Source: an uncultured Methylocystaceae bacterium (GTDB taxonomy: Bacteria > Pseudomonadota > Alphaproteobacteria > Rhizobiales > Beijerinckiaceae). Taken from it: DNA of 64,000 nucleotides. Below, piece after piece: positions 1-64,000 of the stretch. The notes under the pieces are model-generated. The model saw nothing but the letters and a program-made list of their open reading frames with translations, was not told the origin of the DNA and ran no database searches. The stretch spans positions 124,001 to 188,000 of the forward strand of contig CAIQCB010000057.1 of assembly GCA_903870245.1 (NCBI GenBank), in the 5' to 3' direction. The translations under genes and the position numbers were made by a program. Each line of letters starts with the position of its first letter. Positions within the stretch are counted from its first letter, which is position 1.

Positions 1-178
1 TTGCATCAAGTAGGGGCCAGATGATTGCGGGTAATGATGCGTCGACGCGATGTCGCGGAAAAACGGTCGCCTCCGCCAACAGAACGCTGTGACCCATGCC
101 CGCCAGACGATTAGCGATCGTCGCGCCTGCGGGACCGCCGCCAATGACGAAAATATCAGTTTGGAGGAAGGACGTCAC
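1..178 (-). CDS. FAD-dependent monooxygenase, LodB/QhpG or halogenase-like (partial, N-terminus only)
   Basis: The 59 visible residues begin at a GTG (176-178) that overlaps the end of the radical SAM gene by 23 bases, so the two are probably translationally coupled. Residues 8-18 form a Rossmann dinucleotide-binding turn with GGGPAG. It is followed by FPRHRVDASLP, which resembles the FPR...GESLLP segment after the first FAD-binding strand in tryptophan-halogenase and geranylgeranyl-reductase type flavoproteins. Family knowledge: LodB and QhpG are such flavoproteins and help build cysteine tryptophylquinone. Inference: with a LodA-like gene two places upstream, this is the maturase monooxygenase of the cluster. 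The left window edge removes the rest, so the exact subfamily is open. Confidence 0.7.
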   Translation of the reverse strand, partial: MTSFLQTDIFVIGGGPAGATIANRLAGMGHSVLLAEATVFPRHRVDASLPAIIWPLLDA

Positions 179-1559
179 GCCTTGCCTCCGACGCTACTTC
201 AACGCCAAGGATGCTCGCGAGCTGGTGTGGGCGTTCGGAAGCGAGCCTTACATAAACGCCAAGGCAATGATCCAACCAACCACGAATATAGTCGCAGAAT
301 AGACGGCCGCGGTTGATGACGTCGTAATGACAGCCGCCCCCACAAAGATGACGTGCCCAACAGCTCTTGCAAGGCTCCTGGAATTGCACATTGCGCCGGG
401 CCAACCAGTCTGCCTGCGAATTCTGATTCAATCCGACATCGATGTCGCCCATGCGTGCATCGTCATCATTGACGAAGCGATGACAAGCGTAAAGACCGCC
501 ATCAGTGGAAACGCCAAGATAACTGCCGCCGGCCCCGCAGGGATATTCGTCACGGGACCCTTTGTGAATGCGCGCTAGGGTTTCAATTAAATTGGCGAAT
601 GGAAGCGTTTTGCCCTCGGCAAGCAGGGCTTCGAACCGCTCGCTGCAGGCGATCATTTGTGCGAGCATCAGATCAAGCTCTTTAGTGTCGAGCGAACAGC
701 TCCCGCTTGGGGAGGCGATGACCGGCGCGAATTGAATTCTGTCGAAGCCGAGATCAGCAAGGCCAGTCAAAATTTCTGGCAATTCAAGATTGTTCGGCGT
801 AACGCTCACCCGCGCGGCTATATGGCAGCGTCGCTGTCGTCGTTCCACTAAATGACGCAGGCGTCCAATAACCCGCTCATAGGTACCGTGTCCGCCTCGA
901 TCCGGTCGCGCTTTGTCATGCGTAGCGCCAATTCCGTCGATGCTGACAGTTACCGCGAAGCGATATTCGTCAAGAAAATCCGCGTCATCTTCAGTGAGCA
1001 GGGTGGCGTTGGTGGTAAGCGAGAAGTCGACAGTAACGCCTTTTGACGCAGCATAACCTGCGGCAAATTTCGTCGCTTCGCGCAACCCGGAACGATTGGT
1101 CAAGGGTTCGCCACCCATAAAGATCAGCCGCACGTGTTCGCCTGTCGCCGCGTCATCAATGAGCGATTTCACGGCGCGTAGCGCCACATCGAGCGACATC
1201 GATTTGTCAGCGCCGCCGAAATTACCGCCTTCGGCATAGCAATATGCGCAAACCAGATTGCATTTCGCCGCAATGGTGAGCGAAAATGAACGCACTGGGA
1301 CGGAACTCGGAATCGAACCGCCTAAATTTTCCGGGGCCGCTACGCCGACGGCAGTCATTAGCATCCGCAGACGCGCTTCGTCTCCGACGGCCATCGCTTC
1401 TCTCAGCGGGTCGAGCAGGCCCTCATCCGGCGCGTATAGCCGGCCGCTCTCAACCGTGAGCATCGCCCAGCGCCCGCCGGCATTGAAGATATGCGCGGCC
1501 GCGTCAGCTGGCTGCGCAGCGCTCGCTTGCAGGACGTAATCCTCCACGATGAACTCCAA
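156..1559 (-). CDS. Radical SAM/SPASM maturase
   Basis: This 467-residue protein has a radical SAM core with CxxxCxxC at residues 100-107 for the catalytic [4Fe-4S] cluster and SAM, and MGGEP at about 148-152. A C-terminal SPASM-type region has cysteines at 341, 359, 397, 400, 406, 410, 422 and 432, enough for two auxiliary clusters. The CKSCWARHLCGGGCH segment is typical of anSME and QhpD-like enzymes. Residues 1-90 could be a substrate-recognition domain but I cannot assign them. Such enzymes install thioether or C-C crosslinks in peptides or oxidise side chains. Its neighbours are a LodA-like protein upstream and a flavin monooxygenase downstream, so one of these cluster proteins is the likely substrate. 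No short precursor peptide was seen nearby. Confidence 0.9.
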   Translation of the reverse strand: MEFIVEDYVLQASAAQPADAAAHIFNAGGRWAMLTVESGRLYAPDEGLLDPLREAMAVGDEARLRMLMTAVGVAAPENLGGSIPSSVPVRSFSLTIAAKCNLVCAYCYAEGGNFGGADKSMSLDVALRAVKSLIDDAATGEHVRLIFMGGEPLTNRSGLREATKFAAGYAASKGVTVDFSLTTNATLLTEDDADFLDEYRFAVTVSIDGIGATHDKARPDRGGHGTYERVIGRLRHLVERRQRRCHIAARVSVTPNNLELPEILTGLADLGFDRIQFAPVIASPSGSCSLDTKELDLMLAQMIACSERFEALLAEGKTLPFANLIETLARIHKGSRDEYPCGAGGSYLGVSTDGGLYACHRFVNDDDARMGDIDVGLNQNSQADWLARRNVQFQEPCKSCWARHLCGGGCHYDVINRGRLFCDYIRGWLDHCLGVYVRLASERPHQLASILGVEVASEARRDVLPPN

Positions 1560-1627
1560 TCATGCGGCTATGACCGCGTTTGAATGGATAGCGCGCGCAA
1601 TTTATCGCCGAGCGCGGGCGCCACCGA

Positions 1628-2839
1628 TCAAACGATATCGACCAGATCGTCGCCAGGTCCGCGTTCGGTTTCTATCGCCTTGCCATTCACGATTCTGACC
1701 ACGCCGATCTTGTCCTGATGGCGCTCGAAATCATCTCCGTTTGTCAGTCGCGACGGATTGGGACCGGTGCTCGCATATTGACGCCGATACACACGCACTG
1801 GCGTATTCGTCGCCTCATCAAGAAAAGCCTGTGTCGGAAGATTTTCCGCCCAATAGCCAATACAGGCTGTGAAATCCGTCTGCCAGGGCGAGCAGAGTCC
1901 GCTCGTCAGTTGACCTGGGACCGCGCCGGGTTCAGCCGGGGAGCCTTTATGCCGAACTCGCATCTCGCGCGGATCAAGGAGCGGCTCGACATTCGGATTG
2001 TAAAATAGCGACTGTATGGTTGGCACTTCCGAGCGAGAACCCATGGAGGTCTCGAAACCAGGCGCCCAATCGGAAGACGCGGGCGCTATCGACTGTTCGT
2101 CAATGCGGCGCGCCGTTTCATTATGCGGCGTTCCCGGCGAACCCTGTCCCTGTACGAGCAGCTGCTTGAGTTTCAGCAAGAGCGACTCGCCTGGATCCGG
2201 CGCCGGCAGCTGGTCGGGCGAGAAATCATTAGGAGCAACGACGATCCAAGCTGATAGCACCGGAATGTTCTGCGCGGGACCGCTGAGTTTTACGCGCACC
2301 GGCCCGTCGCCGGTCGTATCGGCAATTTCCGCTGTGTGATTGGGAAAATTCGGGACGGGAGCACCCGCCTCCTTACGAAACACCCCGCCTTTTGGCGGAA
2401 TGAAGAGACCCGTTCCCGTTATCTGACCAAGCGGAATATTCTGCCCCTCGGCAAATCCTGGGATACTCGCAACGAGGTGCCCCTCATTTGCGTCGTTAGA
2501 CGAAGCGCTGGCGCCAAACACGATGTGCGTCTCGGTGGGAAGGCCTTGTTGACGCGCTGTAAAGGCGAGCTTGCGGTTGGCGATTTCGGCCGACCACACC
2601 GCTGAGACACCCAGCTGGCTCATCAGGGCAGGCGTAACCTCCCCGAGGCCGACATGATTCTCTCCGTAAGCAAAAATTCTAAATTGCACCGCCTGCCGCT
2701 TCATCAAGCCGTTGGATTTGTAGTTGGCAGGCTGCATGCCGAAAACGAAATAATCATCACTTTTCGACACGCGGGCGATGCCGATCGCCGGATGAATTTT
2801 GAATACGACTACGTCACTGACATCGTTTGGAAAAGCCAT
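1628..2839 (-). CDS. LodA/GoxA-like protein (CTQ oxidase family), short form
   Basis: The start was chosen at the ATG preceded by AGGAGG (403 residues); upstream ATGs lack such a site. The N-terminus FKIHPAIGIARVSKSDDYFVFG matches the HPAIGIARVGNS signature of LodA-type amino acid oxidases. Near the C-terminus LCSPWQTDFTAC (residues 315-326) keeps an Asp and Cys four residues apart. From memory this matches the active-site Asp512 and crosslinked Cys516 of Marinomonas LodA. LodA itself has over 700 residues, so this is a reduced version. The only Trp after that Cys is Trp330. The downstream segment where LodA carries its quinone Trp reads DDFERHQDKIGVV here, with His at 374. Catalytic activity is therefore uncertain. 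No signal peptide is seen. Confidence 0.75.
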   Translation of the reverse strand: MAFPNDVSDVVVFKIHPAIGIARVSKSDDYFVFGMQPANYKSNGLMKRQAVQFRIFAYGENHVGLGEVTPALMSQLGVSAVWSAEIANRKLAFTARQQGLPTETHIVFGASASSNDANEGHLVASIPGFAEGQNIPLGQITGTGLFIPPKGGVFRKEAGAPVPNFPNHTAEIADTTGDGPVRVKLSGPAQNIPVLSAWIVVAPNDFSPDQLPAPDPGESLLLKLKQLLVQGQGSPGTPHNETARRIDEQSIAPASSDWAPGFETSMGSRSEVPTIQSLFYNPNVEPLLDPREMRVRHKGSPAEPGAVPGQLTSGLCSPWQTDFTACIGYWAENLPTQAFLDEATNTPVRVYRRQYASTGPNPSRLTNGDDFERHQDKIGVVRIVNGKAIETERGPGDDLVDIV

Positions 2840-2897
2840 GGGGATTCCTCCTAACCTAGATAAAAACCGAATTCGTGCGCCATTTGGCGCATGGCGT

Positions 2898-3932
2898 TCA
2901 GACGACAAGAGGCGGCATGTGCTCAAACGACACGGCGGCGCGCTTGCCGGTCGCTTCGTCGACGAAATTCATTGCATCCACGGCGAGTCCACGAAGCGCA
3001 ACCATATTTGCGTTGGTTTTCTTGATATGGTCTGGTTCACCGTTGAATGAACGGTGCAAATCCCGCAGCATGTCCGCGTAAGCTTGATTGAACGCGTCGA
3101 CGAGGCCGCGTCCCCAACTGCCATCAGGATGGTCCGCAGCCTTGGGATTTGGCGGAAAATTTAATACGCCCGCGCTATCGAATGTGATTGCGTCGCCCTT
3201 ATAGGCGTAGCCCTTCGGATTGTCGTCCCGCTCGAGACGCCGACCGTGAAAGATTTCAGCGAAATGGTAATAGTGCGCGAGCTGCCCTTCTACATCGAAC
3301 GGCTTTGTCTTGGTTCCTTCGCCATCCTCTACAATCCAGCGCAAGGCGCGCGTCGCCGTCTCAACATTAGTAATCGCGAACAGGCGATCGGACGGAAAAC
3401 CTGCCGCCGTGGCGCCAACGACCTGCTTCGCGAGGTCTCCGATAAACAGAGCCTCCCCAAGATCCTCGATTTTGGCGATAAGCGCGACGTAAAACGCGCC
3501 AATCGTGGCGAAGGCCGCAGCCGGTCGAGGAAATTCGATCGGAATTTCCGGCTCCTCGATTTTCATGAAGACGTCGCGAACGAGGTCGATTGAAAAAGGC
3601 TGCAAGCCAACTTGCAACCCCGCTTGAATACCCATGGGAAGCGCGGACGGATACTTCGGCGTAAACAACTCGCCGCCAATCGCCGGATGTCCGCCAACAG
3701 CAGTGAGCAAATTGCTCATTATTGCCATGTGCAGCATTTCTTCTTTCGCGATAGCGATGAGAGTCGATCTTATCTGGCTGTTCCCGCCTTCCTTCAACGA
3801 ATAGGCCGCGAGCAGATATGGCGGTATTGTCGAGTGTTCCAGCTCGATCGCCTTTTGCAATGCGTCATGCAAATCGAAGGGGCCGCCGGCTGTACGCACC
3901 GCCCGAATAAATTTCGGATCAATCGAAAGCAC
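2898..3932 (-). CDS. Ferritin-like domain protein of the VioB type
   Basis: This is a 344-residue protein and the first gene of the minus-strand cluster. Helices with IELEH (residues 29-33) and KEEMLHM (63-69) supply the Glu/His ligands of a ferritin-like dinuclear metal site. The opening LHDALQKAIELEHSTIPPYLLAAYS is the hallmark of the ferritin-like domain found in VioB (iminophenyl-pyruvate dimer synthase). Family knowledge: such domains bind iron, and in VioB act on imines of amino acid oxidation products. Inference: a partner of an amino-acid or peptide oxidase such as the LodA-like protein encoded 58 bases downstream. Full-length VioB is about three times longer, so chromopyrrolate-type chemistry is not implied. 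It is divergent from the hydrolase gene at 4204. Confidence 0.8.
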   Translation of the reverse strand: MLSIDPKFIRAVRTAGGPFDLHDALQKAIELEHSTIPPYLLAAYSLKEGGNSQIRSTLIAIAKEEMLHMAIMSNLLTAVGGHPAIGGELFTPKYPSALPMGIQAGLQVGLQPFSIDLVRDVFMKIEEPEIPIEFPRPAAAFATIGAFYVALIAKIEDLGEALFIGDLAKQVVGATAAGFPSDRLFAITNVETATRALRWIVEDGEGTKTKPFDVEGQLAHYYHFAEIFHGRRLERDDNPKGYAYKGDAITFDSAGVLNFPPNPKAADHPDGSWGRGLVDAFNQAYADMLRDLHRSFNGEPDHIKKTNANMVALRGLAVDAMNFVDEATGKRAAVSFEHMPPLVV

Positions 3933-4203
3933 AATCGTTGCTCCGCAGCATCAGTCGTCAAAAACCGAAGGGCGAAACGCCATGGATGCGATTTGAGCAC
4001 AATGCCAAGCAAGCGTCTAGACTAAAAGATGAATGAGGGAGGGACGAACGCGCCCTGGGGCTTTCGGCTTCGCAGGCGGGAACATGTTGCGCGGCATCGA
4101 AGCTTGGCTTAACTTGAATTGAATTACATGCTGCGGATAACGATAGTGAATGTATGTCGCAGTGCATCAACGCTCTGATAATAAAAGTTTTACAGGAGAC
4201 ACC
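3933..4203. promoter_or_regulatory. Divergent intergenic region between blocks A and B
   Basis: These 271 bases separate the start of the minus-strand ferritin/LodA-like cluster from the plus-strand hydrolase/CHAT operon. Promoters for both must lie here unless transcription comes from outside. A run rich in A and T around 4105-4150 is the likeliest promoter area, and a Shine-Dalgarno-like ACAGGAGA lies just before the ATG at 4204. I could not fix a convincing -35/-10 pair or operator. Confidence 0.4.
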
Positions 4204-5529
4204 ATGCCGTCTCAACCAGGGCCATATCCGCTGCCGGGTATTTCAATGGAAAGCTGGGTTGTCCGCTTTGATGAAAGCGGCCGTTGCGTTTCGCCAAAGA
4301 CCCGGAGCGCGCTTCTTGCGAAGCTGGCCGCAGAGCCCGGCCGTCCGGTCATCTTTTTCTCGCATGGATGGAACAATGATTTTTCCGACGCGGTCGATCT
4401 CTATCGACGCTTTCTCGTCAACTTCGAAGCAGCGACGGCCGCAAACCCGCTTCCTGCCGGAACGAAGCCGATATTTGTCGGCATTACCTGGCCGAGCATC
4501 TGGCTTCCGTCCGATTCCGGGCCACAACTCGCCGCAGCGCCGGAAGACGAATCAACCTATGCGAGAGACGAAGCGCTTCTGGCTGAGCTCCGTCGGATAT
4601 TGCCGAGCACGACCGATTGGAACCGCCTCTACGAACTCCTCGAAGCCGATCGTGTCAGCGGCGAGGACGCCAAGGTTCTCGCACGGCTGATCGCCCCGGC
4701 GTTGCGAGCCGGTTTTGAAGAAGGAGCCAGCGAACCGGCGACAACGGAAGAGCATGTGCTACGCGCGATGAGCCGACTGCAATCGGCCAATGCAAGAAGG
4801 AAAGGCTATTACCTCGGCGAGAGCGGCACGATCAGCGGCGGTTCGCCCGCCGCCCCGGCGGCGCCGGCCGGCGCGCTTGATTTCCTTGATCCGCGCAATG
4901 CGCTGCGCCTCGCGTCGCTCTATATGATGAAAGACCGGGCCGGCACCGTCGGTGCCGCAGGCGTATCCGAGTTCCTCCGCGCAATGCTCTCGGGTTCGTC
5001 GTCGCCCGTATACGCGATAGGGCACTCTTTTGGCTGCAAGGTGATGATGAGCGCCGTTTGTGCCGCGCCGCTGGATCGCAAGCTGAAGGCGATTTTGCTG
5101 CTTCAGCCGGCGATTTCTTATCTCAGCTTCGCGGCCAATATCCCAGGCGTTGGCCTCCCGGGAGGTTATCGCTCCGGACTGGACCGCGTCGAAGGGCCCA
5201 TCTGCGTCACCTATAGCGGCAACGATTTCCCGTTACATACGATCTATCACCTCGCGCTGATGCGCGAGAAGGATATTGGCGAATTGAAAGTCGCCGGTGG
5301 AACGAGCGCAGGGGAGCCGCCGAACATTTTTGCAGCCCTCGGCGGCTTTGGACCAAGAAATTCGAGCGAGGCGTTGATTGATCCAATTCCCCAGCCAAAT
5401 GAGAGTTTCGCGTTTCCGCCTGGTGCCCGCATTATTGGCTTGGACGGGACGCGTGAAAAGCGCATCGACTCGCATGGGGGCGTCGCGACGCCGGCGACCG
5501 CTTGGATGCTGCACCGACTGATGAATTGA
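4204..5529 (+). CDS. Alpha/beta-hydrolase fold protein
   Basis: This 441-residue protein begins at an ATG preceded by AGGAGA. SHGWNNDF (residues 53-60) gives the oxyanion-hole HG motif. AIGHSFGCK (271-279) is a nucleophile elbow with Ser275. YSGNDFPLH (Asp341) and DSHGG (His424) are plausible acid and base of the triad. The core is interrupted by a long helical, Ala/Glu-rich insertion (about 105-230), which may be a lid or partner-binding arm. No signal peptide is present, so it is probably cytosolic. It is the first gene of a four-gene operon with two CHAT-type proteins and a C25-like protein, the next start being 9 bases away. The substrate is unknown; esterase, lipase or thioesterase activity are all possible. 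Confidence 0.8.
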   Translation: MPSQPGPYPLPGISMESWVVRFDESGRCVSPKTRSALLAKLAAEPGRPVIFFSHGWNNDFSDAVDLYRRFLVNFEAATAANPLPAGTKPIFVGITWPSIWLPSDSGPQLAAAPEDESTYARDEALLAELRRILPSTTDWNRLYELLEADRVSGEDAKVLARLIAPALRAGFEEGASEPATTEEHVLRAMSRLQSANARRKGYYLGESGTISGGSPAAPAAPAGALDFLDPRNALRLASLYMMKDRAGTVGAAGVSEFLRAMLSGSSSPVYAIGHSFGCKVMMSAVCAAPLDRKLKAILLLQPAISYLSFAANIPGVGLPGGYRSGLDRVEGPICVTYSGNDFPLHTIYHLALMREKDIGELKVAGGTSAGEPPNIFAALGGFGPRNSSEALIDPIPQPNESFAFPPGARIIGLDGTREKRIDSHGGVATPATAWMLHRLMN

Positions 5530-5538
5530 GAAAAACTC

Positions 5539-6918
5539 ATGTACTGGTTCTCGAAACAGCAACAAATGTTCTGCCTCAGAATCGGATTGACGACGGAGCC
5601 TAAGGTTGCGCTGCAGCTTCTTTATGGTGAAGAATCGATCGACGAACGCGACTATTCTCCGTCTGAGATCGACGCGCCCTCCGAAATTGCGGACGGTGTG
5701 GAACCAAAACTAACGCTGCCCTGGGAATTTAAAGACGCCCTCGCGACTGTGCTCGCCGATGCGCCGAAATCCGCCCCCTTATGGCTTCATTTCGTCAAGC
5801 CCTATGGCTATCTTGGTGTTCAACCTTGGGAGACCGAGCTGACACAATTGCTCGCGCGACCAATATTGCGACTACCGGACCTGTTTGAGCGCCCTCCTGA
5901 AACGCGCGATGTTCTGGAAGTGGCGATCATATATGACGCCGGACCTCGCACGGTGCCCAAGGACGCGGAGCTCCAAATCAAGATCATCGCTACGGCGATC
6001 GCGAAGGATAGCTTGCGGAATCAAACGCGCGTTCATCTATTTCCGTCTGTCGCCTGGAGAGCCGCCTTCAAGGAAATCGAATTTGATCACCGCGTCATTG
6101 TCTATGATCCGGTTGAAGCGGCGGCGACGGCGGGGACAGCTCAACCGTTCACGAATTGGTCGAGTTGGATTCAGAGCAAAATTGGGCAACTTAGTCTCGA
6201 CGCGGTCCATTTGGTCTGCGCCGCGGCGGACACGGCGATCGGCCCAGTGTTGCGTCTCTCAACCGTTCCAGATTCATCCGGGCTCGCGCCGCAAATTGCG
6301 GTGGATATGGAAGCGCTAGGCGCTTTTCTTACCCGAGTGGGAGCTTGGACGGCGATCTTCACCCCGCCCCCAGGCGATCAATGGGGCGTTGGCCTCCGGA
6401 TGGCCGCCGACGTTCTGGCAAAAGCGAGGCCGACCACTTGTGTCTTTCAACCGATAGCGACCGCAGATCACGCGCTGGGCTTCCACCTGTTGTGCAGGTT
6501 TGTATTTTCTCCGAATCCGGCAGACCCGCCAAAGTGTGTCGACAGCTTCGTCTATTGTCCGCCCAAAATGGTGGCTGAAGATTACCCGCTGAAGCCGGGC
6601 TCAATTTTCGACGCTATGCACGCCAACGCCTCTTTGCTGGAACGTTCGTCACGGAAAGAGAAGATGCTTAACTGGCTCAATAGTTGGCGCGGCCTTGAGA
6701 ATCCGCAAACGCCCAAATGGGCCTCGGCCATTCAAAGACATATCGAATCGCTAACGCTTCATGAGTTAAGACGCCAGAGTCCCGATATTCTGCTTTCTTC
6801 CCGCGAAAGCCTGCTTTCACAGCTTGAAAAAAAAAACAGCGGAGCGGCTGACGACGGCGGCAGAGAGACTCTTGAAGCCATCCAGAAAATTGTCGCCGAT
6901 AATCTGAAAATTAAATAA
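5539..6918 (+). CDS. CHAT-like protein lacking a clear catalytic pair
   Basis: This 459-residue protein is not recognised by strong similarity. The layout follows that of CHAT proteases. A segment GYLGVQPWETEL (residues 90-101), then LARPILRLP, matches the PWELL and arginine/valine-rich opening of CHAT domains. It is followed by an EVAIIYDAG strand and a VHLVCAAADTA strand where the active protein downstream has its catalytic motifs. No LHFxxHG or NSCSG equivalent is visible, so it looks like a pseudoenzyme. The C-terminal 90 residues are helical and charged. It lies between a hydrolase and an active CHAT gene (14 bases to the latter). Inference: a regulatory or substrate-binding partner of the downstream CHAT protein. 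Confidence 0.5.
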   Translation: MYWFSKQQQMFCLRIGLTTEPKVALQLLYGEESIDERDYSPSEIDAPSEIADGVEPKLTLPWEFKDALATVLADAPKSAPLWLHFVKPYGYLGVQPWETELTQLLARPILRLPDLFERPPETRDVLEVAIIYDAGPRTVPKDAELQIKIIATAIAKDSLRNQTRVHLFPSVAWRAAFKEIEFDHRVIVYDPVEAAATAGTAQPFTNWSSWIQSKIGQLSLDAVHLVCAAADTAIGPVLRLSTVPDSSGLAPQIAVDMEALGAFLTRVGAWTAIFTPPPGDQWGVGLRMAADVLAKARPTTCVFQPIATADHALGFHLLCRFVFSPNPADPPKCVDSFVYCPPKMVAEDYPLKPGSIFDAMHANASLLERSSRKEKMLNWLNSWRGLENPQTPKWASAIQRHIESLTLHELRRQSPDILLSSRESLLSQLEKKNSGAADDGGRETLEAIQKIVADNLKIK

Positions 6919-6932
6919 TTAGGCATTTTGCA

Positions 6933-8348
6933 ATGATCGATTTGTTGATCCGAGTTGCTCCCCTCCAAGGCGATCCGAGTTACCTGCTTGTTTCTGTCGA
7001 AGCTGGCAGCCCTCTCGACGGAGCGCGGAAACCCGCCCAATTTCATTTCGATTTAAACGCACACAAACTGGACACTCCGGATAACGTCGCCAGCTACGGC
7101 CGGGCGGTTTGTGAGGCCCTTGCAAAGCACGACGTCATCGACTTCGAGCTTTCAAAGCTGTTTGCAAGCGTTGGTGCTGATGAGGCCTGCTCGTTGAAAT
7201 TTCAACTGGCCGAAGCAGGAGGGGAAGAGATTCGCTGGGAATCGCTATGCGACAAAGATGCCAGATATCTCTCGCTGGCCAAGAAGTATCGTCTTGCGCG
7301 GGTGGCTACACCGCTTAAGGAAAAGGATGTGTCACGCGTGGCGCGACTGCCGCTCAAGATGCTTGCGTACCTTTCCGCGGCGGGAGTCTCCGCGGCGGAC
7401 GAATTTAGAACTCTTTGTGAGCAGCTGGTCCAGGCGCGAGCGAATGGCCTTATGATTGAGGCGGAAATATTTGTCGGCGAGGAGCGCATCCTCAACGAGC
7501 CGGCCATAGTCGCAGGGATTGATCCTGGTTCGTTGAGCCATATTTCTGTAAGGCCAATACCCTTGGCTGATGTTTTAGAAAACCAAGTCCGCAAAGGTTC
7601 CTATCAGTTTCTGCATTTTTTTTGTCATGGCGTGGACAGAGGCGCGGGTCTCAAAGGACTTTCTCTCGCGACAATTCAAAATCACCTAAGTGGCGAACAG
7701 AGCGGCGGCGTGCTTCTCTCGCTTCAGGCGCTGACGGAAGCGCTCGCCGAGAACCAATCGGCCTGGATTGCTGTCTTCAATAGCTGCTCCGGGGCCGCAG
7801 GGACAGTTTATTTCAATTCTCTCGCCTATAATGTCACGAATACTGGCTGCCCTTACGCCATCGGCATGGCGGAGCCCGTCGAGCCGGGCATCGCGGCCAT
7901 CATAACCAAAGCGCTTTATGGCGAGCTGTTTACTACCGTAATAGCGACGCTGCCCAATCTACCCAAGGATAAGTTTGGCACCATCGATCTTTCTGGCGTT
8001 ATCAATCCAGCGCGCAAGGCAATTAAAAGCTATTGCGAAGCGATTGACCCGGGCGGTCCCTATGGGCGTTGGCTGACGCCTGTAATTTACATAAATGCGC
8101 CGAAGCCACTGCCAGTGCAGCTACAGCAGGCCGTCACAGACGCGCTGGGCGATCGACGCGAAATAGCTGACCAGAAGATGTTGGAGCGGATTAACATCAT
8201 TGCGAGCGCGTTGCGCGTTTTGCCGGGCGATGCGCCCCCCGAAGTGCGCGATCAGATTTTTGCCTTGCTCGATAAAGCGCCGGCAGTTCCAATTAGATTG
8301 CGACCAAACAAGAATGGAGAGTTCATTTCCAACGGAGCCGCCTCATGA
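6933..8348 (+). CDS. CHAT-domain cysteine protease
   Basis: This 471-residue protein has the caspase/separase-like CHAT fold over roughly residues 95-380. EEIRWESL (98-105) corresponds to the PWELL entry motif. QFLHFFCHGVD (225-235) carries the catalytic His232, and AVFNSCSGAA (280-289) the catalytic Cys285. NTGCPYAIGMAEPVEPG matches the conserved GVPAVIGMQ-type strand. CHAT proteases are used as triggered effectors, for example with type III-E CRISPR gRAMP or gasdermin partners. No TPR array is present here. The C-terminal 90 residues may be an adaptor. The stop overlaps the next start (ATGA at 8345), showing tight coupling to the C25-like gene. The target is unknown. Confidence 0.85.
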   Translation: MIDLLIRVAPLQGDPSYLLVSVEAGSPLDGARKPAQFHFDLNAHKLDTPDNVASYGRAVCEALAKHDVIDFELSKLFASVGADEACSLKFQLAEAGGEEIRWESLCDKDARYLSLAKKYRLARVATPLKEKDVSRVARLPLKMLAYLSAAGVSAADEFRTLCEQLVQARANGLMIEAEIFVGEERILNEPAIVAGIDPGSLSHISVRPIPLADVLENQVRKGSYQFLHFFCHGVDRGAGLKGLSLATIQNHLSGEQSGGVLLSLQALTEALAENQSAWIAVFNSCSGAAGTVYFNSLAYNVTNTGCPYAIGMAEPVEPGIAAIITKALYGELFTTVIATLPNLPKDKFGTIDLSGVINPARKAIKSYCEAIDPGGPYGRWLTPVIYINAPKPLPVQLQQAVTDALGDRREIADQKMLERINIIASALRVLPGDAPPEVRDQIFALLDKAPAVPIRLRPNKNGEFISNGAAS

Positions 8349-9748
8349 CAAAGATTGATCGTCCTGCGAAATTATCGATCAACGCTTGGACTGGCGCCAA
8401 GGCGCCAGTCCAAGATTTGCCGGCACAGACGCCTTGGGCCACGCGTGAGAATCTTATTCCTTACCGACAATTCCTGGCCGCGCCGGATGAACCCGATGAA
8501 CGCGACTGGATGCATCCGGATGTCGGGTGGGGGCTCGTTCTGCGGGACAATGACTCGATATCGATCCCGGATCGCGTCGTCGGAGCCGATGCTCCGGAAC
8601 CGTTGCGCCAACTCCTGCAAAAGCGCGCGGGGGCACCGGTTCTTCGTTGGCGGCCAGAGTTGCAACAGAATTATTTGCGGCGTTATTACGCCGACGGTTT
8701 GGGTCAGGATTTGTCGACCGCAGCGGTTTCCGTGGGTGTTGGTCGAGGCTGCATCCCGCGTTACCTGCTTATTTACGCCACGCCCAAGGACATCCCATGG
8801 GCCGTACAATACGCGCTCAACGCGTCCTGCTATGTCGGGCGCTTGGATCTCGTCGGCGACTCGCTAGCTCACTATGTCAACGCTCTGATAAACGACTGGG
8901 CGGAACAAGACAGCGACCCGCGCGCGCCGCTTGTGTGGAGCGCTGTGCATGACCAGACGGACATAACCTATCTCATGTCGGGCGCCGTTTGTGAGAAGGT
9001 ATGGAGAAATCTCGACGCCAACGATGATCTGATAGGCCGGCGCTGGATCAACGGCGGCGACGCCACAATACTGAATTTGGCGAATGCGCTGGCGGAGAAG
9101 AAGCCAGCGTTGATCGTGACCACCAGTCACGGCATGACCGGGCCGCTTCACGATGGCGCTCTAATGTCAGCGCAACTCGGCGCGCCAGTGGACATCGATT
9201 ACGCCACGCTCGACGCGCAATTGCTCGCGGCGTGGAGTCCGTCGGGTGCCATCTGGTATTCCAACGCGTGCTGCGCTGCCGGGGCGGACTCGAAGTCTCG
9301 TTACGAAGACTTGATGCCCGCTGACGGAGATGTCGGCGCGCTTTTGCGTGGAGTCGCTAAAGGCGCAGGCGCGATGATTTCGCCTTTGCCAAGATATCTG
9401 CTCGGCCATGAACGCCCCCTGCGGGCGTTTGTTGGCCATGTTGAGCCGACTTTCGACTGGACGCTACAAGATCCCGACACAAAACAGATCACGACAATGG
9501 CGTTGAGCGGCGCGCTGACAACACGGCTCTATCGAAGATATGAACGCAATCCCGTCGGCTGGGCGTTGCATAAGGTCTACGAGGAGGCGGGTCATTTTTT
9601 CGCGGGGTTCCAACAGGCTATCAAGGACGTCAATAGCTGGGTCCCCGGAGCGCCGGATAGCGCATTATATCGGCAACTGTCGGCTATGGATCGCCAGACG
9701 ACGGTCATTTTAGGCGATCCGACTGTTTCAATGCCCAAGGTGGCGTAA
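8345..9748 (+). CDS. Gingipain/caspase-fold (C25-like) peptidase-like protein
   Basis: This is a 467-residue protein. LIVTTSHGMTGP (residues 257-267) has the His262 of a caspase-fold dyad, and AIWYSNACCAAGAD (302-315) offers Cys309 or Cys310 as nucleophile. The C-terminus TVILGDPTVSMP closely resembles the LGDP(A/S)xxLP tail of gingipain-type C25 peptidases. No signal peptide is present, unlike secreted gingipains, so action is probably intracellular. The N-terminal 120 residues are polar and contain RDWMHPDVGWG. It is the last gene of the block B operon and is followed by a terminator-like hairpin. Inference: together with the CHAT protein it could form a two-step proteolytic cascade. Family assignment rests on motifs only. 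Confidence 0.6.
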   Translation: MTKIDRPAKLSINAWTGAKAPVQDLPAQTPWATRENLIPYRQFLAAPDEPDERDWMHPDVGWGLVLRDNDSISIPDRVVGADAPEPLRQLLQKRAGAPVLRWRPELQQNYLRRYYADGLGQDLSTAAVSVGVGRGCIPRYLLIYATPKDIPWAVQYALNASCYVGRLDLVGDSLAHYVNALINDWAEQDSDPRAPLVWSAVHDQTDITYLMSGAVCEKVWRNLDANDDLIGRRWINGGDATILNLANALAEKKPALIVTTSHGMTGPLHDGALMSAQLGAPVDIDYATLDAQLLAAWSPSGAIWYSNACCAAGADSKSRYEDLMPADGDVGALLRGVAKGAGAMISPLPRYLLGHERPLRAFVGHVEPTFDWTLQDPDTKQITTMALSGALTTRLYRRYERNPVGWALHKVYEEAGHFFAGFQQAIKDVNSWVPGAPDSALYRQLSAMDRQTTVILGDPTVSMPKVA

Positions 9749-9752
9749 TTAC

Positions 9753-9778
9753 AACCTTCGTCGGTTGAAGGTTTATTT
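9753..9778 (+). terminator. Terminator-like hairpin after the CHAT operon
   Basis: AACCTTC (9753-9759) pairs with GAAGGTT (9767-9773) across a 7-base loop, followed by TATTTT. It sits directly after the C25-like stop codon and separates blocks B and C. Confidence 0.6.
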
Positions 9779-9877
9779 TGGCTCAGCAAACGACTCGGGA
9801 GAAGGTCAGGTGTGCAGCCTATTCAGCGATATCCTTTTGCGATATTCTCAGTTGGAGCGCCGTGCCAGGGCCTTTGG

Positions 9878-9905
9878 TTGTGCCGTACAAAGCTACTACT
9901 ATAGT
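9878..9905 (+). promoter_or_regulatory. Candidate sigma70-type promoter for block C
   Basis: TTGTGC and TATAGT are separated by 16 bases, about 36 bases before the TTG start of the GMC gene. The match to the -35 consensus is only partial, so this is tentative. Confidence 0.3.
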
Positions 9906-9941
9906 GTAAATATCGTCGCGTTCTAGCGAGGGCATTGGGCT

Positions 9942-11393
9942 TTGACTGTTCTGGAAAATGATGTCGAGCAACTCGGCACGACTTCGCGCGAGACGCCGTT
10001 CGACGCGATTGTCGTTGGCGCAGGTTCATCCGGCCTCACGGTTGCTCACTCTCTGACGGCGCGCGGCGCCTCCGTCGTCGTTCTCGAGGCCGGGCCGGCG
10101 CCCTTCCTCACGCACATCACCAACACCGACCTCCGCTTCGCGCGCGACCTGTTGCGCAACCTCCGTGAGGCGGTCGCGTACCGGCCGCGACTGGCAAGCG
10201 GCGGCGAGTTCGGGGTCAACTACGGGTGCTTCGGCGGCCGCGGGCTCTTTTGGAATGGCGCCTCGCCACGATACTCGCCGGCCGATTTCGCCGGCTGGCC
10301 GGCGGATGGCATTCCGCAACAAGCGGACTACGCATGGGCCGAGCAACAATTCCGGGTTACGACCGCAATGGGCCGCACGGCGATGGCCGGACGGCTGATC
10401 GCGAAGCTGTCGGCAGGGGGCTTCGCGGCCGAGCCCGGTCCCTTCGCCGCTGATATCGAGGATCTCTATACGGGCCGCCTCAGCGCCGGCATCGCGTCCG
10501 GGCTGGGGCTCTTCTTCCGCGGCTCCGGAAACGCTGCCGTCCAAGGCAAGCTCAAGGTCGCGATCAACAGCCGCGCCGACAGGTTGCTGGTTCAGAGCGG
10601 CACCGTGCGGGGCGTCGCCGCCGTCGGCGGTCAGGGCACAGCGCCGGTGGAGATCCTGTCGCGCGCCGTGGTTCTGTGCGGCGGCGGCCTCGAGTCGGTG
10701 AAGCTCGCCGCGATTTCGTCTATTCCCGACCCTCACGGCCGCATCGGCAAAGGCATTCAAGACCACCTGTTCTACCCGGCCCAGCTCAATGCGCCCGAAA
10801 TCTACGATGCAACGTCGCGGTCATCGGCGATCGTCTATGTCAGATCGCAGAGCCAGAGCGGTCACCAGTGGGAGCTTCATGCCCCAGGAAACCGCCTGTT
10901 CTCGATCGACGACGGCGCGCCTTGGGTCCCCGCCGCCGCGCCGCCTTACGAGATCATGATCCGGTCGTTCGCGGCCACGGAAAAACGCGACGATAATTTC
11001 CTCGAGGCCGCAGCGGGCGGACTTGGAAGTTCTACGGTTCACTTCAGCTATTCGGCCGCGGACCAGGCGAAGAAAGCGGAAATGGCGGCGGATGCCGTGC
11101 GCCTTTGCGCCGTGCTCGGGGCCCAGGGCGTGACACCGCCCGACCTGTCCTCGGTCGATCGCTTCCGCACGCCGGGCAACAGCTACCACGAAGCCGGAGG
11201 GCTCGACATGGGTGTCGATGCCGCGACATCGGTGACGGCGCCCGACGGCAGCTTTCACAGCGTGGCAAATCTCGTCAGCGCCGACGCGGCGTCGTTCCCC
11301 CGCATCGGCGCCACCAACCCGCATCTCACCATAGTCGCCGTGGCGCGACGCAAAGCGCAGCAGCTGGCCGACCGGTTCGCCGTCATCCCATAG
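9942..11393 (+). CDS. GMC-family FAD oxidoreductase
   Basis: This 483-residue protein starts at a TTG; the nearby ATGs are out of frame. DAIVVGAGSSGLT (residues 21-33) is the FAD-binding GxGxxG turn, ending in Glu49 for ribose binding. The C-terminal GMC domain has NSYHEAGGLDMG and GATNPHLTIVAVAR, giving the conserved His and the NPH catalytic pair. A central GGEFGVNYGCFGGRGLFWNG segment matches the substrate/FAD loop. GMC enzymes oxidise alcohols, sugars or cholesterol. No Tat signal is seen, so it is cytosolic. It is the first gene of a six- or seven-gene operon (12 bases to the next gene). The substrate is unknown. Confidence 0.85.
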   Translation: MTVLENDVEQLGTTSRETPFDAIVVGAGSSGLTVAHSLTARGASVVVLEAGPAPFLTHITNTDLRFARDLLRNLREAVAYRPRLASGGEFGVNYGCFGGRGLFWNGASPRYSPADFAGWPADGIPQQADYAWAEQQFRVTTAMGRTAMAGRLIAKLSAGGFAAEPGPFAADIEDLYTGRLSAGIASGLGLFFRGSGNAAVQGKLKVAINSRADRLLVQSGTVRGVAAVGGQGTAPVEILSRAVVLCGGGLESVKLAAISSIPDPHGRIGKGIQDHLFYPAQLNAPEIYDATSRSSAIVYVRSQSQSGHQWELHAPGNRLFSIDDGAPWVPAAAPPYEIMIRSFAATEKRDDNFLEAAAGGLGSSTVHFSYSAADQAKKAEMAADAVRLCAVLGAQGVTPPDLSSVDRFRTPGNSYHEAGGLDMGVDAATSVTAPDGSFHSVANLVSADAASFPRIGATNPHLTIVAVARRKAQQLADRFAVIP

Positions 11394-11405
11394 GAGACCA
11401 CGCTC

Positions 11406-12233
11406 ATGGCCCGCAGTAGTGTCGAACTTCCAGTCGGCCCGTTGGGCATACGGCTGTTCATCGGATACCGGGCTCCGGCGTTCACCGTTCAGCCCGGCGA
11501 CGACGAGGTGACACGCAACAAGAAGCGCACGGACTTCTTCAACGAACTCGGCGGCGCCTTCATGCCCGGCACGCCGGTGATGCAGGCACCGCTGGGACTG
11601 GGTGCCTACGTGCCGGCGGTGCTCGACACCGAGCCAGGTTCCGGTCTGCCGGATGAAGTCGCCGCCATCGTCTACGCCTCACGTGCGATCTACGACCGCT
11701 TTCGCGAGACCTCCCTCTCCCGCCGAATCTACACGCGCTCGCACGTCGCGGTGTTCGATATGGCCCGCTCGGTCGCGCAGTTTCCGCAGCCGCTGAGTTC
11801 GCCGACGGTCGTGCATGTGAACGGCAGCGCGCACCATTTTACCTTTCTCGCTCCCGACGCCCAGGTCGATTGGCAGGCCGGCTCGGTCCGCGTCGTGTTC
11901 CTCACCACTGCCTCGCCAGGCGCTGCCTTCCAGGCCGACATGCTTCAGCGGCTTGGTGCCAGTGCAGCCGCAGCGGCCGCGGCCGGCATCGACCAAGTTC
12001 TCATGCTGAGCGGCGACGGCTTTGCTGCCCTGTGGTTCCACTCGGAGACTTCGGTGGCCGACTCCCCTCAGCGCCTCGACCTCGTCCCCGCCGGCGCCAC
12101 GGTGATGCGCAACTTCGAAGCCGTGCACATACCCGTGACGGGGGATTCCTCGCCCGGAGTCCCCGTCATCGACGCCATGGCGATCACCTTCCGCTTCGAG
12201 CGCAAGCTCGATCTGTTCATTCCGCCACAGTAG
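11406..12233 (+). CDS. Conserved-looking protein of unknown function
   Basis: This 275-residue protein was not recognised. AGGAG lies 10 bases before the ATG. It is rich in beta-type sequence, for example VRVVFLTTAS and QVLMLSGDGFAALWFHS, with a VVHVNGSAHHF segment and an Ala-only helix near residue 190. No signal peptide or membrane segment is present. It lies between the GMC oxidoreductase and a broken small gene, with the same 12-base spacings, so it is clearly part of the operon. It could be a binding or scaffold protein of the pathway. Confidence 0.5.
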   Translation: MARSSVELPVGPLGIRLFIGYRAPAFTVQPGDDEVTRNKKRTDFFNELGGAFMPGTPVMQAPLGLGAYVPAVLDTEPGSGLPDEVAAIVYASRAIYDRFRETSLSRRIYTRSHVAVFDMARSVAQFPQPLSSPTVVHVNGSAHHFTFLAPDAQVDWQAGSVRVVFLTTASPGAAFQADMLQRLGASAAAAAAAGIDQVLMLSGDGFAALWFHSETSVADSPQRLDLVPAGATVMRNFEAVHIPVTGDSSPGVPVIDAMAITFRFERKLDLFIPPQ

Positions 12234-12245
12234 AGAGCAACCGCC

Positions 12246-12556
12246 ATGCAGACCCTTCGCGCCCAGCTGGCGGCCTATCTCGAAGTGGCAATCCGATCTG
12301 AACGCGGAGTGGCGAGCCTTCTTCGGATCCGTCAATCCCGATCTCTCAGCGGTCGACCTCGCTCTTCAGAGCGATCCAGACCTTCCCGTGCGCGCGACCG
12401 CGGCGTCTGGGAACAAGTTCTCGCTGCCGTGGCCCATCCGCATCCTAACACCGTGGGGCCCTCAGGCTATCTGGCGCGAGGAAATCCGCTTGCTAAGATG
12501 AATACGGCACTTGCCGCCATGTCTGGTTCAATAGTCCGCTGGTAGTCGAGGCAATC
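12246..12556 (+). pseudogene. Small gene broken by frameshifts
   Basis: An ATG with an upstream GAGAG and operon-like spacing opens a frame whose first 14 residues (MQTLRAQLAAYLEV) look natural, but it then turns Arg/Ser-rich. From about 12286 the +1 frame reads like real protein, with NAEWRAFFGSVNPDLSAVD and PWPIRILTPWGPQAIW, and stops at 12501. A third frame (DEYGTCRHVWFNSPLVVE) then runs into the following gene. At least two indels therefore separate a sensible protein of about 100 residues. Either the gene is decaying or the assembly has errors here. No family was recognised. Confidence 0.55.
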
Positions 12557-14158
12557 ATGAAAGTCGGAGCCTATCTCGGCAATCAGGCCCATGCTCCCGC
12601 GAACAGCTGGACCGCCCTGATCAGTGCCTATACCGGCGGCGCGAGCGTCCTGCATTTCGCGACGCGCCTCACCGCCGACCGGCGCATCGTGCTGGCGCAG
12701 GCCGATGACGTCGCCGCCGCGACCGGTACCGAAGGGCGGATCGGAGCCATGTCACTAGCGGCGCTGCGACAGCTCGATTTTTCGCAGCGTTTCACGCCGC
12801 GCGGCTCGGCCTCGGGCGACTTCAACTATTTCGATCCGACTGTCGAAGGGCGACCTTTCGCCCTCGACGCCCTCGACGAGATTGTCAGCGAGCTGCCGCG
12901 CGACGTCGACTGGCTGATTGAGATCAGACCGGAAGATGCCGCCGATGCGGTGGCGGAACTGCTGCGATCGCGCGGCGCGCTCTCGCGCTCGGTTCTGGCG
13001 CTAGAAACCAAGGCCGCCATCGCCCGCTGCAAGACTAGGTTTCCGACGGTGCGGACCGCGCTCGTGCTGCCCGCCGAGCAGCCGCTCCCCGACACTGCGC
13101 CGGCCGGCTGCGAAGTCCTCGTCGTCCCGGTGGAGCGCTTCTGGCGCGACGGCGGCTGGACGTCGGACGCCCAACGCTTCTGCCAGCGCCAGGGCAACAG
13201 CTACTTCCCCCTCGGCGCGCAACTCGCGAGCGCGGCAACTGAATATCCGGGAATGCTGGCGGCCGCCAAGTCGGCTGGATGGGTGTGGGGCGTTTGCCTC
13301 GGCTCGACGTTCGACTTCGCAGCCCTCCGGCCCTCTTTTGTCCACGTCGACGAGAGCTTTGCCGGCACCGCGGTCGATCGAACCCGCTTCGCGCTGGGTT
13401 ATGCGAAGGCGAATGGCTTCGCGACCGTTACCTGGAACGACGGTATCCATATCGCCATCGCGCCGTACACAGGCGAATTGCCCCGTTCCAGCGGCGACGG
13501 GATCGAACGACGCTTAAGCCGCATTGAGTGGGATCTGATCGACGTTGCCCGGCAATGGCCGTTCTACTCGGGTGGCGGCGTCGGCCTAGTAGCCGGCATC
13601 GCCGACGATTTCGCCGCCGAAGTTAGCTATCGAGTCAAGGAAGTCGGCCAAGCAACGACGCTGGAGATGGCCGTGCTCAACGTCGATCCCGGTGCACACC
13701 GGGGCGCGCCTCCGGCCTCCTTCCGCGACAAGGACAGCTTCTACGACCCTCATGGAGCGCCGCCCTATGTCGGCGTCGAGCACGACGAGGACGACGGTTT
13801 TCGAATCAATTGGAACCTTGGCAGCGAGTATGACAACAACCAGTACGGCCGGCCGGTGGGCGACGGACGCACCGCCCGGGGCGCGGAAATACGCTTAGAG
13901 CGGCGCGGCGCCTATTTCGCCGCGTATTATCGCAATCCGGTCGATGCCGACGGCGACGTCCTCCACCCGCGCGACTGGGTCTGCGTCGGCGTCGCGCGAA
14001 ACGACACACTCAACCGCACCCTTTACCTGCGCTGCGTCGGCAAGCGCTGGCGGCAGGAGAAGGCAGACGATCCAAGTCAGTACGAGCCGATTCTCGCCAA
14101 CGAATTCACATTCCGGAACCTGCGCGTCACGTGCTTTCCGCCGATCGATGGAGAATAG
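12557..14158 (+). CDS. GDPD-like TIM-barrel protein with C-terminal beta domain, probably non-catalytic
   Basis: This is a 533-residue protein. Residues 1-290 follow the glycerophosphodiester phosphodiesterase pattern: a VLHFATRLTADRRIVLAQ segment (31-48) where active enzymes have ExDvxxTxDgxxVxxHD, then GAMSLAALRQLDF, then LIEIRPE (120-126). The initial HRG, the ExD and the HD are all replaced, so metal-dependent hydrolysis is doubtful. Residues about 330-533 form a second beta-rich domain with FYDPHGAPPYVG and NNQYGRP, resembling a lectin or jelly-roll module. No signal peptide is present. It is two bases before the phosphorylase-like gene. It may bind rather than cleave its ligand. Confidence 0.55.
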   Translation: MKVGAYLGNQAHAPANSWTALISAYTGGASVLHFATRLTADRRIVLAQADDVAAATGTEGRIGAMSLAALRQLDFSQRFTPRGSASGDFNYFDPTVEGRPFALDALDEIVSELPRDVDWLIEIRPEDAADAVAELLRSRGALSRSVLALETKAAIARCKTRFPTVRTALVLPAEQPLPDTAPAGCEVLVVPVERFWRDGGWTSDAQRFCQRQGNSYFPLGAQLASAATEYPGMLAAAKSAGWVWGVCLGSTFDFAALRPSFVHVDESFAGTAVDRTRFALGYAKANGFATVTWNDGIHIAIAPYTGELPRSSGDGIERRLSRIEWDLIDVARQWPFYSGGGVGLVAGIADDFAAEVSYRVKEVGQATTLEMAVLNVDPGAHRGAPPASFRDKDSFYDPHGAPPYVGVEHDEDDGFRINWNLGSEYDNNQYGRPVGDGRTARGAEIRLERRGAYFAAYYRNPVDADGDVLHPRDWVCVGVARNDTLNRTLYLRCVGKRWRQEKADDPSQYEPILANEFTFRNLRVTCFPPIDGE

Positions 14159-14160
14159 AC

Positions 14161-15387
14161 ATGCCCCCTGTCCTGCCGCCTGACCCGGCACGCGAGATAA
14201 TCGATTTCGGTCTGACCGCCGACGACCTCAGCCCCGCTCCGGTCCAGCCGGCTGCCGCTCCGCTGATAGACCTCGGCTTGCCATGGCCCGCGGGACAGGC
14301 GCCGCAGCCACAACCCTGGCCCGATGGCGAGGAGCCCGATCCCGGCGATCCCCTGCCGCGCGCCGATGTACTCGTCATCACCTGGACCGTCGCCGAGCAC
14401 GAGGCGCTGGCCGACGTGCTCACGCCGGGCTTCGGCCGCAACACTTGGTCGCGCTACACCCGCCGCTTCGACACCCACTATCGACCACTGATCCGAAACG
14501 GCGCACCGGCGCTGCGAGCGGGCCGACTCGGCTCCTACTTCCGCACCCGGATCGAAGGCCGGCTCCTCGTCGTCTTCAAGTCCGAGCTGCACCTCAACCA
14601 AGACGGCCGCCGCACCGGCGATGGCACGGCGACGCTGCCAGTCAAGGACATGTTCCACCAGTTGATCGAAGAGGTGCAGCCAGAGCTGGTGATCACGGTT
14701 GGCACCGCAGGCGCGACTTTTCCGCCCCAGGGTTCCTCGAACGTCGAGGGCCAGGCCTGTCCGCCGCACGAATTGGGCGACGTGATCATCACGCGCGGGG
14801 CCAAATTCCGCCTGCAACGCGAGTTCGCCAACGAAGCCTTCGCCCGCGCGAGCTATCGCTGTATTAACTTCACGATCCCGACCCGCCGTCTCGACGACGC
14901 GCGCACATTGCTGCATGTGCACGCTGCCAAGCTGGTGGAGCCCGCCTTTGGCCCACCGCACACCAAGTACGACTGGCCGCTAGGCGGCCCGATAGCCGGC
15001 TTCGCAAACGCGCCGGACTTCAAGATCGACGGGCGCGACTTCCCCGAGTTTCATCCGATCCTCACCACCGACTTCTTCGAGTTCGGGACCTCCCGCAACG
15101 GCCTTGAGCGGGAAGGATCGGGCGTGGAAATGGGCGACGCGGTGCTCGGCCTAGTCGCACAGGAAATCAATGCGGCCGGTGGGACACCGCCCAAATGGCT
15201 GGTGGTGCGTAACGCATCCGATCCCCAAATCAACGGCGGCCTGCCCAACCGCGAAACGCCGGGCATCCCGCCGGAGTTGCGGCGCGGGCTCGACATGCAG
15301 GCGCATTGGGCGGTCTGGTATTACGAGACCTACGGCTACTGGACGAGCGTCAACAGCGCGATCGCCGTCTGGGCTATGGTGGCCTGA
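14161..15387 (+). CDS. Nucleoside phosphorylase-superfamily protein
   Basis: This 408-residue protein starts at the ATG two bases after the previous stop. DVLVITWTVAEHEAL, PELVITVGTAGA, ELGDVIITRGAKF, GVEMGDAV and VVRNASDPQING follow the strand order of the PNP/UDP phosphorylase fold. The Asp in the last motif is the usual base-binding residue. The tail SVNSAIAVWAMV matches the C-terminal helix. The first 70 residues are Pro-rich and probably flexible. PNP-fold modules also occur as NAD/nucleotide-cleaving effectors or sensors in bacterial conflict proteins. The length exceeds housekeeping phosphorylases (about 240-290). The nucleobase substrate cannot be predicted. One base separates it from the next gene. 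Confidence 0.75.
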   Translation: MPPVLPPDPAREIIDFGLTADDLSPAPVQPAAAPLIDLGLPWPAGQAPQPQPWPDGEEPDPGDPLPRADVLVITWTVAEHEALADVLTPGFGRNTWSRYTRRFDTHYRPLIRNGAPALRAGRLGSYFRTRIEGRLLVVFKSELHLNQDGRRTGDGTATLPVKDMFHQLIEEVQPELVITVGTAGATFPPQGSSNVEGQACPPHELGDVIITRGAKFRLQREFANEAFARASYRCINFTIPTRRLDDARTLLHVHAAKLVEPAFGPPHTKYDWPLGGPIAGFANAPDFKIDGRDFPEFHPILTTDFFEFGTSRNGLEREGSGVEMGDAVLGLVAQEINAAGGTPPKWLVVRNASDPQINGGLPNRETPGIPPELRRGLDMQAHWAVWYYETYGYWTSVNSAIAVWAMVA

Positions 15388-15388
15388 C

Positions 15389-18199
15389 ATGCCTCTCGCA
15401 ACCAAAACGCTGCCGGTCGAGGTCGAACTCGCCCTTCAGGTCATGCCCTGCCAAGCAATGCGCCGCTCCTACGACGCTGGCGCGCAGCCGCATGCCTGCT
15501 CGCATTTCTCCGAATGGGGAGCGTTTCACAGCTTCGACTACAGCGACACCGGACCGCCGCCGCAGGCCGGAATCGTCCAGGCGAGCGTCTATGCCGGCAA
15601 GCGCCCCGTCACGCCGGAGATACTAAGCGGCTGCCGCAAGGCGCCAATCCTAGCTGTCGGGATCAATCCGAATCTTCCCGGTTGGTCGGAGAGCACGCGC
15701 AACGCAATCCACCCCTACTTCGAAGACTACCTTCAATACGCCCACTATTTCCGCTGGCGCGCCACCGACAAGCTGCGCATTCCAAGGGCGCGCTATCTTG
15801 AGCTGAAGGGCTCGGGCAGCGACGAGCCTTTCGATAACCGCCCGCTGACGGCCAAGGGCCGGCCGATCGACGTTGAACTATCGCCCGTCACGATGTACGA
15901 GGGTTACCAGTCGCTGCTCGATGGCTTGGCCGAGCGCATGGGCTGGGCTGGACACAAGCTCGCTGTCGGTGAGGACATAGCCTATGCCAACATGGTGGCG
16001 TGCGGATCGGCGCGTTGGACCGCGCGCCCGGTCGACGACATGCCGTTCATGGGGCAGACCCGGGCTCGCGCAATCGTCAAGGAGTGCTTCCACGATCGCC
16101 TCTATTTTGTGAAGCAGATGCTGCAAACATTGCCGGGCGTGGTGATGGTGTTCAGCCAGACCACGACGGATGCTTTCATCACGGCTATGGATGGCAGGTT
16201 CACCGAGGGCGGCCCGCAGCCGCAGGAACCGATCGCAGAGTTGATTAAGCGGGAAATCCGTCTCGAATTCGGCCGGGCACCGGACGGCACGACCCTAGAT
16301 GCGCGCGTGATCTTCTCGCCGCACGTTTCGGCGCGGCCGGACGACTTTGAAGCCCAGCGCGACGCCATCATCGGCCATCTGGCGGCCGAAGTGGCCGACG
16401 GCGGTCTGCAGCTCAACGCCGCCACTGGCCATCTGGCACGCAAACGCGGCGGCTGCCTGTTCTGCGAGAATTCGCTCTACAGCATCGGACCGTGCGACTA
16501 TCGCGCCGAGTTGCAATCGCTGGCCGGCCAAGGCGGACCAAGCGTGCTCTCGGACGACCAGAGCGATAGTGGCGCCGCCGGCGCCGAACGCCAAGCGCAT
16601 CTGAAGCTGGTGGATGCATTTACAGGTGATCGCCGCGTCGCTCCCGACTCGCAATTCGAGGTGCTCGACGCTGCTGGGCCGAGCGCCCCGCCTCTGGTGC
16701 TCCTCGGCGATGTCGTCACCATGGACGGCGAGCCTATCCGCAACGGCGCCGTCTATCTAAGGGGAGGTAAGATTGTCGCCGTCCAACGCGCCGATGCGCC
16801 AAAGCCGACCGGCTTCGAGACGGCAAGAAAGGTCGAGACCGGCGGCGCGATTTATCCCGGCCTTGCCGATCTGCACAATCATCTTGTCTACAACGCCCTG
16901 TCCTTGTGGTGGCCGCGCCAGGCCCGCACCAACCGCTCCCAGTGGCTGAGAGACCCCGAATACAAGCGCCTCGTATCCATGCCGATGGACGTGGTCGCCG
17001 GCCGCCAGGACCTGCTTCGAGCGCTCATCCGCTACGTCGAGGTCAAGCTGCTACTGGGCGGCGTGACGTCGGGCCAAGGTATGGTGAGCAAGTACCGAGG
17101 AGGTGCCAACTTCCGTGGTCTCGTGCGCAATTTCGAGCAATCGGACGACGATGCGCTCGACTCGATCCGCCACAAGATCACTGACCTCAATTCAGGCGGC
17201 ATCGACGATTTCAAGGAAGTCCTGGAAACCGGAAGCCGGTACTTCTTCCATCTGGCCGAAGGCACCAACACGAGCGCCCGCAATCAGTTCGTCATGCTCG
17301 AGAACAATGATCTGATCGCCAAGAATCTCGTCGGCGTGCACAGCCTGGGACTGGAAGTGGCCGATCTCGAAGCGCTCGCCGGCGCGGGCGCGGCGGTGGT
17401 GTGGTCGCCGTTCAGCAATTCGATCCTCTACGGCCGAACGATACGGCCGCGTGATCTCCTCGACTCCGGCGTCCGCTTCGGTCTCGGCTGCGACTGGACG
17501 CCGTCGGGCAGCCGCAACATCTTGCAGGAGATGAAGATTGCCGCTCTGACGGCAGAAGCAGCCAACGTGCCGCTCACCACCAAAGCGCTAGCCGAGGCCG
17601 TCACCGTCAATTCGCTCGACATCGCAGGCTGGGGCGGCAGGCTCGGAAAATTGCAGCCGGGCTACTATGCCGACCTTCTGGTGCTCGACAAGCGTAACGA
17701 CGATCTCTACGAGAATCTCGTCGCCGCAACCGAGCGCGAGGTGGCTCTGGTAATTGTTGCCGGCCATCCGCGGCATGGCGATCGCGCGCTCATGACCCAG
17801 GCCGGCATCGGACCCGTGCAACTGGAGACGATCACCGTCGGTGGCCGCGACAAGGCGCTCAACCTCCAGCATCCGGCTTCGCCGCTGAACCACGTCACTT
17901 TCAAGGCGGCCAAGGAGGCGCTTGAGCGCGCCTTCGCTGATCTGCCCGCAGCGCGTGATGCCACGGTGTTCGAGCCGTTTGATGACGCCAGCGCCATCGA
18001 AGTCGAGCTCGACATGCAGGCGCTCGAAGCCGACGAAACGGGGTTCGACGTGCTGGCGGAGGTGGAACTGCCGCACTCGATCCCGTTGGATCCGCCCACC
18101 GTGATCGACGACAGCGACTACTGGGCGAAGCTCGACTCCATCGGCCACCTGCCCGCCTTTCTCAAAGGCGCCGGCGGCTTGCGTCGCTACTATAGGTGA
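15389..18199 (+). CDS. Fusion protein: glycosylase-like N-terminal domain plus amidohydrolase
   Basis: This is a 936-residue protein starting at the ATG one base after the upstream stop. The C-terminal half is an amidohydrolase: a VVTMDGEPI lead, GLADLHNHL (HxH metal ligands 496 and 498), FHLAEGTN, VGVHSLGL, and GCDWTPSG with the metal-binding Asp. The product closely resembles the chlorohydrolase/cytosine-deaminase group. The N-terminal half carries AVGINPNLPGW (about 89-99) and VIFSPHVSARPDDF (307-320). These recall the GxDPxP and HPSP motifs of the uracil-DNA glycosylase superfamily. Cys356, Cys359 and Cys369 could hold a metal. The glycosylase reading is tentative; the amidohydrolase is firm. 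A base released by one half could be deaminated by the other. Confidence 0.7.
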   Translation: MPLATKTLPVEVELALQVMPCQAMRRSYDAGAQPHACSHFSEWGAFHSFDYSDTGPPPQAGIVQASVYAGKRPVTPEILSGCRKAPILAVGINPNLPGWSESTRNAIHPYFEDYLQYAHYFRWRATDKLRIPRARYLELKGSGSDEPFDNRPLTAKGRPIDVELSPVTMYEGYQSLLDGLAERMGWAGHKLAVGEDIAYANMVACGSARWTARPVDDMPFMGQTRARAIVKECFHDRLYFVKQMLQTLPGVVMVFSQTTTDAFITAMDGRFTEGGPQPQEPIAELIKREIRLEFGRAPDGTTLDARVIFSPHVSARPDDFEAQRDAIIGHLAAEVADGGLQLNAATGHLARKRGGCLFCENSLYSIGPCDYRAELQSLAGQGGPSVLSDDQSDSGAAGAERQAHLKLVDAFTGDRRVAPDSQFEVLDAAGPSAPPLVLLGDVVTMDGEPIRNGAVYLRGGKIVAVQRADAPKPTGFETARKVETGGAIYPGLADLHNHLVYNALSLWWPRQARTNRSQWLRDPEYKRLVSMPMDVVAGRQDLLRALIRYVEVKLLLGGVTSGQGMVSKYRGGANFRGLVRNFEQSDDDALDSIRHKITDLNSGGIDDFKEVLETGSRYFFHLAEGTNTSARNQFVMLENNDLIAKNLVGVHSLGLEVADLEALAGAGAAVVWSPFSNSILYGRTIRPRDLLDSGVRFGLGCDWTPSGSRNILQEMKIAALTAEAANVPLTTKALAEAVTVNSLDIAGWGGRLGKLQPGYYADLLVLDKRNDDLYENLVAATEREVALVIVAGHPRHGDRALMTQAGIGPVQLETITVGGRDKALNLQHPASPLNHVTFKAAKEALERAFADLPAARDATVFEPFDDASAIEVELDMQALEADETGFDVLAEVELPHSIPLDPPTVIDDSDYWAKLDSIGHLPAFLKGAGGLRRYYR

Positions 18200-18206
18200 T
18201 TGAACC

Positions 18207-20480
18207 TTGGCACAGCGCTTTTCACTCGTGGCCATGGACGACGCGGAAATGGACAGAGCACGCAGTTTACTCGGCACGACGCCGGTCGAGCAAAACGGAC
18301 ACTACCTGTATGGCCTCGCGGACGACGAAACGGTCAAGCGCCTAGTTGAGAATGGCCTTCTTCTCAACGTCGAAACCGAGGAGCGGCTGGTGGAGCGCAC
18401 CAGTGAACCCTTGGTCACCTTGGATGCCCTCTCCGATAACACCGGTGGCATCTTCACGGCCGTGCGGCCAATCAAATATGTCACTGCCAGGATGAGCGCT
18501 CCCCTCACGGCCGAACGGCAGATCACGCTGGACGAAATGGGTTTCCGGCTCAACCGTAAGCTTAGCCGCAGCGTTTACGTCGCGCAGATCGATTCTTTAC
18601 GAACGCCGGAAGCATTGCCGCCCTGGCTAGAGCTCGGCAGCTACGGCGCCGAATGCACCTTGGGGCCGGAACTGTCGTCGCGGTTGAAGAAAATGGCGCC
18701 TGAACCACCATCTTCCGGTTTTGTGATCTTCGGCGATCCTTCAGCGGCCGCCCTGCCATCAGCCGACAGTGTCCCGAGGGCGCCAATCAGTCCGCTCGTG
18801 GACTACGACGTGAGTTGTCACGACGTCGCCAAACTGGACCAGCTCGAGAGTCTGCTGAAGACGTTCGCCCACGTGGAAAAGCTGCAGAGAGGGGAAGAGA
18901 GGCTGCGGCTATCCGTGCGCGAGGGGGCGAACGAGAAAGCCCTGCTGGAAAAACTTGGGGAGATCGAAGAAGTCGGAATCGTCGAGTCCTACATTCCCCC
19001 GGAGATTCAACTTTCGTTTGCTGCAGAGGCAGCACTGGGCCCGGCGAACAAGATCGCCGACCTGCCCTGGCGCGGGAACGGCCAGGTGATCGGAATTTCC
19101 GACACCGGTATCGACGCCGAACACCCCGATTTTGCCGGCAGAGTCACGGTCAAGTTTGTGGCCCAGCCGTTGTCCCCGCGCGACCCCCGCGGCCACGGCA
19201 CGCACGTCGCCTCGATCGCAGCCGGAACGGGAGCGGCGAGCGGCGGCCAACTCGCAGGACTGGCCTCACAAGCCCGCATCTTCATGCAGAGCTTGGACAA
19301 TCAGGATCTCCGCCTCGACGTCGGAGTCGGGCTGAAACCCTTGCTGCGAGAGGCCTACAACAATGACGTGCGCGTGCAGAACCTTTCCTGGGGGGCGGCA
19401 GTCGACGGCCGTTACAATCTCGACGCCAAGGACATCGACAGCTTCGTCTACGAAAACCCGGACCTCCTGGTCGTCGTCGCCTGCGGCAACGACGGTGAAC
19501 AAGAAGTGGGTGCAGCGACGGGCGGTCGGATCAAGCTGAAGTCACTCGCCTCGCTCGCTGCGGCCAAGAATTGCCTTGCGGTGGGCGCGACCTGTTCGCC
19601 GAGGAGGGATGGGCCCTATGCCGGGCTCACCTGGAGGTCCTACGACGGCAAACGCCCTCCGACATTGCCGCCCATGAGCGAGCTTCCGCTGACCGGCAAT
19701 GCCGATGTTGTCGCGGCACTTTCCAGCCGTGGACCCTCAGACGACGGCCGTATCAAGCCGGACCTGCTGGCACCCGGCGTCGGCATTGCCGCAGCCCGCA
19801 GCGCCGACTGCACCGCTCGCCATCCCTATCCTGGCCACAGCAATCACTACCAGTATTCCACTGGAACTAGCATGGCGGCGCCGCTCGTCGCGGGAGCGGC
19901 CATCGTGGTTCGGCAGTATTTTATGGAAGAGCGGACTCATACGCCATCGGCTGCCCTGCTGAAGGCAACCCTCATCAACGGCGCCAGTTGGGTGCGAGGC
20001 GAAGTCTGGGAGGATCCGCAGATCGGCCGCCCCAATTTTCATCAGGGCTTCGGCCGCTTTATTCTTGGTCGCGCGATCCCGCTGCCGGGCGCGGCGTTCC
20101 AGCTCGAATTCAAAGATGTCGCCAATAATTCCTCGGAGGCATTGCGCCAAGGCAACGTCGCGACGTCGCGTTGGACCCGGAGATTGACGGTGAAAGCCGG
20201 GCATCCGCTGTCCGTGACCCTTGTCTGGCTCGATCCGCCCGACCGAGGCCTGCAGCACGAACTCGATTTGGTGGTGGTGTCTCCTTCAGCGACGAAGCAT
20301 GTCGGCAACAGCGGCTTGCAACGCCTCGCCCATGAGGCATTAGACCCGCTGAACAATGTCGAACAGGTGTTTGTGCCCGAACCGGAGTCGGGCGACTGGG
20401 TGGTGAATGTGTTCGCGCGCAACACCTTTCAGGGCCGACAAGGCTTCGCTATTGCGATGACCGGCGACTTTCAGGCCTGA
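18207..20480 (+). CDS. Subtilisin-like serine protease (S8), cytosolic type
   Basis: This 757-residue protein starts at TTG 18207 or at the in-frame ATG 18234. The triad is complete: Asp299 in GISDTGID, His330 in GHGTHVAS, and Ser555 in GTSMAAPL, with oxyanion Asn428 in ACGND. Residues 1-280 form a long prodomain-like region with two repeats resembling inhibitor modules and no signal peptide. The C-terminal 130 residues (VTLVWLDPP..., HELDLVVV) are a P-domain-like beta sandwich. Cytosolic subtilases of this size occur in conflict and peptide-processing loci. It closes the block C operon, so it may activate or degrade a co-encoded protein. Confidence 0.85.
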   Translation: MAQRFSLVAMDDAEMDRARSLLGTTPVEQNGHYLYGLADDETVKRLVENGLLLNVETEERLVERTSEPLVTLDALSDNTGGIFTAVRPIKYVTARMSAPLTAERQITLDEMGFRLNRKLSRSVYVAQIDSLRTPEALPPWLELGSYGAECTLGPELSSRLKKMAPEPPSSGFVIFGDPSAAALPSADSVPRAPISPLVDYDVSCHDVAKLDQLESLLKTFAHVEKLQRGEERLRLSVREGANEKALLEKLGEIEEVGIVESYIPPEIQLSFAAEAALGPANKIADLPWRGNGQVIGISDTGIDAEHPDFAGRVTVKFVAQPLSPRDPRGHGTHVASIAAGTGAASGGQLAGLASQARIFMQSLDNQDLRLDVGVGLKPLLREAYNNDVRVQNLSWGAAVDGRYNLDAKDIDSFVYENPDLLVVVACGNDGEQEVGAATGGRIKLKSLASLAAAKNCLAVGATCSPRRDGPYAGLTWRSYDGKRPPTLPPMSELPLTGNADVVAALSSRGPSDDGRIKPDLLAPGVGIAAARSADCTARHPYPGHSNHYQYSTGTSMAAPLVAGAAIVVRQYFMEERTHTPSAALLKATLINGASWVRGEVWEDPQIGRPNFHQGFGRFILGRAIPLPGAAFQLEFKDVANNSSEALRQGNVATSRWTRRLTVKAGHPLSVTLVWLDPPDRGLQHELDLVVVSPSATKHVGNSGLQRLAHEALDPLNNVEQVFVPEPESGDWVVNVFARNTFQGRQGFAIAMTGDFQA

Positions 20481-20514
20481 GCGGTGCCGCCGCCGGCGCA
20501 GCCCGGGGCATTTC

Positions 20515-20900
20515 TCCTGATCCGCTCCCGTGAAACTGGATCGTTTTTAGGTAGAGTTTTCCGCGGCTTGATTCCTCGGCTGGTGGGAGTGGAAGACGAT
20601 GAAGGCGTCAAAATTTTCGGACGCACAGAAGGCGTTCATCTTGATGCAAGGAGCCGACGGTGTTCTGGTGGCTGACATTTGTCGAAAGGCCGGCATCAGC
20701 CAGACGACCTATTTCAACTGGAAGAAAAAGTATGACGGAATGACGCCGCCAGAGATGCGGCGGCTAAAGCAGCTTGAGGACAAGAATGCGAAGCTGAAGA
20801 AGATTGTCGCCGATCTCTCGCTGGATCGGGAGATGCTTCAGGATGTCATCCGCCGAAAGCTTTAAGGCCTCGTCGCAAGCGCAAGCTGGCGAAGGGAAGG
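20515..20900 (+). mobile_element. IS3-type insertion sequence remnant (left part)
   Basis: The unit consists of a possible left end around 20518, an intact orfA and the first few codons of an orfB in which the RPRRKRKLA start is still readable. It is then cut by the terminal sequence of an IS256-type element near 20904. No right half is present in the window. Confidence 0.6.
20599..20865 (+). CDS. IS3-family transposase OrfA
   Basis: This is an 88-residue helix-turn-helix protein. FSDAQKAFILMQ, then VADICRKAGISQTTYFNWKKKY, is the DNA-binding domain typical of IS3-group OrfA. The C-terminal LKQLEDKNAKLKKIVADL is a leucine-zipper-like coiled coil used for multimerisation. OrfA needs OrfB by frameshift to make an active transposase, and OrfB is missing apart from its first residues, so the element cannot move on its own. 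It marks the right border of the accessory block. Confidence 0.9.
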   Translation: MKASKFSDAQKAFILMQGADGVLVADICRKAGISQTTYFNWKKKYDGMTPPEMRRLKQLEDKNAKLKKIVADLSLDREMLQDVIRRKL

Positions 20901-20903
20901 TCG

Positions 20904-21215
20904 TGTCCCGGAAAGTGGTGTAGCAGGGCGGGAGCAAGCCGCTCGCGACGCGAGCTTTTCATAGCGCCGTAGCGAGCGAGCGGCTTGCGGTGGTCATCGA
21001 CGATTCGCCGGTAGGATCGGGTTGCGAGACTCTAACGCAACCGAGGAACCGCCGATGACCGATGAGATGATGAACCTGCGCACGCTCGTGGAGAAGGCCC
21101 CCGACGCGGATATTTTACGCGAGATGATCGGCTTCGCCGCCGAGCGGCTGATGGAGATCGAGATCGGCGCCCTGACCGGGGCCGGCTATGGCGAGAAAAG
21201 CGCGGAGTTCGCAGC
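20904..21215 (+). mobile_element. IS256-type insertion sequence fragment
   Basis: TGTCCCGGAAAGTGGTGTA at 20904-20922 looks like a terminal inverted repeat of IS256-family elements of rhizobia. About 130 bases later an IS256-type transposase N-terminus begins. The coding similarity ends around 21210. The element was apparently inserted in or recombined with the IS3 remnant and then truncated. Confidence 0.55.
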
Positions 21216-21408
21216 GACTCATACGCAATGGGCGCCCTGGCACGTCTCGAAGTCAGACATAAGAGAAGAGCGCGGCTTAATGTCATCGCGCATCTCCTCA
21301 ACGCGATCCCTTGAGAATAGATCTCTAGTGATCGTCGTGCATCCGACGAAGTTCGGGAGGCTCAAGACCCAAGCCAAGTTGTGGGCTTTCTCTCCAAAGC
21401 GACGTTAG
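21055..21408 (+). pseudogene. Truncated IS256-family transposase
   Basis: The first 50 or so residues, with [19 protein letters not shown] and [20 protein letters not shown], are the conserved N-terminus of mutator-type (IS256) transposases. After YGEKSA the similarity stops and unrelated sequence follows to a stop at 21408. The DDE catalytic domain is absent. Confidence 0.8.
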
Positions 21409-22573
21409 ACGTCGGCGGCGGAAATGAAGGCAGCAGCGGCTGCGCTGTGTCTTGTTCGCGTGCTTTTCGCTGTGAACGCATGCTTTGCCGTTGCGCAATC
21501 CGTCGCCTCCCGTAGGCGGATAGTCAGCCTTGTTGCCGCGCCTTGGTTCGAGCGCTTTACGGGGTGAAGCCGTCATCGACCTCAGGCTTGATCAGCGTGC
21601 GGTCCCCCGAGAAGCGATCGTTGCTCAAGATCCGCTTCACGCACGGAGGCGGCTGGCGCGCGCGCTCGATTCACGCAGGCCGCCATCGTGGCGCCGAACA
21701 AAACATATGCAGGTTTTCGCGCGACGCTGCAGCGCCTAATTTGGGAGGGCAACCCGCTTTCAACATAGAAGCATTGAGTGTGATCGCGGATGATATCGCA
21801 ATAGAAGAAAAAAGCAAACAGCTGGTGCACACGAACTGCACACGCCACGATATAAGGATATGAAAACAAAGACTATTCTATCCAATCCATCAATAAGGCA
21901 ATCGAGATCGATAGATGCCGACACCATGCAAAAAAATTTCTGGGCAAAATTCCCTATGAAATCAAAAGAGTAGCATTTTGACGGCCTCGCAGTCGGCGAT
22001 GGGCCGTCAGATGAGGTGAATGCCATAGTCGTTTCAATGACTTATGGTTGTTTTAAACAATCGAGTGGGAGTGAGGAGCTGCTTAACCAGCCGCGGAACT
22101 TCAGGCCGCCTCGCTGGCGGAGATTTTCAGTCCTCGTCGCCGAAACGTCAGATTGAAAAAATAAATACATGGAGCTGAATATATCTTTATTTCAATACGA
22201 CTAATCCAGGGGGCATGGTTTCTGAACCCTCTGTGCGCACCCAATTTATGAAGCGAAATCAGACCTGCTTGATAACAGGTTAAGAGACGAGGCTCCAAAA
22301 AGACATCTGGTTCATTCCGGTTAATTGGTTCGGCATATAAAGTCCCGGGGTCGATGGCCAATCGCGACGGGGATGCGTCTTCTGAGACGACCTTTCGATC
22401 AATGCACAGGCGACATCGCGAGCCACAACCAATCCAAAGTCTGGCAAGAAGATAATATCCTCGCTCAAAACTCTTCTTGTTTGTAAGGAATAAATTTAAT
22501 ATTGCAGATATTCCCCTACAAAAATTCCAGATATTTCCTTTGGATTTTCGTTTGCTAAAATTGGACTGTCGTC
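21409..22573. other. Gene-poor stretch after transposon debris
   Basis: About 1.16 kb with no convincing gene on either strand. G+C drops noticeably from about 21760 onward. One 37-codon open frame (21860-21973) is described separately. The remainder looks like degraded mobile DNA and the regulatory region of the AraC-type gene. Confidence 0.5.
21860..21973 (+). CDS. Possible 37-residue peptide (doubtful)
   Basis: An ATG-initiated frame encodes a basic, Ser-rich peptide that ends NFWAKFPMKSKE. AAGGA precedes the ATG but only one base away, too close for a good ribosome site. It is in low-G+C DNA with no similarity I recognise. Confidence 0.15.
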   Translation: MKTKTILSNPSIRQSRSIDADTMQKNFWAKFPMKSKE

Positions 22574-23566
22574 ATGAATTACCCGACCTTTGTCAAAACA
22601 AGATCGTGCGCAGGAGAACAGCCGCCCAGTCCCGTCGGTTGGGATCAGCGGATCTATCAGGCTCAGCCCGGTCCCTTCTTGTTTAGGAAAAAAACACTCA
22701 ATTTAAGCGAAGAGCTTTTTGTAGAGGAGGTTGATCTTTCCGAGGGATCGATAAGGGTTGACGGTGTTATTGATGAGGATCGTCTTCAAATCGGCGTTTT
22801 CGAGAGCGGGAGCTATCGTCTTTTGGGTTCCGGCGGATCTCCGCACACAAGCACCTTATCATATGGCGGATCGCTTTGGGACGCCATTGCCGCTGCGCCG
22901 TCCAGAGGCGTTACTTTCAATGCAGGATCGGGGCTGACACAAAAAATTATTCCCAAGGACTCTGGCAAGACCCTCGTCAGAGCCATGAAGGACAAGGGTG
23001 ATTTCAGCTCGCTGGTGCTTCCGGTGAACGATAGTATTCGCAAGCTTTCCAAAATGATCAATCAGGCTCTGCACCTCGCTGAGTCAGGGTGCGAGGAGCA
23101 AAACACCACGATCAATTTTCGTTGGTATGAAGAGGTTATGATTGAATGCGCCTGTGAAATTGTCGATGAATTGGCTGAAACAAATTCAGGCCAGGTCATC
23201 AAGAAAACGAATACATATCTGATCGCGCATAAAATTGAAGATATGCTGTGGGAGGAGCCCGGCAAGCTGGATATCGATCTGGATTTGGAATATCTCGTCA
23301 ATTATCTTGATTGTTCAAGGCGACAGATACAGCATGCTCTTCATGAGCATTTCGGCACAGGATTTGTCGCGTTAAAAAGATTGGTGAGACTTCATCAATT
23401 GAACGAAAAGCTTGTCGCTTCAGGCAGTGAGAAAAAGATTGCCGATCTGGCGACAGAATATAACTTCGACCACCTTGGCAGATTTTCGGGTTATTATAGA
23501 GAAATGTTTGGAGCGACTCCCCAGAATGCAAGAAGGAAGCTCCGCGGAGAAAGCTCGCGCGGATAA
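22574..23566 (+). CDS. AraC-family transcriptional regulator
   Basis: This is a 330-residue protein. The C-terminal about 100 residues carry the double helix-turn-helix: LVNYLDCSRRQIQHALHEHF for the first, and IADLATEYNFDHLGRFSGYYR...FGATP for the second, which is the AraC signature. The N-terminal about 200 residues are a ligand- or dimerisation domain similar in layout to EutR-like regulators. The base composition is clearly A+T-richer than the chromosome to the right, suggesting acquisition. It stands alone with weak ribosome-binding sequence and over 150 bases on each side. The target may be the neighbouring island, but no binding site was seen. Confidence 0.85.
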   Translation: MNYPTFVKTRSCAGEQPPSPVGWDQRIYQAQPGPFLFRKKTLNLSEELFVEEVDLSEGSIRVDGVIDEDRLQIGVFESGSYRLLGSGGSPHTSTLSYGGSLWDAIAAAPSRGVTFNAGSGLTQKIIPKDSGKTLVRAMKDKGDFSSLVLPVNDSIRKLSKMINQALHLAESGCEEQNTTINFRWYEEVMIECACEIVDELAETNSGQVIKKTNTYLIAHKIEDMLWEEPGKLDIDLDLEYLVNYLDCSRRQIQHALHEHFGTGFVALKRLVRLHQLNEKLVASGSEKKIADLATEYNFDHLGRFSGYYREMFGATPQNARRKLRGESSRG

Positions 23567-23750
23567 ACAGGCGCCCGATCACTGGCGCGTCGGTAAGTTG
23601 CGAGAATAATTATCAAAGCGCTTGACGCTGAAGTTGAAAACCGCTCCAGCCAAAGAGGGCGCAGCAAAACAAAAAATCACATCCCCTACGAGCTTCAATC
23701 AGACCGGGCGAGGCTCAAGGAAGCCGCCTGTATGAAAAGGCGTGTCAGGT

Positions 23751-24230
23751 TCAATCATCTCCGCCAAAAATATCCGAGAAGAAATCACTTTGTCGGGAAG
23801 TCCGGGAGACATCGCTCGAACGGGGCCGGGTTTTAATGACGGTTTCCCGGTGCGGTCGGGCGATTTTGATCCGGGGTCTGGCGACTGCTTGCGTTGCGGC
23901 GGATGACGCGGCGCCCTCTGGGGCGAGTTTGTTGCCTGCGTCCGACGGCGCCGCGTTCATACCGGGTAATTGAGCGTTTTGGGATTTGTCCGGCGGCTGG
24001 GTCGAGGCGCTTGTTGAATCGACGCTAATTTTCTTGTGCGCTCTCAAATGTTTCACATGCTGGCGCGGCGGCGTCTCGGCGGAAGTGGAGCCCGATATCG
24101 ACAGGGTTGCGCTATTCTTTGATGCGGTATCATCGTTCGTGGTCTTCTCGGGCAGGGCGTCGCCGTGCGCAGGAGATAAGCCAATCGTCGCCGCCAGAAC
24201 CCACGCGCCGATCGAAAGTCGAACACTCAT
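23751..24230 (-). CDS. Exported low-complexity protein of unknown function
   Basis: From the ATG at 24230 (159 residues) the N-terminus SVRLSIGAWVLAATIGLSPA is a classic signal peptide, cleaved after AHGDA or nearby. The rest is Ser/Thr/Pro/Ala-rich and basic, without a domain, ending SDFFSDIFGGDD. An alternative ATG at 24290 adds 20 residues encoded by short near-repeats (FRDMVFRDINVRDM). No Shine-Dalgarno decides between them. It is probably periplasmic. Confidence 0.5.
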   Translation of the reverse strand: MSVRLSIGAWVLAATIGLSPAHGDALPEKTTNDDTASKNSATLSISGSTSAETPPRQHVKHLRAHKKISVDSTSASTQPPDKSQNAQLPGMNAAPSDAGNKLAPEGAASSAATQAVARPRIKIARPHRETVIKTRPRSSDVSRTSRQSDFFSDIFGGDD

Positions 24231-24612
24231 GTCCCGAACATTTATGTCCCGAAAAACCATATCTCGAAAAACCTTGTGAAAATCTGGCATGGGCGAGGCC
24301 GCCGTTAGCTAGAGCTTGTGCATTTCTAGCAATGAATGGCCGGGACGTAAAGACGTGCGTCACATGCGGCCGCAATCGGTCGTCTCTCGCCGGATCGTCT
24401 CGTCCGCAATCATCGAGCTTCCTCAGACTCGACAGTTTATTACTGAAAATGGATCATTCCAAACTCTCGGTAATGAGCGCCAAGAATGCCTCGCGCTGGA
24501 TAAAAACCGCGAGGGGCTCCTGCGGCAACAAAACAGCCGGGCTGACCATCGTCATTTGGCTGTCATAAATCGGGGTCATGCGTTTCGCAGTGAGTCCAAC
24601 CAGGCGCCGACC

Positions 24613-24924
24613 ATGACGATGATGACTGATGCGCAGCTTGTGAAGGTTTTTTCCCTCAATTTCACCTGCGCGGTGATTGCCGCGCTGCATCGGGATGTCC
24701 GGCGCAAAACGGTGTCTCCCAGGGATCTTGCAGCTGATCTCGGCAAATTGCACGCCTTTGTGGAGCATGTCGACGCCGCCTTTCAAACCTTGACCGCCGG
24801 TGAGCAATATTCCTGCGAGCTGGCGGCCCGGAGAGTTGTCGACATTCTCCGTTACGCCGGTCAATCAGAGGAAGCGGCGCGGATCGAGTTGGACCTGAGC
24901 CGACTCATGCCCTGCGCCGCCTGA
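24613..24924 (+). CDS. Small protein of unknown function
   Basis: This frame gives 103 residues from the first ATG of an ATGACGATGATG cluster. It is predicted mostly helical, with FSLNFTCAVIAALHRDVRRK and VDAAFQTLTAGEQYSCELAARRVVDILR. There is no signal or membrane segment. Upstream in-frame sequence (from 24316) does not look coding. Function not recognised. Confidence 0.45.
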   Translation: MTMMTDAQLVKVFSLNFTCAVIAALHRDVRRKTVSPRDLAADLGKLHAFVEHVDAAFQTLTAGEQYSCELAARRVVDILRYAGQSEEAARIELDLSRLMPCAA

Positions 24925-25006
24925 AGCCCGGTCTTTCCCGGCGCATTGCCTTGTGACGGCGCCGACATAGTTCTGTGGTATGGATCGCTCTGGCCCCGGA
25001 AGCTTG

Positions 25007-25294
25007 ATGACAAAAATTTCCTTGCTTCCAAAGCTTATCCGTTTGCGCGCCATCAGCGTGACGCTTGTCAGCGCCCTCGCCTTCGCAGCCTGGCTTTATG
25101 CCCATCTTGGCGACTTTACCGCTGAACGCGGCTGGCGCGCCGGAATTCAGGTGGCCGCAATCTCACTTGCCTTCGGTGCGATGGCTCATTTGATCGGCGA
25201 GGCGGTCATGAGCGCGATCCTTGGGCTGCAAAATGATCTCGACGCGCTCGCGCAAAAGCGTGTGCGTCGCCCGGGCGCCGACGACGGGGCCTGA
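25007..25294 (+). CDS. Small inner-membrane protein
   Basis: This is a 95-residue protein with two hydrophobic helices (ISVTLVSALAFAAWLYAHL and IQVAAISLAFGAMAHLIGEAV). The C-terminal tail is charged. The start at MTKIS was chosen over an upstream in-frame ATG at 24980, because the membrane topology fits a short basic N-terminus. Function unknown. Confidence 0.5.
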   Translation: MTKISLLPKLIRLRAISVTLVSALAFAAWLYAHLGDFTAERGWRAGIQVAAISLAFGAMAHLIGEAVMSAILGLQNDLDALAQKRVRRPGADDGA

Positions 25295-25390
25295 ACTTCG
25301 GGCTGAGCAACTCGCCTTTGCCAGCCGCCTGTGATAACCCCTTTTGGCCATTCGCCGCAGTAGGGAAGCGAGCATAGGGGTCGCGTTACG

Positions 25391-26161
25391 ATGTCGGATA
25401 TTTTTCAGGAAGTTGACGAAGACGTCCGCCGGGACAAAGCCGCTGATCTGTGGAAGCGCTATCAGACCCCGGTGTTCGTGATCGCCTTTCTCATTGTCCT
25501 GGCGACCGGCGCCTGGAGCTACTACCAGAACAAGCATCGCCAGGCGGCCGAGTCGGCCAACGCCCGATTCGAAGCCGCTGTTGCGCTCGCCGGCGCCGGG
25601 AAGTCTGCTGAAGCCGCCGCAGCCTTTGACGCGATCGCCAAAGACGCGCCGCCCGGCTATGCGGCGCTGGCCCGCGTTCGCGCCGCCGAAGCCCGCCCCG
25701 ACCGCGCACAGGCTCTCACCGAACTCAATGCAATCGCCGAGGACGCCGGAGTCGATAAAATCACCCAGCAAGTCGCCCTGCTCCGCGCGGCTCTGCTGAT
25801 TCTGGAGCGCGGCGACCGCGAGAAGCTGGAGCGGGCGCTCGGACCGATGATGACCTCGGACGGCGTTTTCCGTTTTTCGGCGCAGGAGTGGAACGGTCTC
25901 GACGCGCTGGCCAATGACGATTACGATGAGGCCGAGCGGGTTTTCGATCAGGTTCTCGCCAACAACGACGCCCCGCAATCGATGCGTCAGCGCGCCGCCG
26001 CCTATCGCGGTCTGCTGCATGCAAGGCGCGGTCCCAAAAAGACTTCAGCCGCTCCGGCGGGCGCCGCCGCCGATGGCGGCAATATCCAGGTGACGCCTGT
26101 GATCGAGCCGGAAAATCCAAACGATAAATCAGCCGGACCGGCGCCATTCGAGACCAAATAG
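25391..26161 (+). CDS. YfgM-like tetratricopeptide membrane protein
   Basis: This is a 256-residue protein. A cytoplasmic N-terminus (residues 1-27) with [16 protein letters not shown] leads into one transmembrane helix ([20 protein letters not shown]). TPR-type helices follow, ending in [19 protein letters not shown], and then an Ala/Pro tail. This matches the TPR_21 family that includes YfgM, an ancillary SecYEG and periplasmic chaperone partner. It lies 79 bases upstream of der. In many proteobacteria bamB lies between the two, but here it is absent. Confidence 0.75.
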
Positions 26162-26240
26162 GCGTTACGACGATCAGCACGATCGCTGGACTTTTCAAAT
26201 ACCGATGGCGTGTTCCACTTCGCGCCGGATATGCAGGATC

Positions 26241-27647
26241 ATGACGTTTTCCCTGGCGATCATCGGTCGACCGAATGTCGGCAAGTCGACGCTGTTTAAT
26301 CGTCTGACCGGCAAGAAGCTGGCGCTGGTGGATGATCGTCCCGGCGTCACGCGCGACCGTCACGAGGGAGCGGCGCGGCTTGCCGATTTGCGCTTCACCA
26401 TCATCGACACCGCTGGTCTGGAGGCAGGCGACAGCGTCACGCTGGAGGGTCGGATGCGCGCACAGACCGAAAACGCGATCCTATCCGCCGACGCCGTGCT
26501 GTTCGTCTTTGACGCCAGAGTCGGCGTGACGCCGGAGGACAAATATTTCGCCGACCTTGTGCGTCGGGCCGGCAAGCCTGTGATCCTCATCGCCAACAAG
26601 GCGGAGGGCAAGGTTGGAGAGGCCGGTGCGCTGGAGGGGTTCTCGCTCGGGCTAGGCGATCCAACCCCGCTCTCCGCCGAGCATGGCGAAGGCATGAGTT
26701 CTCTCTACGACGCCTTGCGCGAGGCATTGCCGGAGCAAACCGCAGAGCCCTCGGACGAAGAAGACGAAGGTCCAATGGCCGTCTTCGACGACGAGGAGGA
26801 TGGCAGCGATCTCGATGTCAGCAAGCCGCTGCGTATCACCGTGGTCGGTCGGCCTAACGCCGGTAAATCGACGCTGATCAATCGAATTCTGGGTGAAGAG
26901 CGACTGCTGACCGGACCGGAGGCGGGAATTACCCGCGACTCGATCGGCGTCGATTTCCTCTGGCGCGATCGAAAGCTCAAACTCTTTGACACCGCCGGCC
27001 TGCGCAAACGCGCCCGCGTTGTCGACAAGCTTGAGAAGCTCTCCGCAGCCGACGCTTTGCGCGCCGTTCGTTTTTCCGAAGTCGTGGTTCTACTGGTCGA
27101 TTCGACCATTCCATTCGAGAAGCAGGACCTGACTATCGCCGACCTGGCCGCGCGCGAGGGGCGCGCGTTTGTTATTGCGCTCGGTAAATGGGATTTGATC
27201 GAGGATAAGGGCGCAACGCTGACACGTCTGCGTGAAGAGGCGGAGCGTCTGTTGCCTCAGGTGCGCGGATGTCCTGTCGCGCCCGTATCCGGCGCGACCG
27301 GGCAGGGGCTGGAAGGGCTGATGCAGGCCATCGTCGCAACGCATGTCGTCTGGAACAAACGCATCGCAACCGGACGGCTCAATCGCTGGCTGTCGTCCAC
27401 GCTGGAGCAGTCGCCGCCGCCGGCGGTGGCGGGACGCCGCATCAAGATCCGCTACATCACCCAGCCGAAATCACGGCCGCCGCATTTCGTTTTGTTTGGC
27501 AATCAGCTCGACGAATTGCCGACGAGTTATGAGCGCTACCTGATCAACGGTTTGCGCAAGGCCTTTGACCTGCCGGGCGTGCCGCTTCGCATATCAAAAA
27601 AATCAGGCGAAAATCCCTTTGAGGGGAAAAAGCGTCGCGACGCCTGA
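26241..27647 (+). CDS. der: Ribosome biogenesis GTPase Der (EngA)
   Basis: This 468-residue protein starts at the internal ATG ([17 protein letters not shown]). It has two tandem GTPase domains: G1 GRPNVGKST with DTAGLE near the start, and a second GRPNAGKST with DTAGLR from about residue 205. NKAE/GKWD and a KH-like C-terminus ([19 protein letters not shown]) follow. The acidic linker between the G domains is longer than usual. Der acts in 50S subunit assembly. The stop codon lies in a hairpin shared with a convergent gene. Confidence 0.97.
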
Positions 27648-27660
27648 AACGCCTCAGGCG
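27641..27660. terminator. Compact convergent hairpin
   Basis: CGCCTGA (27641-27647) pairs with TCAGGCG (27654-27660). The left arm contains the TGA of der and the right arm encodes the TGA of the opposite-strand gene. There is no T-run, so intrinsic termination is uncertain. Confidence 0.35.
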
Positions 27661-28148
27661 AACAGGCTGGACGCCCGAGCCGCAAGCAGCATCCAGATCA
27701 GCAGGAACGGCATCAGCAGAATGAAACTGTTGAGCGACAGATGCAGGGCCATGTGGTAATTTCTGTGTCGCTTTGCGATTTCGGCCAGCAGAGCCGCCTC
27801 GTAATCCGGGACGCTTCCGCATTGGACCATATCTCCCGGAGACATGACGAACAGACAACGCATGTCAATCCACGCCGCCAGGGCGAAGCAGGCGATATAT
27901 ACAAGGATCGCCGCACGAATGTAGTGCGCGTAGGGGGCAGAGGCCTCTACGAGGCCCAGCCCGAAGGTCAGCGCGGCAAGCACGACTGAGATGAATTGCA
28001 GCAGCGCCGCGCTTTTGGAGTCGAGCACGGCCATGTCGTGCAAAACGCTGTCGGCGATGCTGTTGATGTTTTGGCTGGCTGAGATTCGCAGCAGATGATA
28101 GCCTCGCTCAAGTTCAGACATATTCCGGGACGTGCGCTTGAACACCAT
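27654..28148 (-). CDS. Membrane protein of unknown function, three transmembrane helices
   Basis: This is a 164-residue protein. A helical soluble N-terminus (residues 1-45, RNMSELERGYHLLRISASQNINSI) precedes LDSKSAALLQFISVVLAAL and two more hydrophobic segments: IRAAILVYIACFALAAW and FILLMPFLLIWMLLAA. The DSKSAALL-type first helix and hairpin topology recall membrane effectors of the PycTM type, but I saw no partner cyclase, so this stays a suggestion. It is downstream of a pair of 14-base palindromes. Confidence 0.5.
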   Translation of the reverse strand: MVFKRTSRNMSELERGYHLLRISASQNINSIADSVLHDMAVLDSKSAALLQFISVVLAALTFGLGLVEASAPYAHYIRAAILVYIACFALAAWIDMRCLFVMSPGDMVQCGSVPDYEAALLAEIAKRHRNYHMALHLSLNSFILLMPFLLIWMLLAARASSLFA

Positions 28149-28201
28149 TGGTCCGTTCTTTCCTAAGCCGGGCGATATAGCTAATCATCCATAACATTGA
28201 T

Positions 28202-28249
28202 CGAGGCGGGCGACGCAATTGCGTCCGAGGCGGGCGACGCAATTGCGTC
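28202..28249. repeat. Two exact 24-base tandem copies, each with a 14-base palindrome
   Basis: Copies at 28202-28225 and 28226-28249 are identical. Each contains the perfect palindrome GACGCAATTGCGTC (28212-28225 and 28236-28249). The second overlaps the stop of the hydrolase gene. They lie 53-100 bases upstream of the membrane protein gene on the minus strand, so they are candidate operators. Confidence 0.7.
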
Positions 28250-28862
28250 AATGACTCCAATCCTGAGCAAGATCATGCCGCGCCAGCGCGCCATGGATGG
28301 CGCTGACGAACGCCTCGCGCGTTTCGATCTCCCGCACCAGCGCCTGGCGCAGCCTCGCCGGCAATTCAAGCTGGACGCCGGCTCCGGCGCGGCCGCGATT
28401 GCAGATATTATCGACGTCGCGCCCTGATAGCGGATGGCCGTCGCCGACAGCCTTTGCTACCAGACCTGCTTCGCCAAGCGCGGCGGCGATGGCGTCGCGC
28501 AACGAATCGTGTCGGCCGCCGACCCAGGCGGCCCAGGCGTCATCCTTGTCCTTACGGCCATGAACGGTGACCACAATGTCGGCGCCCGCGACCAGCGCCA
28601 GCGCCTGCGGCTCGTCAAACCGTCGCGAGGCGATGTGCATCCCCTGGCCACGCGCCCGTGGTTCGAGCGACTCAAAGACGTAACAGGAGTGACGCTCCCC
28701 GGCGAGGTAGCCGGCGACGAGATGGGTCCCGGGCTCGATGAAGCCGCCATGCGGAGCCATGATCAAGACTGGCGAGTCACGCCGAATGGCCAGGACACGG
28801 TAATGGATCCCCTCCGTCTCCTGCGCGGCGAGGGCGGCGAAATTTTCATAGCGGTCGATCAT
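28248..28862 (-). CDS. Poly-gamma-glutamate hydrolase family protein
   Basis: This 204-residue protein is in the PgdS/PF05908-like metal-dependent group. MAPHGGFIEPGTH is the diagnostic zinc-binding segment, followed by HSCYVFESL, MHIASRRFDEPQAL, TVHGRKD and GRDVDNICNRG. Family members release short gamma-linked chains and were first described in a Bacillus phage. No signal peptide is visible here, so the location is uncertain. It is divergent from the rubrerythrin cluster. The host role is unknown. Confidence 0.75.
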   Translation of the reverse strand: MIDRYENFAALAAQETEGIHYRVLAIRRDSPVLIMAPHGGFIEPGTHLVAGYLAGERHSCYVFESLEPRARGQGMHIASRRFDEPQALALVAGADIVVTVHGRKDKDDAWAAWVGGRHDSLRDAIAAALGEAGLVAKAVGDGHPLSGRDVDNICNRGRAGAGVQLELPARLRQALVREIETREAFVSAIHGALARHDLAQDWSH

Positions 28863-28972
28863 GCCGCAACTTCCATATTTCTGTTTTTTATGGACTATTT
28901 ATCTTCGTTGCCGTCAGCGCGGCGCCGGCGTCATCGACAGAAAAATGATCCCGACGACTGGACGCCGGCTAG

Positions 28973-28988
28973 TTTTGAATTATTCTAA
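28973..28988. promoter_or_regulatory. Candidate iron-control element (Irr-type box)
   Basis: TTTTGAATTATTCTAA is close to the palindromic Irr box TTTAGAA-N3-TTCTAAA of alphaproteobacteria, with a one-base mismatch in the left half. It lies 61 bases before the rubrerythrin start. Irr regulates iron and heme genes in rhizobia. Binding is inferred only from sequence. Confidence 0.4.
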
Positions 28989-29049
28989 GGAAGACCGGAC
29001 GGGAAGGGCAGTTGCGCTCCCGACGGTATCGTTTTTTCTGGAGGCATCA

Positions 29050-29469
29050 ATGGCTACGCTGAAGGGCAGCAAAACCGAGGCGAATCTCAAGGCCGCGTTC
29101 GCGGGAGAGTCGCAGGCGAATCGCCGCTATCTATATTTCGCTCAAAAGGCTGACGTCGAAGGCTATAACGACGTCGCCGCCGTATTCCGTTCCACGGCGG
29201 AAGGCGAAACCGGCCACGCCCATGGCCATCTCGAATTTCTGGAGGGCGTTGGCGATCCGGCGACCGGCCTGCCGATCGGCAAGACCGCTGACAATCTGAA
29301 GGCCGCCGTCGCCGGTGAGACGCACGAATACACCGATATGTATCCGGGCATGGCGCGTTCGGCCCGTGAAGAAGGCTTTGAGGAAATCGCCGACTGGTTC
29401 GAGACGCTGGCCAAGGCCGAGCGTTCGCACGCCGGCCGCTTCCAGCGCGCGCTCGACGAGCTGAAGTAA
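29050..29469 (+). CDS. Rubrerythrin
   Basis: This 139-residue protein starts at MATLKGS, with GGAG seven bases upstream; the longer frame to 28861 has no support. The four-helix diiron domain shows [13 protein letters not shown] with one Glu, [11 protein letters not shown] (ExxH), [11 protein letters not shown], and [10 protein letters not shown] as the second ExxH. No C-terminal rubredoxin Cys pair is present, so this is the short erythrin-type form. It probably acts as a peroxide reductase in the cytoplasm. It leads an operon with an FeS-oxidoreductase and a DUF3501 gene. Confidence 0.9.
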
Positions 29470-29560
29470 GTTATACTGTTTCGATGACGATCATGGTCCG
29501 GCGCCGCGGGCGCCGGACGCACTGCGCGGCTGCTTCGCGCATCATTTGCGGCAGGTTACG

Positions 29561-30910
29561 ATGAGAGAAGGCAGTCTCGAAGCGCCGATCCGGCATCCGC
29601 TCGACTGGCAAAATCCGGAGTTTTACGACGAAGCCAGGCTTGACGCCGAGTTGCGGCGCGTTTTCGATATCTGCCACGGCTGCCGCCGCTGCTTTAACCT
29701 CTGCGACTCCTTTCCGCGTCTGTTCGATCTTGTCGATGAATCGAAGAGCGGCGAACTCGATACCGTCGCCAGCGCCGATTTCAAGACGGTCGTCGACGCC
29801 TGCACACTGTGCGACATGTGCTTCCTGACGAAGTGTCCCTATGTGCCGCCGCATGAATTCAATCTTGATTTTCCGCATCTGATGCTGCGCTACCGGGCTG
29901 TCGAAGCGAAAAAACAGGGTGTGCCCGCCGCTGATCGGCAACTCACCGAAACAGACCGCAACGGCAAACTTGCGACGCTGATCGCCGGCGCAGCAAATTG
30001 GGCGACGCGCCTCGACAACAAAACCATGCGCGGCCTGATCGAAAAGACAGCCGGTATTGATCGTAACGCCGAGTTGCCAACCTATGCGTCGCAAACTTTG
30101 GAGGCGCGCGCCGCAGCCCATCCGCCGACGCGCAATGCGCAATCGCCCGCGAAGGCGCGCAAGGTGGCGCTCTACGCCACGTGCTATGGCGATTATAACG
30201 ATTCCTCTATCGGCATGGCGGCGCTCCACGTGTTGGCAGCCAATGGCGTCGAGACAAAGGTCTTGAACCCGCATTGTTGCGGCATGCCAAAACTCGAACA
30301 AGGGCTGATCGGCGAGGTCGCCGAGGCGGCCCGAAAGGTCGCAGCCGCTTTCGCTCCCTTGATTGACGAGGGCTATGACATCGTCGCGCCGGTGCCGTCC
30401 TGCGCATTGATGCTTAAATTCGAATGGCCTCTGATTCTGCCCGAAGATGAGAGCGTCAGGAAACTGTCCAGGGCGACCTTCGATCTTTCCGAATATGTTG
30501 TCGATATCGCCCGCAAGGAGGGCCTCGCCGAGGGCATGACGCCGGTTGAGGGCGGCGTCGCTTTTCATGTGTCTTGCCACTCGCGCGCGCAAAATATTGG
30601 TCAGAAGGGCGCGGAGTTGCTGAATCTGATCCCGCACGCCGATGTCGACGTCGTCGAGCGTTGTTCCGGGCATGGCGGCGCCTGGGGATACAAGAAAGGC
30701 CATTTCGAAACCGCGATGAAGATCGGCAAACCGGCGGCTCGCCAGCTCAACGCCGCCGGCAAGAAACATGTCGTCTCTGAATGTCCGCTCGCCGGCATCC
30801 ATATCGAACAGGAAATCGGTCAACTCGTTTCAGAGACGCCAAAACCCGAGCGTGTTGCGCATCCGATCGTGCTGATGGCGCGCGCTTACGGCTTCGACGA
30901 TAAAAGCTAG
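29561..30910 (+). CDS. GlpC-like iron-sulfur oxidoreductase
   Basis: This 449-residue protein starts at ATG 29561. Two [4Fe-4S] motifs sit near the N-terminus, CHGCRRCFNLC and CTLCDMCFLTKCP. Two CCG-type domains follow: HCCGMP and a later SCHSRAQNIGQKG with RCSGHGG, as in heterodisulfide reductase D-type and glycerol-3-phosphate dehydrogenase C subunits. It is probably a peripheral electron-transfer subunit in the cytoplasm. It lies between rubrerythrin and DUF3501, a grouping seen in many alphaproteobacteria. Inference: it may pass electrons to the rubrerythrin. Confidence 0.85.
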   Translation: MREGSLEAPIRHPLDWQNPEFYDEARLDAELRRVFDICHGCRRCFNLCDSFPRLFDLVDESKSGELDTVASADFKTVVDACTLCDMCFLTKCPYVPPHEFNLDFPHLMLRYRAVEAKKQGVPAADRQLTETDRNGKLATLIAGAANWATRLDNKTMRGLIEKTAGIDRNAELPTYASQTLEARAAAHPPTRNAQSPAKARKVALYATCYGDYNDSSIGMAALHVLAANGVETKVLNPHCCGMPKLEQGLIGEVAEAARKVAAAFAPLIDEGYDIVAPVPSCALMLKFEWPLILPEDESVRKLSRATFDLSEYVVDIARKEGLAEGMTPVEGGVAFHVSCHSRAQNIGQKGAELLNLIPHADVDVVERCSGHGGAWGYKKGHFETAMKIGKPAARQLNAAGKKHVVSECPLAGIHIEQEIGQLVSETPKPERVAHPIVLMARAYGFDDKS

Positions 30911-30966
30911 ACAATTGACCGGCGCGTGCGCCGCACTTACCGGTCGCCGCAGCGAAGAGGCTCAAC

Positions 30967-31557
30967 ATGACGCATCGTCCCGAACTGACCCCCGCTGATA
31001 TTTTGCCGTGGACGGAATACGCCAGGGATCGCGCCGAGCATCGTCGTCGAATCACGGCGATCAAGCGCCATCGACGTATTGAGGTCGGTCCCTATGTGAC
31101 CTTCTATTTCGAAAGCTTCGAGACGATGTGGCTTCAGGTGCAGGAAATGCTGCATATCGAGAAGGGCGGCGCGGAGCAGATCGTCGACGAACTCGCCGCC
31201 TATAATCCGCTTGTCCCCAAAGGCCGCGAACTTGTCGCAACTTTCATGATCGAGATCGACGATCCGCTACGCCGGGCCCGTGTGCTCGCGCAATTGGGCG
31301 GCGTCGAGGAGACCGCTTTTATCGAGGTCGCCGGCGAGCGAATTCTTGGCAAGCCGGAGGCCGATCAGGATCGCACAAGCGCCGAGGGCAAGGCGAGTTC
31401 GGTTCAGTTCGTGCATTTCCATTTCACCGACGCGCAGGCGAAAGCTTTCAGCGAACCAAATGGGCGCGTCATCATTGGCCTATCGCATCCCGCCTATAAT
31501 CACATGGCGGTGATGTCGGAGGCGACGCGTCTCGCTCTGGCGGGGGATTTCAGATAA
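30967..31557 (+). CDS. DUF3501 family protein
   Basis: This 196-residue protein is a DUF3501 protein. The opening LTPADILPWTEYARDR with ERRRRI-like basics and a VGPYVTFYFESFETMWLQVQEML core match the family. It ends with HPAYNHMAVMSEATRLAL. No catalytic motif is known. It is the third gene of the rubrerythrin operon, 56 bases behind the FeS protein, so it is likely involved in the same redox task. Confidence 0.85.
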   Translation: MTHRPELTPADILPWTEYARDRAEHRRRITAIKRHRRIEVGPYVTFYFESFETMWLQVQEMLHIEKGGAEQIVDELAAYNPLVPKGRELVATFMIEIDDPLRRARVLAQLGGVEETAFIEVAGERILGKPEADQDRTSAEGKASSVQFVHFHFTDAQAKAFSEPNGRVIIGLSHPAYNHMAVMSEATRLALAGDFR

Positions 31558-31621
31558 CCCCCCGTCAGATGAAACCTGATTTGCCAAAATGATTACTCGA
31601 GGTCGGTTTTTTCGACCAAAG

Positions 31622-31852
31622 TCAACGACTGAATACGCGTATGCATCTCCAGCTCTTGCAGACGCGTTTCACTTCGCCCGTATTGCTCCGACAAGCGCGC
31701 AACGATGTGCAGACCGGTTTCCATCCCTTCGCGCATGCTGGCGCGGGGGTCGGTCTGGGACAAAAGCCGAGCGTTAAAGCCTCCGCCGGCCCCGTGGCCA
31801 GAATTGCGGCGGAAAATGCGATGGCGATAACGCTGCCTTGCGATTTTTTCAT
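31622..31852 (-). CDS. Small exported cysteine-rich protein
   Basis: This protein has 76 residues from an ATG preceded by GAGGGAGGA, a strong ribosome site. MKKSQGSVIAIAFSAAIL...AEA is a signal peptide. The mature part of about 50 residues holds six Cys in a C-x8-C-x7-C-x5-C-x10-C-x4-C pattern with a GWKPVC core, probably three disulfides in the periplasm. A longer frame in another register exists but has no signal. No family recognised. Confidence 0.6.
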   Translation of the reverse strand: MKKSQGSVIAIAFSAAILATGPAEALTLGFCPRPTPAPACAKGWKPVCTSLRACRSNTGEVKRVCKSWRCIRVFSR

Positions 31853-31992
31853 GCTGTCCTCCCTCAGAACGCTCAAATGTAAACACGCCTTCGGGAAATG
31901 GTCAAACGCCCCTGATACGTCGAGGCGCCTGTCGCGATGAAAATTGCCGCTCCGGTAACTGTCCAGCGCGCAGAATTTCCCATTTGTTCTTG

Positions 31993-32040
31993 AGAAAACT
32001 TGCAAGAAAACTTGCAAGAAAACTTGCAGGAGAACTTCCC
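31993..32040. repeat. 12-base tandem repeats in a divergent promoter region
   Basis: AGAAAACTTGCA is present three times exactly (31993-32004, 32005-32016, 32017-32028), with a fourth diverged copy. The unit holds the palindromic CTTGCAAG at each junction. It lies between the exported Cys-rich gene and prfC. Confidence 0.75.
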
Positions 32041-32162
32041 GACCGTTACCCAAGGCGCCCGGGACCCCTGCAAACCCGCTCCGGTTGTGGCCCGTCCGCA
32101 ATAGCGGTTTAGGGGATCCTACCCAAATGCGCGCCCGTCGCGCTCGTCAGGAACCGAATTTT

Positions 32163-33749
32163 GTGACTATCCCCGCCAAAAGCGATCCAGTTTCCCGCCG
32201 CCGCACTTTCGCGATCATCTCGCATCCCGACGCCGGTAAGACCACGCTCACCGAAAAACTGCTCCTCTTCGGCGGCGCGATCCAGCTCGCCGGCGCGGTG
32301 AAGGCCAAGCGCAACGCCCAGCAGACCCGGTCCGACTGGATGAGCATCGAGCGCGAGCGCGGCATTTCGGTCGTCACCTCGGTGATGACCTTCGAATACG
32401 CCGATTGCGTCTTCAATCTGCTCGATACGCCCGGCCACGAGGACTTCTCCGAGGACACTTATCGCACGCTCTCGGCCGTCGACGCGGCGGTGATGGTGAT
32501 CGACGCCGCCAAGGGTATCGAGGCGCGCACACGCAAACTCTTCGAGGTCTGTCGCCTGCGCGATATTCCCATCGTCACCTTCGTCAACAAGCTCGACCGC
32601 GAGACCCGCGATCCCTTCGATCTGCTCGACGAAATCGAAAAGACCCTGGCGCTCGATACAACCCCGATCACCTGGCCGATCGGCGGCGGCAAGAATTTCG
32701 CCGGCACTTACCGCTTCGCCTCCAGAACCATTCGCCGCATTGATAAGGACGACGAACTGATCGAGACAAAGGGGCTCGACGATCCGATCTTCGACACGCT
32801 CTTGCCGAATGGCGCGGACGCCTGGCGCGAGGAGGCGATGCTGGCGGCCGAAGGCAGCAAGCCCTTCGATCTTGCCGCCTTTCGGGAAGGCCATCTGACG
32901 CCTGTGTTTTTCGGCAGCGCCTTGCGCAACTTCGGCGTACGCGATCTGATCGACGCCATGGCCGAATACGCCCCAAGCCCGCGCGCCCAGGCCGCCGACA
33001 AGCGCATGGTCGAGGCGAACGAACCGAAGATGACCGGCTTCGTATTCAAGATTCAGGCGAATATGGACCCCAATCATCGCGACCGCATCGCCTTTATGCG
33101 CGTGTGCTCCGGCAAGCTGACGCGCGGCATGAAGGCGCGGCTGGCGCGCACGGGCAAAAGCATTCCGCTCAACGCGCCGCAATTCTTCTTCGCGCGCGAC
33201 CGCTCCATTGCCGACGAGGCCTTCGCCGGCGATGTCGTCGGTCTGCCCAACCATGGCGCGCTGCGCATCGGCGATACGCTGACGGAGGGCGAGGAGCTGG
33301 TGTTTCGCGGCGTGCCGAGTTTTGCGCCGGAAATCCTGCGCCGCATTCTGATCTCGGACGCAATGAAGGCCAAGAAACTGCGCGAGGCGCTACAACAGCT
33401 CGCCGAGGAGGGCGTCGTGCAGGTGTTCACGCCGCATGATGGCTCCGGCGCCATCGTCGGCGTCGTCGGCGCGCTGCAGCTCGATGTGCTGGCGACGCGG
33501 CTTGAGGCCGAATATGGCCTGCAAACGCGCTACGAACAATCGCGATTCACGGTTTGCCGCTGGATCAATTCGAAAGATCCTCTGAAACTCAAAGCCTTCA
33601 TCGACTCGCATGGCTCCAGCATCGCCGACGATCTCGACGGCGCGCCAGTGTTCATGTCGACATCGGCTTTTCAGTTGAATTACGATTCTGAACGCAATCC
33701 GGAGATCGTATTCACCGATGTGAAGGATTATCAGAAAAGCGCGGCGTGA
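32163..33749 (+). CDS. prfC: Peptide chain release factor 3
   Basis: This 528-residue RF3 GTPase recycles RF1/RF2 from the ribosome. The start at GTG 32163, with AGGAA nine bases before it, gives 13 residues before RRTFAIISHPDAGKTT, as in Escherichia coli; an ATG at 32127 is possible. SHPDAGKTT (G1), DTPGHEDFSEDTYR (G3) and FVNKLDRE (G4) are present. The length matches the family (529 in E. coli). It stands alone. Confidence 0.95.
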   Translation: MTIPAKSDPVSRRRTFAIISHPDAGKTTLTEKLLLFGGAIQLAGAVKAKRNAQQTRSDWMSIERERGISVVTSVMTFEYADCVFNLLDTPGHEDFSEDTYRTLSAVDAAVMVIDAAKGIEARTRKLFEVCRLRDIPIVTFVNKLDRETRDPFDLLDEIEKTLALDTTPITWPIGGGKNFAGTYRFASRTIRRIDKDDELIETKGLDDPIFDTLLPNGADAWREEAMLAAEGSKPFDLAAFREGHLTPVFFGSALRNFGVRDLIDAMAEYAPSPRAQAADKRMVEANEPKMTGFVFKIQANMDPNHRDRIAFMRVCSGKLTRGMKARLARTGKSIPLNAPQFFFARDRSIADEAFAGDVVGLPNHGALRIGDTLTEGEELVFRGVPSFAPEILRRILISDAMKAKKLREALQQLAEEGVVQVFTPHDGSGAIVGVVGALQLDVLATRLEAEYGLQTRYEQSRFTVCRWINSKDPLKLKAFIDSHGSSIADDLDGAPVFMSTSAFQLNYDSERNPEIVFTDVKDYQKSAA

Positions 33750-33795
33750 CAGGCCAGCGTTGGCGAATGGATGAAAAAACGGAGGAGTCGGAAAA

Positions 33796-34107
33796 ATGAG
33801 AAAGTCGTTTTTCGTTATCGCCGTCGCCGCGCAGCTAACGGCTTTTTTCATCTTAACGCCCGCGCAGGCGAATGAGATTTTTGACATGCTCGGTGGCGCG
33901 CCGGCTGATGGCCTGGTGTCGATGGAGGACATTCTCTCTCTCGCGCGCGAGAGGGCGACGGTAACCGTCACCGAAATCGAACTCGAACGCGAACGCGGCA
34001 AATGGATTTACGAGGTTGAATTACGGACGCCCGAGGGTCGTGAGATCGAACTGACTTACGACGCCCAATCAGGCGATTTGCTATCGCGCAGACGCAGTCG
34101 AAGATAA
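33796..34107 (+). CDS. Exported PepSY-domain protein
   Basis: This 103-residue protein has a signal peptide (VIAVAAQLTAFFILTPAQA). One PepSY module then follows, MEDILSLARERATVTVTEIEL, ending in WIYEVELRTPEGREIELTYDAQSGDLL. PepSY proteins often inhibit peptidases or sense the envelope. GGAG lies nine bases before the ATG. It may be periplasmic. Confidence 0.85.
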   Translation: MRKSFFVIAVAAQLTAFFILTPAQANEIFDMLGGAPADGLVSMEDILSLARERATVTVTEIELERERGKWIYEVELRTPEGREIELTYDAQSGDLLSRRRSRR

Positions 34108-34198
34108 CTTATCCCGCCAGTCATTTCTCCAACCTCCATGCGAAGCATATCTCGCATGGCTGGTTTGCAGGATGTGTGAAAAGAAGGAATCCTCGTCC

Positions 34199-34561
34199 AT
34201 GCGCATCGTTCTCGCGTCGCTAATCGCCCTAAGCCTAATCCCCGCCCTCTTCTTTTCCGACGCCGCGCGCGCCGAGACCATAACCTGCTTTTACACCGAG
34301 CCCTTCGTGAACACGGTTTACCAGACCGGCGGGCGGCGGCTGACGCTGACGCGGGCGGTGGAGAAACAGGTTCATCGCTTCTTCGTTTCGGCCCGCGTTC
34401 GCCCGGGCAACATCGAACTTGTCAATCGGTCGCAGGGGTTGCGCCAGACCATGGCGCGCGACGGCAAGGGCTCCGACGGTATGAGCGACAATGTCTTTCC
34501 ATGGTCATCGATCCTCGCCTGGAGGCGCTTGCCTTACAGGCTCCACGGCGGCTGCCGCTAA
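34199..34561 (+). CDS. Exported protein of unknown function
   Basis: This 120-residue protein has a signal peptide (IVLASLIALSLIPALFFSD...ARAE). The mature part contains CFYTEPFVNTVYQ and ends GSDGMSDNVFPWSS...LHGGCR. It resembles small rhizobial exported proteins ending YGGCESN. The TTG/ATG alternatives upstream add nine residues. It is probably periplasmic and its role is unknown. Confidence 0.55.
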   Translation: MRIVLASLIALSLIPALFFSDAARAETITCFYTEPFVNTVYQTGGRRLTLTRAVEKQVHRFFVSARVRPGNIELVNRSQGLRQTMARDGKGSDGMSDNVFPWSSILAWRRLPYRLHGGCR

Positions 34562-34825
34562 CGCGTGGCGGCGGCGATCCCGCCCGGCGTGGCGCCAATC
34601 GCCGCAGGCGCGGTTCAAGCCCTTCCCATCGTCCGGCCGGGATGATAAGCGATTGCTTCACGTCGGTTTCGTCCCTGCGCGCGGCGGACGCCGCCCGGAC
34701 CTGCTGTGATAAACAGGACGAATCGCGGTTAGCTGACGTTCAAAAACATCCGGCCTCGCCGCCCGGCGCGGGAGATCCGGGAATATTCGCGCCTCGTGCG
34801 CGAGAGACAATCCAGAGGGCAATCT

Positions 34826-36100
34826 ATGAGCCAGTCCGGTTTCTTCACAACTTCCGTCACGCAGTCCGATCCCGAAGTCGCCAGGGCGATTGAACTGGAG
34901 CTGGGCCGTCAGCGCCACGAGATCGAACTTATCGCTTCGGAGAACATCGTTTCGAAAGCGGTTATGGAAACGCAGGGCTCGGTGCTGACCAACAAGTATG
35001 CCGAGGGCTATCCGGGCAAGCGCTATTACGGCGGCTGCCAGTATGTCGATATCGCCGAGAATCTGGCGATCGACCGCGCCAAGCAGCTGTTTGGATGCGC
35101 TTACGCCAACGTCCAGCCGAACTCCGGCTCTCAGGCCAATCAGGCGGTGTTTCTGGCGCTTTTGCAGCCTGGCGATACCTATATGGGCCTCGATCTGGCC
35201 GCCGGCGGCCATCTCACCCACGGTTCGCCGGTGAACGTCTCCGGCCGCTGGTTCAAGCCGATCGCCTATACGGTGCGTCAGGACGACCATCGCATCGATA
35301 TGGAACAGGTCGAGCGCCTGGCCAAGGAGCATAAGCCGAAGCTGATCATCGCCGGCGGATCGGGCTATTCGCGCATCTGGGATTTCGAAGCTTTTCGTCG
35401 CATCGCCGATAGCGTCGGCGCCTATCTGATGGTTGATATGGCCCATTTCGCCGGCCTCGTCGCCGCCGGACTGCATCCCTCGCCATTCCCGCACGCGCAT
35501 GTCGTCACCACCACGACTCACAAGACGCTGCGCGGACCGCGCGGCGGCATGATCCTCGCCAACGACGAGGAACTCGGCAAGAAGCTGAATTCAGCGGTTT
35601 TCCCCGGTCTCCAGGGCGGCCCGCTGATGCATGTGATCGCGGCTAAGGCTGTGGCTTTCGGCGAGGCTCTGACGCCTGAGTTCAAGGCCTATCAGCAGCG
35701 CGTCAAGGACAACGCCCAGACGCTGGCCAAAACCCTGGTCGACGCCGGTCTCGCCATCGTCTCCGGCGGCACCGAAAACCACCTCATGCTGGTTGATCTG
35801 CGGCCGAAGAAAGTCACCGGCAAGGCGGCGGAGGCCGCGCTCGGCCGCGCCCACATCACCTGCAACAAGAACGGCATCCCCTTCGATCCGGAAAAGCCCT
35901 TCGTTACCTCCGGCATTCGTCTTGGCACGCCGGCGGCGACCTCGCGCGGTTTCGGCGTCGAGGAGTTCAAGCAGGTTGGCGGCTTGATCGTCGAGGTGCT
36001 CGATGGGCTTTCCAGCAAAGGCGAGGAAGGCAATTCGGCGACCGAGGCGGCGGTTAAGGAAAAGGTTCACGTCCTGACGGCGAAGTTCCCGATCTACTGA
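34826..36100 (+). CDS. glyA: Serine hydroxymethyltransferase
   Basis: This 424-residue PLP enzyme interconverts serine and glycine with tetrahydrofolate. It starts at MSQSGFF, preceded by [43 protein letters not shown] and [14 protein letters not shown] (the PLP Lys in the last) are all present. In serine-cycle methylotrophs it also assimilates methylene-THF carbon, but the housekeeping role suffices here. It is followed by a strong hairpin and nrdR. Confidence 0.97.
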
Positions 36101-36140
36101 TCGACTGCCGCCAACCTATAACGAACGTCTCAATCATTGG

Positions 36141-36172
36141 GCGGCCCGCCTTCCTTGTGAGGGGCGGGCCGC
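36141..36172 (+). terminator. Strong hairpin between glyA and nrdR
   Basis: GCGGCCCGCC (36141-36150) pairs perfectly with GGCGGGCCGC (36163-36172) over a 12-base loop. No T-run follows, so it may attenuate rather than end transcription. Confidence 0.5.
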
Positions 36173-36202
36173 TGTCACAACAGGCCTGACCCACGCGATC
36201 CG

Positions 36203-36685
36203 ATGCGCTGTCCCTATTGCGCCTCTTCAGACACTCAGGTGAAAGACTCGCGTCCGGCCGAGGACTCGTCGTCCATCCGTCGGCGACGAGTCTGTCCGGC
36301 CTGCGGCGGTCGTTTCACGACCTTTGAACGCGTACAACTGCGCGAGATCCTGGTCGTCAAAAAATCCGGTCGTCGCACGCCCTTTGATCGCGAAAAACTG
36401 GCCCGTTCGGTTGAGATCGCCATCCGCAAGCGGCCGGTCGATCCCGAACGCGTCGATCGCATGATTTCCGGCGTCGTTCGTCAACTCGAAAGTTTGGGCG
36501 AACCGGAGATCGACAGCCGGCGCATCGGCGAACTGGTGATCGAGGGCCTGCGGTCGCTGGATGCGGTAGCCTATGTCCGCTTCGCTTCGGTCTATCGGGA
36601 TTTCACCGAGGCGCGAGATTTCAACGCGCTGATCGACGAACTGGAGAATGGCGACGATGCAACGGGCGACGTGGAAGACCCATGA
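36203..36685 (+). CDS. nrdR: Transcriptional repressor NrdR
   Basis: This is a 160-residue protein. A zinc ribbon ([15 protein letters not shown]...[13 protein letters not shown]) is followed by an ATP-cone ([18 protein letters not shown]). NrdR binds NrdR boxes and represses ribonucleotide reductase when dATP is high. The length is typical. Its stop overlaps the ribD start (ATGA), giving the common nrdR-ribD coupling of alphaproteobacteria. Confidence 0.96.
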
Positions 36686-37824
36686 AACACACCAGTGTGG
36701 TCACGCCGCCGGACGATGACGTCCTGAAGGATAACGCTTTCATGTCTGCGGCGCTGGCGTTGGGCCGGCGCAATCTTGGACGCGCAGCCCCCAATCCCGC
36801 TGTCGGCGCGTTGCTGGTGCGCGAGGGAGTCGTTATCGCGCGCGGCTGGACCGCCCCGGGCGGGCGCCCGCATGCGGAAGCCATGGCTATCGAAGCGGCA
36901 GGCGACTCCGCGCGCGGCGCAACGCTTTATGTGACCCTGGAGCCCTGTTCGCACCACGGCGCGACTCCGCCATGCGTGGAGGCGATTGTCGCCGCAGGCG
37001 TGTCGCGGGTTGTTTCGGCGCTGGAGGATCCCAATCCCGAGGTGTCAGGTCAGGGGCATGCGTTTCTGCGCGCCGCCGGCGTTGCGGTTTGTGTCGGTCC
37101 CGGCGCCGCTGAGGCGCGCGTTGATCACATGGGCCATATTCTGCGGGTGACCCACGGTCGGCCGCTGGTGACGCTCAAACTGGCCATGACGCCGGACGGC
37201 TACGCCGCTGGCGCCGTCTATGATCCGCGTCTGCGCATTACCGGCGCAGTCGCCGACACTTTTACCCATGTTCAGCGCTGGCTGCACGATGCGATCATGA
37301 TCGGCGCCGGCACTGCGCGCGAAGATGACCCTCTGATGACCATACGCCTGCCCGGACTGGAAGGCGAGAAGCGCCTGCGCGTCGTTCTCGACGCAAAATT
37401 GACCCTCTCGCCGCGCTCGCGACTTGCGGCGACCGCGCGCGAGGTCCCGCTGCTTGTTATTGCCGGTGAGGGGATTACGGACGCCGCCGCGCAGCGTTTT
37501 ATGGACGCCACCGGCGCCGAGGTAGCGCGGGCGCCGACAATCGATGGTCGACTCGACATCCTCGCCGTCCTGCGTCTGCTCGCTGACCGGGGCGTCGCGC
37601 GCGTATTCTGCGAAGGCGGTCCAGCGGTAGCCGAGAGCCTGATCGCGCATGGCTACGCCGACGAAGTGATCCTGCATCGCGGGGTTAAACCGTTGGGACG
37701 ACCGGGCAAGCAGGCGCTGACGCCTGCTGTCCGCGTGGCGCTTGCTGACGAACATCGTTATCGCCTGTTCGAGACGCGTCGCCTCGGCGCCGATGAGATG
37801 ACGCATTACATTAAAGCCGCCTAG
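36682..37824 (+). CDS. ribD: Riboflavin biosynthesis bifunctional deaminase/reductase RibD
   Basis: This 380-residue protein has two domains. The N-terminal deaminase carries HAEAMAI and [13 protein letters not shown] zinc ligands. The C-terminal NADPH reductase carries [24 protein letters not shown] and [13 protein letters not shown]. It makes 5-amino-6-ribitylamino-uracil phosphate for riboflavin. It overlaps nrdR by four bases and is followed by ribE at 35 bases. Confidence 0.96.
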
Positions 37825-37859
37825 CTTTCGTCTCCACGTTCAATGAAAAGGGACGCAAA

Positions 37860-38462
37860 ATGTTCACCGGCATTGTCACGGATATCGGCGAGGTCGTATC
37901 GGTCGAAACCCGGGGCGAACTTCGGCGTCTGCGCATCGCCTGCAGTTACGCGGCGGAGAGCATCGCGCTTGGCGCCTCGATCGCCTGCAATGGCGCCTGT
38001 CTCACCGTGGTCGCGGTCGCGTCAGCCGAGGGACGGACAATTTTCGATGTCGATGTCGGCGCCGAGACGTTGCGACTGACGACGGCAGGCGCCTGGCGCG
38101 ACGGAACGCGAATCAACCTTGAGCGTGCGCTGAAAATCGGTGACGAACTTGGCGGTCATATTGTGACAGGCCATGTCGATGGCTTCTCGACGATCGTTTC
38201 GCGTGAGGATTTCGATGGCATGACGCGTTTCTTGATCGAGACGCCCTGGGCGCTGGCGCGTTTTGTCGCGCAGAAAGGTTCTGTCGCGCTCGATGGCGTT
38301 TCGTTGACGGTGAACACGGTCGAGGAGAATAGATTCTCGATCCTGCTCATTCCGCACACGCTCGCAATGACCACTCTTGGCGACCGTAAAACCGCAGACG
38401 CGCTCAATCTTGAAGTCGATTTAATGGCGCGATACGCCGCGCGGCTGAGCGAAACGCGCTGA
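37860..38462 (+). CDS. ribE: Riboflavin synthase, alpha chain
   Basis: This is a 200-residue protein. It consists of two lumazine-binding repeats: MFTGIVTDIGEV at the start and GHIVTGHVDGFSTIVS in the second repeat, with SIACNGACLTV and VALDGVSLTVN at equivalent places. The enzyme dismutates lumazine to riboflavin as a trimer. It is part of the ribD-ribE-ribH operon. Confidence 0.95.
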   Translation: MFTGIVTDIGEVVSVETRGELRRLRIACSYAAESIALGASIACNGACLTVVAVASAEGRTIFDVDVGAETLRLTTAGAWRDGTRINLERALKIGDELGGHIVTGHVDGFSTIVSREDFDGMTRFLIETPWALARFVAQKGSVALDGVSLTVNTVEENRFSILLIPHTLAMTTLGDRKTADALNLEVDLMARYAARLSETR

Positions 38463-38568
38463 GTCCGTCAAGCGTCGCAAGCTGGCTCGAGAAATGATTT
38501 AATACAATTCTTTCTTTTTCATGGTCGCCGCATCGAAAAATGTGTATCCCTCGCCCGAGGAGTATCGG

Positions 38569-39051
38569 ATGGCGGGCATTGCGGAAAAGTCGGGCGAAAC
38601 GGTTCGAGCGACGGGCGCGCATCTGCTTGTCGTCACAGCCCGCTTCAATGCCCCTATCGTTGATTGCTTGCGCACAGGCGCGCTGGCGGCGATTGAGGCT
38701 GCTGGCGCGCGCGCCACTGTTATTGAGGTTCCGGGCTCGCTTGAAATTCCCGCTGCGACAGTGATCGCGCTCGATGCCGCGGAGAGGGCCGGCGCGCCAT
38801 ATGACGGGGTGGTCGCCCTGGGCTGCGTAGTGCGCGGCGACACCTATCATTTCGAAATCGTCAGCGACGTCAGCGCCCGCGCGCTGATGGACATCTCGGT
38901 CATGCGCGCCTTGCCCCTGGGCAACGGGATTTTGACCGTGGAAAACGAAACGCAGGCGAAAATTCGCTGCGATATCCTACAGGGCGACAAGGGCGGCGAG
39001 GCGGCGCTGGCGGCGTTGACGCTCGTCGCTCTCAAGCGAGGTCTTGCGTGA
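38569..39051 (+). CDS. ribH: Lumazine synthase
   Basis: The start was set at ATG 38569, which has GAGGAG six bases upstream; an in-frame ATG at 38521 lacks a site. This gives 160 residues. HLLVVTARFNAPIVDCL, VPGSLEIPAA, YDGVVALGCVVRGDTYHFE and NGILTVENETQA are the conserved segments, with the catalytic His in GDTYHFE. It forms icosahedral or pentameric shells. Its stop overlaps the nusB GTG. Confidence 0.95.
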   Translation: MAGIAEKSGETVRATGAHLLVVTARFNAPIVDCLRTGALAAIEAAGARATVIEVPGSLEIPAATVIALDAAERAGAPYDGVVALGCVVRGDTYHFEIVSDVSARALMDISVMRALPLGNGILTVENETQAKIRCDILQGDKGGEAALAALTLVALKRGLA

Positions 39052-39500
39052 GCATCGACAAGCGTTCCGCAGCGCGTCTCGCCATTGTGCAGGCGCTCTA
39101 TCAGATGGAAGTCGCCGGCAAGGGCGTTAATGAAGTTTTCGCCGAATTCGAAACCCACTGGATGGGGCGCGAGATCGAGGGCGATCAATACAAGCCGGCG
39201 GAGCCAGCCTTCTTTCGCGATGTGGTGCAGGGCGTGCTGACCGATCAGCTGGCGATCGATCGTCAGATTGATCATGCTTTATCCGGCGGTTGGCCTCTGG
39301 CGCGGGTCGAGGCGGTGATGCGCGCCGTGCTGCGGGCCGGAACCTATGAGTTGCGGGCGCGCATGGATGTGCCGCCGCGCGTCGTCATCAAGGAATATGT
39401 CGATGTCGCCGGGGCCTTCTTTGGACCGACCGAGTCTGGCATGGTCAACGCCGTGCTGGACAAAATTGCGCGCGAGGAGCGGGCCGCCGGGCTGTCGTGA
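39048..39500 (+). CDS. nusB: Transcription antitermination factor NusB
   Basis: This is a 150-residue all-helical RNA-binding factor that works with NusE at boxA of rRNA. The GTG start overlaps ribH. RSAARLAIVQALYQME and RVEAVMRAVLRAGTYEL with VIKEYVDVAGAFFG are the family signatures. The ribH-nusB pairing is standard. Confidence 0.95.
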   Translation: MSIDKRSAARLAIVQALYQMEVAGKGVNEVFAEFETHWMGREIEGDQYKPAEPAFFRDVVQGVLTDQLAIDRQIDHALSGGWPLARVEAVMRAVLRAGTYELRARMDVPPRVVIKEYVDVAGAFFGPTESGMVNAVLDKIAREERAAGLS

Positions 39501-39524
39501 CCGCGCCGGGATACGGAACCGCCA

Positions 39525-40475
39525 ATGACGGGCCGTTATAGCGAAGATGAGCTGATCGCGACCCTGTTTGCGCCGCTGGCCGGCGCGGCGGCGCTGGGTC
39601 TGAAGGATGACGCCGCGCTGCTGCCGCCGCAAGTCGAACCGCTCGCCGTCACCACTGACATGCTGGTCGCGGGAGTGCATTTCTTCCCCGACGATCCGCC
39701 GTCGCTGATCGCGAAAAAGGCCTTGAGGGTCAATCTCTCCGATCTCGCCGCCAAGGCGGCCACGCCATGCGGTTTTCTGCTCTCGATCGCCCTGCCGCCG
39801 GAGTGGACCAACGAGTGGCTGGCGGCCTTTGCGCAAGGGTTGGGCGAAGACGCCAGGGATTTTCGCGCGCCCTTGCTTGGCGGCGACACATCAGCGACGC
39901 CGGGACCGTTGACCATCGCTATCACCGCCATGGGAGCCGCGCCGCGCTTCGTTTCACGCGCCGGCGCACAGCCCGGGGATGGCCTGTATGTCTCCGGCGC
40001 GATCGGCGACGCGGCCCTTGGTCTCTTGTTGAGACGCGATCCCTCGACGGCGGCGCATTTGTCCGTCGACCAACGCGACGCCCTGCTCACGCGCTATCTG
40101 CTGCCGCAACCCCGGCTCGATCTCGTCGATCTGCTGCGCGGCGAGGCCAAATCGGCGATGGATGTGTCGGACGGATTGGCGGGCGATCTGGTCAAATTGA
40201 CCCGGACCTCTGGCGTTTCGGCGCGGGTCGAGATCGCCCGCGTCCCATTCTCGGCAGCGGGTCGCGCGATGATCTCCGGAGACCAGACCTTGCTGGAAAC
40301 CGCACTAACCGGCGGAGACGATTACGAAATCCTGTTCACAGCCGGCCCCGGTTTTTCGCCGCCGGCCGGAGTTGCGCGCATTGGCGAGATCGTCGCTGGG
40401 GACGACCCACCGATCCTTGATGGTTGGCCGGCGGGATCTCATCGGGCGGCGAGGCTTTCCTTCGCCCATTTCTGA
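39525..40475 (+). CDS. thiL: Thiamine-monophosphate kinase
   Basis: This 316-residue enzyme phosphorylates thiamine monophosphate. KDDAALL, TTDMLVAGVHF, ALRVNLSDLAAKAATP, GGDTSATPGPLTI, VSGAIGDAALG, AMDVSDGLAGDL and GGDDYEILFT match the ThiL/PurM-fold metal and ATP sites. The start ATG is 24 bases after nusB and completes the rib-nusB-thiL operon. Confidence 0.96.
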   Translation: MTGRYSEDELIATLFAPLAGAAALGLKDDAALLPPQVEPLAVTTDMLVAGVHFFPDDPPSLIAKKALRVNLSDLAAKAATPCGFLLSIALPPEWTNEWLAAFAQGLGEDARDFRAPLLGGDTSATPGPLTIAITAMGAAPRFVSRAGAQPGDGLYVSGAIGDAALGLLLRRDPSTAAHLSVDQRDALLTRYLLPQPRLDLVDLLRGEAKSAMDVSDGLAGDLVKLTRTSGVSARVEIARVPFSAAGRAMISGDQTLLETALTGGDDYEILFTAGPGFSPPAGVARIGEIVAGDDPPILDGWPAGSHRAARLSFAHF

Positions 40476-40647
40476 TTTTTGAGCCGCCGTCGCCATTGCC
40501 GGGCCGGCGGCTTTCTGGCACAAACCGCCGGGGAATTTGCTGGGGCCCGCCCGATTCGTTCGGCGCGGCGGCTCCGCGTTTCCGTCCAGCGATATCCATC
40601 GCGCCGCGCTTTGGCCGCCCCGGCCCCGATCAAAAGGCGAACTTGTT

Positions 40648-42831
40648 ATGATCCTGTTTCTTACAATCGTCTTCGGACTGATGTCCGTTGTCTATGGCGT
40701 TGTCACCGCCAAGGAATTGCTTGCCGCCGATCCCGGCACGGAGCGCATGCAGGAGATTTCCGGCGCCGTCGCCGAGGGCGCGCAGGCCTATCTCAATCGT
40801 CAATATAAAACCATCGCCTATGTCGGCGGCGTGATCTTCGTCGTGCTGGCCGTCCTTCTGGGATGGGGCGTCGCCTTCGGCTTCCTGATCGGCGCTGCGC
40901 TTTCCGGCGCGGCCGGCTATATCGGCATGAACGTTTCGGTTCGCGCCAATGTTCGCACCGCCCAGGCGGCGACGAAGTCAGTCGCCAGCGGTCTTGACAT
41001 CGCCTTCAAGGCCGGCGCGATCACAGGTCTCCTCGTTGCGGGTCTGGCGTTGCTGGGCGTTGCCGTTTATTACGCCGCGCTCACCTGGGGCGGCGGCTTT
41101 GCCCCGTCTGATCGCACTGTCGTCGACTCCCTGGTCGGCCTCGGTTTCGGCGCCTCGCTGATTTCGATCTTCGCGCGTCTGGGCGGCGGCATCTTCACCA
41201 AGGGCGCCGACGTCGGCGCCGACCTCGTCGGCAAGGTTGAGGCGGGCATTCCCGAGGATGATCCGCGCAATCCGGCGACCATCGCCGATAACGTCGGCGA
41301 TAACGTCGGCGATTGCGCCGGCATGGCGGCCGATCTGTTCGAGACCTATGCCGTGACGGTTGTCGCCACCATGGTTCTGGCGTCGATCTTCTTTGCCGGT
41401 CAGGAAGGCCTGTCCAACGCCATGATCTATCCGCTGGCGATTGGCGGTTTCTCCATCCTGACCTCCATCGCAGGCACCTATTTCGTTAAACTCGGCGCCG
41501 ACGAGAGCCCGTGGGGCAAGATCGCCGCGCCCTGGTTCGACAAGATCGGGCTGAAGAACGACTCGATCATGGACGCCCTTTACAAGGGCCTGATCGCCAC
41601 CGGCGTCCTGTCGATTGCCGGCCTGTTCCTCGCCACGCTCTTCACTGTCGGTTTCGGCGAGATTGGCAAGGTCAATGGCGAGGCCATCCATGGCTATGGC
41701 CTTTTCCTTTCCGGCCTTGTCGGTCTGATCGTCACAGGCGCCATCGTTTACATCACCGAGTATTACACCGCCACGGGCAAGCGCCCGGTGGTGTCAATCG
41801 CCCAGGCGTCCGTGACCGGACACGGCACCAATGTCATTCAGGGCCTCGCGGTCTCGCTGGAATCGACTGCTGCGCCGGCGCTGGTGATCGTTCTCGGCAT
41901 CATCTTCACCTACGAACTTGGCGGCCTCTACGGCACGGCCATTGCCGTGACGACCATGCTCGGCCTCGCCGGCATGATCGTGGCGCTTGACGCTTTCGGT
42001 CCTGTCACCGACAACGCCGGCGGCATCGCCGAAATGGCCGGTCTACCGAAGGAAGTGCGTCAATCGACAGACGCGCTCGACGCAGTCGGCAACACCACCA
42101 AGGCGGTGACGAAGGGCTACGCTATCGGTTCGGCCGGTCTTGGCGCGCTGGTCTTGTTCGCCGCCTACACCAACGATCTGAAGCACTTTGCCGAGTCGGG
42201 AACGCCTTTCTTCCAGGGCATGGGCAAGGTCGACTTTGATCTCTCCAACCCCTATGTCGTCGCCGGTTTGATCTTTGGCGGCCTCATCCCCTACCTGTTT
42301 GGCGGCATCGCCATGACGGCCGTCGGCCGCGCCGCCGGTTCGGTCGTCGAAGAGGTGCGTCGTCAGTTTAAGGAAAAGCCCGGCATCATGACTGGCGCCG
42401 ACCGTCCGGATTATGGCCGGGCCGTCGACATGCTGACGCAGGCGGCGATCAAGGAAATGATCGTGCCGTCGCTGCTGCCGGTGCTGGCGCCGATCGTCGT
42501 CTTCGTCGTAGCCTGGATCTTCGGCGGTAAGGCCAACGCCTTTGCCGCGCTGGGCGCCTTGCTGCTGGGCGTTATCGTCAATGGTCTGTTTGTCGCCATC
42601 TCGATGACCTCGGGCGGCGGCGCTTGGGACAACGCCAAGAAGTCCTTCGAAGACGGCTTCGTCGACAAGGATGGCGTGAAGCATCTCAAGGGTTCAGAGG
42701 CCCACAAGGCTTCCGTGACCGGTGACACCGTCGGCGATCCCTACAAGGACACCGCCGGCCCGGCTGTGAACCCGGCTATCAAGATCACCAACATCGTCGC
42801 GCTTCTGCTGCTCGCCATTCTGGCGCATTGA
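40648..42831 (+). CDS. hppA: K+-independent type H+-translocating pyrophosphatase
   Basis: This membrane protein of 727 residues has about 15-16 hydrophobic helices and starts at [10 protein letters not shown]; an earlier in-frame ATG at 40537 is unsupported. The pyrophosphate site shows [11 protein letters not shown] and [35 protein letters not shown] has Lys where K+-dependent enzymes have Ala, so it is of the K+-independent class. It pumps protons using pyrophosphate. An intrinsic terminator follows. Confidence 0.96.
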
Positions 42832-42855
42832 GAACGACGAGTTCATGACAATTTG

Positions 42856-42884
42856 AAAAAGGCGGGGGCGACCCCGCCTTTTTG
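42856..42884 (+). terminator. Intrinsic terminator after hppA
   Basis: AAAAAGGCGGGG, a GCGA loop and CCCCGCCTTTTT form a strong stem followed by T residues, just behind the hppA stop. Confidence 0.9.
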
Positions 42885-42934
42885 CTTTCGGGACATGGTT
42901 CCGGTTCGGGACCCGGACGTCCTATAATGGCGTC

Positions 42935-44980
42935 ATGACCCATCCGTTTTTCAATCTACACACCCATGGATTTATTCGAGCAGCGGTGGCCGTGCCGCGC
43001 GTGCGGGTCGCCGATCCGACGTTTAACCTCGCCCAGACGCTGGAACTGGCGCGCGCCGCAGATGAGCAAGGCGCCTCACTGGTCCTTTTTCCGGAGCTTG
43101 GTCTTTCCGCCTACGCCATAGACGATCTGTTGCATCAGGAGGCTTTGCTCGCCGCCGTGGAGCAGGCGCTGAGCGATCTTGTCGAGGCGTCGCGCGCGTT
43201 GCATCCGCTGATCGTGGTGGGCGCGCCCCTGCGCCACCGGGGCCGCCTGTATAATTGCGCCATCGCCATTCGTCACGGCGAGGCGCTGGCGGTGACGCCG
43301 AAGGTCTATCTGCCGAACTACCGCGAGTTCTACGAGAAACGGCATTTCTCTTCCGGCGCCGCTGTCGCGGGCGAAGAAATATTTGTCGCAGGACAAATCG
43401 CGCCTTTCGGCTCCGATGTGTTGCTCGTTGCGCGGGATGTCGATGGCCTCGCGCTGCACATGGAGATTTGCGAGGACGTCTGGACGCCTATTCCGCCCTC
43501 GACGCGCGCGTCGCTGGCCGGTGCGACCGTTCTGCTCAATCTTTCCGCTTCCAACGCCATCGTTGGGAAATCGGATTATCGAGAAACGCTGTGCCGCGCC
43601 CATTCGGCGCGCTGCCTGTCCGCTTACCTGTATTCAGCAGCAGGACAGGGCGAGTCCACGACTGATCTCGCCTGGGATGGCGAGGCGATGATTTTCGAAA
43701 ACGGCGCCCTGCTGGCGCGCGCGCCGCGCTTTGCGCAGGAGCCGCAATTGATCTGCGCCGATCTCGATATTGGTTGTCTGCTCACCGAGCGTCTGCGGCA
43801 AAATTCCTTTGGAGATTGCGCCGATATCGAGGCGGGGGCGACAATGTTCCGCCGCGTCGAATTCGATCTCGACCCGCCGCGCGACCGCGATCTGGGACTG
43901 ATGCGCGCCGTGGCGCGATTTCCGTTCGTTCCCGACGACGAAACGCGTCTGGCGGAACTGTGTTTCGAAGCCTTCAATATTCAGGCGCATGGTCTTGAGC
44001 AGCGACTGCGGGCGACTGGCGTCGACAGGGTCGTGATCGGCGTTTCGGGCGGTCTCGATTCGACGCATGCGCTGCTTGTCGCGGTCACGGCGATGGAGCG
44101 GCTCGGCCTGTCGTCTCGAAATATCCTCGCTTACACCTTGCCAGCCTTTGCAACGAGCGCGCGCACCAAAGACAACGCCTGGACATTGATGCGGGCGCTT
44201 GGCGTCAGCGCGCAGGAAATCGATGTCTCGCTGGCCTGCGCGCAAATGCTGAAGGACATTGATCACCCGGCGTCACGGGGCGAAGCGGTTTATGACGCGA
44301 CCTATGAAAACGTTCAGGCCGGCGCGCGCACGGCGCTGCTGTTTCGACTCGCCAATCGACACAATGCGCTGGTGATCGGCACCGGCGATCTGTCGGAGCT
44401 GGCGTTGGGCTGGTGCACTTATGGCGTCGGCGATCAAATGGCGCATTACAACGTCAACGCTTCGGTCCCAAAAACGCTGATCCAGCATTTGATCCGCTGG
44501 TGCGCCCGCGATGCGCGTTTTGGCGCTGACACTGTTTGCGTGCTGCGCGATATTCTCGACACCGACATTTCTCCCGAACTGGTGCCGGGCGCGACGACGC
44601 AGAGAACCGAGGATGTCGTCGGCCCCTACGCCTTGCAGGACTTCAACCTCTTCTACACAACCCGCTATGGCTACTCGCCGACGAAGATCGCATTTCTGTC
44701 ATGGCGAGCCTGGCGGGAGGCGGACGCCGGGCGCTGGCCGCCGGACATCGCCGCAGGCGACAAACGCGCCTACGATCTGGCCGAAATCAAACATTGGCTG
44801 GGCGTATTTCTTCGTCGGTTCTTTGCGACCAGTCAGTTCAAGCGCAGCGCTATGCCCAATGGTCCCAAGGTGAGTTCGGGGGGCTCGCTGTCCCCGCGCG
44901 GCGATTGGCGGGCGCCGAGCGACTCGTCGCCGGATGTTTGGCTTGCGTCGCTTGACGACATTCCACAGCCGGGCCGGTAA
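42935..44980 (+). CDS. nadE: Glutamine-dependent NAD+ synthase
   Basis: This is a 681-residue protein. The N-terminal nitrilase/glutaminase has [10 protein letters not shown] (Glu), [16 protein letters not shown] (Lys) and MEICEDVW (Cys). The C-terminal synthetase has [13 protein letters not shown] and [16 protein letters not shown]. It makes NAD+ from deamido-NAD+ with glutamine as nitrogen donor. The length fits the bifunctional type. Confidence 0.95.
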
Positions 44981-45076
44981 ATTAAAAAAACCCGTCATAG
45001 TTCTTGTAATCAGGCCCATTGGGCACAATCTTCCCTCCATACGCCGGTTTTATCCGGATCAGGAAGGATGGAATAG

Positions 45077-45277
45077 ATGAGCAACGAGAACTCCGCCCCC
45101 AACTTTGCCTCGCAGAACACGACGAGCGGCTGCTGTGGCGGCGCCCGCAAAAATACCTCGGCCGCGGAAGAGGAGGCGCGTTACCATGCGCTGCGCACGC
45201 TGGTCGCGGCGCTGCGTGCGACCGACCATGATCTGGCGACGCCGTCGCCTGCAAAAAAGGGCTGTTGCTGCGGTTAA
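45077..45277 (+). CDS. Small protein with GCC(G/C) cysteine motifs
   Basis: This 66-residue protein starts after AGGAAGGA at a good distance. It has GCCGG (residues 18-22) and ends KKGCCCG, with a helix between (AAEEEARYHALRTLVAALR). The terminal Cys pairs could bind a metal. No family recognised. It is followed by a hairpin and an XRE regulator. Confidence 0.6.
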   Translation: MSNENSAPNFASQNTTSGCCGGARKNTSAAEEEARYHALRTLVAALRATDHDLATPSPAKKGCCCG

Positions 45278-45305
45278 CGACGCAGTGAAGCTGACATCAC
45301 AGACA

Positions 45306-45330
45306 GGGCGCGGCGGGACATGCCGCGCCC
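45306..45330 (+). terminator. Strong hairpin after the small Cys protein
   Basis: GGGCGCGGC (45306-45314) pairs with GCCGCGCCC (45322-45330) over a 7-base loop, followed by ATTGCTGTTT. It is likely a terminator or a leader for the next gene. Confidence 0.55.
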
Positions 45331-45373
45331 ATTGCTGTTTGACGAGTCCCGACGACAGGAGGGCGACGGGGTT

Positions 45374-45607
45374 ATGACCGGTGCGGAATTGAGACAGGCC
45401 CGTCTTGCGCTTGGACTGTCTCAGGAGGAATTTGCGCAACTGGTGCGGGTCTCCAGCGGCCGAACTGTTCGCAAATGGGAGGACGGGGAGCGTCAGATCC
45501 CGGGTCCAGTGACGGTGCTGATCGCCCTGTTTCTGGAATGCTCCGACGCCTGGCGATGCCGCTGCCATATGCCGGACATGCGGAAAAAAACACGCTGCGG
45601 ATGTTGA
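45374..45607 (+). CDS. XRE-family helix-turn-helix protein
   Basis: This 77-residue protein starts at MTGAELRQARLALGLSQ. QEEFAQLVRVSSGRTVRKWEDGERQIPG is the HTH recognition region. The C-terminus is Cys-rich (CSDAWRCRCHMP, CGC). It lies just upstream of fhcA and may regulate it or the small Cys protein. Confidence 0.75.
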   Translation: MTGAELRQARLALGLSQEEFAQLVRVSSGRTVRKWEDGERQIPGPVTVLIALFLECSDAWRCRCHMPDMRKKTRCGC

Positions 45608-45730
45608 GCCTCTCCCCGCCATATTGATTTTTTCGACACGTCGCTGGATACTCCCTTCAGCAACCCGCTGTTTGGGTTATCGATCCGGCGGCCGCCTCCC
45701 TTAGACGACGCCCAGCGTCGGGAGGTAATT

Positions 45731-47365
45731 TTGCGAACAAGGCTTCGCGGCGGCAACGTCATAGACCCGGTTCACGATATCGACGCCATCGCCGACATCT
45801 GGATCGAGGATGGCCGCATCATCGATAAGCCCGACGATCGAAAGGTTGATGAGGAAATCGACGTCTCCGGCCATATTGTCATGGCTGGCGCCATTGACGT
45901 GCACTCTCATATAGCTGGCGGCGGCGTGAATACGGCGCGGCTGCTTCTGCCCGAACATCATCGCGCCCATCGCTCGCGTCCAAAGGAGACGCCGCTGTCG
46001 ACAGCCGGCTGGTCGACCTTCGAAACCGGAGCGCTTTATGCCCAGATGGGCTTCACTACGGTGATCGAGCCAGCCATCCTGCCGCATAACGCGCTGCACG
46101 CCCACCTTGAACTTGCCGATATTCCGATCATTGACAAAGGGTTTCTGGCCGTTCTTGGCAATGAAGACTTTCTGCTCTCTGCATTGCGTGACCGCGAGAG
46201 CGAAAACAAGATCGCCGATTACATTGGTTCGACGTTCTCGGCGACGCGGGCGATTGGCGTGAAATGCGCCAATCCCGGCGGCGTCTGCGCCTGCAAGGAA
46301 AATATCCGCTCCTTTACGCTCGATGACGTCGTGCCGGAATACGGTTTGAGTTCTCGCCAGATTTTTTCGAAGCTTCAACGCGCCGTCGCGGCGACCAAAG
46401 CGCCGCATCCATTGCATCTGCACATGAGCAATCTTGGCCTCGCCGGCAATGTCGATACGGCGCTGGCGACAATCGAGGCGGCCCAGGGTGCGCCGTTACA
46501 TCTCGCCCACGCCCAGTTCTACGCCTACGGCAAGGAGGGCAAGCACGGCTTTTCTTCAGCGGCCGCGCAATTCGCCGAGAAGATCAACGCCAATCCCAAT
46601 ATCACCCTCGATGTCGGTCAGGTGATGTTTGCGCAGACGGTGACAATCTCGACAGACGTGATGAAGCAGTTGAACAGTCTGCCCTCCGGCAGTCCGAAGA
46701 AAGGCGTGATTTTCGATGGCGATAGCAGCGGCGCAGGCGTTGTGCCCTATCAATATCGCGTGTCGGATTACTATAACGCCCTGCAATGGGCGGCGGGTCT
46801 GGAGCTGTTTCTGCTGATCGAAAATCCGATGCAGGTGTTCTTCACTACGGATCATCCCAATGGCGCGCCCTTCACCACCTATCCCGAACTCTTCGCCCTG
46901 CTGATGAGCGCGGATATGCGCGCGCAATGGATGTCGCGTCTGCCTGCCGATGTGCTGGAGATGACCAATCTGCCGTCAATCAGGCGCGAATATACGATGC
47001 AGGAAATCGCCAGAATGACTCGCGCTGCGCCGCGCAAGCTTTACGGCTTCACGGACCGTGGCGAGCTGGGAGCCGGAGCAATCGCCGATATCGTGGTCTA
47101 TCGTCCGCAGAAGGATCGGGCGAACATGTTCCGCAAACCTGCCTGGGTTTTCAAGGACGGCCGCAATGTCGCGCGCGACGGTCAGGTCATCTGTTACACG
47201 CGCGGCAAGACGCTTTACGTTCGCCCCGATTACGATCGCCAGATCGATCGGCGGCTCGACGCCTATTATGATAGCGTTTACGGCCTGCCGCACGACATGT
47301 TCCGCGTCTCCGATGCGGCGCTGCCGAATCGTAATTTCTTTGCCGAAGTGCCCTGTAAGGCGTGA
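45731..47365 (+). CDS. fhcA: Formyltransferase/hydrolase complex subunit A (formylmethanofuran dehydrogenase-type)
   Basis: This is a 544-residue amidohydrolase-fold protein. The TTG start has GGGAGG seven bases upstream. IDVHSHIAGGGVN gives the HxH metal pair; GVKCANPGGV, PLHLHMSNLG, HLAHAQFYAY and FTTDHPNGAPFTTYP match FwdA/FhcA. In methylotrophs the Fhc complex hydrolyses formyl-methylofuran to formate in the H4MPT formaldehyde pathway. The partner genes fhcB, fhcC and fhcD are not in this window, whereas in Methylobacterium they are clustered. Next come a carboxylate-amine ligase and an AstE-like gene. Confidence 0.85.
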   Translation: MRTRLRGGNVIDPVHDIDAIADIWIEDGRIIDKPDDRKVDEEIDVSGHIVMAGAIDVHSHIAGGGVNTARLLLPEHHRAHRSRPKETPLSTAGWSTFETGALYAQMGFTTVIEPAILPHNALHAHLELADIPIIDKGFLAVLGNEDFLLSALRDRESENKIADYIGSTFSATRAIGVKCANPGGVCACKENIRSFTLDDVVPEYGLSSRQIFSKLQRAVAATKAPHPLHLHMSNLGLAGNVDTALATIEAAQGAPLHLAHAQFYAYGKEGKHGFSSAAAQFAEKINANPNITLDVGQVMFAQTVTISTDVMKQLNSLPSGSPKKGVIFDGDSSGAGVVPYQYRVSDYYNALQWAAGLELFLLIENPMQVFFTTDHPNGAPFTTYPELFALLMSADMRAQWMSRLPADVLEMTNLPSIRREYTMQEIARMTRAAPRKLYGFTDRGELGAGAIADIVVYRPQKDRANMFRKPAWVFKDGRNVARDGQVICYTRGKTLYVRPDYDRQIDRRLDAYYDSVYGLPHDMFRVSDAALPNRNFFAEVPCKA

Positions 47366-47466
47366 CGAGACGACGCCTGGAGCGTGGTCCATGCGACGTA
47401 CTGACCTCGTGACGACGAACGGGTAGAGACGTATAAATCCCGGGTTCACTTCGGAGTGGGCTGCAA

Positions 47467-48870
47467 ATGGGCGAGGAAATCGGCGCGACAGGCTTCACGA
47501 ATGAGGATCGGGCGCAATTTGCCCGTCGTCTGGCCCAGGAGACCAAGCATGTCCGTAATCTGTTTGGGTCGAATGGGTTCTCTCGCTCCGGGCATATGAT
47601 TGGTTTCGAGATCGAGACCTGGATCGTTGATCACAATTATTTTCCGGCGCCGATCAATACGCAATTGCTGGCGGAGTTGAACGATCCGCTGGTCGTTCCC
47701 GAACTGTCGCGGTTCAATCTCGAATTCAATTGCGCTCCTTTGCCATTAGCAGGCGAGGCGCTGGGCCAGGCGCATGACGCCTTTGTCGATATCTGGCGTA
47801 AATGCAACGAGGTGACTCATCGTCTGGACGCAGGACTGGTGATGATCGGGACGTTGCCGACCATTCGCGACGAGGATATGAGCTACGCCAATATTACCCC
47901 GACCAATCGCTATCATGCGCTGAATGGCGAAATTATGCGCCAGCGCGGCGGTCGGCCGATCCGGATCGATATCGTCGGCGCAGAGCGATTGGTGTCGGAA
48001 CATCGCGATGTCATGCTGGAGGCGGCGACGACCTCTTTTCAGGTTCATCTCAAATCGCCCGCCGATATCGCCCACCTCTACTACAACGCCTCAATCGCCG
48101 TTTCCGGGCCGGTGCTCGCCGCTTGCGGGAACGCGCCGTTCCTTTTCGGCAAGGCGCTTTGGGAGGAAACGCGCATTCCTCTGTTTGAGCAGGCGGTGGC
48201 GCTTGATGGCGCGCCGCGCGTCTCGATGGGCGCGGGCTATGTCGAATGCTCACTGCTCGAAATTTTCGAGGAAAATGCGCGAGATTATGATGTGCTTTTG
48301 CCGATGTGCTGCGACGATCCTCCCGAGGAGTTGCGGCATTTGCGGCTACACAATGGCGCGATCTGGCGCTGGAATCGGCCATTGATCGGCTTCGATGACG
48401 ATGGCGCGCCGCATTTGCGCATCGAGCATCGCATCCTTCCGGCGGGACCGGGCTTTATCGATATGATCTCTAACGCCGCGCTTTATCTTGGACTGGCGCG
48501 CTGGATGGCCATGCAGGGCGGGGATGGCGCGGGAGGACTGTCGTTCTACGACGCTGCACATAATTTTTATGCGGCGGCGCGCCATGGACTCGACGCGCCG
48601 CTGATTTGGCCGGGGGTTGGCGAGGTTCCAGCCGACCGTCTGTTGATCGAGTTGTTGATCCCAGCCGCGCGCGCCGGACTCGCAGATCTGGACGTTACAG
48701 ACTCCCGCGGCTATCTCGACGTGATTGAACAACGGGTGCGCAGACGCCAGACCGGCGCTGTCTGGCAGCGGAGGGCGCTTGCCATGCGTGGCGGCGATGT
48801 TTACGCGATGATGGCGGCCTATTGCGAAGGGCAGCGCAGCGGCGCGCCGGTTCATGAATGGGATATTTGA
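47467..48870 (+). CDS. GCS2-type glutamate-cysteine ligase / carboxylate-amine ligase
   Basis: This is a 467-residue protein. GFEIETWIVD (the FGxExE-like ATP-metal start), FNLEFNCAPLPL, GTLPTIRDEDMS, TSFQVHLKSP and HLRIEHRILPAGP follow the GCS2/YbdK fold, which joins a carboxylate to an amine with ATP. It is 101 bases behind fhcA and directly upstream of an M14 deacylase (2 bases). Inference: it may extend the glutamate tail of methylofuran or make another amide; the substrate is not shown by sequence. Confidence 0.8.
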   Translation: MGEEIGATGFTNEDRAQFARRLAQETKHVRNLFGSNGFSRSGHMIGFEIETWIVDHNYFPAPINTQLLAELNDPLVVPELSRFNLEFNCAPLPLAGEALGQAHDAFVDIWRKCNEVTHRLDAGLVMIGTLPTIRDEDMSYANITPTNRYHALNGEIMRQRGGRPIRIDIVGAERLVSEHRDVMLEAATTSFQVHLKSPADIAHLYYNASIAVSGPVLAACGNAPFLFGKALWEETRIPLFEQAVALDGAPRVSMGAGYVECSLLEIFEENARDYDVLLPMCCDDPPEELRHLRLHNGAIWRWNRPLIGFDDDGAPHLRIEHRILPAGPGFIDMISNAALYLGLARWMAMQGGDGAGGLSFYDAAHNFYAAARHGLDAPLIWPGVGEVPADRLLIELLIPAARAGLADLDVTDSRGYLDVIEQRVRRRQTGAVWQRRALAMRGGDVYAMMAAYCEGQRSGAPVHEWDI

Positions 48871-48872
48871 GG

Positions 48873-49919
48873 ATGGACAAAATGCGCGCGGGCTTTGCGG
48901 TCATGGACCGGCTGCCCGACGGTTTTCTTGATTGTCCGGCGTCTCGTCTGATCGAATTATTGCCCGGTCCGACGTTGTTCGATTTGCCGGGACGCGATCC
49001 GAAACCCTTGTTCGTTTCGACGCTCCTGCATGGCAACGAGGACAGCGGGCTGACTGCCGCGCAGGATATATTGCGCCGTCATGCGTCGCGCGGGCTGAAC
49101 CGGTCTTTGATGCTGTTTGTCGGGAATATCGCCGCCGCCGCCGAAAACCTCCGCGCCTTGCCTGGCGAATTCGATCATAATCGCATCTGGCCCGGGACGC
49201 CGCTTGCCGACGACGAGGCTCTGGTCCGCATGGCGCGCGCGGTTTATGACTATGTTGAACGTCGCAGACCCTTCGCCGCCATCGATATTCACAACAACAC
49301 CGGTTTCAATCCCCATTACAGTTGCGTCACAAAGCTGGAGCCGAAGTTTATTTCGCTGGCGCAGCTTTTCTCCCGTATCATTGTTCATTTTCAGCGACCG
49401 CGCGGCACTGCGGCTGCGGCCTTCGCTAATCTGTGTCCCTCGATCACCGTCGAATGCGGCAAGGCGGGGGCTGGCTCGGCCACGCGGCACGCCATCGAAT
49501 TGGTCGAGGCCTGTCTGTCGATTGACCATTTTCCGGATCATCCGCCCGCGTCGCAGGATGTCGATTTGTTGCGCACCTACGCCATCGTCAAGCCACCGGC
49601 CGGCTCCAGTTTTTCGTTCGATGGCGCGGCGGCGGATTTTCAGTTTCGTTCCGATATTGATCGATTGAATTTCAGCGAACTGGCGCGGGGCGAAACCTTT
49701 GGCGCGCTCGGGGCGTCGGATGCGCGGCTTGAAATCCTGCCCGGCGACAGCGAAGATCATATTCCGGATGAATATTTCGATTACGCTGGCGGAAAGATCC
49801 GGCTGAGCAGACCGGCTATTCCGGCGATGCTGACGCTCGATCCGCGCGCCGTCAGGCTCGATTGTCTGTGTTATCTGATGCATCGTATCGACCTCGATGG
49901 CGCGCGTATCCCGGATTAG
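48873..49919 (+). CDS. Succinylglutamate desuccinylase/aspartoacylase-type M14 protein
   Basis: This is a 348-residue zinc enzyme. STLLHGNEDSG (zinc His and Glu), DIHNNTGFNPHYSC (zinc His) and SITVECGKAG (catalytic Glu) are the AstE/ASPA signature. It hydrolyses N-acyl amino acids or trims gamma-glutamyl bonds. It follows the ligase gene by two bases, so the two act together. Confidence 0.85.
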   Translation: MDKMRAGFAVMDRLPDGFLDCPASRLIELLPGPTLFDLPGRDPKPLFVSTLLHGNEDSGLTAAQDILRRHASRGLNRSLMLFVGNIAAAAENLRALPGEFDHNRIWPGTPLADDEALVRMARAVYDYVERRRPFAAIDIHNNTGFNPHYSCVTKLEPKFISLAQLFSRIIVHFQRPRGTAAAAFANLCPSITVECGKAGAGSATRHAIELVEACLSIDHFPDHPPASQDVDLLRTYAIVKPPAGSSFSFDGAAADFQFRSDIDRLNFSELARGETFGALGASDARLEILPGDSEDHIPDEYFDYAGGKIRLSRPAIPAMLTLDPRAVRLDCLCYLMHRIDLDGARIPD

Positions 49920-50006
49920 TTTTGCGACGGAGTTCTCCTGAGACCTTGGCGTCGTCGTCAGGAGGGATTATTTCTGACCCATGATGGTCGCCGGGAGTTG
50001 TTGACA

Positions 50007-50480
50007 ATGATCGGATCGAAAAAATACCTTCAGTCGTTTCTGTTCATTGCTTTTCTCATCAGCGACGCCGCACGCGCGGCTGACTATACCTATCCTGCCC
50101 CGCCCTCCGTCGGCGAGGCTGACGTGCGCGTGATGGCGGCGACTTACGCAGCCGCGCGTTATGCCGAGCGGGTCTGCCGTATGGACAATGTGAAGGTGAA
50201 CTACGCCTTCTTCCGTAACTGGCTTGATGCGCGCGGCGGCAAGACTCCCGAACTGTCGCGTGTGATGCGTGACGAGATCGCCGCCGCCAAGGAACGCATC
50301 GCTATCGACATCGCCACGCAGGGCGCAGACGATTGGTGCTGGGACTACACCAGCGCCGTTTTCGAGAATTATGACGCGCCCAACGGACCAATCTTTTACC
50401 GTGACGAACTTGGCGTCTGGACCTCGCCGGAAGTGCAGCAGGATTTTTTGTTGAACGGCGACGGCGACGGGATTTTCTAG
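50007..50480 (+). CDS. Exported protein of unknown function
   Basis: This 157-residue protein starts at ATG 50007 (a TTG at 49998 adds three residues). It has a signal peptide (YLQSFLFIAFLISDAARA) and three Cys in the mature part, including ERVCRMDNV and DDWCWDY. Conserved-looking RMDNVKVNYAFFRNWLDARGG is not a family I know. It is probably periplasmic. Confidence 0.55.
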   Translation: MIGSKKYLQSFLFIAFLISDAARAADYTYPAPPSVGEADVRVMAATYAAARYAERVCRMDNVKVNYAFFRNWLDARGGKTPELSRVMRDEIAAAKERIAIDIATQGADDWCWDYTSAVFENYDAPNGPIFYRDELGVWTSPEVQQDFLLNGDGDGIF

Positions 50481-50484
50481 AAAA

Positions 50485-51447
50485 CTAGTCAGGACTGGCT
50501 GAAAAACTCACAACGATGGACGCGTGAAACGAGCCATAGACAGTTCCTTCGCTGAGCGCCTCGTCTGCAAGTCCCTCGTTGAGTATCCGCGTGTTGCGCC
50601 AACTTGCAGCAAGCGCTGGCGAGGCCAGAACATGATCAAGCAAGATATGTCGGCCAGCATGAATAACCGTATGACGGCGTTCTGGCGCGATCCTTGTTTC
50701 CAGCGGGACCAGCGCGCGCGGATCGTTCGTTTCGAGGTCGCGGCCGCCGCAGAGCAGCCGGGTCGGCGTCTCGTGGATATCGGCGTTGAGATCGCCGCAA
50801 ACGGCGATACGCGCGGCTGGATCGGCGTCGAACAGGGTTTCGACAAACAGCCGGGCCTCCAGCGCTTGTCCATCGCGTTTCATCGCGGCGACGAATTGTC
50901 CCTCCACACGAGATCGGCTGGAGCCGATGCCGCGCGCCGTTACGACCGGCGCCGGCCGAGGCGCGCGAAGATGAAGATTGATGACATGCAGTAACCCGCC
51001 GGGCGCAGCGATGCCGGCGTAGAGCAGGGGCCTGTCCCAGACGATGGGCGCTGGCGGCGGATCGTCGTTATCCTCGCGCGGCGCGGGCCAGTTCCAGCAT
51101 GGCGTTAAATCATGATGAATCTGACGCGTTTCATTGATTGGCCAGCGAGCGAGGATCACCAGATTATGCACATCCGCCGGCGCGCCGGTTTCCTTGCGCA
51201 AGGTAACGGCGCGGTGAAAGTTTGCATAAGGTCCGCCCTCCAGAAGATAGTCTAGCGCGAGATAACGGCGGGCCCCGTGCTTGTGGATTTTTTGCGCATC
51301 GATTTCCTGCAGGCAAAGAATGTCGGCGTCGAGCGCGTCGAGCACGGGACGCAAGACGGCGCAGCGGCGCGCAAAATCCTCGGCGTGACTTGCTGACCAG
51401 TCGAGATGTTCAAGATTGAAGGTCGCAAGGCGAATGACTTTGTTCAT
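50485..51447 (-). CDS. Endonuclease/exonuclease/phosphatase family protein
   Basis: This is a 320-residue protein from MNKVIRLATFNLEHLDW. LQEIDA (Glu metal ligand), VINLHLRAPRP, AVCGDLNADIHETP (GDxN) and LLDHVLASPAL (catalytic His) give the full EEP site. The substrate may be a nucleic acid or a phospho-metabolite. It is convergent with the exported protein at 50480. Confidence 0.85.
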   Translation of the reverse strand: MNKVIRLATFNLEHLDWSASHAEDFARRCAVLRPVLDALDADILCLQEIDAQKIHKHGARRYLALDYLLEGGPYANFHRAVTLRKETGAPADVHNLVILARWPINETRQIHHDLTPCWNWPAPREDNDDPPPAPIVWDRPLLYAGIAAPGGLLHVINLHLRAPRPAPVVTARGIGSSRSRVEGQFVAAMKRDGQALEARLFVETLFDADPAARIAVCGDLNADIHETPTRLLCGGRDLETNDPRALVPLETRIAPERRHTVIHAGRHILLDHVLASPALAASWRNTRILNEGLADEALSEGTVYGSFHASIVVSFSASPD

Positions 51448-52084
51448 TTGAACGACGCCGCTAATGCAGAAATACAACACTTAAACATTCTGACGCCCTG
51501 TTGTTCCCACAATCAGAATATCAGATGCCGGGAGATATAGCGATAGATTGACCGGAATCTTCCTGGCGGCGTTCTGTGAGAGAGATGGACTCAAACGTCA
51601 TCAAGGAAAATCTGCTATCCCGAAAAGATATTTTTTATTATACGCCGAACAACTGAAACGATGTCTGGGAATCATTGGCGCTCTATGTTCCATGATACGC
51701 TCATTTAATGAGCCCCAGCGCTCTAATATTTGGGGCGCTGAAATCATTTCTTTTACATCTATGCCTTATGATGCTCTTGTGAGTTCACCACAGGTTCGTC
51801 TCGCCAACCCCGCAAAAACATACGAGGGGCGTCCGCTCTATCCTAAAACGCGCTAATAAAAATACGCCATATACGCATGTGCGCTCGCATTATCGGTTCG
51901 ATGAATGAGCGCGCCGCAAGGTCAGGAGCCGAATTTATTTGTTAACGCCCGGCAACGGACCAGGCTTGTGCGAAACCTTGCTCGGGCATTTCTATCTGCA
52001 TTCTCGTTTACCCATGGGGTCTTTGCAGCGATCGATAATCCAATAGAGCTTTCCCTGGGCGACATTTGGATTTATCCTGTCGCC
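51448..52084. other. Low-G+C intergenic stretch
   Basis: About 640 bases with visibly more A+T than the surroundings. A 102-codon open frame (51548-51856) has no recognisable features and no clear ribosome site. It is not called as a gene. Confidence 0.4.
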
Positions 52085-52681
52085 ATGACCACGCAACGCC
52101 GCACATTTCTTACTGCGCTCGCAGGAATTTTTGTCAATCGCAAGGCGATGAGCGAGGCTGCCCCCTCTGGCTCCCAAATCATCGATGATTTGTCGGCGCA
52201 ACCGCCCGGATCGACGATTGGAACCGAATGGCGTCTTTTTACTGACACGGTGATGGGCGGCGTCTCCAGGGCGACGATGACCCGGGAGATGGTCGATGCC
52301 CGCGCGGCCATTCGTTTGCAGGGAGATGTCAGACTCGATAACAACGGCGGCTTCGTTCAAATCTCTCTCGACTTCCGGCAAGACGGAGGAGCGATCGATG
52401 CAAGCGCATGGCGCGGGATTGAGCTGGATGTTTTTGGCAATGGCGAGGAATACGCCCTTAACTTGCGCACATCCGATCTTGACCGCCCATGGCAATCCTA
52501 TCGTCAAGCTTTCAGAGCCGACTCTCGTTGGCGAACCGTGCAGTTGGCGTTCAACGATTTTTCGCCAAGTCGCACGGAGATCCCGCTGAATGCCCATCGT
52601 CTGCGACGATTGGGGATTATCGCCATAGGTCGCGCCTTTCATGCCGACATCTCAGTCGGCGGCGTCCGGTTTTTTCGCTAG
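52085..52681 (+). CDS. CIA30-family protein
   Basis: This is a 198-residue protein. WRLFTDTVMGGVSRATM is the diagnostic opening of CIA30 (complex I intermediate associated protein 30), with NGGFVQISLDF and GIELDVFGNGEEYALNLR. The N-terminus TTQRRTFLTALAGIF is a possible Tat signal. Bacterial members are of unknown role; the name is from the mitochondrial assembly factor. Confidence 0.8.
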   Translation: MTTQRRTFLTALAGIFVNRKAMSEAAPSGSQIIDDLSAQPPGSTIGTEWRLFTDTVMGGVSRATMTREMVDARAAIRLQGDVRLDNNGGFVQISLDFRQDGGAIDASAWRGIELDVFGNGEEYALNLRTSDLDRPWQSYRQAFRADSRWRTVQLAFNDFSPSRTEIPLNAHRLRRLGIIAIGRAFHADISVGGVRFFR

Positions 52682-52886
52682 CATGTGTTGGGGTCTCGAA
52701 GCTCTTTATCAAAATCAGCTTGTCCGGCGCGAGGGGGTGATCTCAAAATCATCCCTAATGACAATTCACTTCTCTCGGGGACGACGAAGCGTGATCCGTA
52801 ATTGTCAATCCCGCTCCAGGCTTTCTGAGCATTTACTGCAAGATCACTATTCTCATGTATTTTCGGCGAAGTCGTTGCGGCTTAAT

Positions 52887-53129
52887 CTATGTCGGCAAGC
52901 GTCCATTCAATAGCACATAATGAATGATGCTGATCGGAACGGTCACGGGGTCGCCGCCGGCGCAGATGTTCATTACCGGCGCTCCGGCGCCGTCGCGCTT
53001 CCCGATCCAGCCATCCGGCGAAGTTGTGTCGGCGTCTGTCGACTTGCTGGCGATCCAGTCTTCGACGGCGGCTCGATAATCTGCGTCAGCGATAACGCGC
53101 AGCAAGGCGGCTTTGGCGTTTGGGGTCAT
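52887..53129 (-). CDS. Small protein of unknown function
   Basis: This 80-residue protein starts at ATG 53129, with AGAGGAA seven bases upstream. It starts MTPNAKAALLRVIADADYR and ends IHYVLLNGRLPT. No signal or membrane segment. It forms a small minus-strand group with the next two genes. Confidence 0.45.
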   Translation of the reverse strand: MTPNAKAALLRVIADADYRAAVEDWIASKSTDADTTSPDGWIGKRDGAGAPVMNICAGGDPVTVPISIIHYVLLNGRLPT

Positions 53130-53158
53130 ATTCGTTGTTCCTCTGCTGTCGAGCAGGC

Positions 53159-53305
53159 CTACTCCTTGCTGAAAATGCCCATAAGCAGATCGATTTTCGT
53201 GCTGATATTCATGAACCCAAGCAGCAGGCACATCCAGATCACGAAAACGACCGCCCAAAAACGAATATCCGTTTCGATCGGCGGCTTATCCTGGGGTTTT
53301 TCCAT
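53159..53305 (-). CDS. Small single-span membrane protein
   Basis: This 48-residue protein starts at MEKPQDKPP, with AAAGG at six bases; a longer start at 53320 adds five residues. It has one transmembrane helix (FWAVVFVIWMCLLLGFM). Function unknown. Confidence 0.5.
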   Translation of the reverse strand: MEKPQDKPPIETDIRFWAVVFVIWMCLLLGFMNISTKIDLLMGIFSKE

Positions 53306-53345
53306 TTTATCGCCTTTCATATCGCTATTTGGCGCCGCGTCTCCG

Positions 53346-53966
53346 TCATTGTCCGGCGATGCAGCGCGGCTGTCCAGTCGCCTCATAGATGAGTGAGGGA
53401 AGGGATAGCGCTCCATCAACCACATAGAGCGGCGTCAATCCCTGTAAAATGATCTTTCGTGTATTCGGGCAGTCGTTTTTGCCGGCAACCCGCAAATATT
53501 TGCTGAAAACGAGGCTGTGGGACGACAGAACCGGCTTCGGCTCGGGCGTATATTGCGCGCTCCAGACCTCGCTGCCCCTGGCCAGGTCCACCACCAGGAG
53601 CCTTCGGATCGAGGGACCCGTCCCTTCGTCCATAATCACAAATTGCCCCTGCAACGCCAATACGGTTTTCGCCTCGCCGGATCTGGCGACGCGAAAATCG
53701 CCGGGCGTCCGACCTGGGGCGCATGACTTTATAAATCCCTGGGCTATCGCAGGTCGGGCGAAGATGTCGTTCCCGGGCCCATCACCCGACTGACTGACAA
53801 CAATATAGAGGTCGTTCGCCACACAGGACGCCACAGGGCGAGGGGCCAAAGGCTCCCCGGATGAGGTCTGTGCGTGGGCAAGAGCTTGAACAAGCGTCGC
53901 CGCCACAGCCGCAGCGAGGAACGGCTTGAGCCAAGAGCGATTAAAGGAGAGGCGAGCACTCGTCAT
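53346..53966 (-). CDS. Exported protein of unknown function
   Basis: This 206-residue protein has a signal peptide (FLAAAVAATLVQALAHA). The mature part includes ASCVANDLYIVVSQ and LLVVDLARGSEVWSAQY, which look beta-rich. Five Cys are present over the mature sequence. Probably periplasmic; not recognised. Confidence 0.5.
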   Translation of the reverse strand: MTSARLSFNRSWLKPFLAAAVAATLVQALAHAQTSSGEPLAPRPVASCVANDLYIVVSQSGDGPGNDIFARPAIAQGFIKSCAPGRTPGDFRVARSGEAKTVLALQGQFVIMDEGTGPSIRRLLVVDLARGSEVWSAQYTPEPKPVLSSHSLVFSKYLRVAGKNDCPNTRKIILQGLTPLYVVDGALSLPSLIYEATGQPRCIAGQ

Positions 53967-54136
53967 TTTGACCGTGTTCTAAACCAAAACAGGGACAAGG
54001 TGGAGCTTCGACCGATTTTGTCATGGAGCGACAAACGCAGCGCCGGCCTGGATCATTTTGCCTTACCGCAGTCTCGACCCCGGATGCGATTGCGGTCATT
54101 ATCGGCAGGATCATTCCTCATGGAGGATAAACAGTC

Positions 54137-54826
54137 GTGTCCTTGTTTGATGGCATACCTTTTTTTGCCGGTCTTTCGCCCGCCCGCTCTGAAGCGTTGG
54201 GGCGTCATTGCCAGCGCCGGCGGTTCGCTGAAAACGAACTCGTCGTCGATTTCGACGACGACACCAACGATGTGTATTTCATTGTCGCCGGCGACGTTCG
54301 GGTGCTCAATCGCACCGCCGCCGGCAAGGAGATGATTCTCGGTGATTTCGGCCCGGGTAAATTGTTCGGAGAAATGGCGGCGATCGACGGCGCGCACCGT
54401 TCGGCTAATGTCACGGCCCTCACCAATGCCGAGGTTTTGATCGTTCCTCCCGCAGTGTTTCGGGAAATTACCCTGAATGAACCGGAAATTTGCGACCGGT
54501 TGTTGCGCTTGCTCACCGCGCGCGTACGCGAATTGAACATCCGTCTATTTGAACGCAGCGTGCTCGATCTTCGCCATCGACTTTACGCCGAGCTGCTGCG
54601 TCTGGCGGCGCCTCGCAAGGGTTCGCCGGGACAGGCGATCGTGTCGCCGCCTCCATTCCAGCACGATCTGGCCTCACGCATAGGCTGTCGTCGCGAGCAG
54701 GTCAGTCGCGAACTGAACGCTATGATCGAGGATGGTCTGCTCGAAAAAATTCGCGGCGGACTGGTGTTGCCGCGTCCCGGCCTGCTCGAAAAGCGTATAG
54801 CCGCCGCGATGAGCGAGTCGGAATAA
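54137..54826 (+). CDS. Crp/Fnr-family transcriptional regulator
   Basis: This 229-residue protein starts at GTG. The N-terminal cyclic-nucleotide-type barrel has DVYFIVAGDVRVLN and LGDFGPGKLFGEMAAIDGAHRSANV. The C-terminal winged helix has FQHDLASRIGCRREQVSREL. It has no FNR-type N-terminal Cys cluster, so it is CRP-like rather than oxygen-sensing. The ligand cannot be inferred. Confidence 0.9.
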   Translation: MSLFDGIPFFAGLSPARSEALGRHCQRRRFAENELVVDFDDDTNDVYFIVAGDVRVLNRTAAGKEMILGDFGPGKLFGEMAAIDGAHRSANVTALTNAEVLIVPPAVFREITLNEPEICDRLLRLLTARVRELNIRLFERSVLDLRHRLYAELLRLAAPRKGSPGQAIVSPPPFQHDLASRIGCRREQVSRELNAMIEDGLLEKIRGGLVLPRPGLLEKRIAAAMSESE

Positions 54827-55126
54827 GGCCTGTGGCTGGCGCAAAAGCCCAGGCGTCCGCGGGGGCGCGCCGGCGATGGAGCTGATCTGGTTCGCCGCTT
54901 TGCCATGCCGTGCGCCAGCATTTGTAACAGCTACGGGTTTGTATGTGCGCTGGCGCACATTGCGAACCGCCTTGGCTTTTTACGCAGACATGCGCAGTCC
55001 GCGTCCGCTGAGGGATAAGCCGCAGCGGATAAAAGAGTGAATTCCGGTGACCACAATGCGAACCATCGCCGCGAGGCTCCAGTTTGCCCCGATGCAACAT
55101 TATCCCGGTATGGCGCGGAGCGTAGC

Positions 55127-55816
55127 ATGAGCGCGCAAGCCCCTGCGGCGCACTGGGCGAGGATCGCCGATCAACATGATCCCGACGCCTGGTTGGCGCT
55201 GGAGAAAGGTTATGGCGATCCGGCGCGTGGCTATCACGATTGGTCGCATATCGACGATTTATTGACCAAACTAGACCAGCTGTCGCATCTGGCGGCCCGT
55301 CCCGATCTGGTTGCTGCGGCGATTTTCTGGCACGATAGCGTGTTTATCACCCGTTCGCCGGATGGGGTTGTAATCCCGGATGCTGACAACGTCAGGGATA
55401 GTGCGATACTTTTCGAACGTCATAGCCGCTTCCCGGCGGCGGAGACAGCCGCCATCCGCGATATGATAATGGCGACGGCGCATCATCTGTCCGCGCATGC
55501 AAAAATACAACATTATCCCGGATTTACGCAGGACTTCGATCTGTTTCTCGATCTCGACCTCTCGGCGCTTGGCGCCGCCTGGCCGGTGTTTCGGCGTAAT
55601 TTCGAGCGTATCCGTTTTGAATATCCATGGATCGATCCGGCCGATTTTGATCGTCAACGCCTGGGCATGCTCGATAAATTCGCCAGGACCAGCAGTGAAG
55701 TCTTTCGACTGCCCGTCTCGCGAAAGTTATGGTCGGCTTTGATGCATGAGAATTGTCTGATGATCAGCAAAGAAATCGTGGAACGGCTTCAGCAGACCCA
55801 GAAACCCAAGGAATAG
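55127..55816 (+). CDS. HD-domain-like metal-dependent hydrolase
   Basis: This is a 229-residue protein from MSAQAPAAHW. YHDWSHID, IFWHDSVF and MATAHHLSAH supply His/Asp metal ligands as in predicted HD phosphohydrolases (COG4339). Six bases separate it from a methyltransferase gene. Substrate unknown. Confidence 0.7.
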   Translation: MSAQAPAAHWARIADQHDPDAWLALEKGYGDPARGYHDWSHIDDLLTKLDQLSHLAARPDLVAAAIFWHDSVFITRSPDGVVIPDADNVRDSAILFERHSRFPAAETAAIRDMIMATAHHLSAHAKIQHYPGFTQDFDLFLDLDLSALGAAWPVFRRNFERIRFEYPWIDPADFDRQRLGMLDKFARTSSEVFRLPVSRKLWSALMHENCLMISKEIVERLQQTQKPKE

Positions 55817-55822
55817 ATACGC

Positions 55823-56575
55823 GTGGACGATCAATACGAAACAATCGGGGCCAAATACAAGGCGGTGAAACTGAAGCCCTCCGTCGCCTACACCGAAGTC
55901 GCGGCGGTTGTCGGGATGCTTGGCGATCTTGACGGCGAGCGGGTGCTTGATCTCGCCTGCGGAGCCGGTTTTTATTCGCGTCTCATCCGCCAGAGCGGCG
56001 CCAGTTATGTTCTCGGCGTGGATATGTCCCGGTCGATGATCGATGTCGCTGAGGCGGAGGAAGCGGCCCAGCCGCTCGGCGTTGAATATCGCGTCGCCGA
56101 TGTCGCGACCATGCCGCAGTTTGGGGCCTTCGATATCGTAACAGCGGTGTGGTTGCTGCATTACGCGCAAACCACGGAAGATTTACAGGCCATGTGCCGC
56201 AACATTGGCCGCAATCTCGCTCCCGGCGGGCGATTGATCACCATTCTGCCAAATCCCGATTTCGTCAACGCATTGTCAGAGACGGAATTTTATAATTTTC
56301 GCACGCGCGTTCTGAATCCCGGCGAGTCCATTGCGCGCGTGCGCATGGACTTCCTGGTCGAGGAGCCATTTTCGATCGAATACGTCCAATGGCCGTTGTC
56401 CGCCTATGAAGAGGCGTTGCGTCTTGCCGGTTTCGTCGCGATAGAGCCTGTTCCGATCCGCGTTTCATCGCAGGGCCTCGATAAAATGGGAGCGGAATAT
56501 TGGAGGATCTATCTGGATAATCCGATCGCCATGGGATTGATCGCGACGTTCGAGGGACTCCAGCAGGCTTCCTAG
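55823..56575 (+). CDS. Class I SAM-dependent methyltransferase
   Basis: This is a 250-residue protein with GTG start. VLDLACGAGFYSRLI is motif I, GVDMSRSMIDVA motif II, and FDIVTAVWLLHYA motif IV. Probably a small-molecule methyltransferase of the UbiE/ToxA type. It is coupled to the HD hydrolase. Target unknown. Confidence 0.85.
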   Translation: MDDQYETIGAKYKAVKLKPSVAYTEVAAVVGMLGDLDGERVLDLACGAGFYSRLIRQSGASYVLGVDMSRSMIDVAEAEEAAQPLGVEYRVADVATMPQFGAFDIVTAVWLLHYAQTTEDLQAMCRNIGRNLAPGGRLITILPNPDFVNALSETEFYNFRTRVLNPGESIARVRMDFLVEEPFSIEYVQWPLSAYEEALRLAGFVAIEPVPIRVSSQGLDKMGAEYWRIYLDNPIAMGLIATFEGLQQAS

Positions 56576-56589
56576 TTTTTCCCATAAAG

Positions 56590-56615
56590 AAAACGGCGCC
56601 CGGGGGGCGCCGTTT
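56590..56615. terminator. Bidirectional terminator between the methyltransferase and amtB
   Basis: AAACGGCGCCC and GGGCGCCGTTT form a strong stem at the end of two convergent genes. Confidence 0.85.
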
Positions 56616-56640
56616 CTGTTTTTCGTGCGGCGAGAGGACG

Positions 56641-58113
56641 TCAGTAATTGTAGGCGCGTTCGCCGTGATCGGTGATATCGAGTCCCTCGCGTTCCTGATC
56701 CGGCTCGGGTCTCAGACCCACGATCACATCGACGATCTTGTAAAGAATCGCCGATCCGACGCCCGACCACAGCAGGGTGGCGATGACCGCCGTGCCCTGG
56801 GCTTTCATTTGCGCAACGAGGTTATAGGTCCCGGTGAAGTCTTCGAGGTTGGTGTAATCGGTGATGCCGATTCCGCCCCATTCCGGATTGACCAGCAAAC
56901 CTGTCGCCAGCGCCCCTGTGATGCCGCCGATGCAATGGACGCCAAAGACGTCAAGCGCGTCGTCATAGCCAACTTTCTTCTTCACGATATCGACGAAGAA
57001 GAGACAGATCGGCGAAACCACCAGACCCAGAACGATCGACCCTATCGGTCCGGCGTAACCGGAAGCGGGCGTTACGGCGACCAGACCCGCAACCGCGCCG
57101 GTAATGAGACCGAGCAGCGACGGTTTGCCCTTAAACAGCCATTCGACGATCATCCAGGACAAGGCCGCTGCGGCGGTAGCCACCATGGTGTTGACGAAGG
57201 CCAGAGCCGTTGTCGCATTGGCTTCGAGGTTCGAGCCGGCGTTAAAGCCGAACCAGCCGACCCAAAGAAGCGACGCGCCGATCATCGACATGGTCAGCGA
57301 GTGCGGGGCCAGCGACTCGCGGCCGAAGCCGATGCGCCGTCCAACCATTATTGCGCCGACAAGCCCGGCGATTCCGGCGTTGATATGGACCACCGTGCCG
57401 CCGGCGAAATCCAGCGCGCCCTTGCCCGCCAGCCAGCCGACCGCTGCGTTGATCTCGTCGATCTTGGCCTGGGCCGCGGCTTTCGCCGCTTCGTCCTTGG
57501 CGGCGGCGAGCTGTGTCGCCGCATCTACCAGCGCGTTCGGATCGGCGACGCCCCACACCCAATGCGCAACCGGGAAATAGATGATCGTCACCCACAACAG
57601 AACGAAGAGCAGGACAGCGGAGAATTTCATGCGCTCGGCAAAAGCGCCGATGATCAGCGCCGGCGTGATCATCGCGAAGGTCATCTGAAAGACCATGTAG
57701 ACATATTCAGGAATGACATGGCCGGGCGTGAAGGTTGGCGAGTTGGAGGAGAGAGTGACGCCTTTCAGCAGCACCTTGTTCAATCCGCCCATGTAGGGAT
57801 TGAGCGCGCCGCCGTCGCCAAAGGCGAAGGAATAGCCGTAGACGGCCCAGATCACCCCAACAAGCGAGACGATGGCGAAAGTCTGAGAGAGGATAGACAG
57901 CATATTCTTGGTGCGCACCAGGCCGCCGTAGAACAGCGCGAGGCCCGGTATGGACATCAGCAGCACCAGAAGCGTGGAGGTTAGCATCCAGGCGGTATCG
58001 CCGGGATTTGGCGTGGGGTCGTTGCCGGCGGCGGCGGGCGCGGCAATGGCCGCGAGCGCAAGTCCCGCGAGGATCGAAGGCGCGATGGCGCTTCGCGGCG
58101 GAAAAACTCTCAT
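56641..58113 (-). CDS. amtB: Ammonium transporter AmtB
   Basis: This is a 490-residue protein with a cleaved-type signal and about 11 membrane helices. GTVVHINAGIAGL and FGVHCIGGITGAL hold the twin pore His. The start ATG 58113 follows glnK by 35 bases. It forms a trimer that carries ammonium and is blocked by GlnK. Nitrogen control is indicated by a sigma54-type site upstream of glnK. Confidence 0.96.
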   Translation of the reverse strand: MRVFPPRSAIAPSILAGLALAAIAAPAAAGNDPTPNPGDTAWMLTSTLLVLLMSIPGLALFYGGLVRTKNMLSILSQTFAIVSLVGVIWAVYGYSFAFGDGGALNPYMGGLNKVLLKGVTLSSNSPTFTPGHVIPEYVYMVFQMTFAMITPALIIGAFAERMKFSAVLLFVLLWVTIIYFPVAHWVWGVADPNALVDAATQLAAAKDEAAKAAAQAKIDEINAAVGWLAGKGALDFAGGTVVHINAGIAGLVGAIMVGRRIGFGRESLAPHSLTMSMIGASLLWVGWFGFNAGSNLEANATTALAFVNTMVATAAAALSWMIVEWLFKGKPSLLGLITGAVAGLVAVTPASGYAGPIGSIVLGLVVSPICLFFVDIVKKKVGYDDALDVFGVHCIGGITGALATGLLVNPEWGGIGITDYTNLEDFTGTYNLVAQMKAQGTAVIATLLWSGVGSAILYKIVDVIVGLRPEPDQEREGLDITDHGERAYNY

Positions 58114-58148
58114 GATGATCGCTCCTGAAGGGTTCGCGAAGTGGGGTG

Positions 58149-59622
<1,474 letters not shown>

Positions 59623-59625
59623 CCG

Positions 59626-59868
59626 TCAGTCGAATTTACGGGCTTCTTCAGGCAGCATGATCGGAATGCCATCGCGGATCGGATAGGCGAGTTTGGCGGA
59701 ATGGGAGATCAATTCCTGCCGTGAGCGATCGTATTCAAGAGTAGTCTTGGTTAGCGGGCACACCAGAATCTCGAGCAGACGCGGATCGATCCGGGTTGGC
59801 TCTTGTGCGCCGCCAGTCGATGTTTGAGTGTTTGCGTTATCGCTGTCGGTCATCATGAACTCCGTCAA
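59626..59868 (-). CDS. Trm112-like zinc-ribbon-type protein
   Basis: This is an 80-residue protein. [21 protein letters not shown] and [25 protein letters not shown] match the Trm112/YcaR family. The start ATG overlaps the LON-domain gene stop. The role in bacteria is uncertain; relatives activate methyltransferases. Confidence 0.88.
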
Positions 59869-60536
59869 TGCCAGTTCTGCGCCTCGTCGCGCCGCGTTTT
59901 GTCTCCGCCGGCCATGTCGATTCTGGCGAGGGCGACGAGCGTTTCCGCCCGGGTCTTGAGATCAATGGCTTCGATCAACGCCTGCTTTTCATTTGCGCCA
60001 AACGGACACATCATTGCAAGGGCGTTGACAAGAGTTTCCGTTGGCGCGGCGTCAATGCTGCCCCAGTCGATTTCGAGGTTTGAACTCTCGGCGAAACTTC
60101 TGAGCAGCGTAACCATTCCGTCGCGATCAACAGACCTCTCCCCGGCTCCCGGGTGCAGATCGGCTATGAAACGCGAGTAGTCGACGCTGAAACGTCTATA
60201 TTGTCGATCGTCGATAATCTCTTCTCCGATGTCGAATCTCGCGACTCCTGTAAGGGTGATGAGGTAGCGGCCGTCTCCGGTTTCGGCGAGACGGGTGATG
60301 CGTCCGACGCATCCTACGCGGAACAACCCCGACTTTTCTCCGAGATCCTGCTTGGGTTGGATCATGCCGATCAATCGCCCGCCAGACATCGCATCGTCGA
60401 TCATGGCGAGGTAGCGAGGCTCAAAAATATTGAGCGGCAATTCCCCGCGCGGCAAAATCACGGCTCCCGTCAAAGGGAAAACCGGTAACGTCGTCGGCAG
60501 CAGGGTGATGTCTGTATAGGGGTGGTTCATGCTCAT
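59865..60536 (-). CDS. LON peptidase substrate-binding-domain protein
   Basis: This is a 223-residue protein. [30 protein letters not shown] is the N-terminal LON domain; no AAA or protease part follows. It heads the LON-Trm112-tesB operon with overlapping genes. The function is unknown; it may bind unfolded peptides. Confidence 0.85.
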
Positions 60537-60701
60537 GGCGCGGCCACGCTCCTCGAAGACCCGGGCGCAACCTCGCTTAGGTTAGAGGATGCGCCGCTTT
60601 CACATCCTATAGTCATCAACTACGGCCCGGACGGCCAATTTCAAGCCGCCGGGAGGCGGAACCTGCGAATTCAGGTTACGGCGGTCGACGATCAGGACCG
60701 A

Positions 60702-61589
60702 TCAGGCGAACAAAAACGTCGATAGCTTTCGCCGCGCTGCAATCGTCGACTTGTCCATGGGACCCCAGGCCTCGAAAAATTGGACGAGTTGCTTGCGTGC
60801 GCCGTCGTCGTTCCAGCTCCTGTCCCGGCGAATAATCTCCAGCAGGGCGTTGGCGGCTTCATCGCGTTCATCCCTGGCGTTGAGGGCCAGAGAAAGATCG
60901 AAGTAGGCCTGCAGATCGTTGGGGTCGGAGTCGATACGGGTTTTCAGTTCGTCGATTTCACCCAGATCGACAGCGCGCGCCGCATTTTCGAGCGCCGCGA
61001 CGACAGCGGATATTTCGGGCTCCCGGCGCGCCGATTCTGGCAGACGGTCGATCAAGCTGCGGGCTGGGTCGAGTTGTTGCGCGCCAATATAGAGACGCGC
61101 CAGCGCCGCAACCGCTCTGGGGTCGGGCGGGTCCTTGCTGACCAGTTCAGACAACAGGGCATGGGCGCCAGCCACATCACCCTCGTCGATCAGCGACAGG
61201 GCGGCCGTTAGCGCATCCCCGTCGTCTTCAATTGGCCCCAGCAAACGCTCCAGAAATCCTTTGATCTCGCTTTCCGGCAAGGCGCCCACGAAACCATCCA
61301 CAGGGCGTCCGCGCTGGAAGGCGACGACCGCCGGGATGGATTTAATGCCGAGTTGATCGGCGATGGTCGGATCGGCGTCGATGTTCATTTTAACCAGACG
61401 GGCCTTGTCGCCGGTTGCCGCGACCAGCCGTTCGATCACGGGCGCAAGTTGCTTGCAGGGACCGCACCATGGAGCCCAAAAATCGACCAGCACCAGTTTC
61501 TTGAGAGAGACCTCCAGAACGTCGCCGCGAAAACGCGCCGCCGTTGTCTCAATAGGTTTTTCGCCCGCGCCTGTCGCCGCCTCGACCAT
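60702..61589 (-). CDS. ybbN: YbbN/CnoX-type thioredoxin-fold chaperone
   Basis: This is a 295-residue protein. The thioredoxin domain has FWAPWCGPCKQLAPV with a CGPC pair; a C-terminal TPR-type region follows. It protects and holds proteins during oxidative stress. E. coli YbbN has a SxxC site instead, but alphaproteobacterial members keep CGPC. Confidence 0.88.
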   Translation of the reverse strand: MVEAATGAGEKPIETTAARFRGDVLEVSLKKLVLVDFWAPWCGPCKQLAPVIERLVAATGDKARLVKMNIDADPTIADQLGIKSIPAVVAFQRGRPVDGFVGALPESEIKGFLERLLGPIEDDGDALTAALSLIDEGDVAGAHALLSELVSKDPPDPRAVAALARLYIGAQQLDPARSLIDRLPESARREPEISAVVAALENAARAVDLGEIDELKTRIDSDPNDLQAYFDLSLALNARDERDEAANALLEIIRRDRSWNDDGARKQLVQFFEAWGPMDKSTIAARRKLSTFLFA

Positions 61590-61613
61590 TTCAGCCTCTC
61601 GTTGCGTTGCCGT

Positions 61614-62285
61614 TTATACCCGGATAAATGTCAAATAGGCCGGTCGACGGCCCGCCGCTATCGCCTTGGCCTCGTATTTCGTTCTTGTCCAGCCGTCCCA
61701 TGGCGACAACCAGTCCTGTGCGCCGCCGCCGCGCCAGACGAAATCCGGCCGTGCGCGCAGCCGCGCCAGCGTCCAGCCCGCATAATCGTCGATATCGGTT
61801 GCAAAACGCAGCTCCGCGCCTTTTTTCATAACGCGCGACAGACGGTCGAGATTTTCCGGCGAGACGAAGCGTCGTTTTCGATGGCGACGTTTCGGCCATG
61901 GATCGGGATAGAAAAGATACACGCGGGACAGGCTTGCGTCGGGAAGCCGGTCGAGAACTTCCGCCGCGTCCCCGCGATGCAGGCGGATGTTGCCAAGGTT
62001 GAGCGCCTCGATCTTCGACAGCAGACGCGCCATGCCATTGATGAAAGGCTCGCAGCCGATGAAATCGACATCAGGCTCTCTGGCGGCCGCCTCGATCAGA
62101 TGCTCGCCGCCGCCAAAGCCGATTTCGAGACGCAATTCACGACCGCCGCGCGGCGCTGACGGCGCCGTGAGATCAAGCGCCAGTCGCGGCAACAGATCCG
62201 CTATCAATTCCGTCTGTCGTGGTCGCAAGGCTTTTCCCTTGGAGCGGCCGAAGAGCCGTCGTCTGGGAAGGTTATCCTGCGTCAT
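61614..62285 (-). CDS. trmB: tRNA (guanine-N7)-methyltransferase
   Basis: This is a 223-residue protein from ATG 62285; a TTG seven codons earlier is possible. LEIGFGGGEHL is the SAM site, with FYPDPWPKRRHRKRR as the TrmB signature. It makes m7G46 in tRNA. It is followed by metK on the same strand, 81 bases away. Confidence 0.94.
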   Translation of the reverse strand: MTQDNLPRRRLFGRSKGKALRPRQTELIADLLPRLALDLTAPSAPRGGRELRLEIGFGGGEHLIEAAAREPDVDFIGCEPFINGMARLLSKIEALNLGNIRLHRGDAAEVLDRLPDASLSRVYLFYPDPWPKRRHRKRRFVSPENLDRLSRVMKKGAELRFATDIDDYAGWTLARLRARPDFVWRGGGAQDWLSPWDGWTRTKYEAKAIAAGRRPAYLTFIRV

Positions 62286-62366
62286 GGTTGAGGATTGGTC
62301 CGTCAATGCGAATGGCCGGGACTGCGGGCCCGGCCATTCCTGGAGTTACGTGACAGTCGCGCGATC

Positions 62367-63557
62367 TCAGGAGAAGTGAGACTTCAACTGATCAACGAGG
62401 TCGGTCTTCTCCCACGAGAAGCCCCCGTCCGCCTCTGGCGCGCGACCGAAGTGGCCGTAGGAGGAGGTGCGGGCGTAAATCGGACGATTGAGTTGCAGAT
62501 GTTCGCGAATCCCGCGCGGCGTCAGACGCACGAGTTGCGGCAGCACGGCCTCAAGACGGGCTTCGTCCACCTGTCCCGTGCCATGCGTGTCGACATAGAT
62601 CGACAAGGGCTCGGCGACGCCGATGGCGTAGGAAAGCTGCAGGGTGCAGCGGTCGGCGAGACCTGCGGCGACGATGTTCTTGGCAAGGTAACGCGCGGCG
62701 TAGGCGGCCGAGCGGTCCACCTTGGTCGGATCCTTGCCGGAGAAGGCGCCGCCGCCGTGCGGAGCTGCGCCGCCATAGGTGTCGACAATGATCTTTCGGC
62801 CGGTGAGGCCGGTGTCGCCATCGGGACCGCCGATAAAGAATTTGCCGGTCGGATTGACGTGCCAGACCGTCTTGTCGGTGATCCAGTCCTTCGGCAGGGC
62901 TTCACGGATATAGGGCTCGGCGATACGGCGGATGTCCGCCGGCGACAGGCGCTCGTCGACATGCTGGTGTGAAAGCACGATTTGCGTCGCCTCGACCGGT
63001 TTGCCGTTTTCGTAACGTACGGTCACCTGGCTCTTGGCGTCGGGTCCGAGGCCTTTTTCCTTGCCGGAGTGGCGGGCGTGAGCAAGCAGTTCCAGAATCT
63101 TGTGCGCATAGTAAAGCGGAGCCGGCATAAGTTCCGGAGTCTCGCGCACGGCATAACCGAACATGATGCCCTGATCGCCGGCGCCCTCGTCCTTGTTGCC
63201 GGCGGCGTCGACGCCCTGAGCGATATCGACCGACTGCTCATGCAGGAGCACTTCGATGTTGGCGGTGTTCCAGTGAAAGCCATGCTGCTCGTAGCCGATT
63301 TCCCGGATGGCGTTGCGAGCAAGCTGCGTGATGCGGTCGAATGAAATATGCGGTCCCCGCACCTCGCCGGCGATAACGACGCGATTGGTCGTGCACAGCG
63401 TCTCCGCCGCAACGCGAATCGCATAGGGATCGATTCCGGCCTTTGGGCCTTCTCGAAAGAATTCGTCGACGATTTCATCGGAGATGCGGTCGCTGACCTT
63501 GTCGGGATGTCCCTCGGAGACGGACTCGCTGGTGAAAAGATAGTTTTGGCGGGCCAA
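62367..63557 (-). CDS. metK: S-adenosylmethionine synthase
   Basis: This 396-residue enzyme starts at a TTG with AGGAG eight bases upstream, giving [20 protein letters not shown]; longer starts have no site. [12 protein letters not shown] and [16 protein letters not shown] are the hallmark ATP/Met motifs. It makes SAM. No known SAM riboswitch was recognised in the 250-base leader. Confidence 0.96.
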
Positions 63558-63809
63558 TGCGCAAACTCCTGATAATGTGGTATGATTTAACGCTCGAACG
63601 TAACGCATCCCGTTGGCGAAAGTCTTCGGCGCTAAATTGTGGATGTTGCGCAAATTATTTCGAAGAAGAGCGCGGGGCGCCTGCCTTGGCGATACGAAAG
63701 ATCAAACCGTACTTGCCAGCCGCCGTTCGTTACGTCAAGCCAGATTAGTGAGTTCGTTCGATATACAGAACGGCGAGGCCCGAAGAGGGAGGCTCGGGGC
63801 AGGGGCGAC

Positions 63810-64000
63810 CTAGGGAGGGGAGGTCTTGTCTTTCATTGTTTCAAATTGATCTGCGATGGTCGCCACCAGTTCGACAATTCGTTTGCGGGTTTTTGGCTCG
63901 CTAATCCGGGCGAAGGCGCGATTAAGTTGGAGCCCTTCGGAGGTTGAGAGGGAATCCACAACATATTGAGAAGAAGCAACCTCCGAGAAGCCGGCGGGGT
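63810..64000 (-). CDS. XRE-type regulator, C-terminal part only
   Basis: The visible 63 codons end at TAG (63810-63812). TSEGLQLNRAFARISEPKTRK with IVELVATIADQ matches the tail of the helix-turn-helix regulator that commonly precedes metK in alphaproteobacteria. The HTH part is beyond the right window edge. Confidence 0.7.
   Translation of the reverse strand, partial: PAGFSEVASSQYVVDSLSTSEGLQLNRAFARISEPKTRKRIVELVATIADQFETMKDKTSPP

Follow-up and report, generated by a model that had tools for sequence, protein, structure and literature searches.

A compact operon of an alpha/beta hydrolase, a CHAT pseudoenzyme, a CHAT protease and a C25-like protease: a candidate mobile proteolytic module

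In bacterial gasdermin operons with CHAT-type proteases, an effector is encoded beside a caspase-like protease, and in the SAVED-CHAT protease cascade a CHAT protease is paired with a second caspase-fold protease. The four-gene cassette that we describe here follows the logic of the former and repeats the pairing of the latter. It lies in a stretch of 64,000 nucleotides, the whole of which we call the window, and was pointed out in an earlier note as a compact operon and a new arrangement. A published precedent is given by the VMAP ternary systems: in the sections of Kaur and others that deal with them, the caspase domain always has an alpha/beta-hydrolase neighbor, about 70% of the caspase domains in the effector position are inactive and are proposed to be regulators, and the caspase and the hydrolase are only suggested to operate together (PMC7159879). 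Another study lists alpha/beta-hydrolases, fused to death-type adaptors of bacteria, as effectors that act on membrane lipids (PMC8195603).

The coordinates in the earlier note, its gaps of 9 bases (ABH to CHps) and 14 bases (CHps to CHAT), and its one overlapping start (CHAT and C25L share an ATGA, a gap of -4) are all confirmed on the sequence (Table 1). The open reading frame (ORF) listing puts the first start in the ABH frame at 4150; we favor the ATG at 4204 because of the AGGAG ahead of it and the family alignment. Taken alone, the hairpin beyond C25L is weak evidence, since the region holds 15 terminator-like sites against a mean of 6.9 in shuffled sequence; it agrees with a rise in GC content near base 10000, where about 57% gives way to 67%.

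Table 1. The four genes of the cassette and the putative signals at its two ends (positions in the window)
Feature	Positions	Strand	Description
AGGAG, probable ribosome-binding site of ABH	4194..4198	+	read off the sequence
ABH	4204..5529	+	DUF900-type alpha/beta hydrolase, 441 aa
CHps	5539..6918	+	predicted catalytically dead CHAT-fold protein, 459 aa
CHAT protease	6933..8348	+	471 aa, His232 and Cys285
C25L	8345..9748	+	gingipain-like (C25-like) cysteine protease, 467 aa, His262 and Cys309
Terminator-like hairpin with T-rich tail	9753..9773	+	4 bases 3' of the C25L stop

The window's ABH scores 20.4 bits on Pfam DUF900 (PF05990; cut-off 20.5), and 31 of the 33 members of its family match that model at E <= 0.01 (best 4.9e-8). 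Its Ser275 (in GHSFG), Asp341 and His424 are invariant (33/33), and its hydropathy, with a maximum of 1.35 in the window protein and values above 1.8 in one of 33 members, gives no strongly hydrophobic segment of the transmembrane type. The CHAT protease belongs to Pfam CHAT (PF12770; 30.9 bits, cut-off 24, E 2.5e-7), the sole Pfam match of 6933-8348 at E <= 1, with neither SAVED nor TPR on the protein. Its His232 and Cys285, the residues that had been proposed for mutation, are invariant in all 33 sequences. CHps, on the other side of the pair, matches no Pfam family at E <= 1 and so lies below the CHAT cut-off; one of its 33 family members matches PF12770, at E 0.071. It is predicted to adopt the two-subdomain CHAT fold (top match DdvA, titled an anti-sigma factor), with a helical, poorly predicted C-terminal third, and no member (0/33) has the His and Cys dyad of an active protease, the Cys position being Pro in 24 of 33.

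C25L is predicted to adopt the catalytic fold of the gingipains RgpB and Kgp, and its active-site residues, like those of ABH and the CHAT protease, are invariant. The window protein has no match to Pfam Peptidase C25 (PF01364), which one of 37 members matches at E 0.034; because the Pfam cut-off is not reached, we label the protein C25-like and do not file it as a C25 member. By hhalign it is homologous, at E 6e-26, to two cyanobacterial proteins annotated as C25, and the Nostoc C25 relative scores 38.9 bits on Pfam C25 (cut-off 23) across its C-terminal part; the hhalign comparison of C25L with CHAT is weak (7.9%). The hydropathy of C25L peaks at 1.11 in the window protein and exceeds 1.8 in 2 of 37 members, which gives no long hydrophobic segment. 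The motif GHVEPTFDW, residues 364-372, is invariant in 37 of 37 members and is preserved in part, as GHVERAW, in two cyanobacterial relatives. Sequence searches of solved structures returned no convincing relative of ABH, CHps or C25L. Profiles and predicted folds bear out the four family calls that had been made from the letters (alpha/beta-hydrolase, CHAT pseudoenzyme, CHAT protease, C25-like protein), and the products of 5539-6918 and 8345-9748 are, as had been expected, predicted to be caspase-like (CHAT and gingipain folds). The profile search suggested at the same time came out positive for the CHAT protease and divided for C25L, which failed at the Pfam cut-off and passed by hhalign.

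We found 41 related loci by scanning genome contigs with short exact peptide patterns of the window's C25L, so their number is a lower bound and C25L is present at every one by construction; what is tested is its company. The complete set in its order is present at 28 of the 41, 27 by tblastn and one more (L037) in which an ORF at the right place clusters with the CHAT family, and the joint conservation on which the earlier note had staked its claim therefore holds. Median spacings over the 27 tblastn-complete loci are 19, 0 and -4 bases. Four loci carry CHps-CHAT-C25L without ABH (L018, L022, L028, L041), four carry ABH and C25L without the CHAT pair (L006, L012, L031, L032), and five lack both ABH and CHps (L010, L019, L038, L042, L043), among them a short contig that starts inside CHAT (L019) and two partial C25L matches (L042, L043). 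CHps is kept in all 32 loci where the operon's CHAT was found whole, a count that excludes the cut L019 and L038, whose CHAT-family pair has no recognized CHps; ORF calls at the loci and their flanks are crude. Going by record titles, the loci belong to Alpha-, Beta- and Gammaproteobacteria, Actinomycetota, Chloroflexota and Gemmatimonadota, and some are metagenome-assembled. Searches of 385 genomes of the class with C25L, and of 398 genomes of the phylum with an ABH profile, returned only the window's own genome, with few candidates scored per genome. The cassette is rare, patchy and scattered over phyla.

Pairwise distances of the four proteins correlate for all six pairs of proteins (Mantel r 0.70-0.83), and 0 of 5000 permutations reached the observed value for any pair, over 27 complete sets (the window and 26 loci; L026 and L039 have no C25L row). 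Left out of the C25L alignment as cut, broken or partial were L019, L026, L039, L042 and L043; L019 was also left out of the CHAT alignment, and the second ABH-family ORF of L035, which lies immediately ahead of the cassette (L035:2669-4459), was dropped. Chance neighbors are ruled out by the order kept in 28 of 41 loci together with this co-divergence. The analysis, which reads activity from residues and modeled folds, shows a tight, co-inherited operon of one apparent serine hydrolase, one apparently dead and one apparently intact CHAT, and one apparently intact C25-like protease. In the same 27 loci C25L has a mean pairwise identity of 42.9%, ABH of 38.9%, CHAT of 27.3% and CHps of 24.6%, and both C25L and ABH are better conserved than either CHAT or CHps in every one of the 351 locus pairs. 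This is the pattern expected of a fast sensor pair (CHps, CHAT) with a fixed output pair (C25L, ABH), and it may be read in that way; the quick divergence of CHps may alternatively reflect relaxed constraint.

In the window the cassette has a separate-looking operon on either side. The left one, divergent and on the minus strand at 156-3932, holds radical SAM and LodA-like genes and a third whose product we take to be ferritin-like; the radical SAM protein is nearest to the quinohemoprotein amine dehydrogenase maturase (326 bits, cut-off 453), and the LodA-like protein weakly matches an annotated LodA/GoxA oxidase in L044. The right one, on the plus strand at 9942-20480, is a second module of GMC oxidoreductase, GDPD-like, hypothetical, 1009-aa amidohydrolase and subtilase-like genes; its annotated order recurs on plasmid p5 of Azospirillum argentinense (last two genes matched), and within some 14 kb of it the annotation lists neither a CHAT nor a C25 gene. 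We regard both as separate because their proteins do not recur near the cassette: tblastn with the flanking window proteins gave no match in L003-L043 except one weak g10 match. On this search, and for the right operon also on the Azospirillum occurrence without CHAT or C25, we reject a larger unit that includes the left or the right operon. On the plasmid of B. barranii, some 6 kb separate a LodA/GoxA gene from the cassette, a proximity that we regard as coincidental. The remark that TPR, gasdermin and CRISPR partners are absent holds for ten proteins of the window run against Pfam: the four of the cassette, the product of 156-1559 and five encoded to the right of the cassette, with the pair of genes at 1628-3932 outside the scan. 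Among these ten there is no Cas family, no VMAP-C and, by Pfam and PADLOC, no gasdermin.

C25L occurs on 5 plasmid records, 2 of them typed conjugative, with the full set in the 2 whose sequence was examined. On the conjugative B. barranii plasmid pBb323S2c (L044), homologs of HmaB and HmaC (E 0 and 6e-283; 1033-16398) lie upstream of the cassette, in the order HmaB, HmaC and then, about 3.5 kb on, the cassette; this neighbor is a single case, in a set of nine hand-picked proteins of which five had no match and two only weak ones. At L010 an integrase gene adjoins C25L. Scans of the flanks, which covered the 125 nearest of 285 candidate flanking ORFs, found them mostly unrelated: close relatives share theirs (L028 with L041, L019 with L026), a small number of clusters extend over three loci, any one Pfam family turns up in at most 3 of the 125 proteins, and the families listed for cassette neighbors are mostly metabolic. 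With PADLOC at E <= 1e-25, about 5 of the 125 match any family (mad3 in two, PDC-S04 and SoFic in one each, and, in L012, a protein kinase hit by PD-T4-6 as well as by other kinase models), a raw count without a control that gives no visible defense enrichment and leaves a defense-island location unsupported. No PADLOC family matches any of the four cassette proteins. A phage origin was also rejected: neither CHAT nor ABH had a match among 50,697 phage records, and the C25L patterns matched 23 viral stretches, none of them a relative. Mobility, patchiness and the Hma neighbor on one plasmid make a role in defense plausible, and we hold that reading in even balance because they stand against flanks that are not visibly rich in PADLOC families.

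Of 25 plasmid records with a relative of ABH, 24 have a protease gene next to it or in its cluster. The protease is C25L in 5 records and a subtilase in 17 (many of them near-identical Rhizobium plasmids); in the other 2 it is C25, along with CHAT-nSTAND1. Fifteen of the 24 pairings (3 of the 5 with C25L, 12 of the 17 with a subtilase) are read from coordinates only, and the other 5 subtilase pairings were seen in sequence; the exception, in R. rhodochrous, has no recognized protease beside ABH, as judged without a family search. Because the pairing survives a change of protease class, we consider it the firmest guide to mechanism.

Several loci, among them ones that lack parts of the set, carry other genes beside these proteins. 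Subtilase (S8) and DUF900-like hydrolase genes lie 9-12 bases apart in L046, L052, L053 and L065, and such pairs, a second protease-hydrolase combination, occur on Rhizobium, Sinorhizobium and Rhodococcus plasmids. A papain-family gene (Pfam C1) replaces ABH before CHps-CHAT-C25L at L028:6067-7113, and its clustered homolog takes the same place at L041:6068-7114. At L012:5368-9853, ABH and C25L directly follow genes for a histidine-kinase-type ATPase and a protein kinase, and the kinase gene ends where ABH starts; at L032:3722-9943 (Chloroflexales) beta-propeller, Hsp70 and clostripain-family genes precede the same two. L006 has a protein with a weak, sub-threshold C14 caspase match (E 0.0053) near ABH and C25L and, adjoining it just ahead of ABH, a 606-aa ORF whose C-terminal end holds both ribosomal S5 domains (L006:5561-7381). 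A lecithin:cholesterol acyltransferase-type hydrolase lies nearby at L010, and subtilase and CHAT-family proteins at L038.

We suggest, with the chances evenly poised, that the cassette is a self-contained, horizontally moving proteolytic module that acts as a triggered switch, possibly in cell death or defense. The fast-evolving CHps and CHAT would form a sensor or initiator complex, with CHps standing in for the TPR, SAVED or STAND partner of other CHAT proteases. A trigger, probably a product of an invader, would set off CHAT, which would cleave and activate C25L, ABH or both; C25L would then amplify or execute, and ABH would be the effector, hydrolyzing a lipid or other ester and causing growth arrest or death. 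We infer an executioner role for the cassette proteases. Counting against this scheme, four loci carry CHps-CHAT-C25L without ABH, which is therefore not always needed. A more specific version, to which we lean somewhat less than to the switch itself, is a stand-alone cell-death or immune module in at least four phyla, with a CHps-CHAT heteromer as sensor, C25L as amplifier and ABH as a protease-licensed killer, a lipase counterpart of the gasdermin systems in which the subtilase, papain, kinase, Hsp70 and STAND variants would be built on the same hydrolase/protease hub.

The division of labor could be the reverse, with C25L as the executioner that degrades cell proteins and ABH as its regulator (a brake, a chaperone-like inhibitor or a de-acylase of the trigger). 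C25L is the best conserved of the four proteins, at 42.9% mean pairwise identity, and remains at L018, L022, L028 and L041, where ABH is missing; however, ABH keeps its S275, D341 and H424 in 33 of 33 sequences, and its relatives pair with subtilases on plasmids without a C25L tblastn match (a search that also missed the distant Nostoc and Planktothrix C25 proteins), and we consider this assignment rather unlikely. We also weighed a role outside defense, with the cassette as a module of regulated proteolysis that serves stress response, differentiation or metabolism; this would suit the mostly metabolic neighbor families with their few matches to defense models, the oxidase-type genes of the operons on either side in the window, and the fact that a CHAT-fold protein, DdvA, can act in anti-sigma control. 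Against it, few of the neighbors are conserved from one genome to another, the cassette occurs rarely and in scattered phyla, and none of the four proteins resembles a sigma or anti-sigma factor by Pfam, which together make a poor fit to a core regulator; we judge it unlikely. Least probable by far is a maintenance module that kills cells losing or competing with a plasmid or island: the five plasmid records with C25L, two of them conjugative, and the integrase beside C25L of L010 are what such a module would predict, but the four window genes leave no room between them for a small antidote gene (outside them, only genes of at least 80 aa were listed).

Set against known systems, the cassette shares with VMAP-MoxR-vWA a caspase-superfamily peptidase beside an alpha/beta-hydrolase gene (the hydrolases being compared by description), but it has no VMAP, MoxR or vWA, and its peptidases are CHAT and C25-like; VMAP-C was found in 0 of 372 genomes of the class, its own included, with the control genomes likewise without a match. 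On cyanobacterial plasmids (Nostoc, L048/L049; Planktothrix, L050), homologous ABH and C25 genes cluster with CHAT proteins; there CHAT is fused to a STAND NTPase, with WD40 repeats in Nostoc, and in Planktothrix WD40 is found in a gene of its own together with an IS element, whereas the cassette's CHAT stands alone with a dead CHAT partner. The SAVED-CHAT protease of type III CRISPR is similar in its CHAT domain (profile against structure 8tl0, titled SAVED-CHAT filament, E 1.3e-6); the cassette's CHAT has no SAVED, and its second protease is C25-like. With Craspase/Csx29, the TPR-CHAT protein of type III-E CRISPR, it shares the two-subdomain CHAT fold as far as that is described in the relevant part of PMC11127173, but it has no TPR, and no gRAMP or Csx30 was recognized. 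Unlike in the gasdermin operons, the proposed effector is a serine hydrolase. C25L, which is 12-13% identical to RgpB and Kgp, differs from them in lacking a long hydrophobic segment and in being part of a conflict-type operon. The claim of a new arrangement stands for the four-gene set, which was not found in the literature searched (a weak negative, subscription papers being thinly covered), and falls for the pairing of caspase and alpha/beta-hydrolase, which is known from VMAP systems (PMC7159879); relatives of ABH and C25 also lie next to CHAT-nSTAND1 proteins on two cyanobacterial plasmids. To the known pairings the cassette adds a pseudoprotease, CHps, kept throughout the 32 loci with a whole CHAT, and, because the caspase/hydrolase pair is here stripped to four soluble-looking proteins, it makes the question of whether a caspase-fold protease activates a hydrolase testable. 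The cassette is a new variant on a known caspase-hydrolase conflict theme rather than something categorically new.
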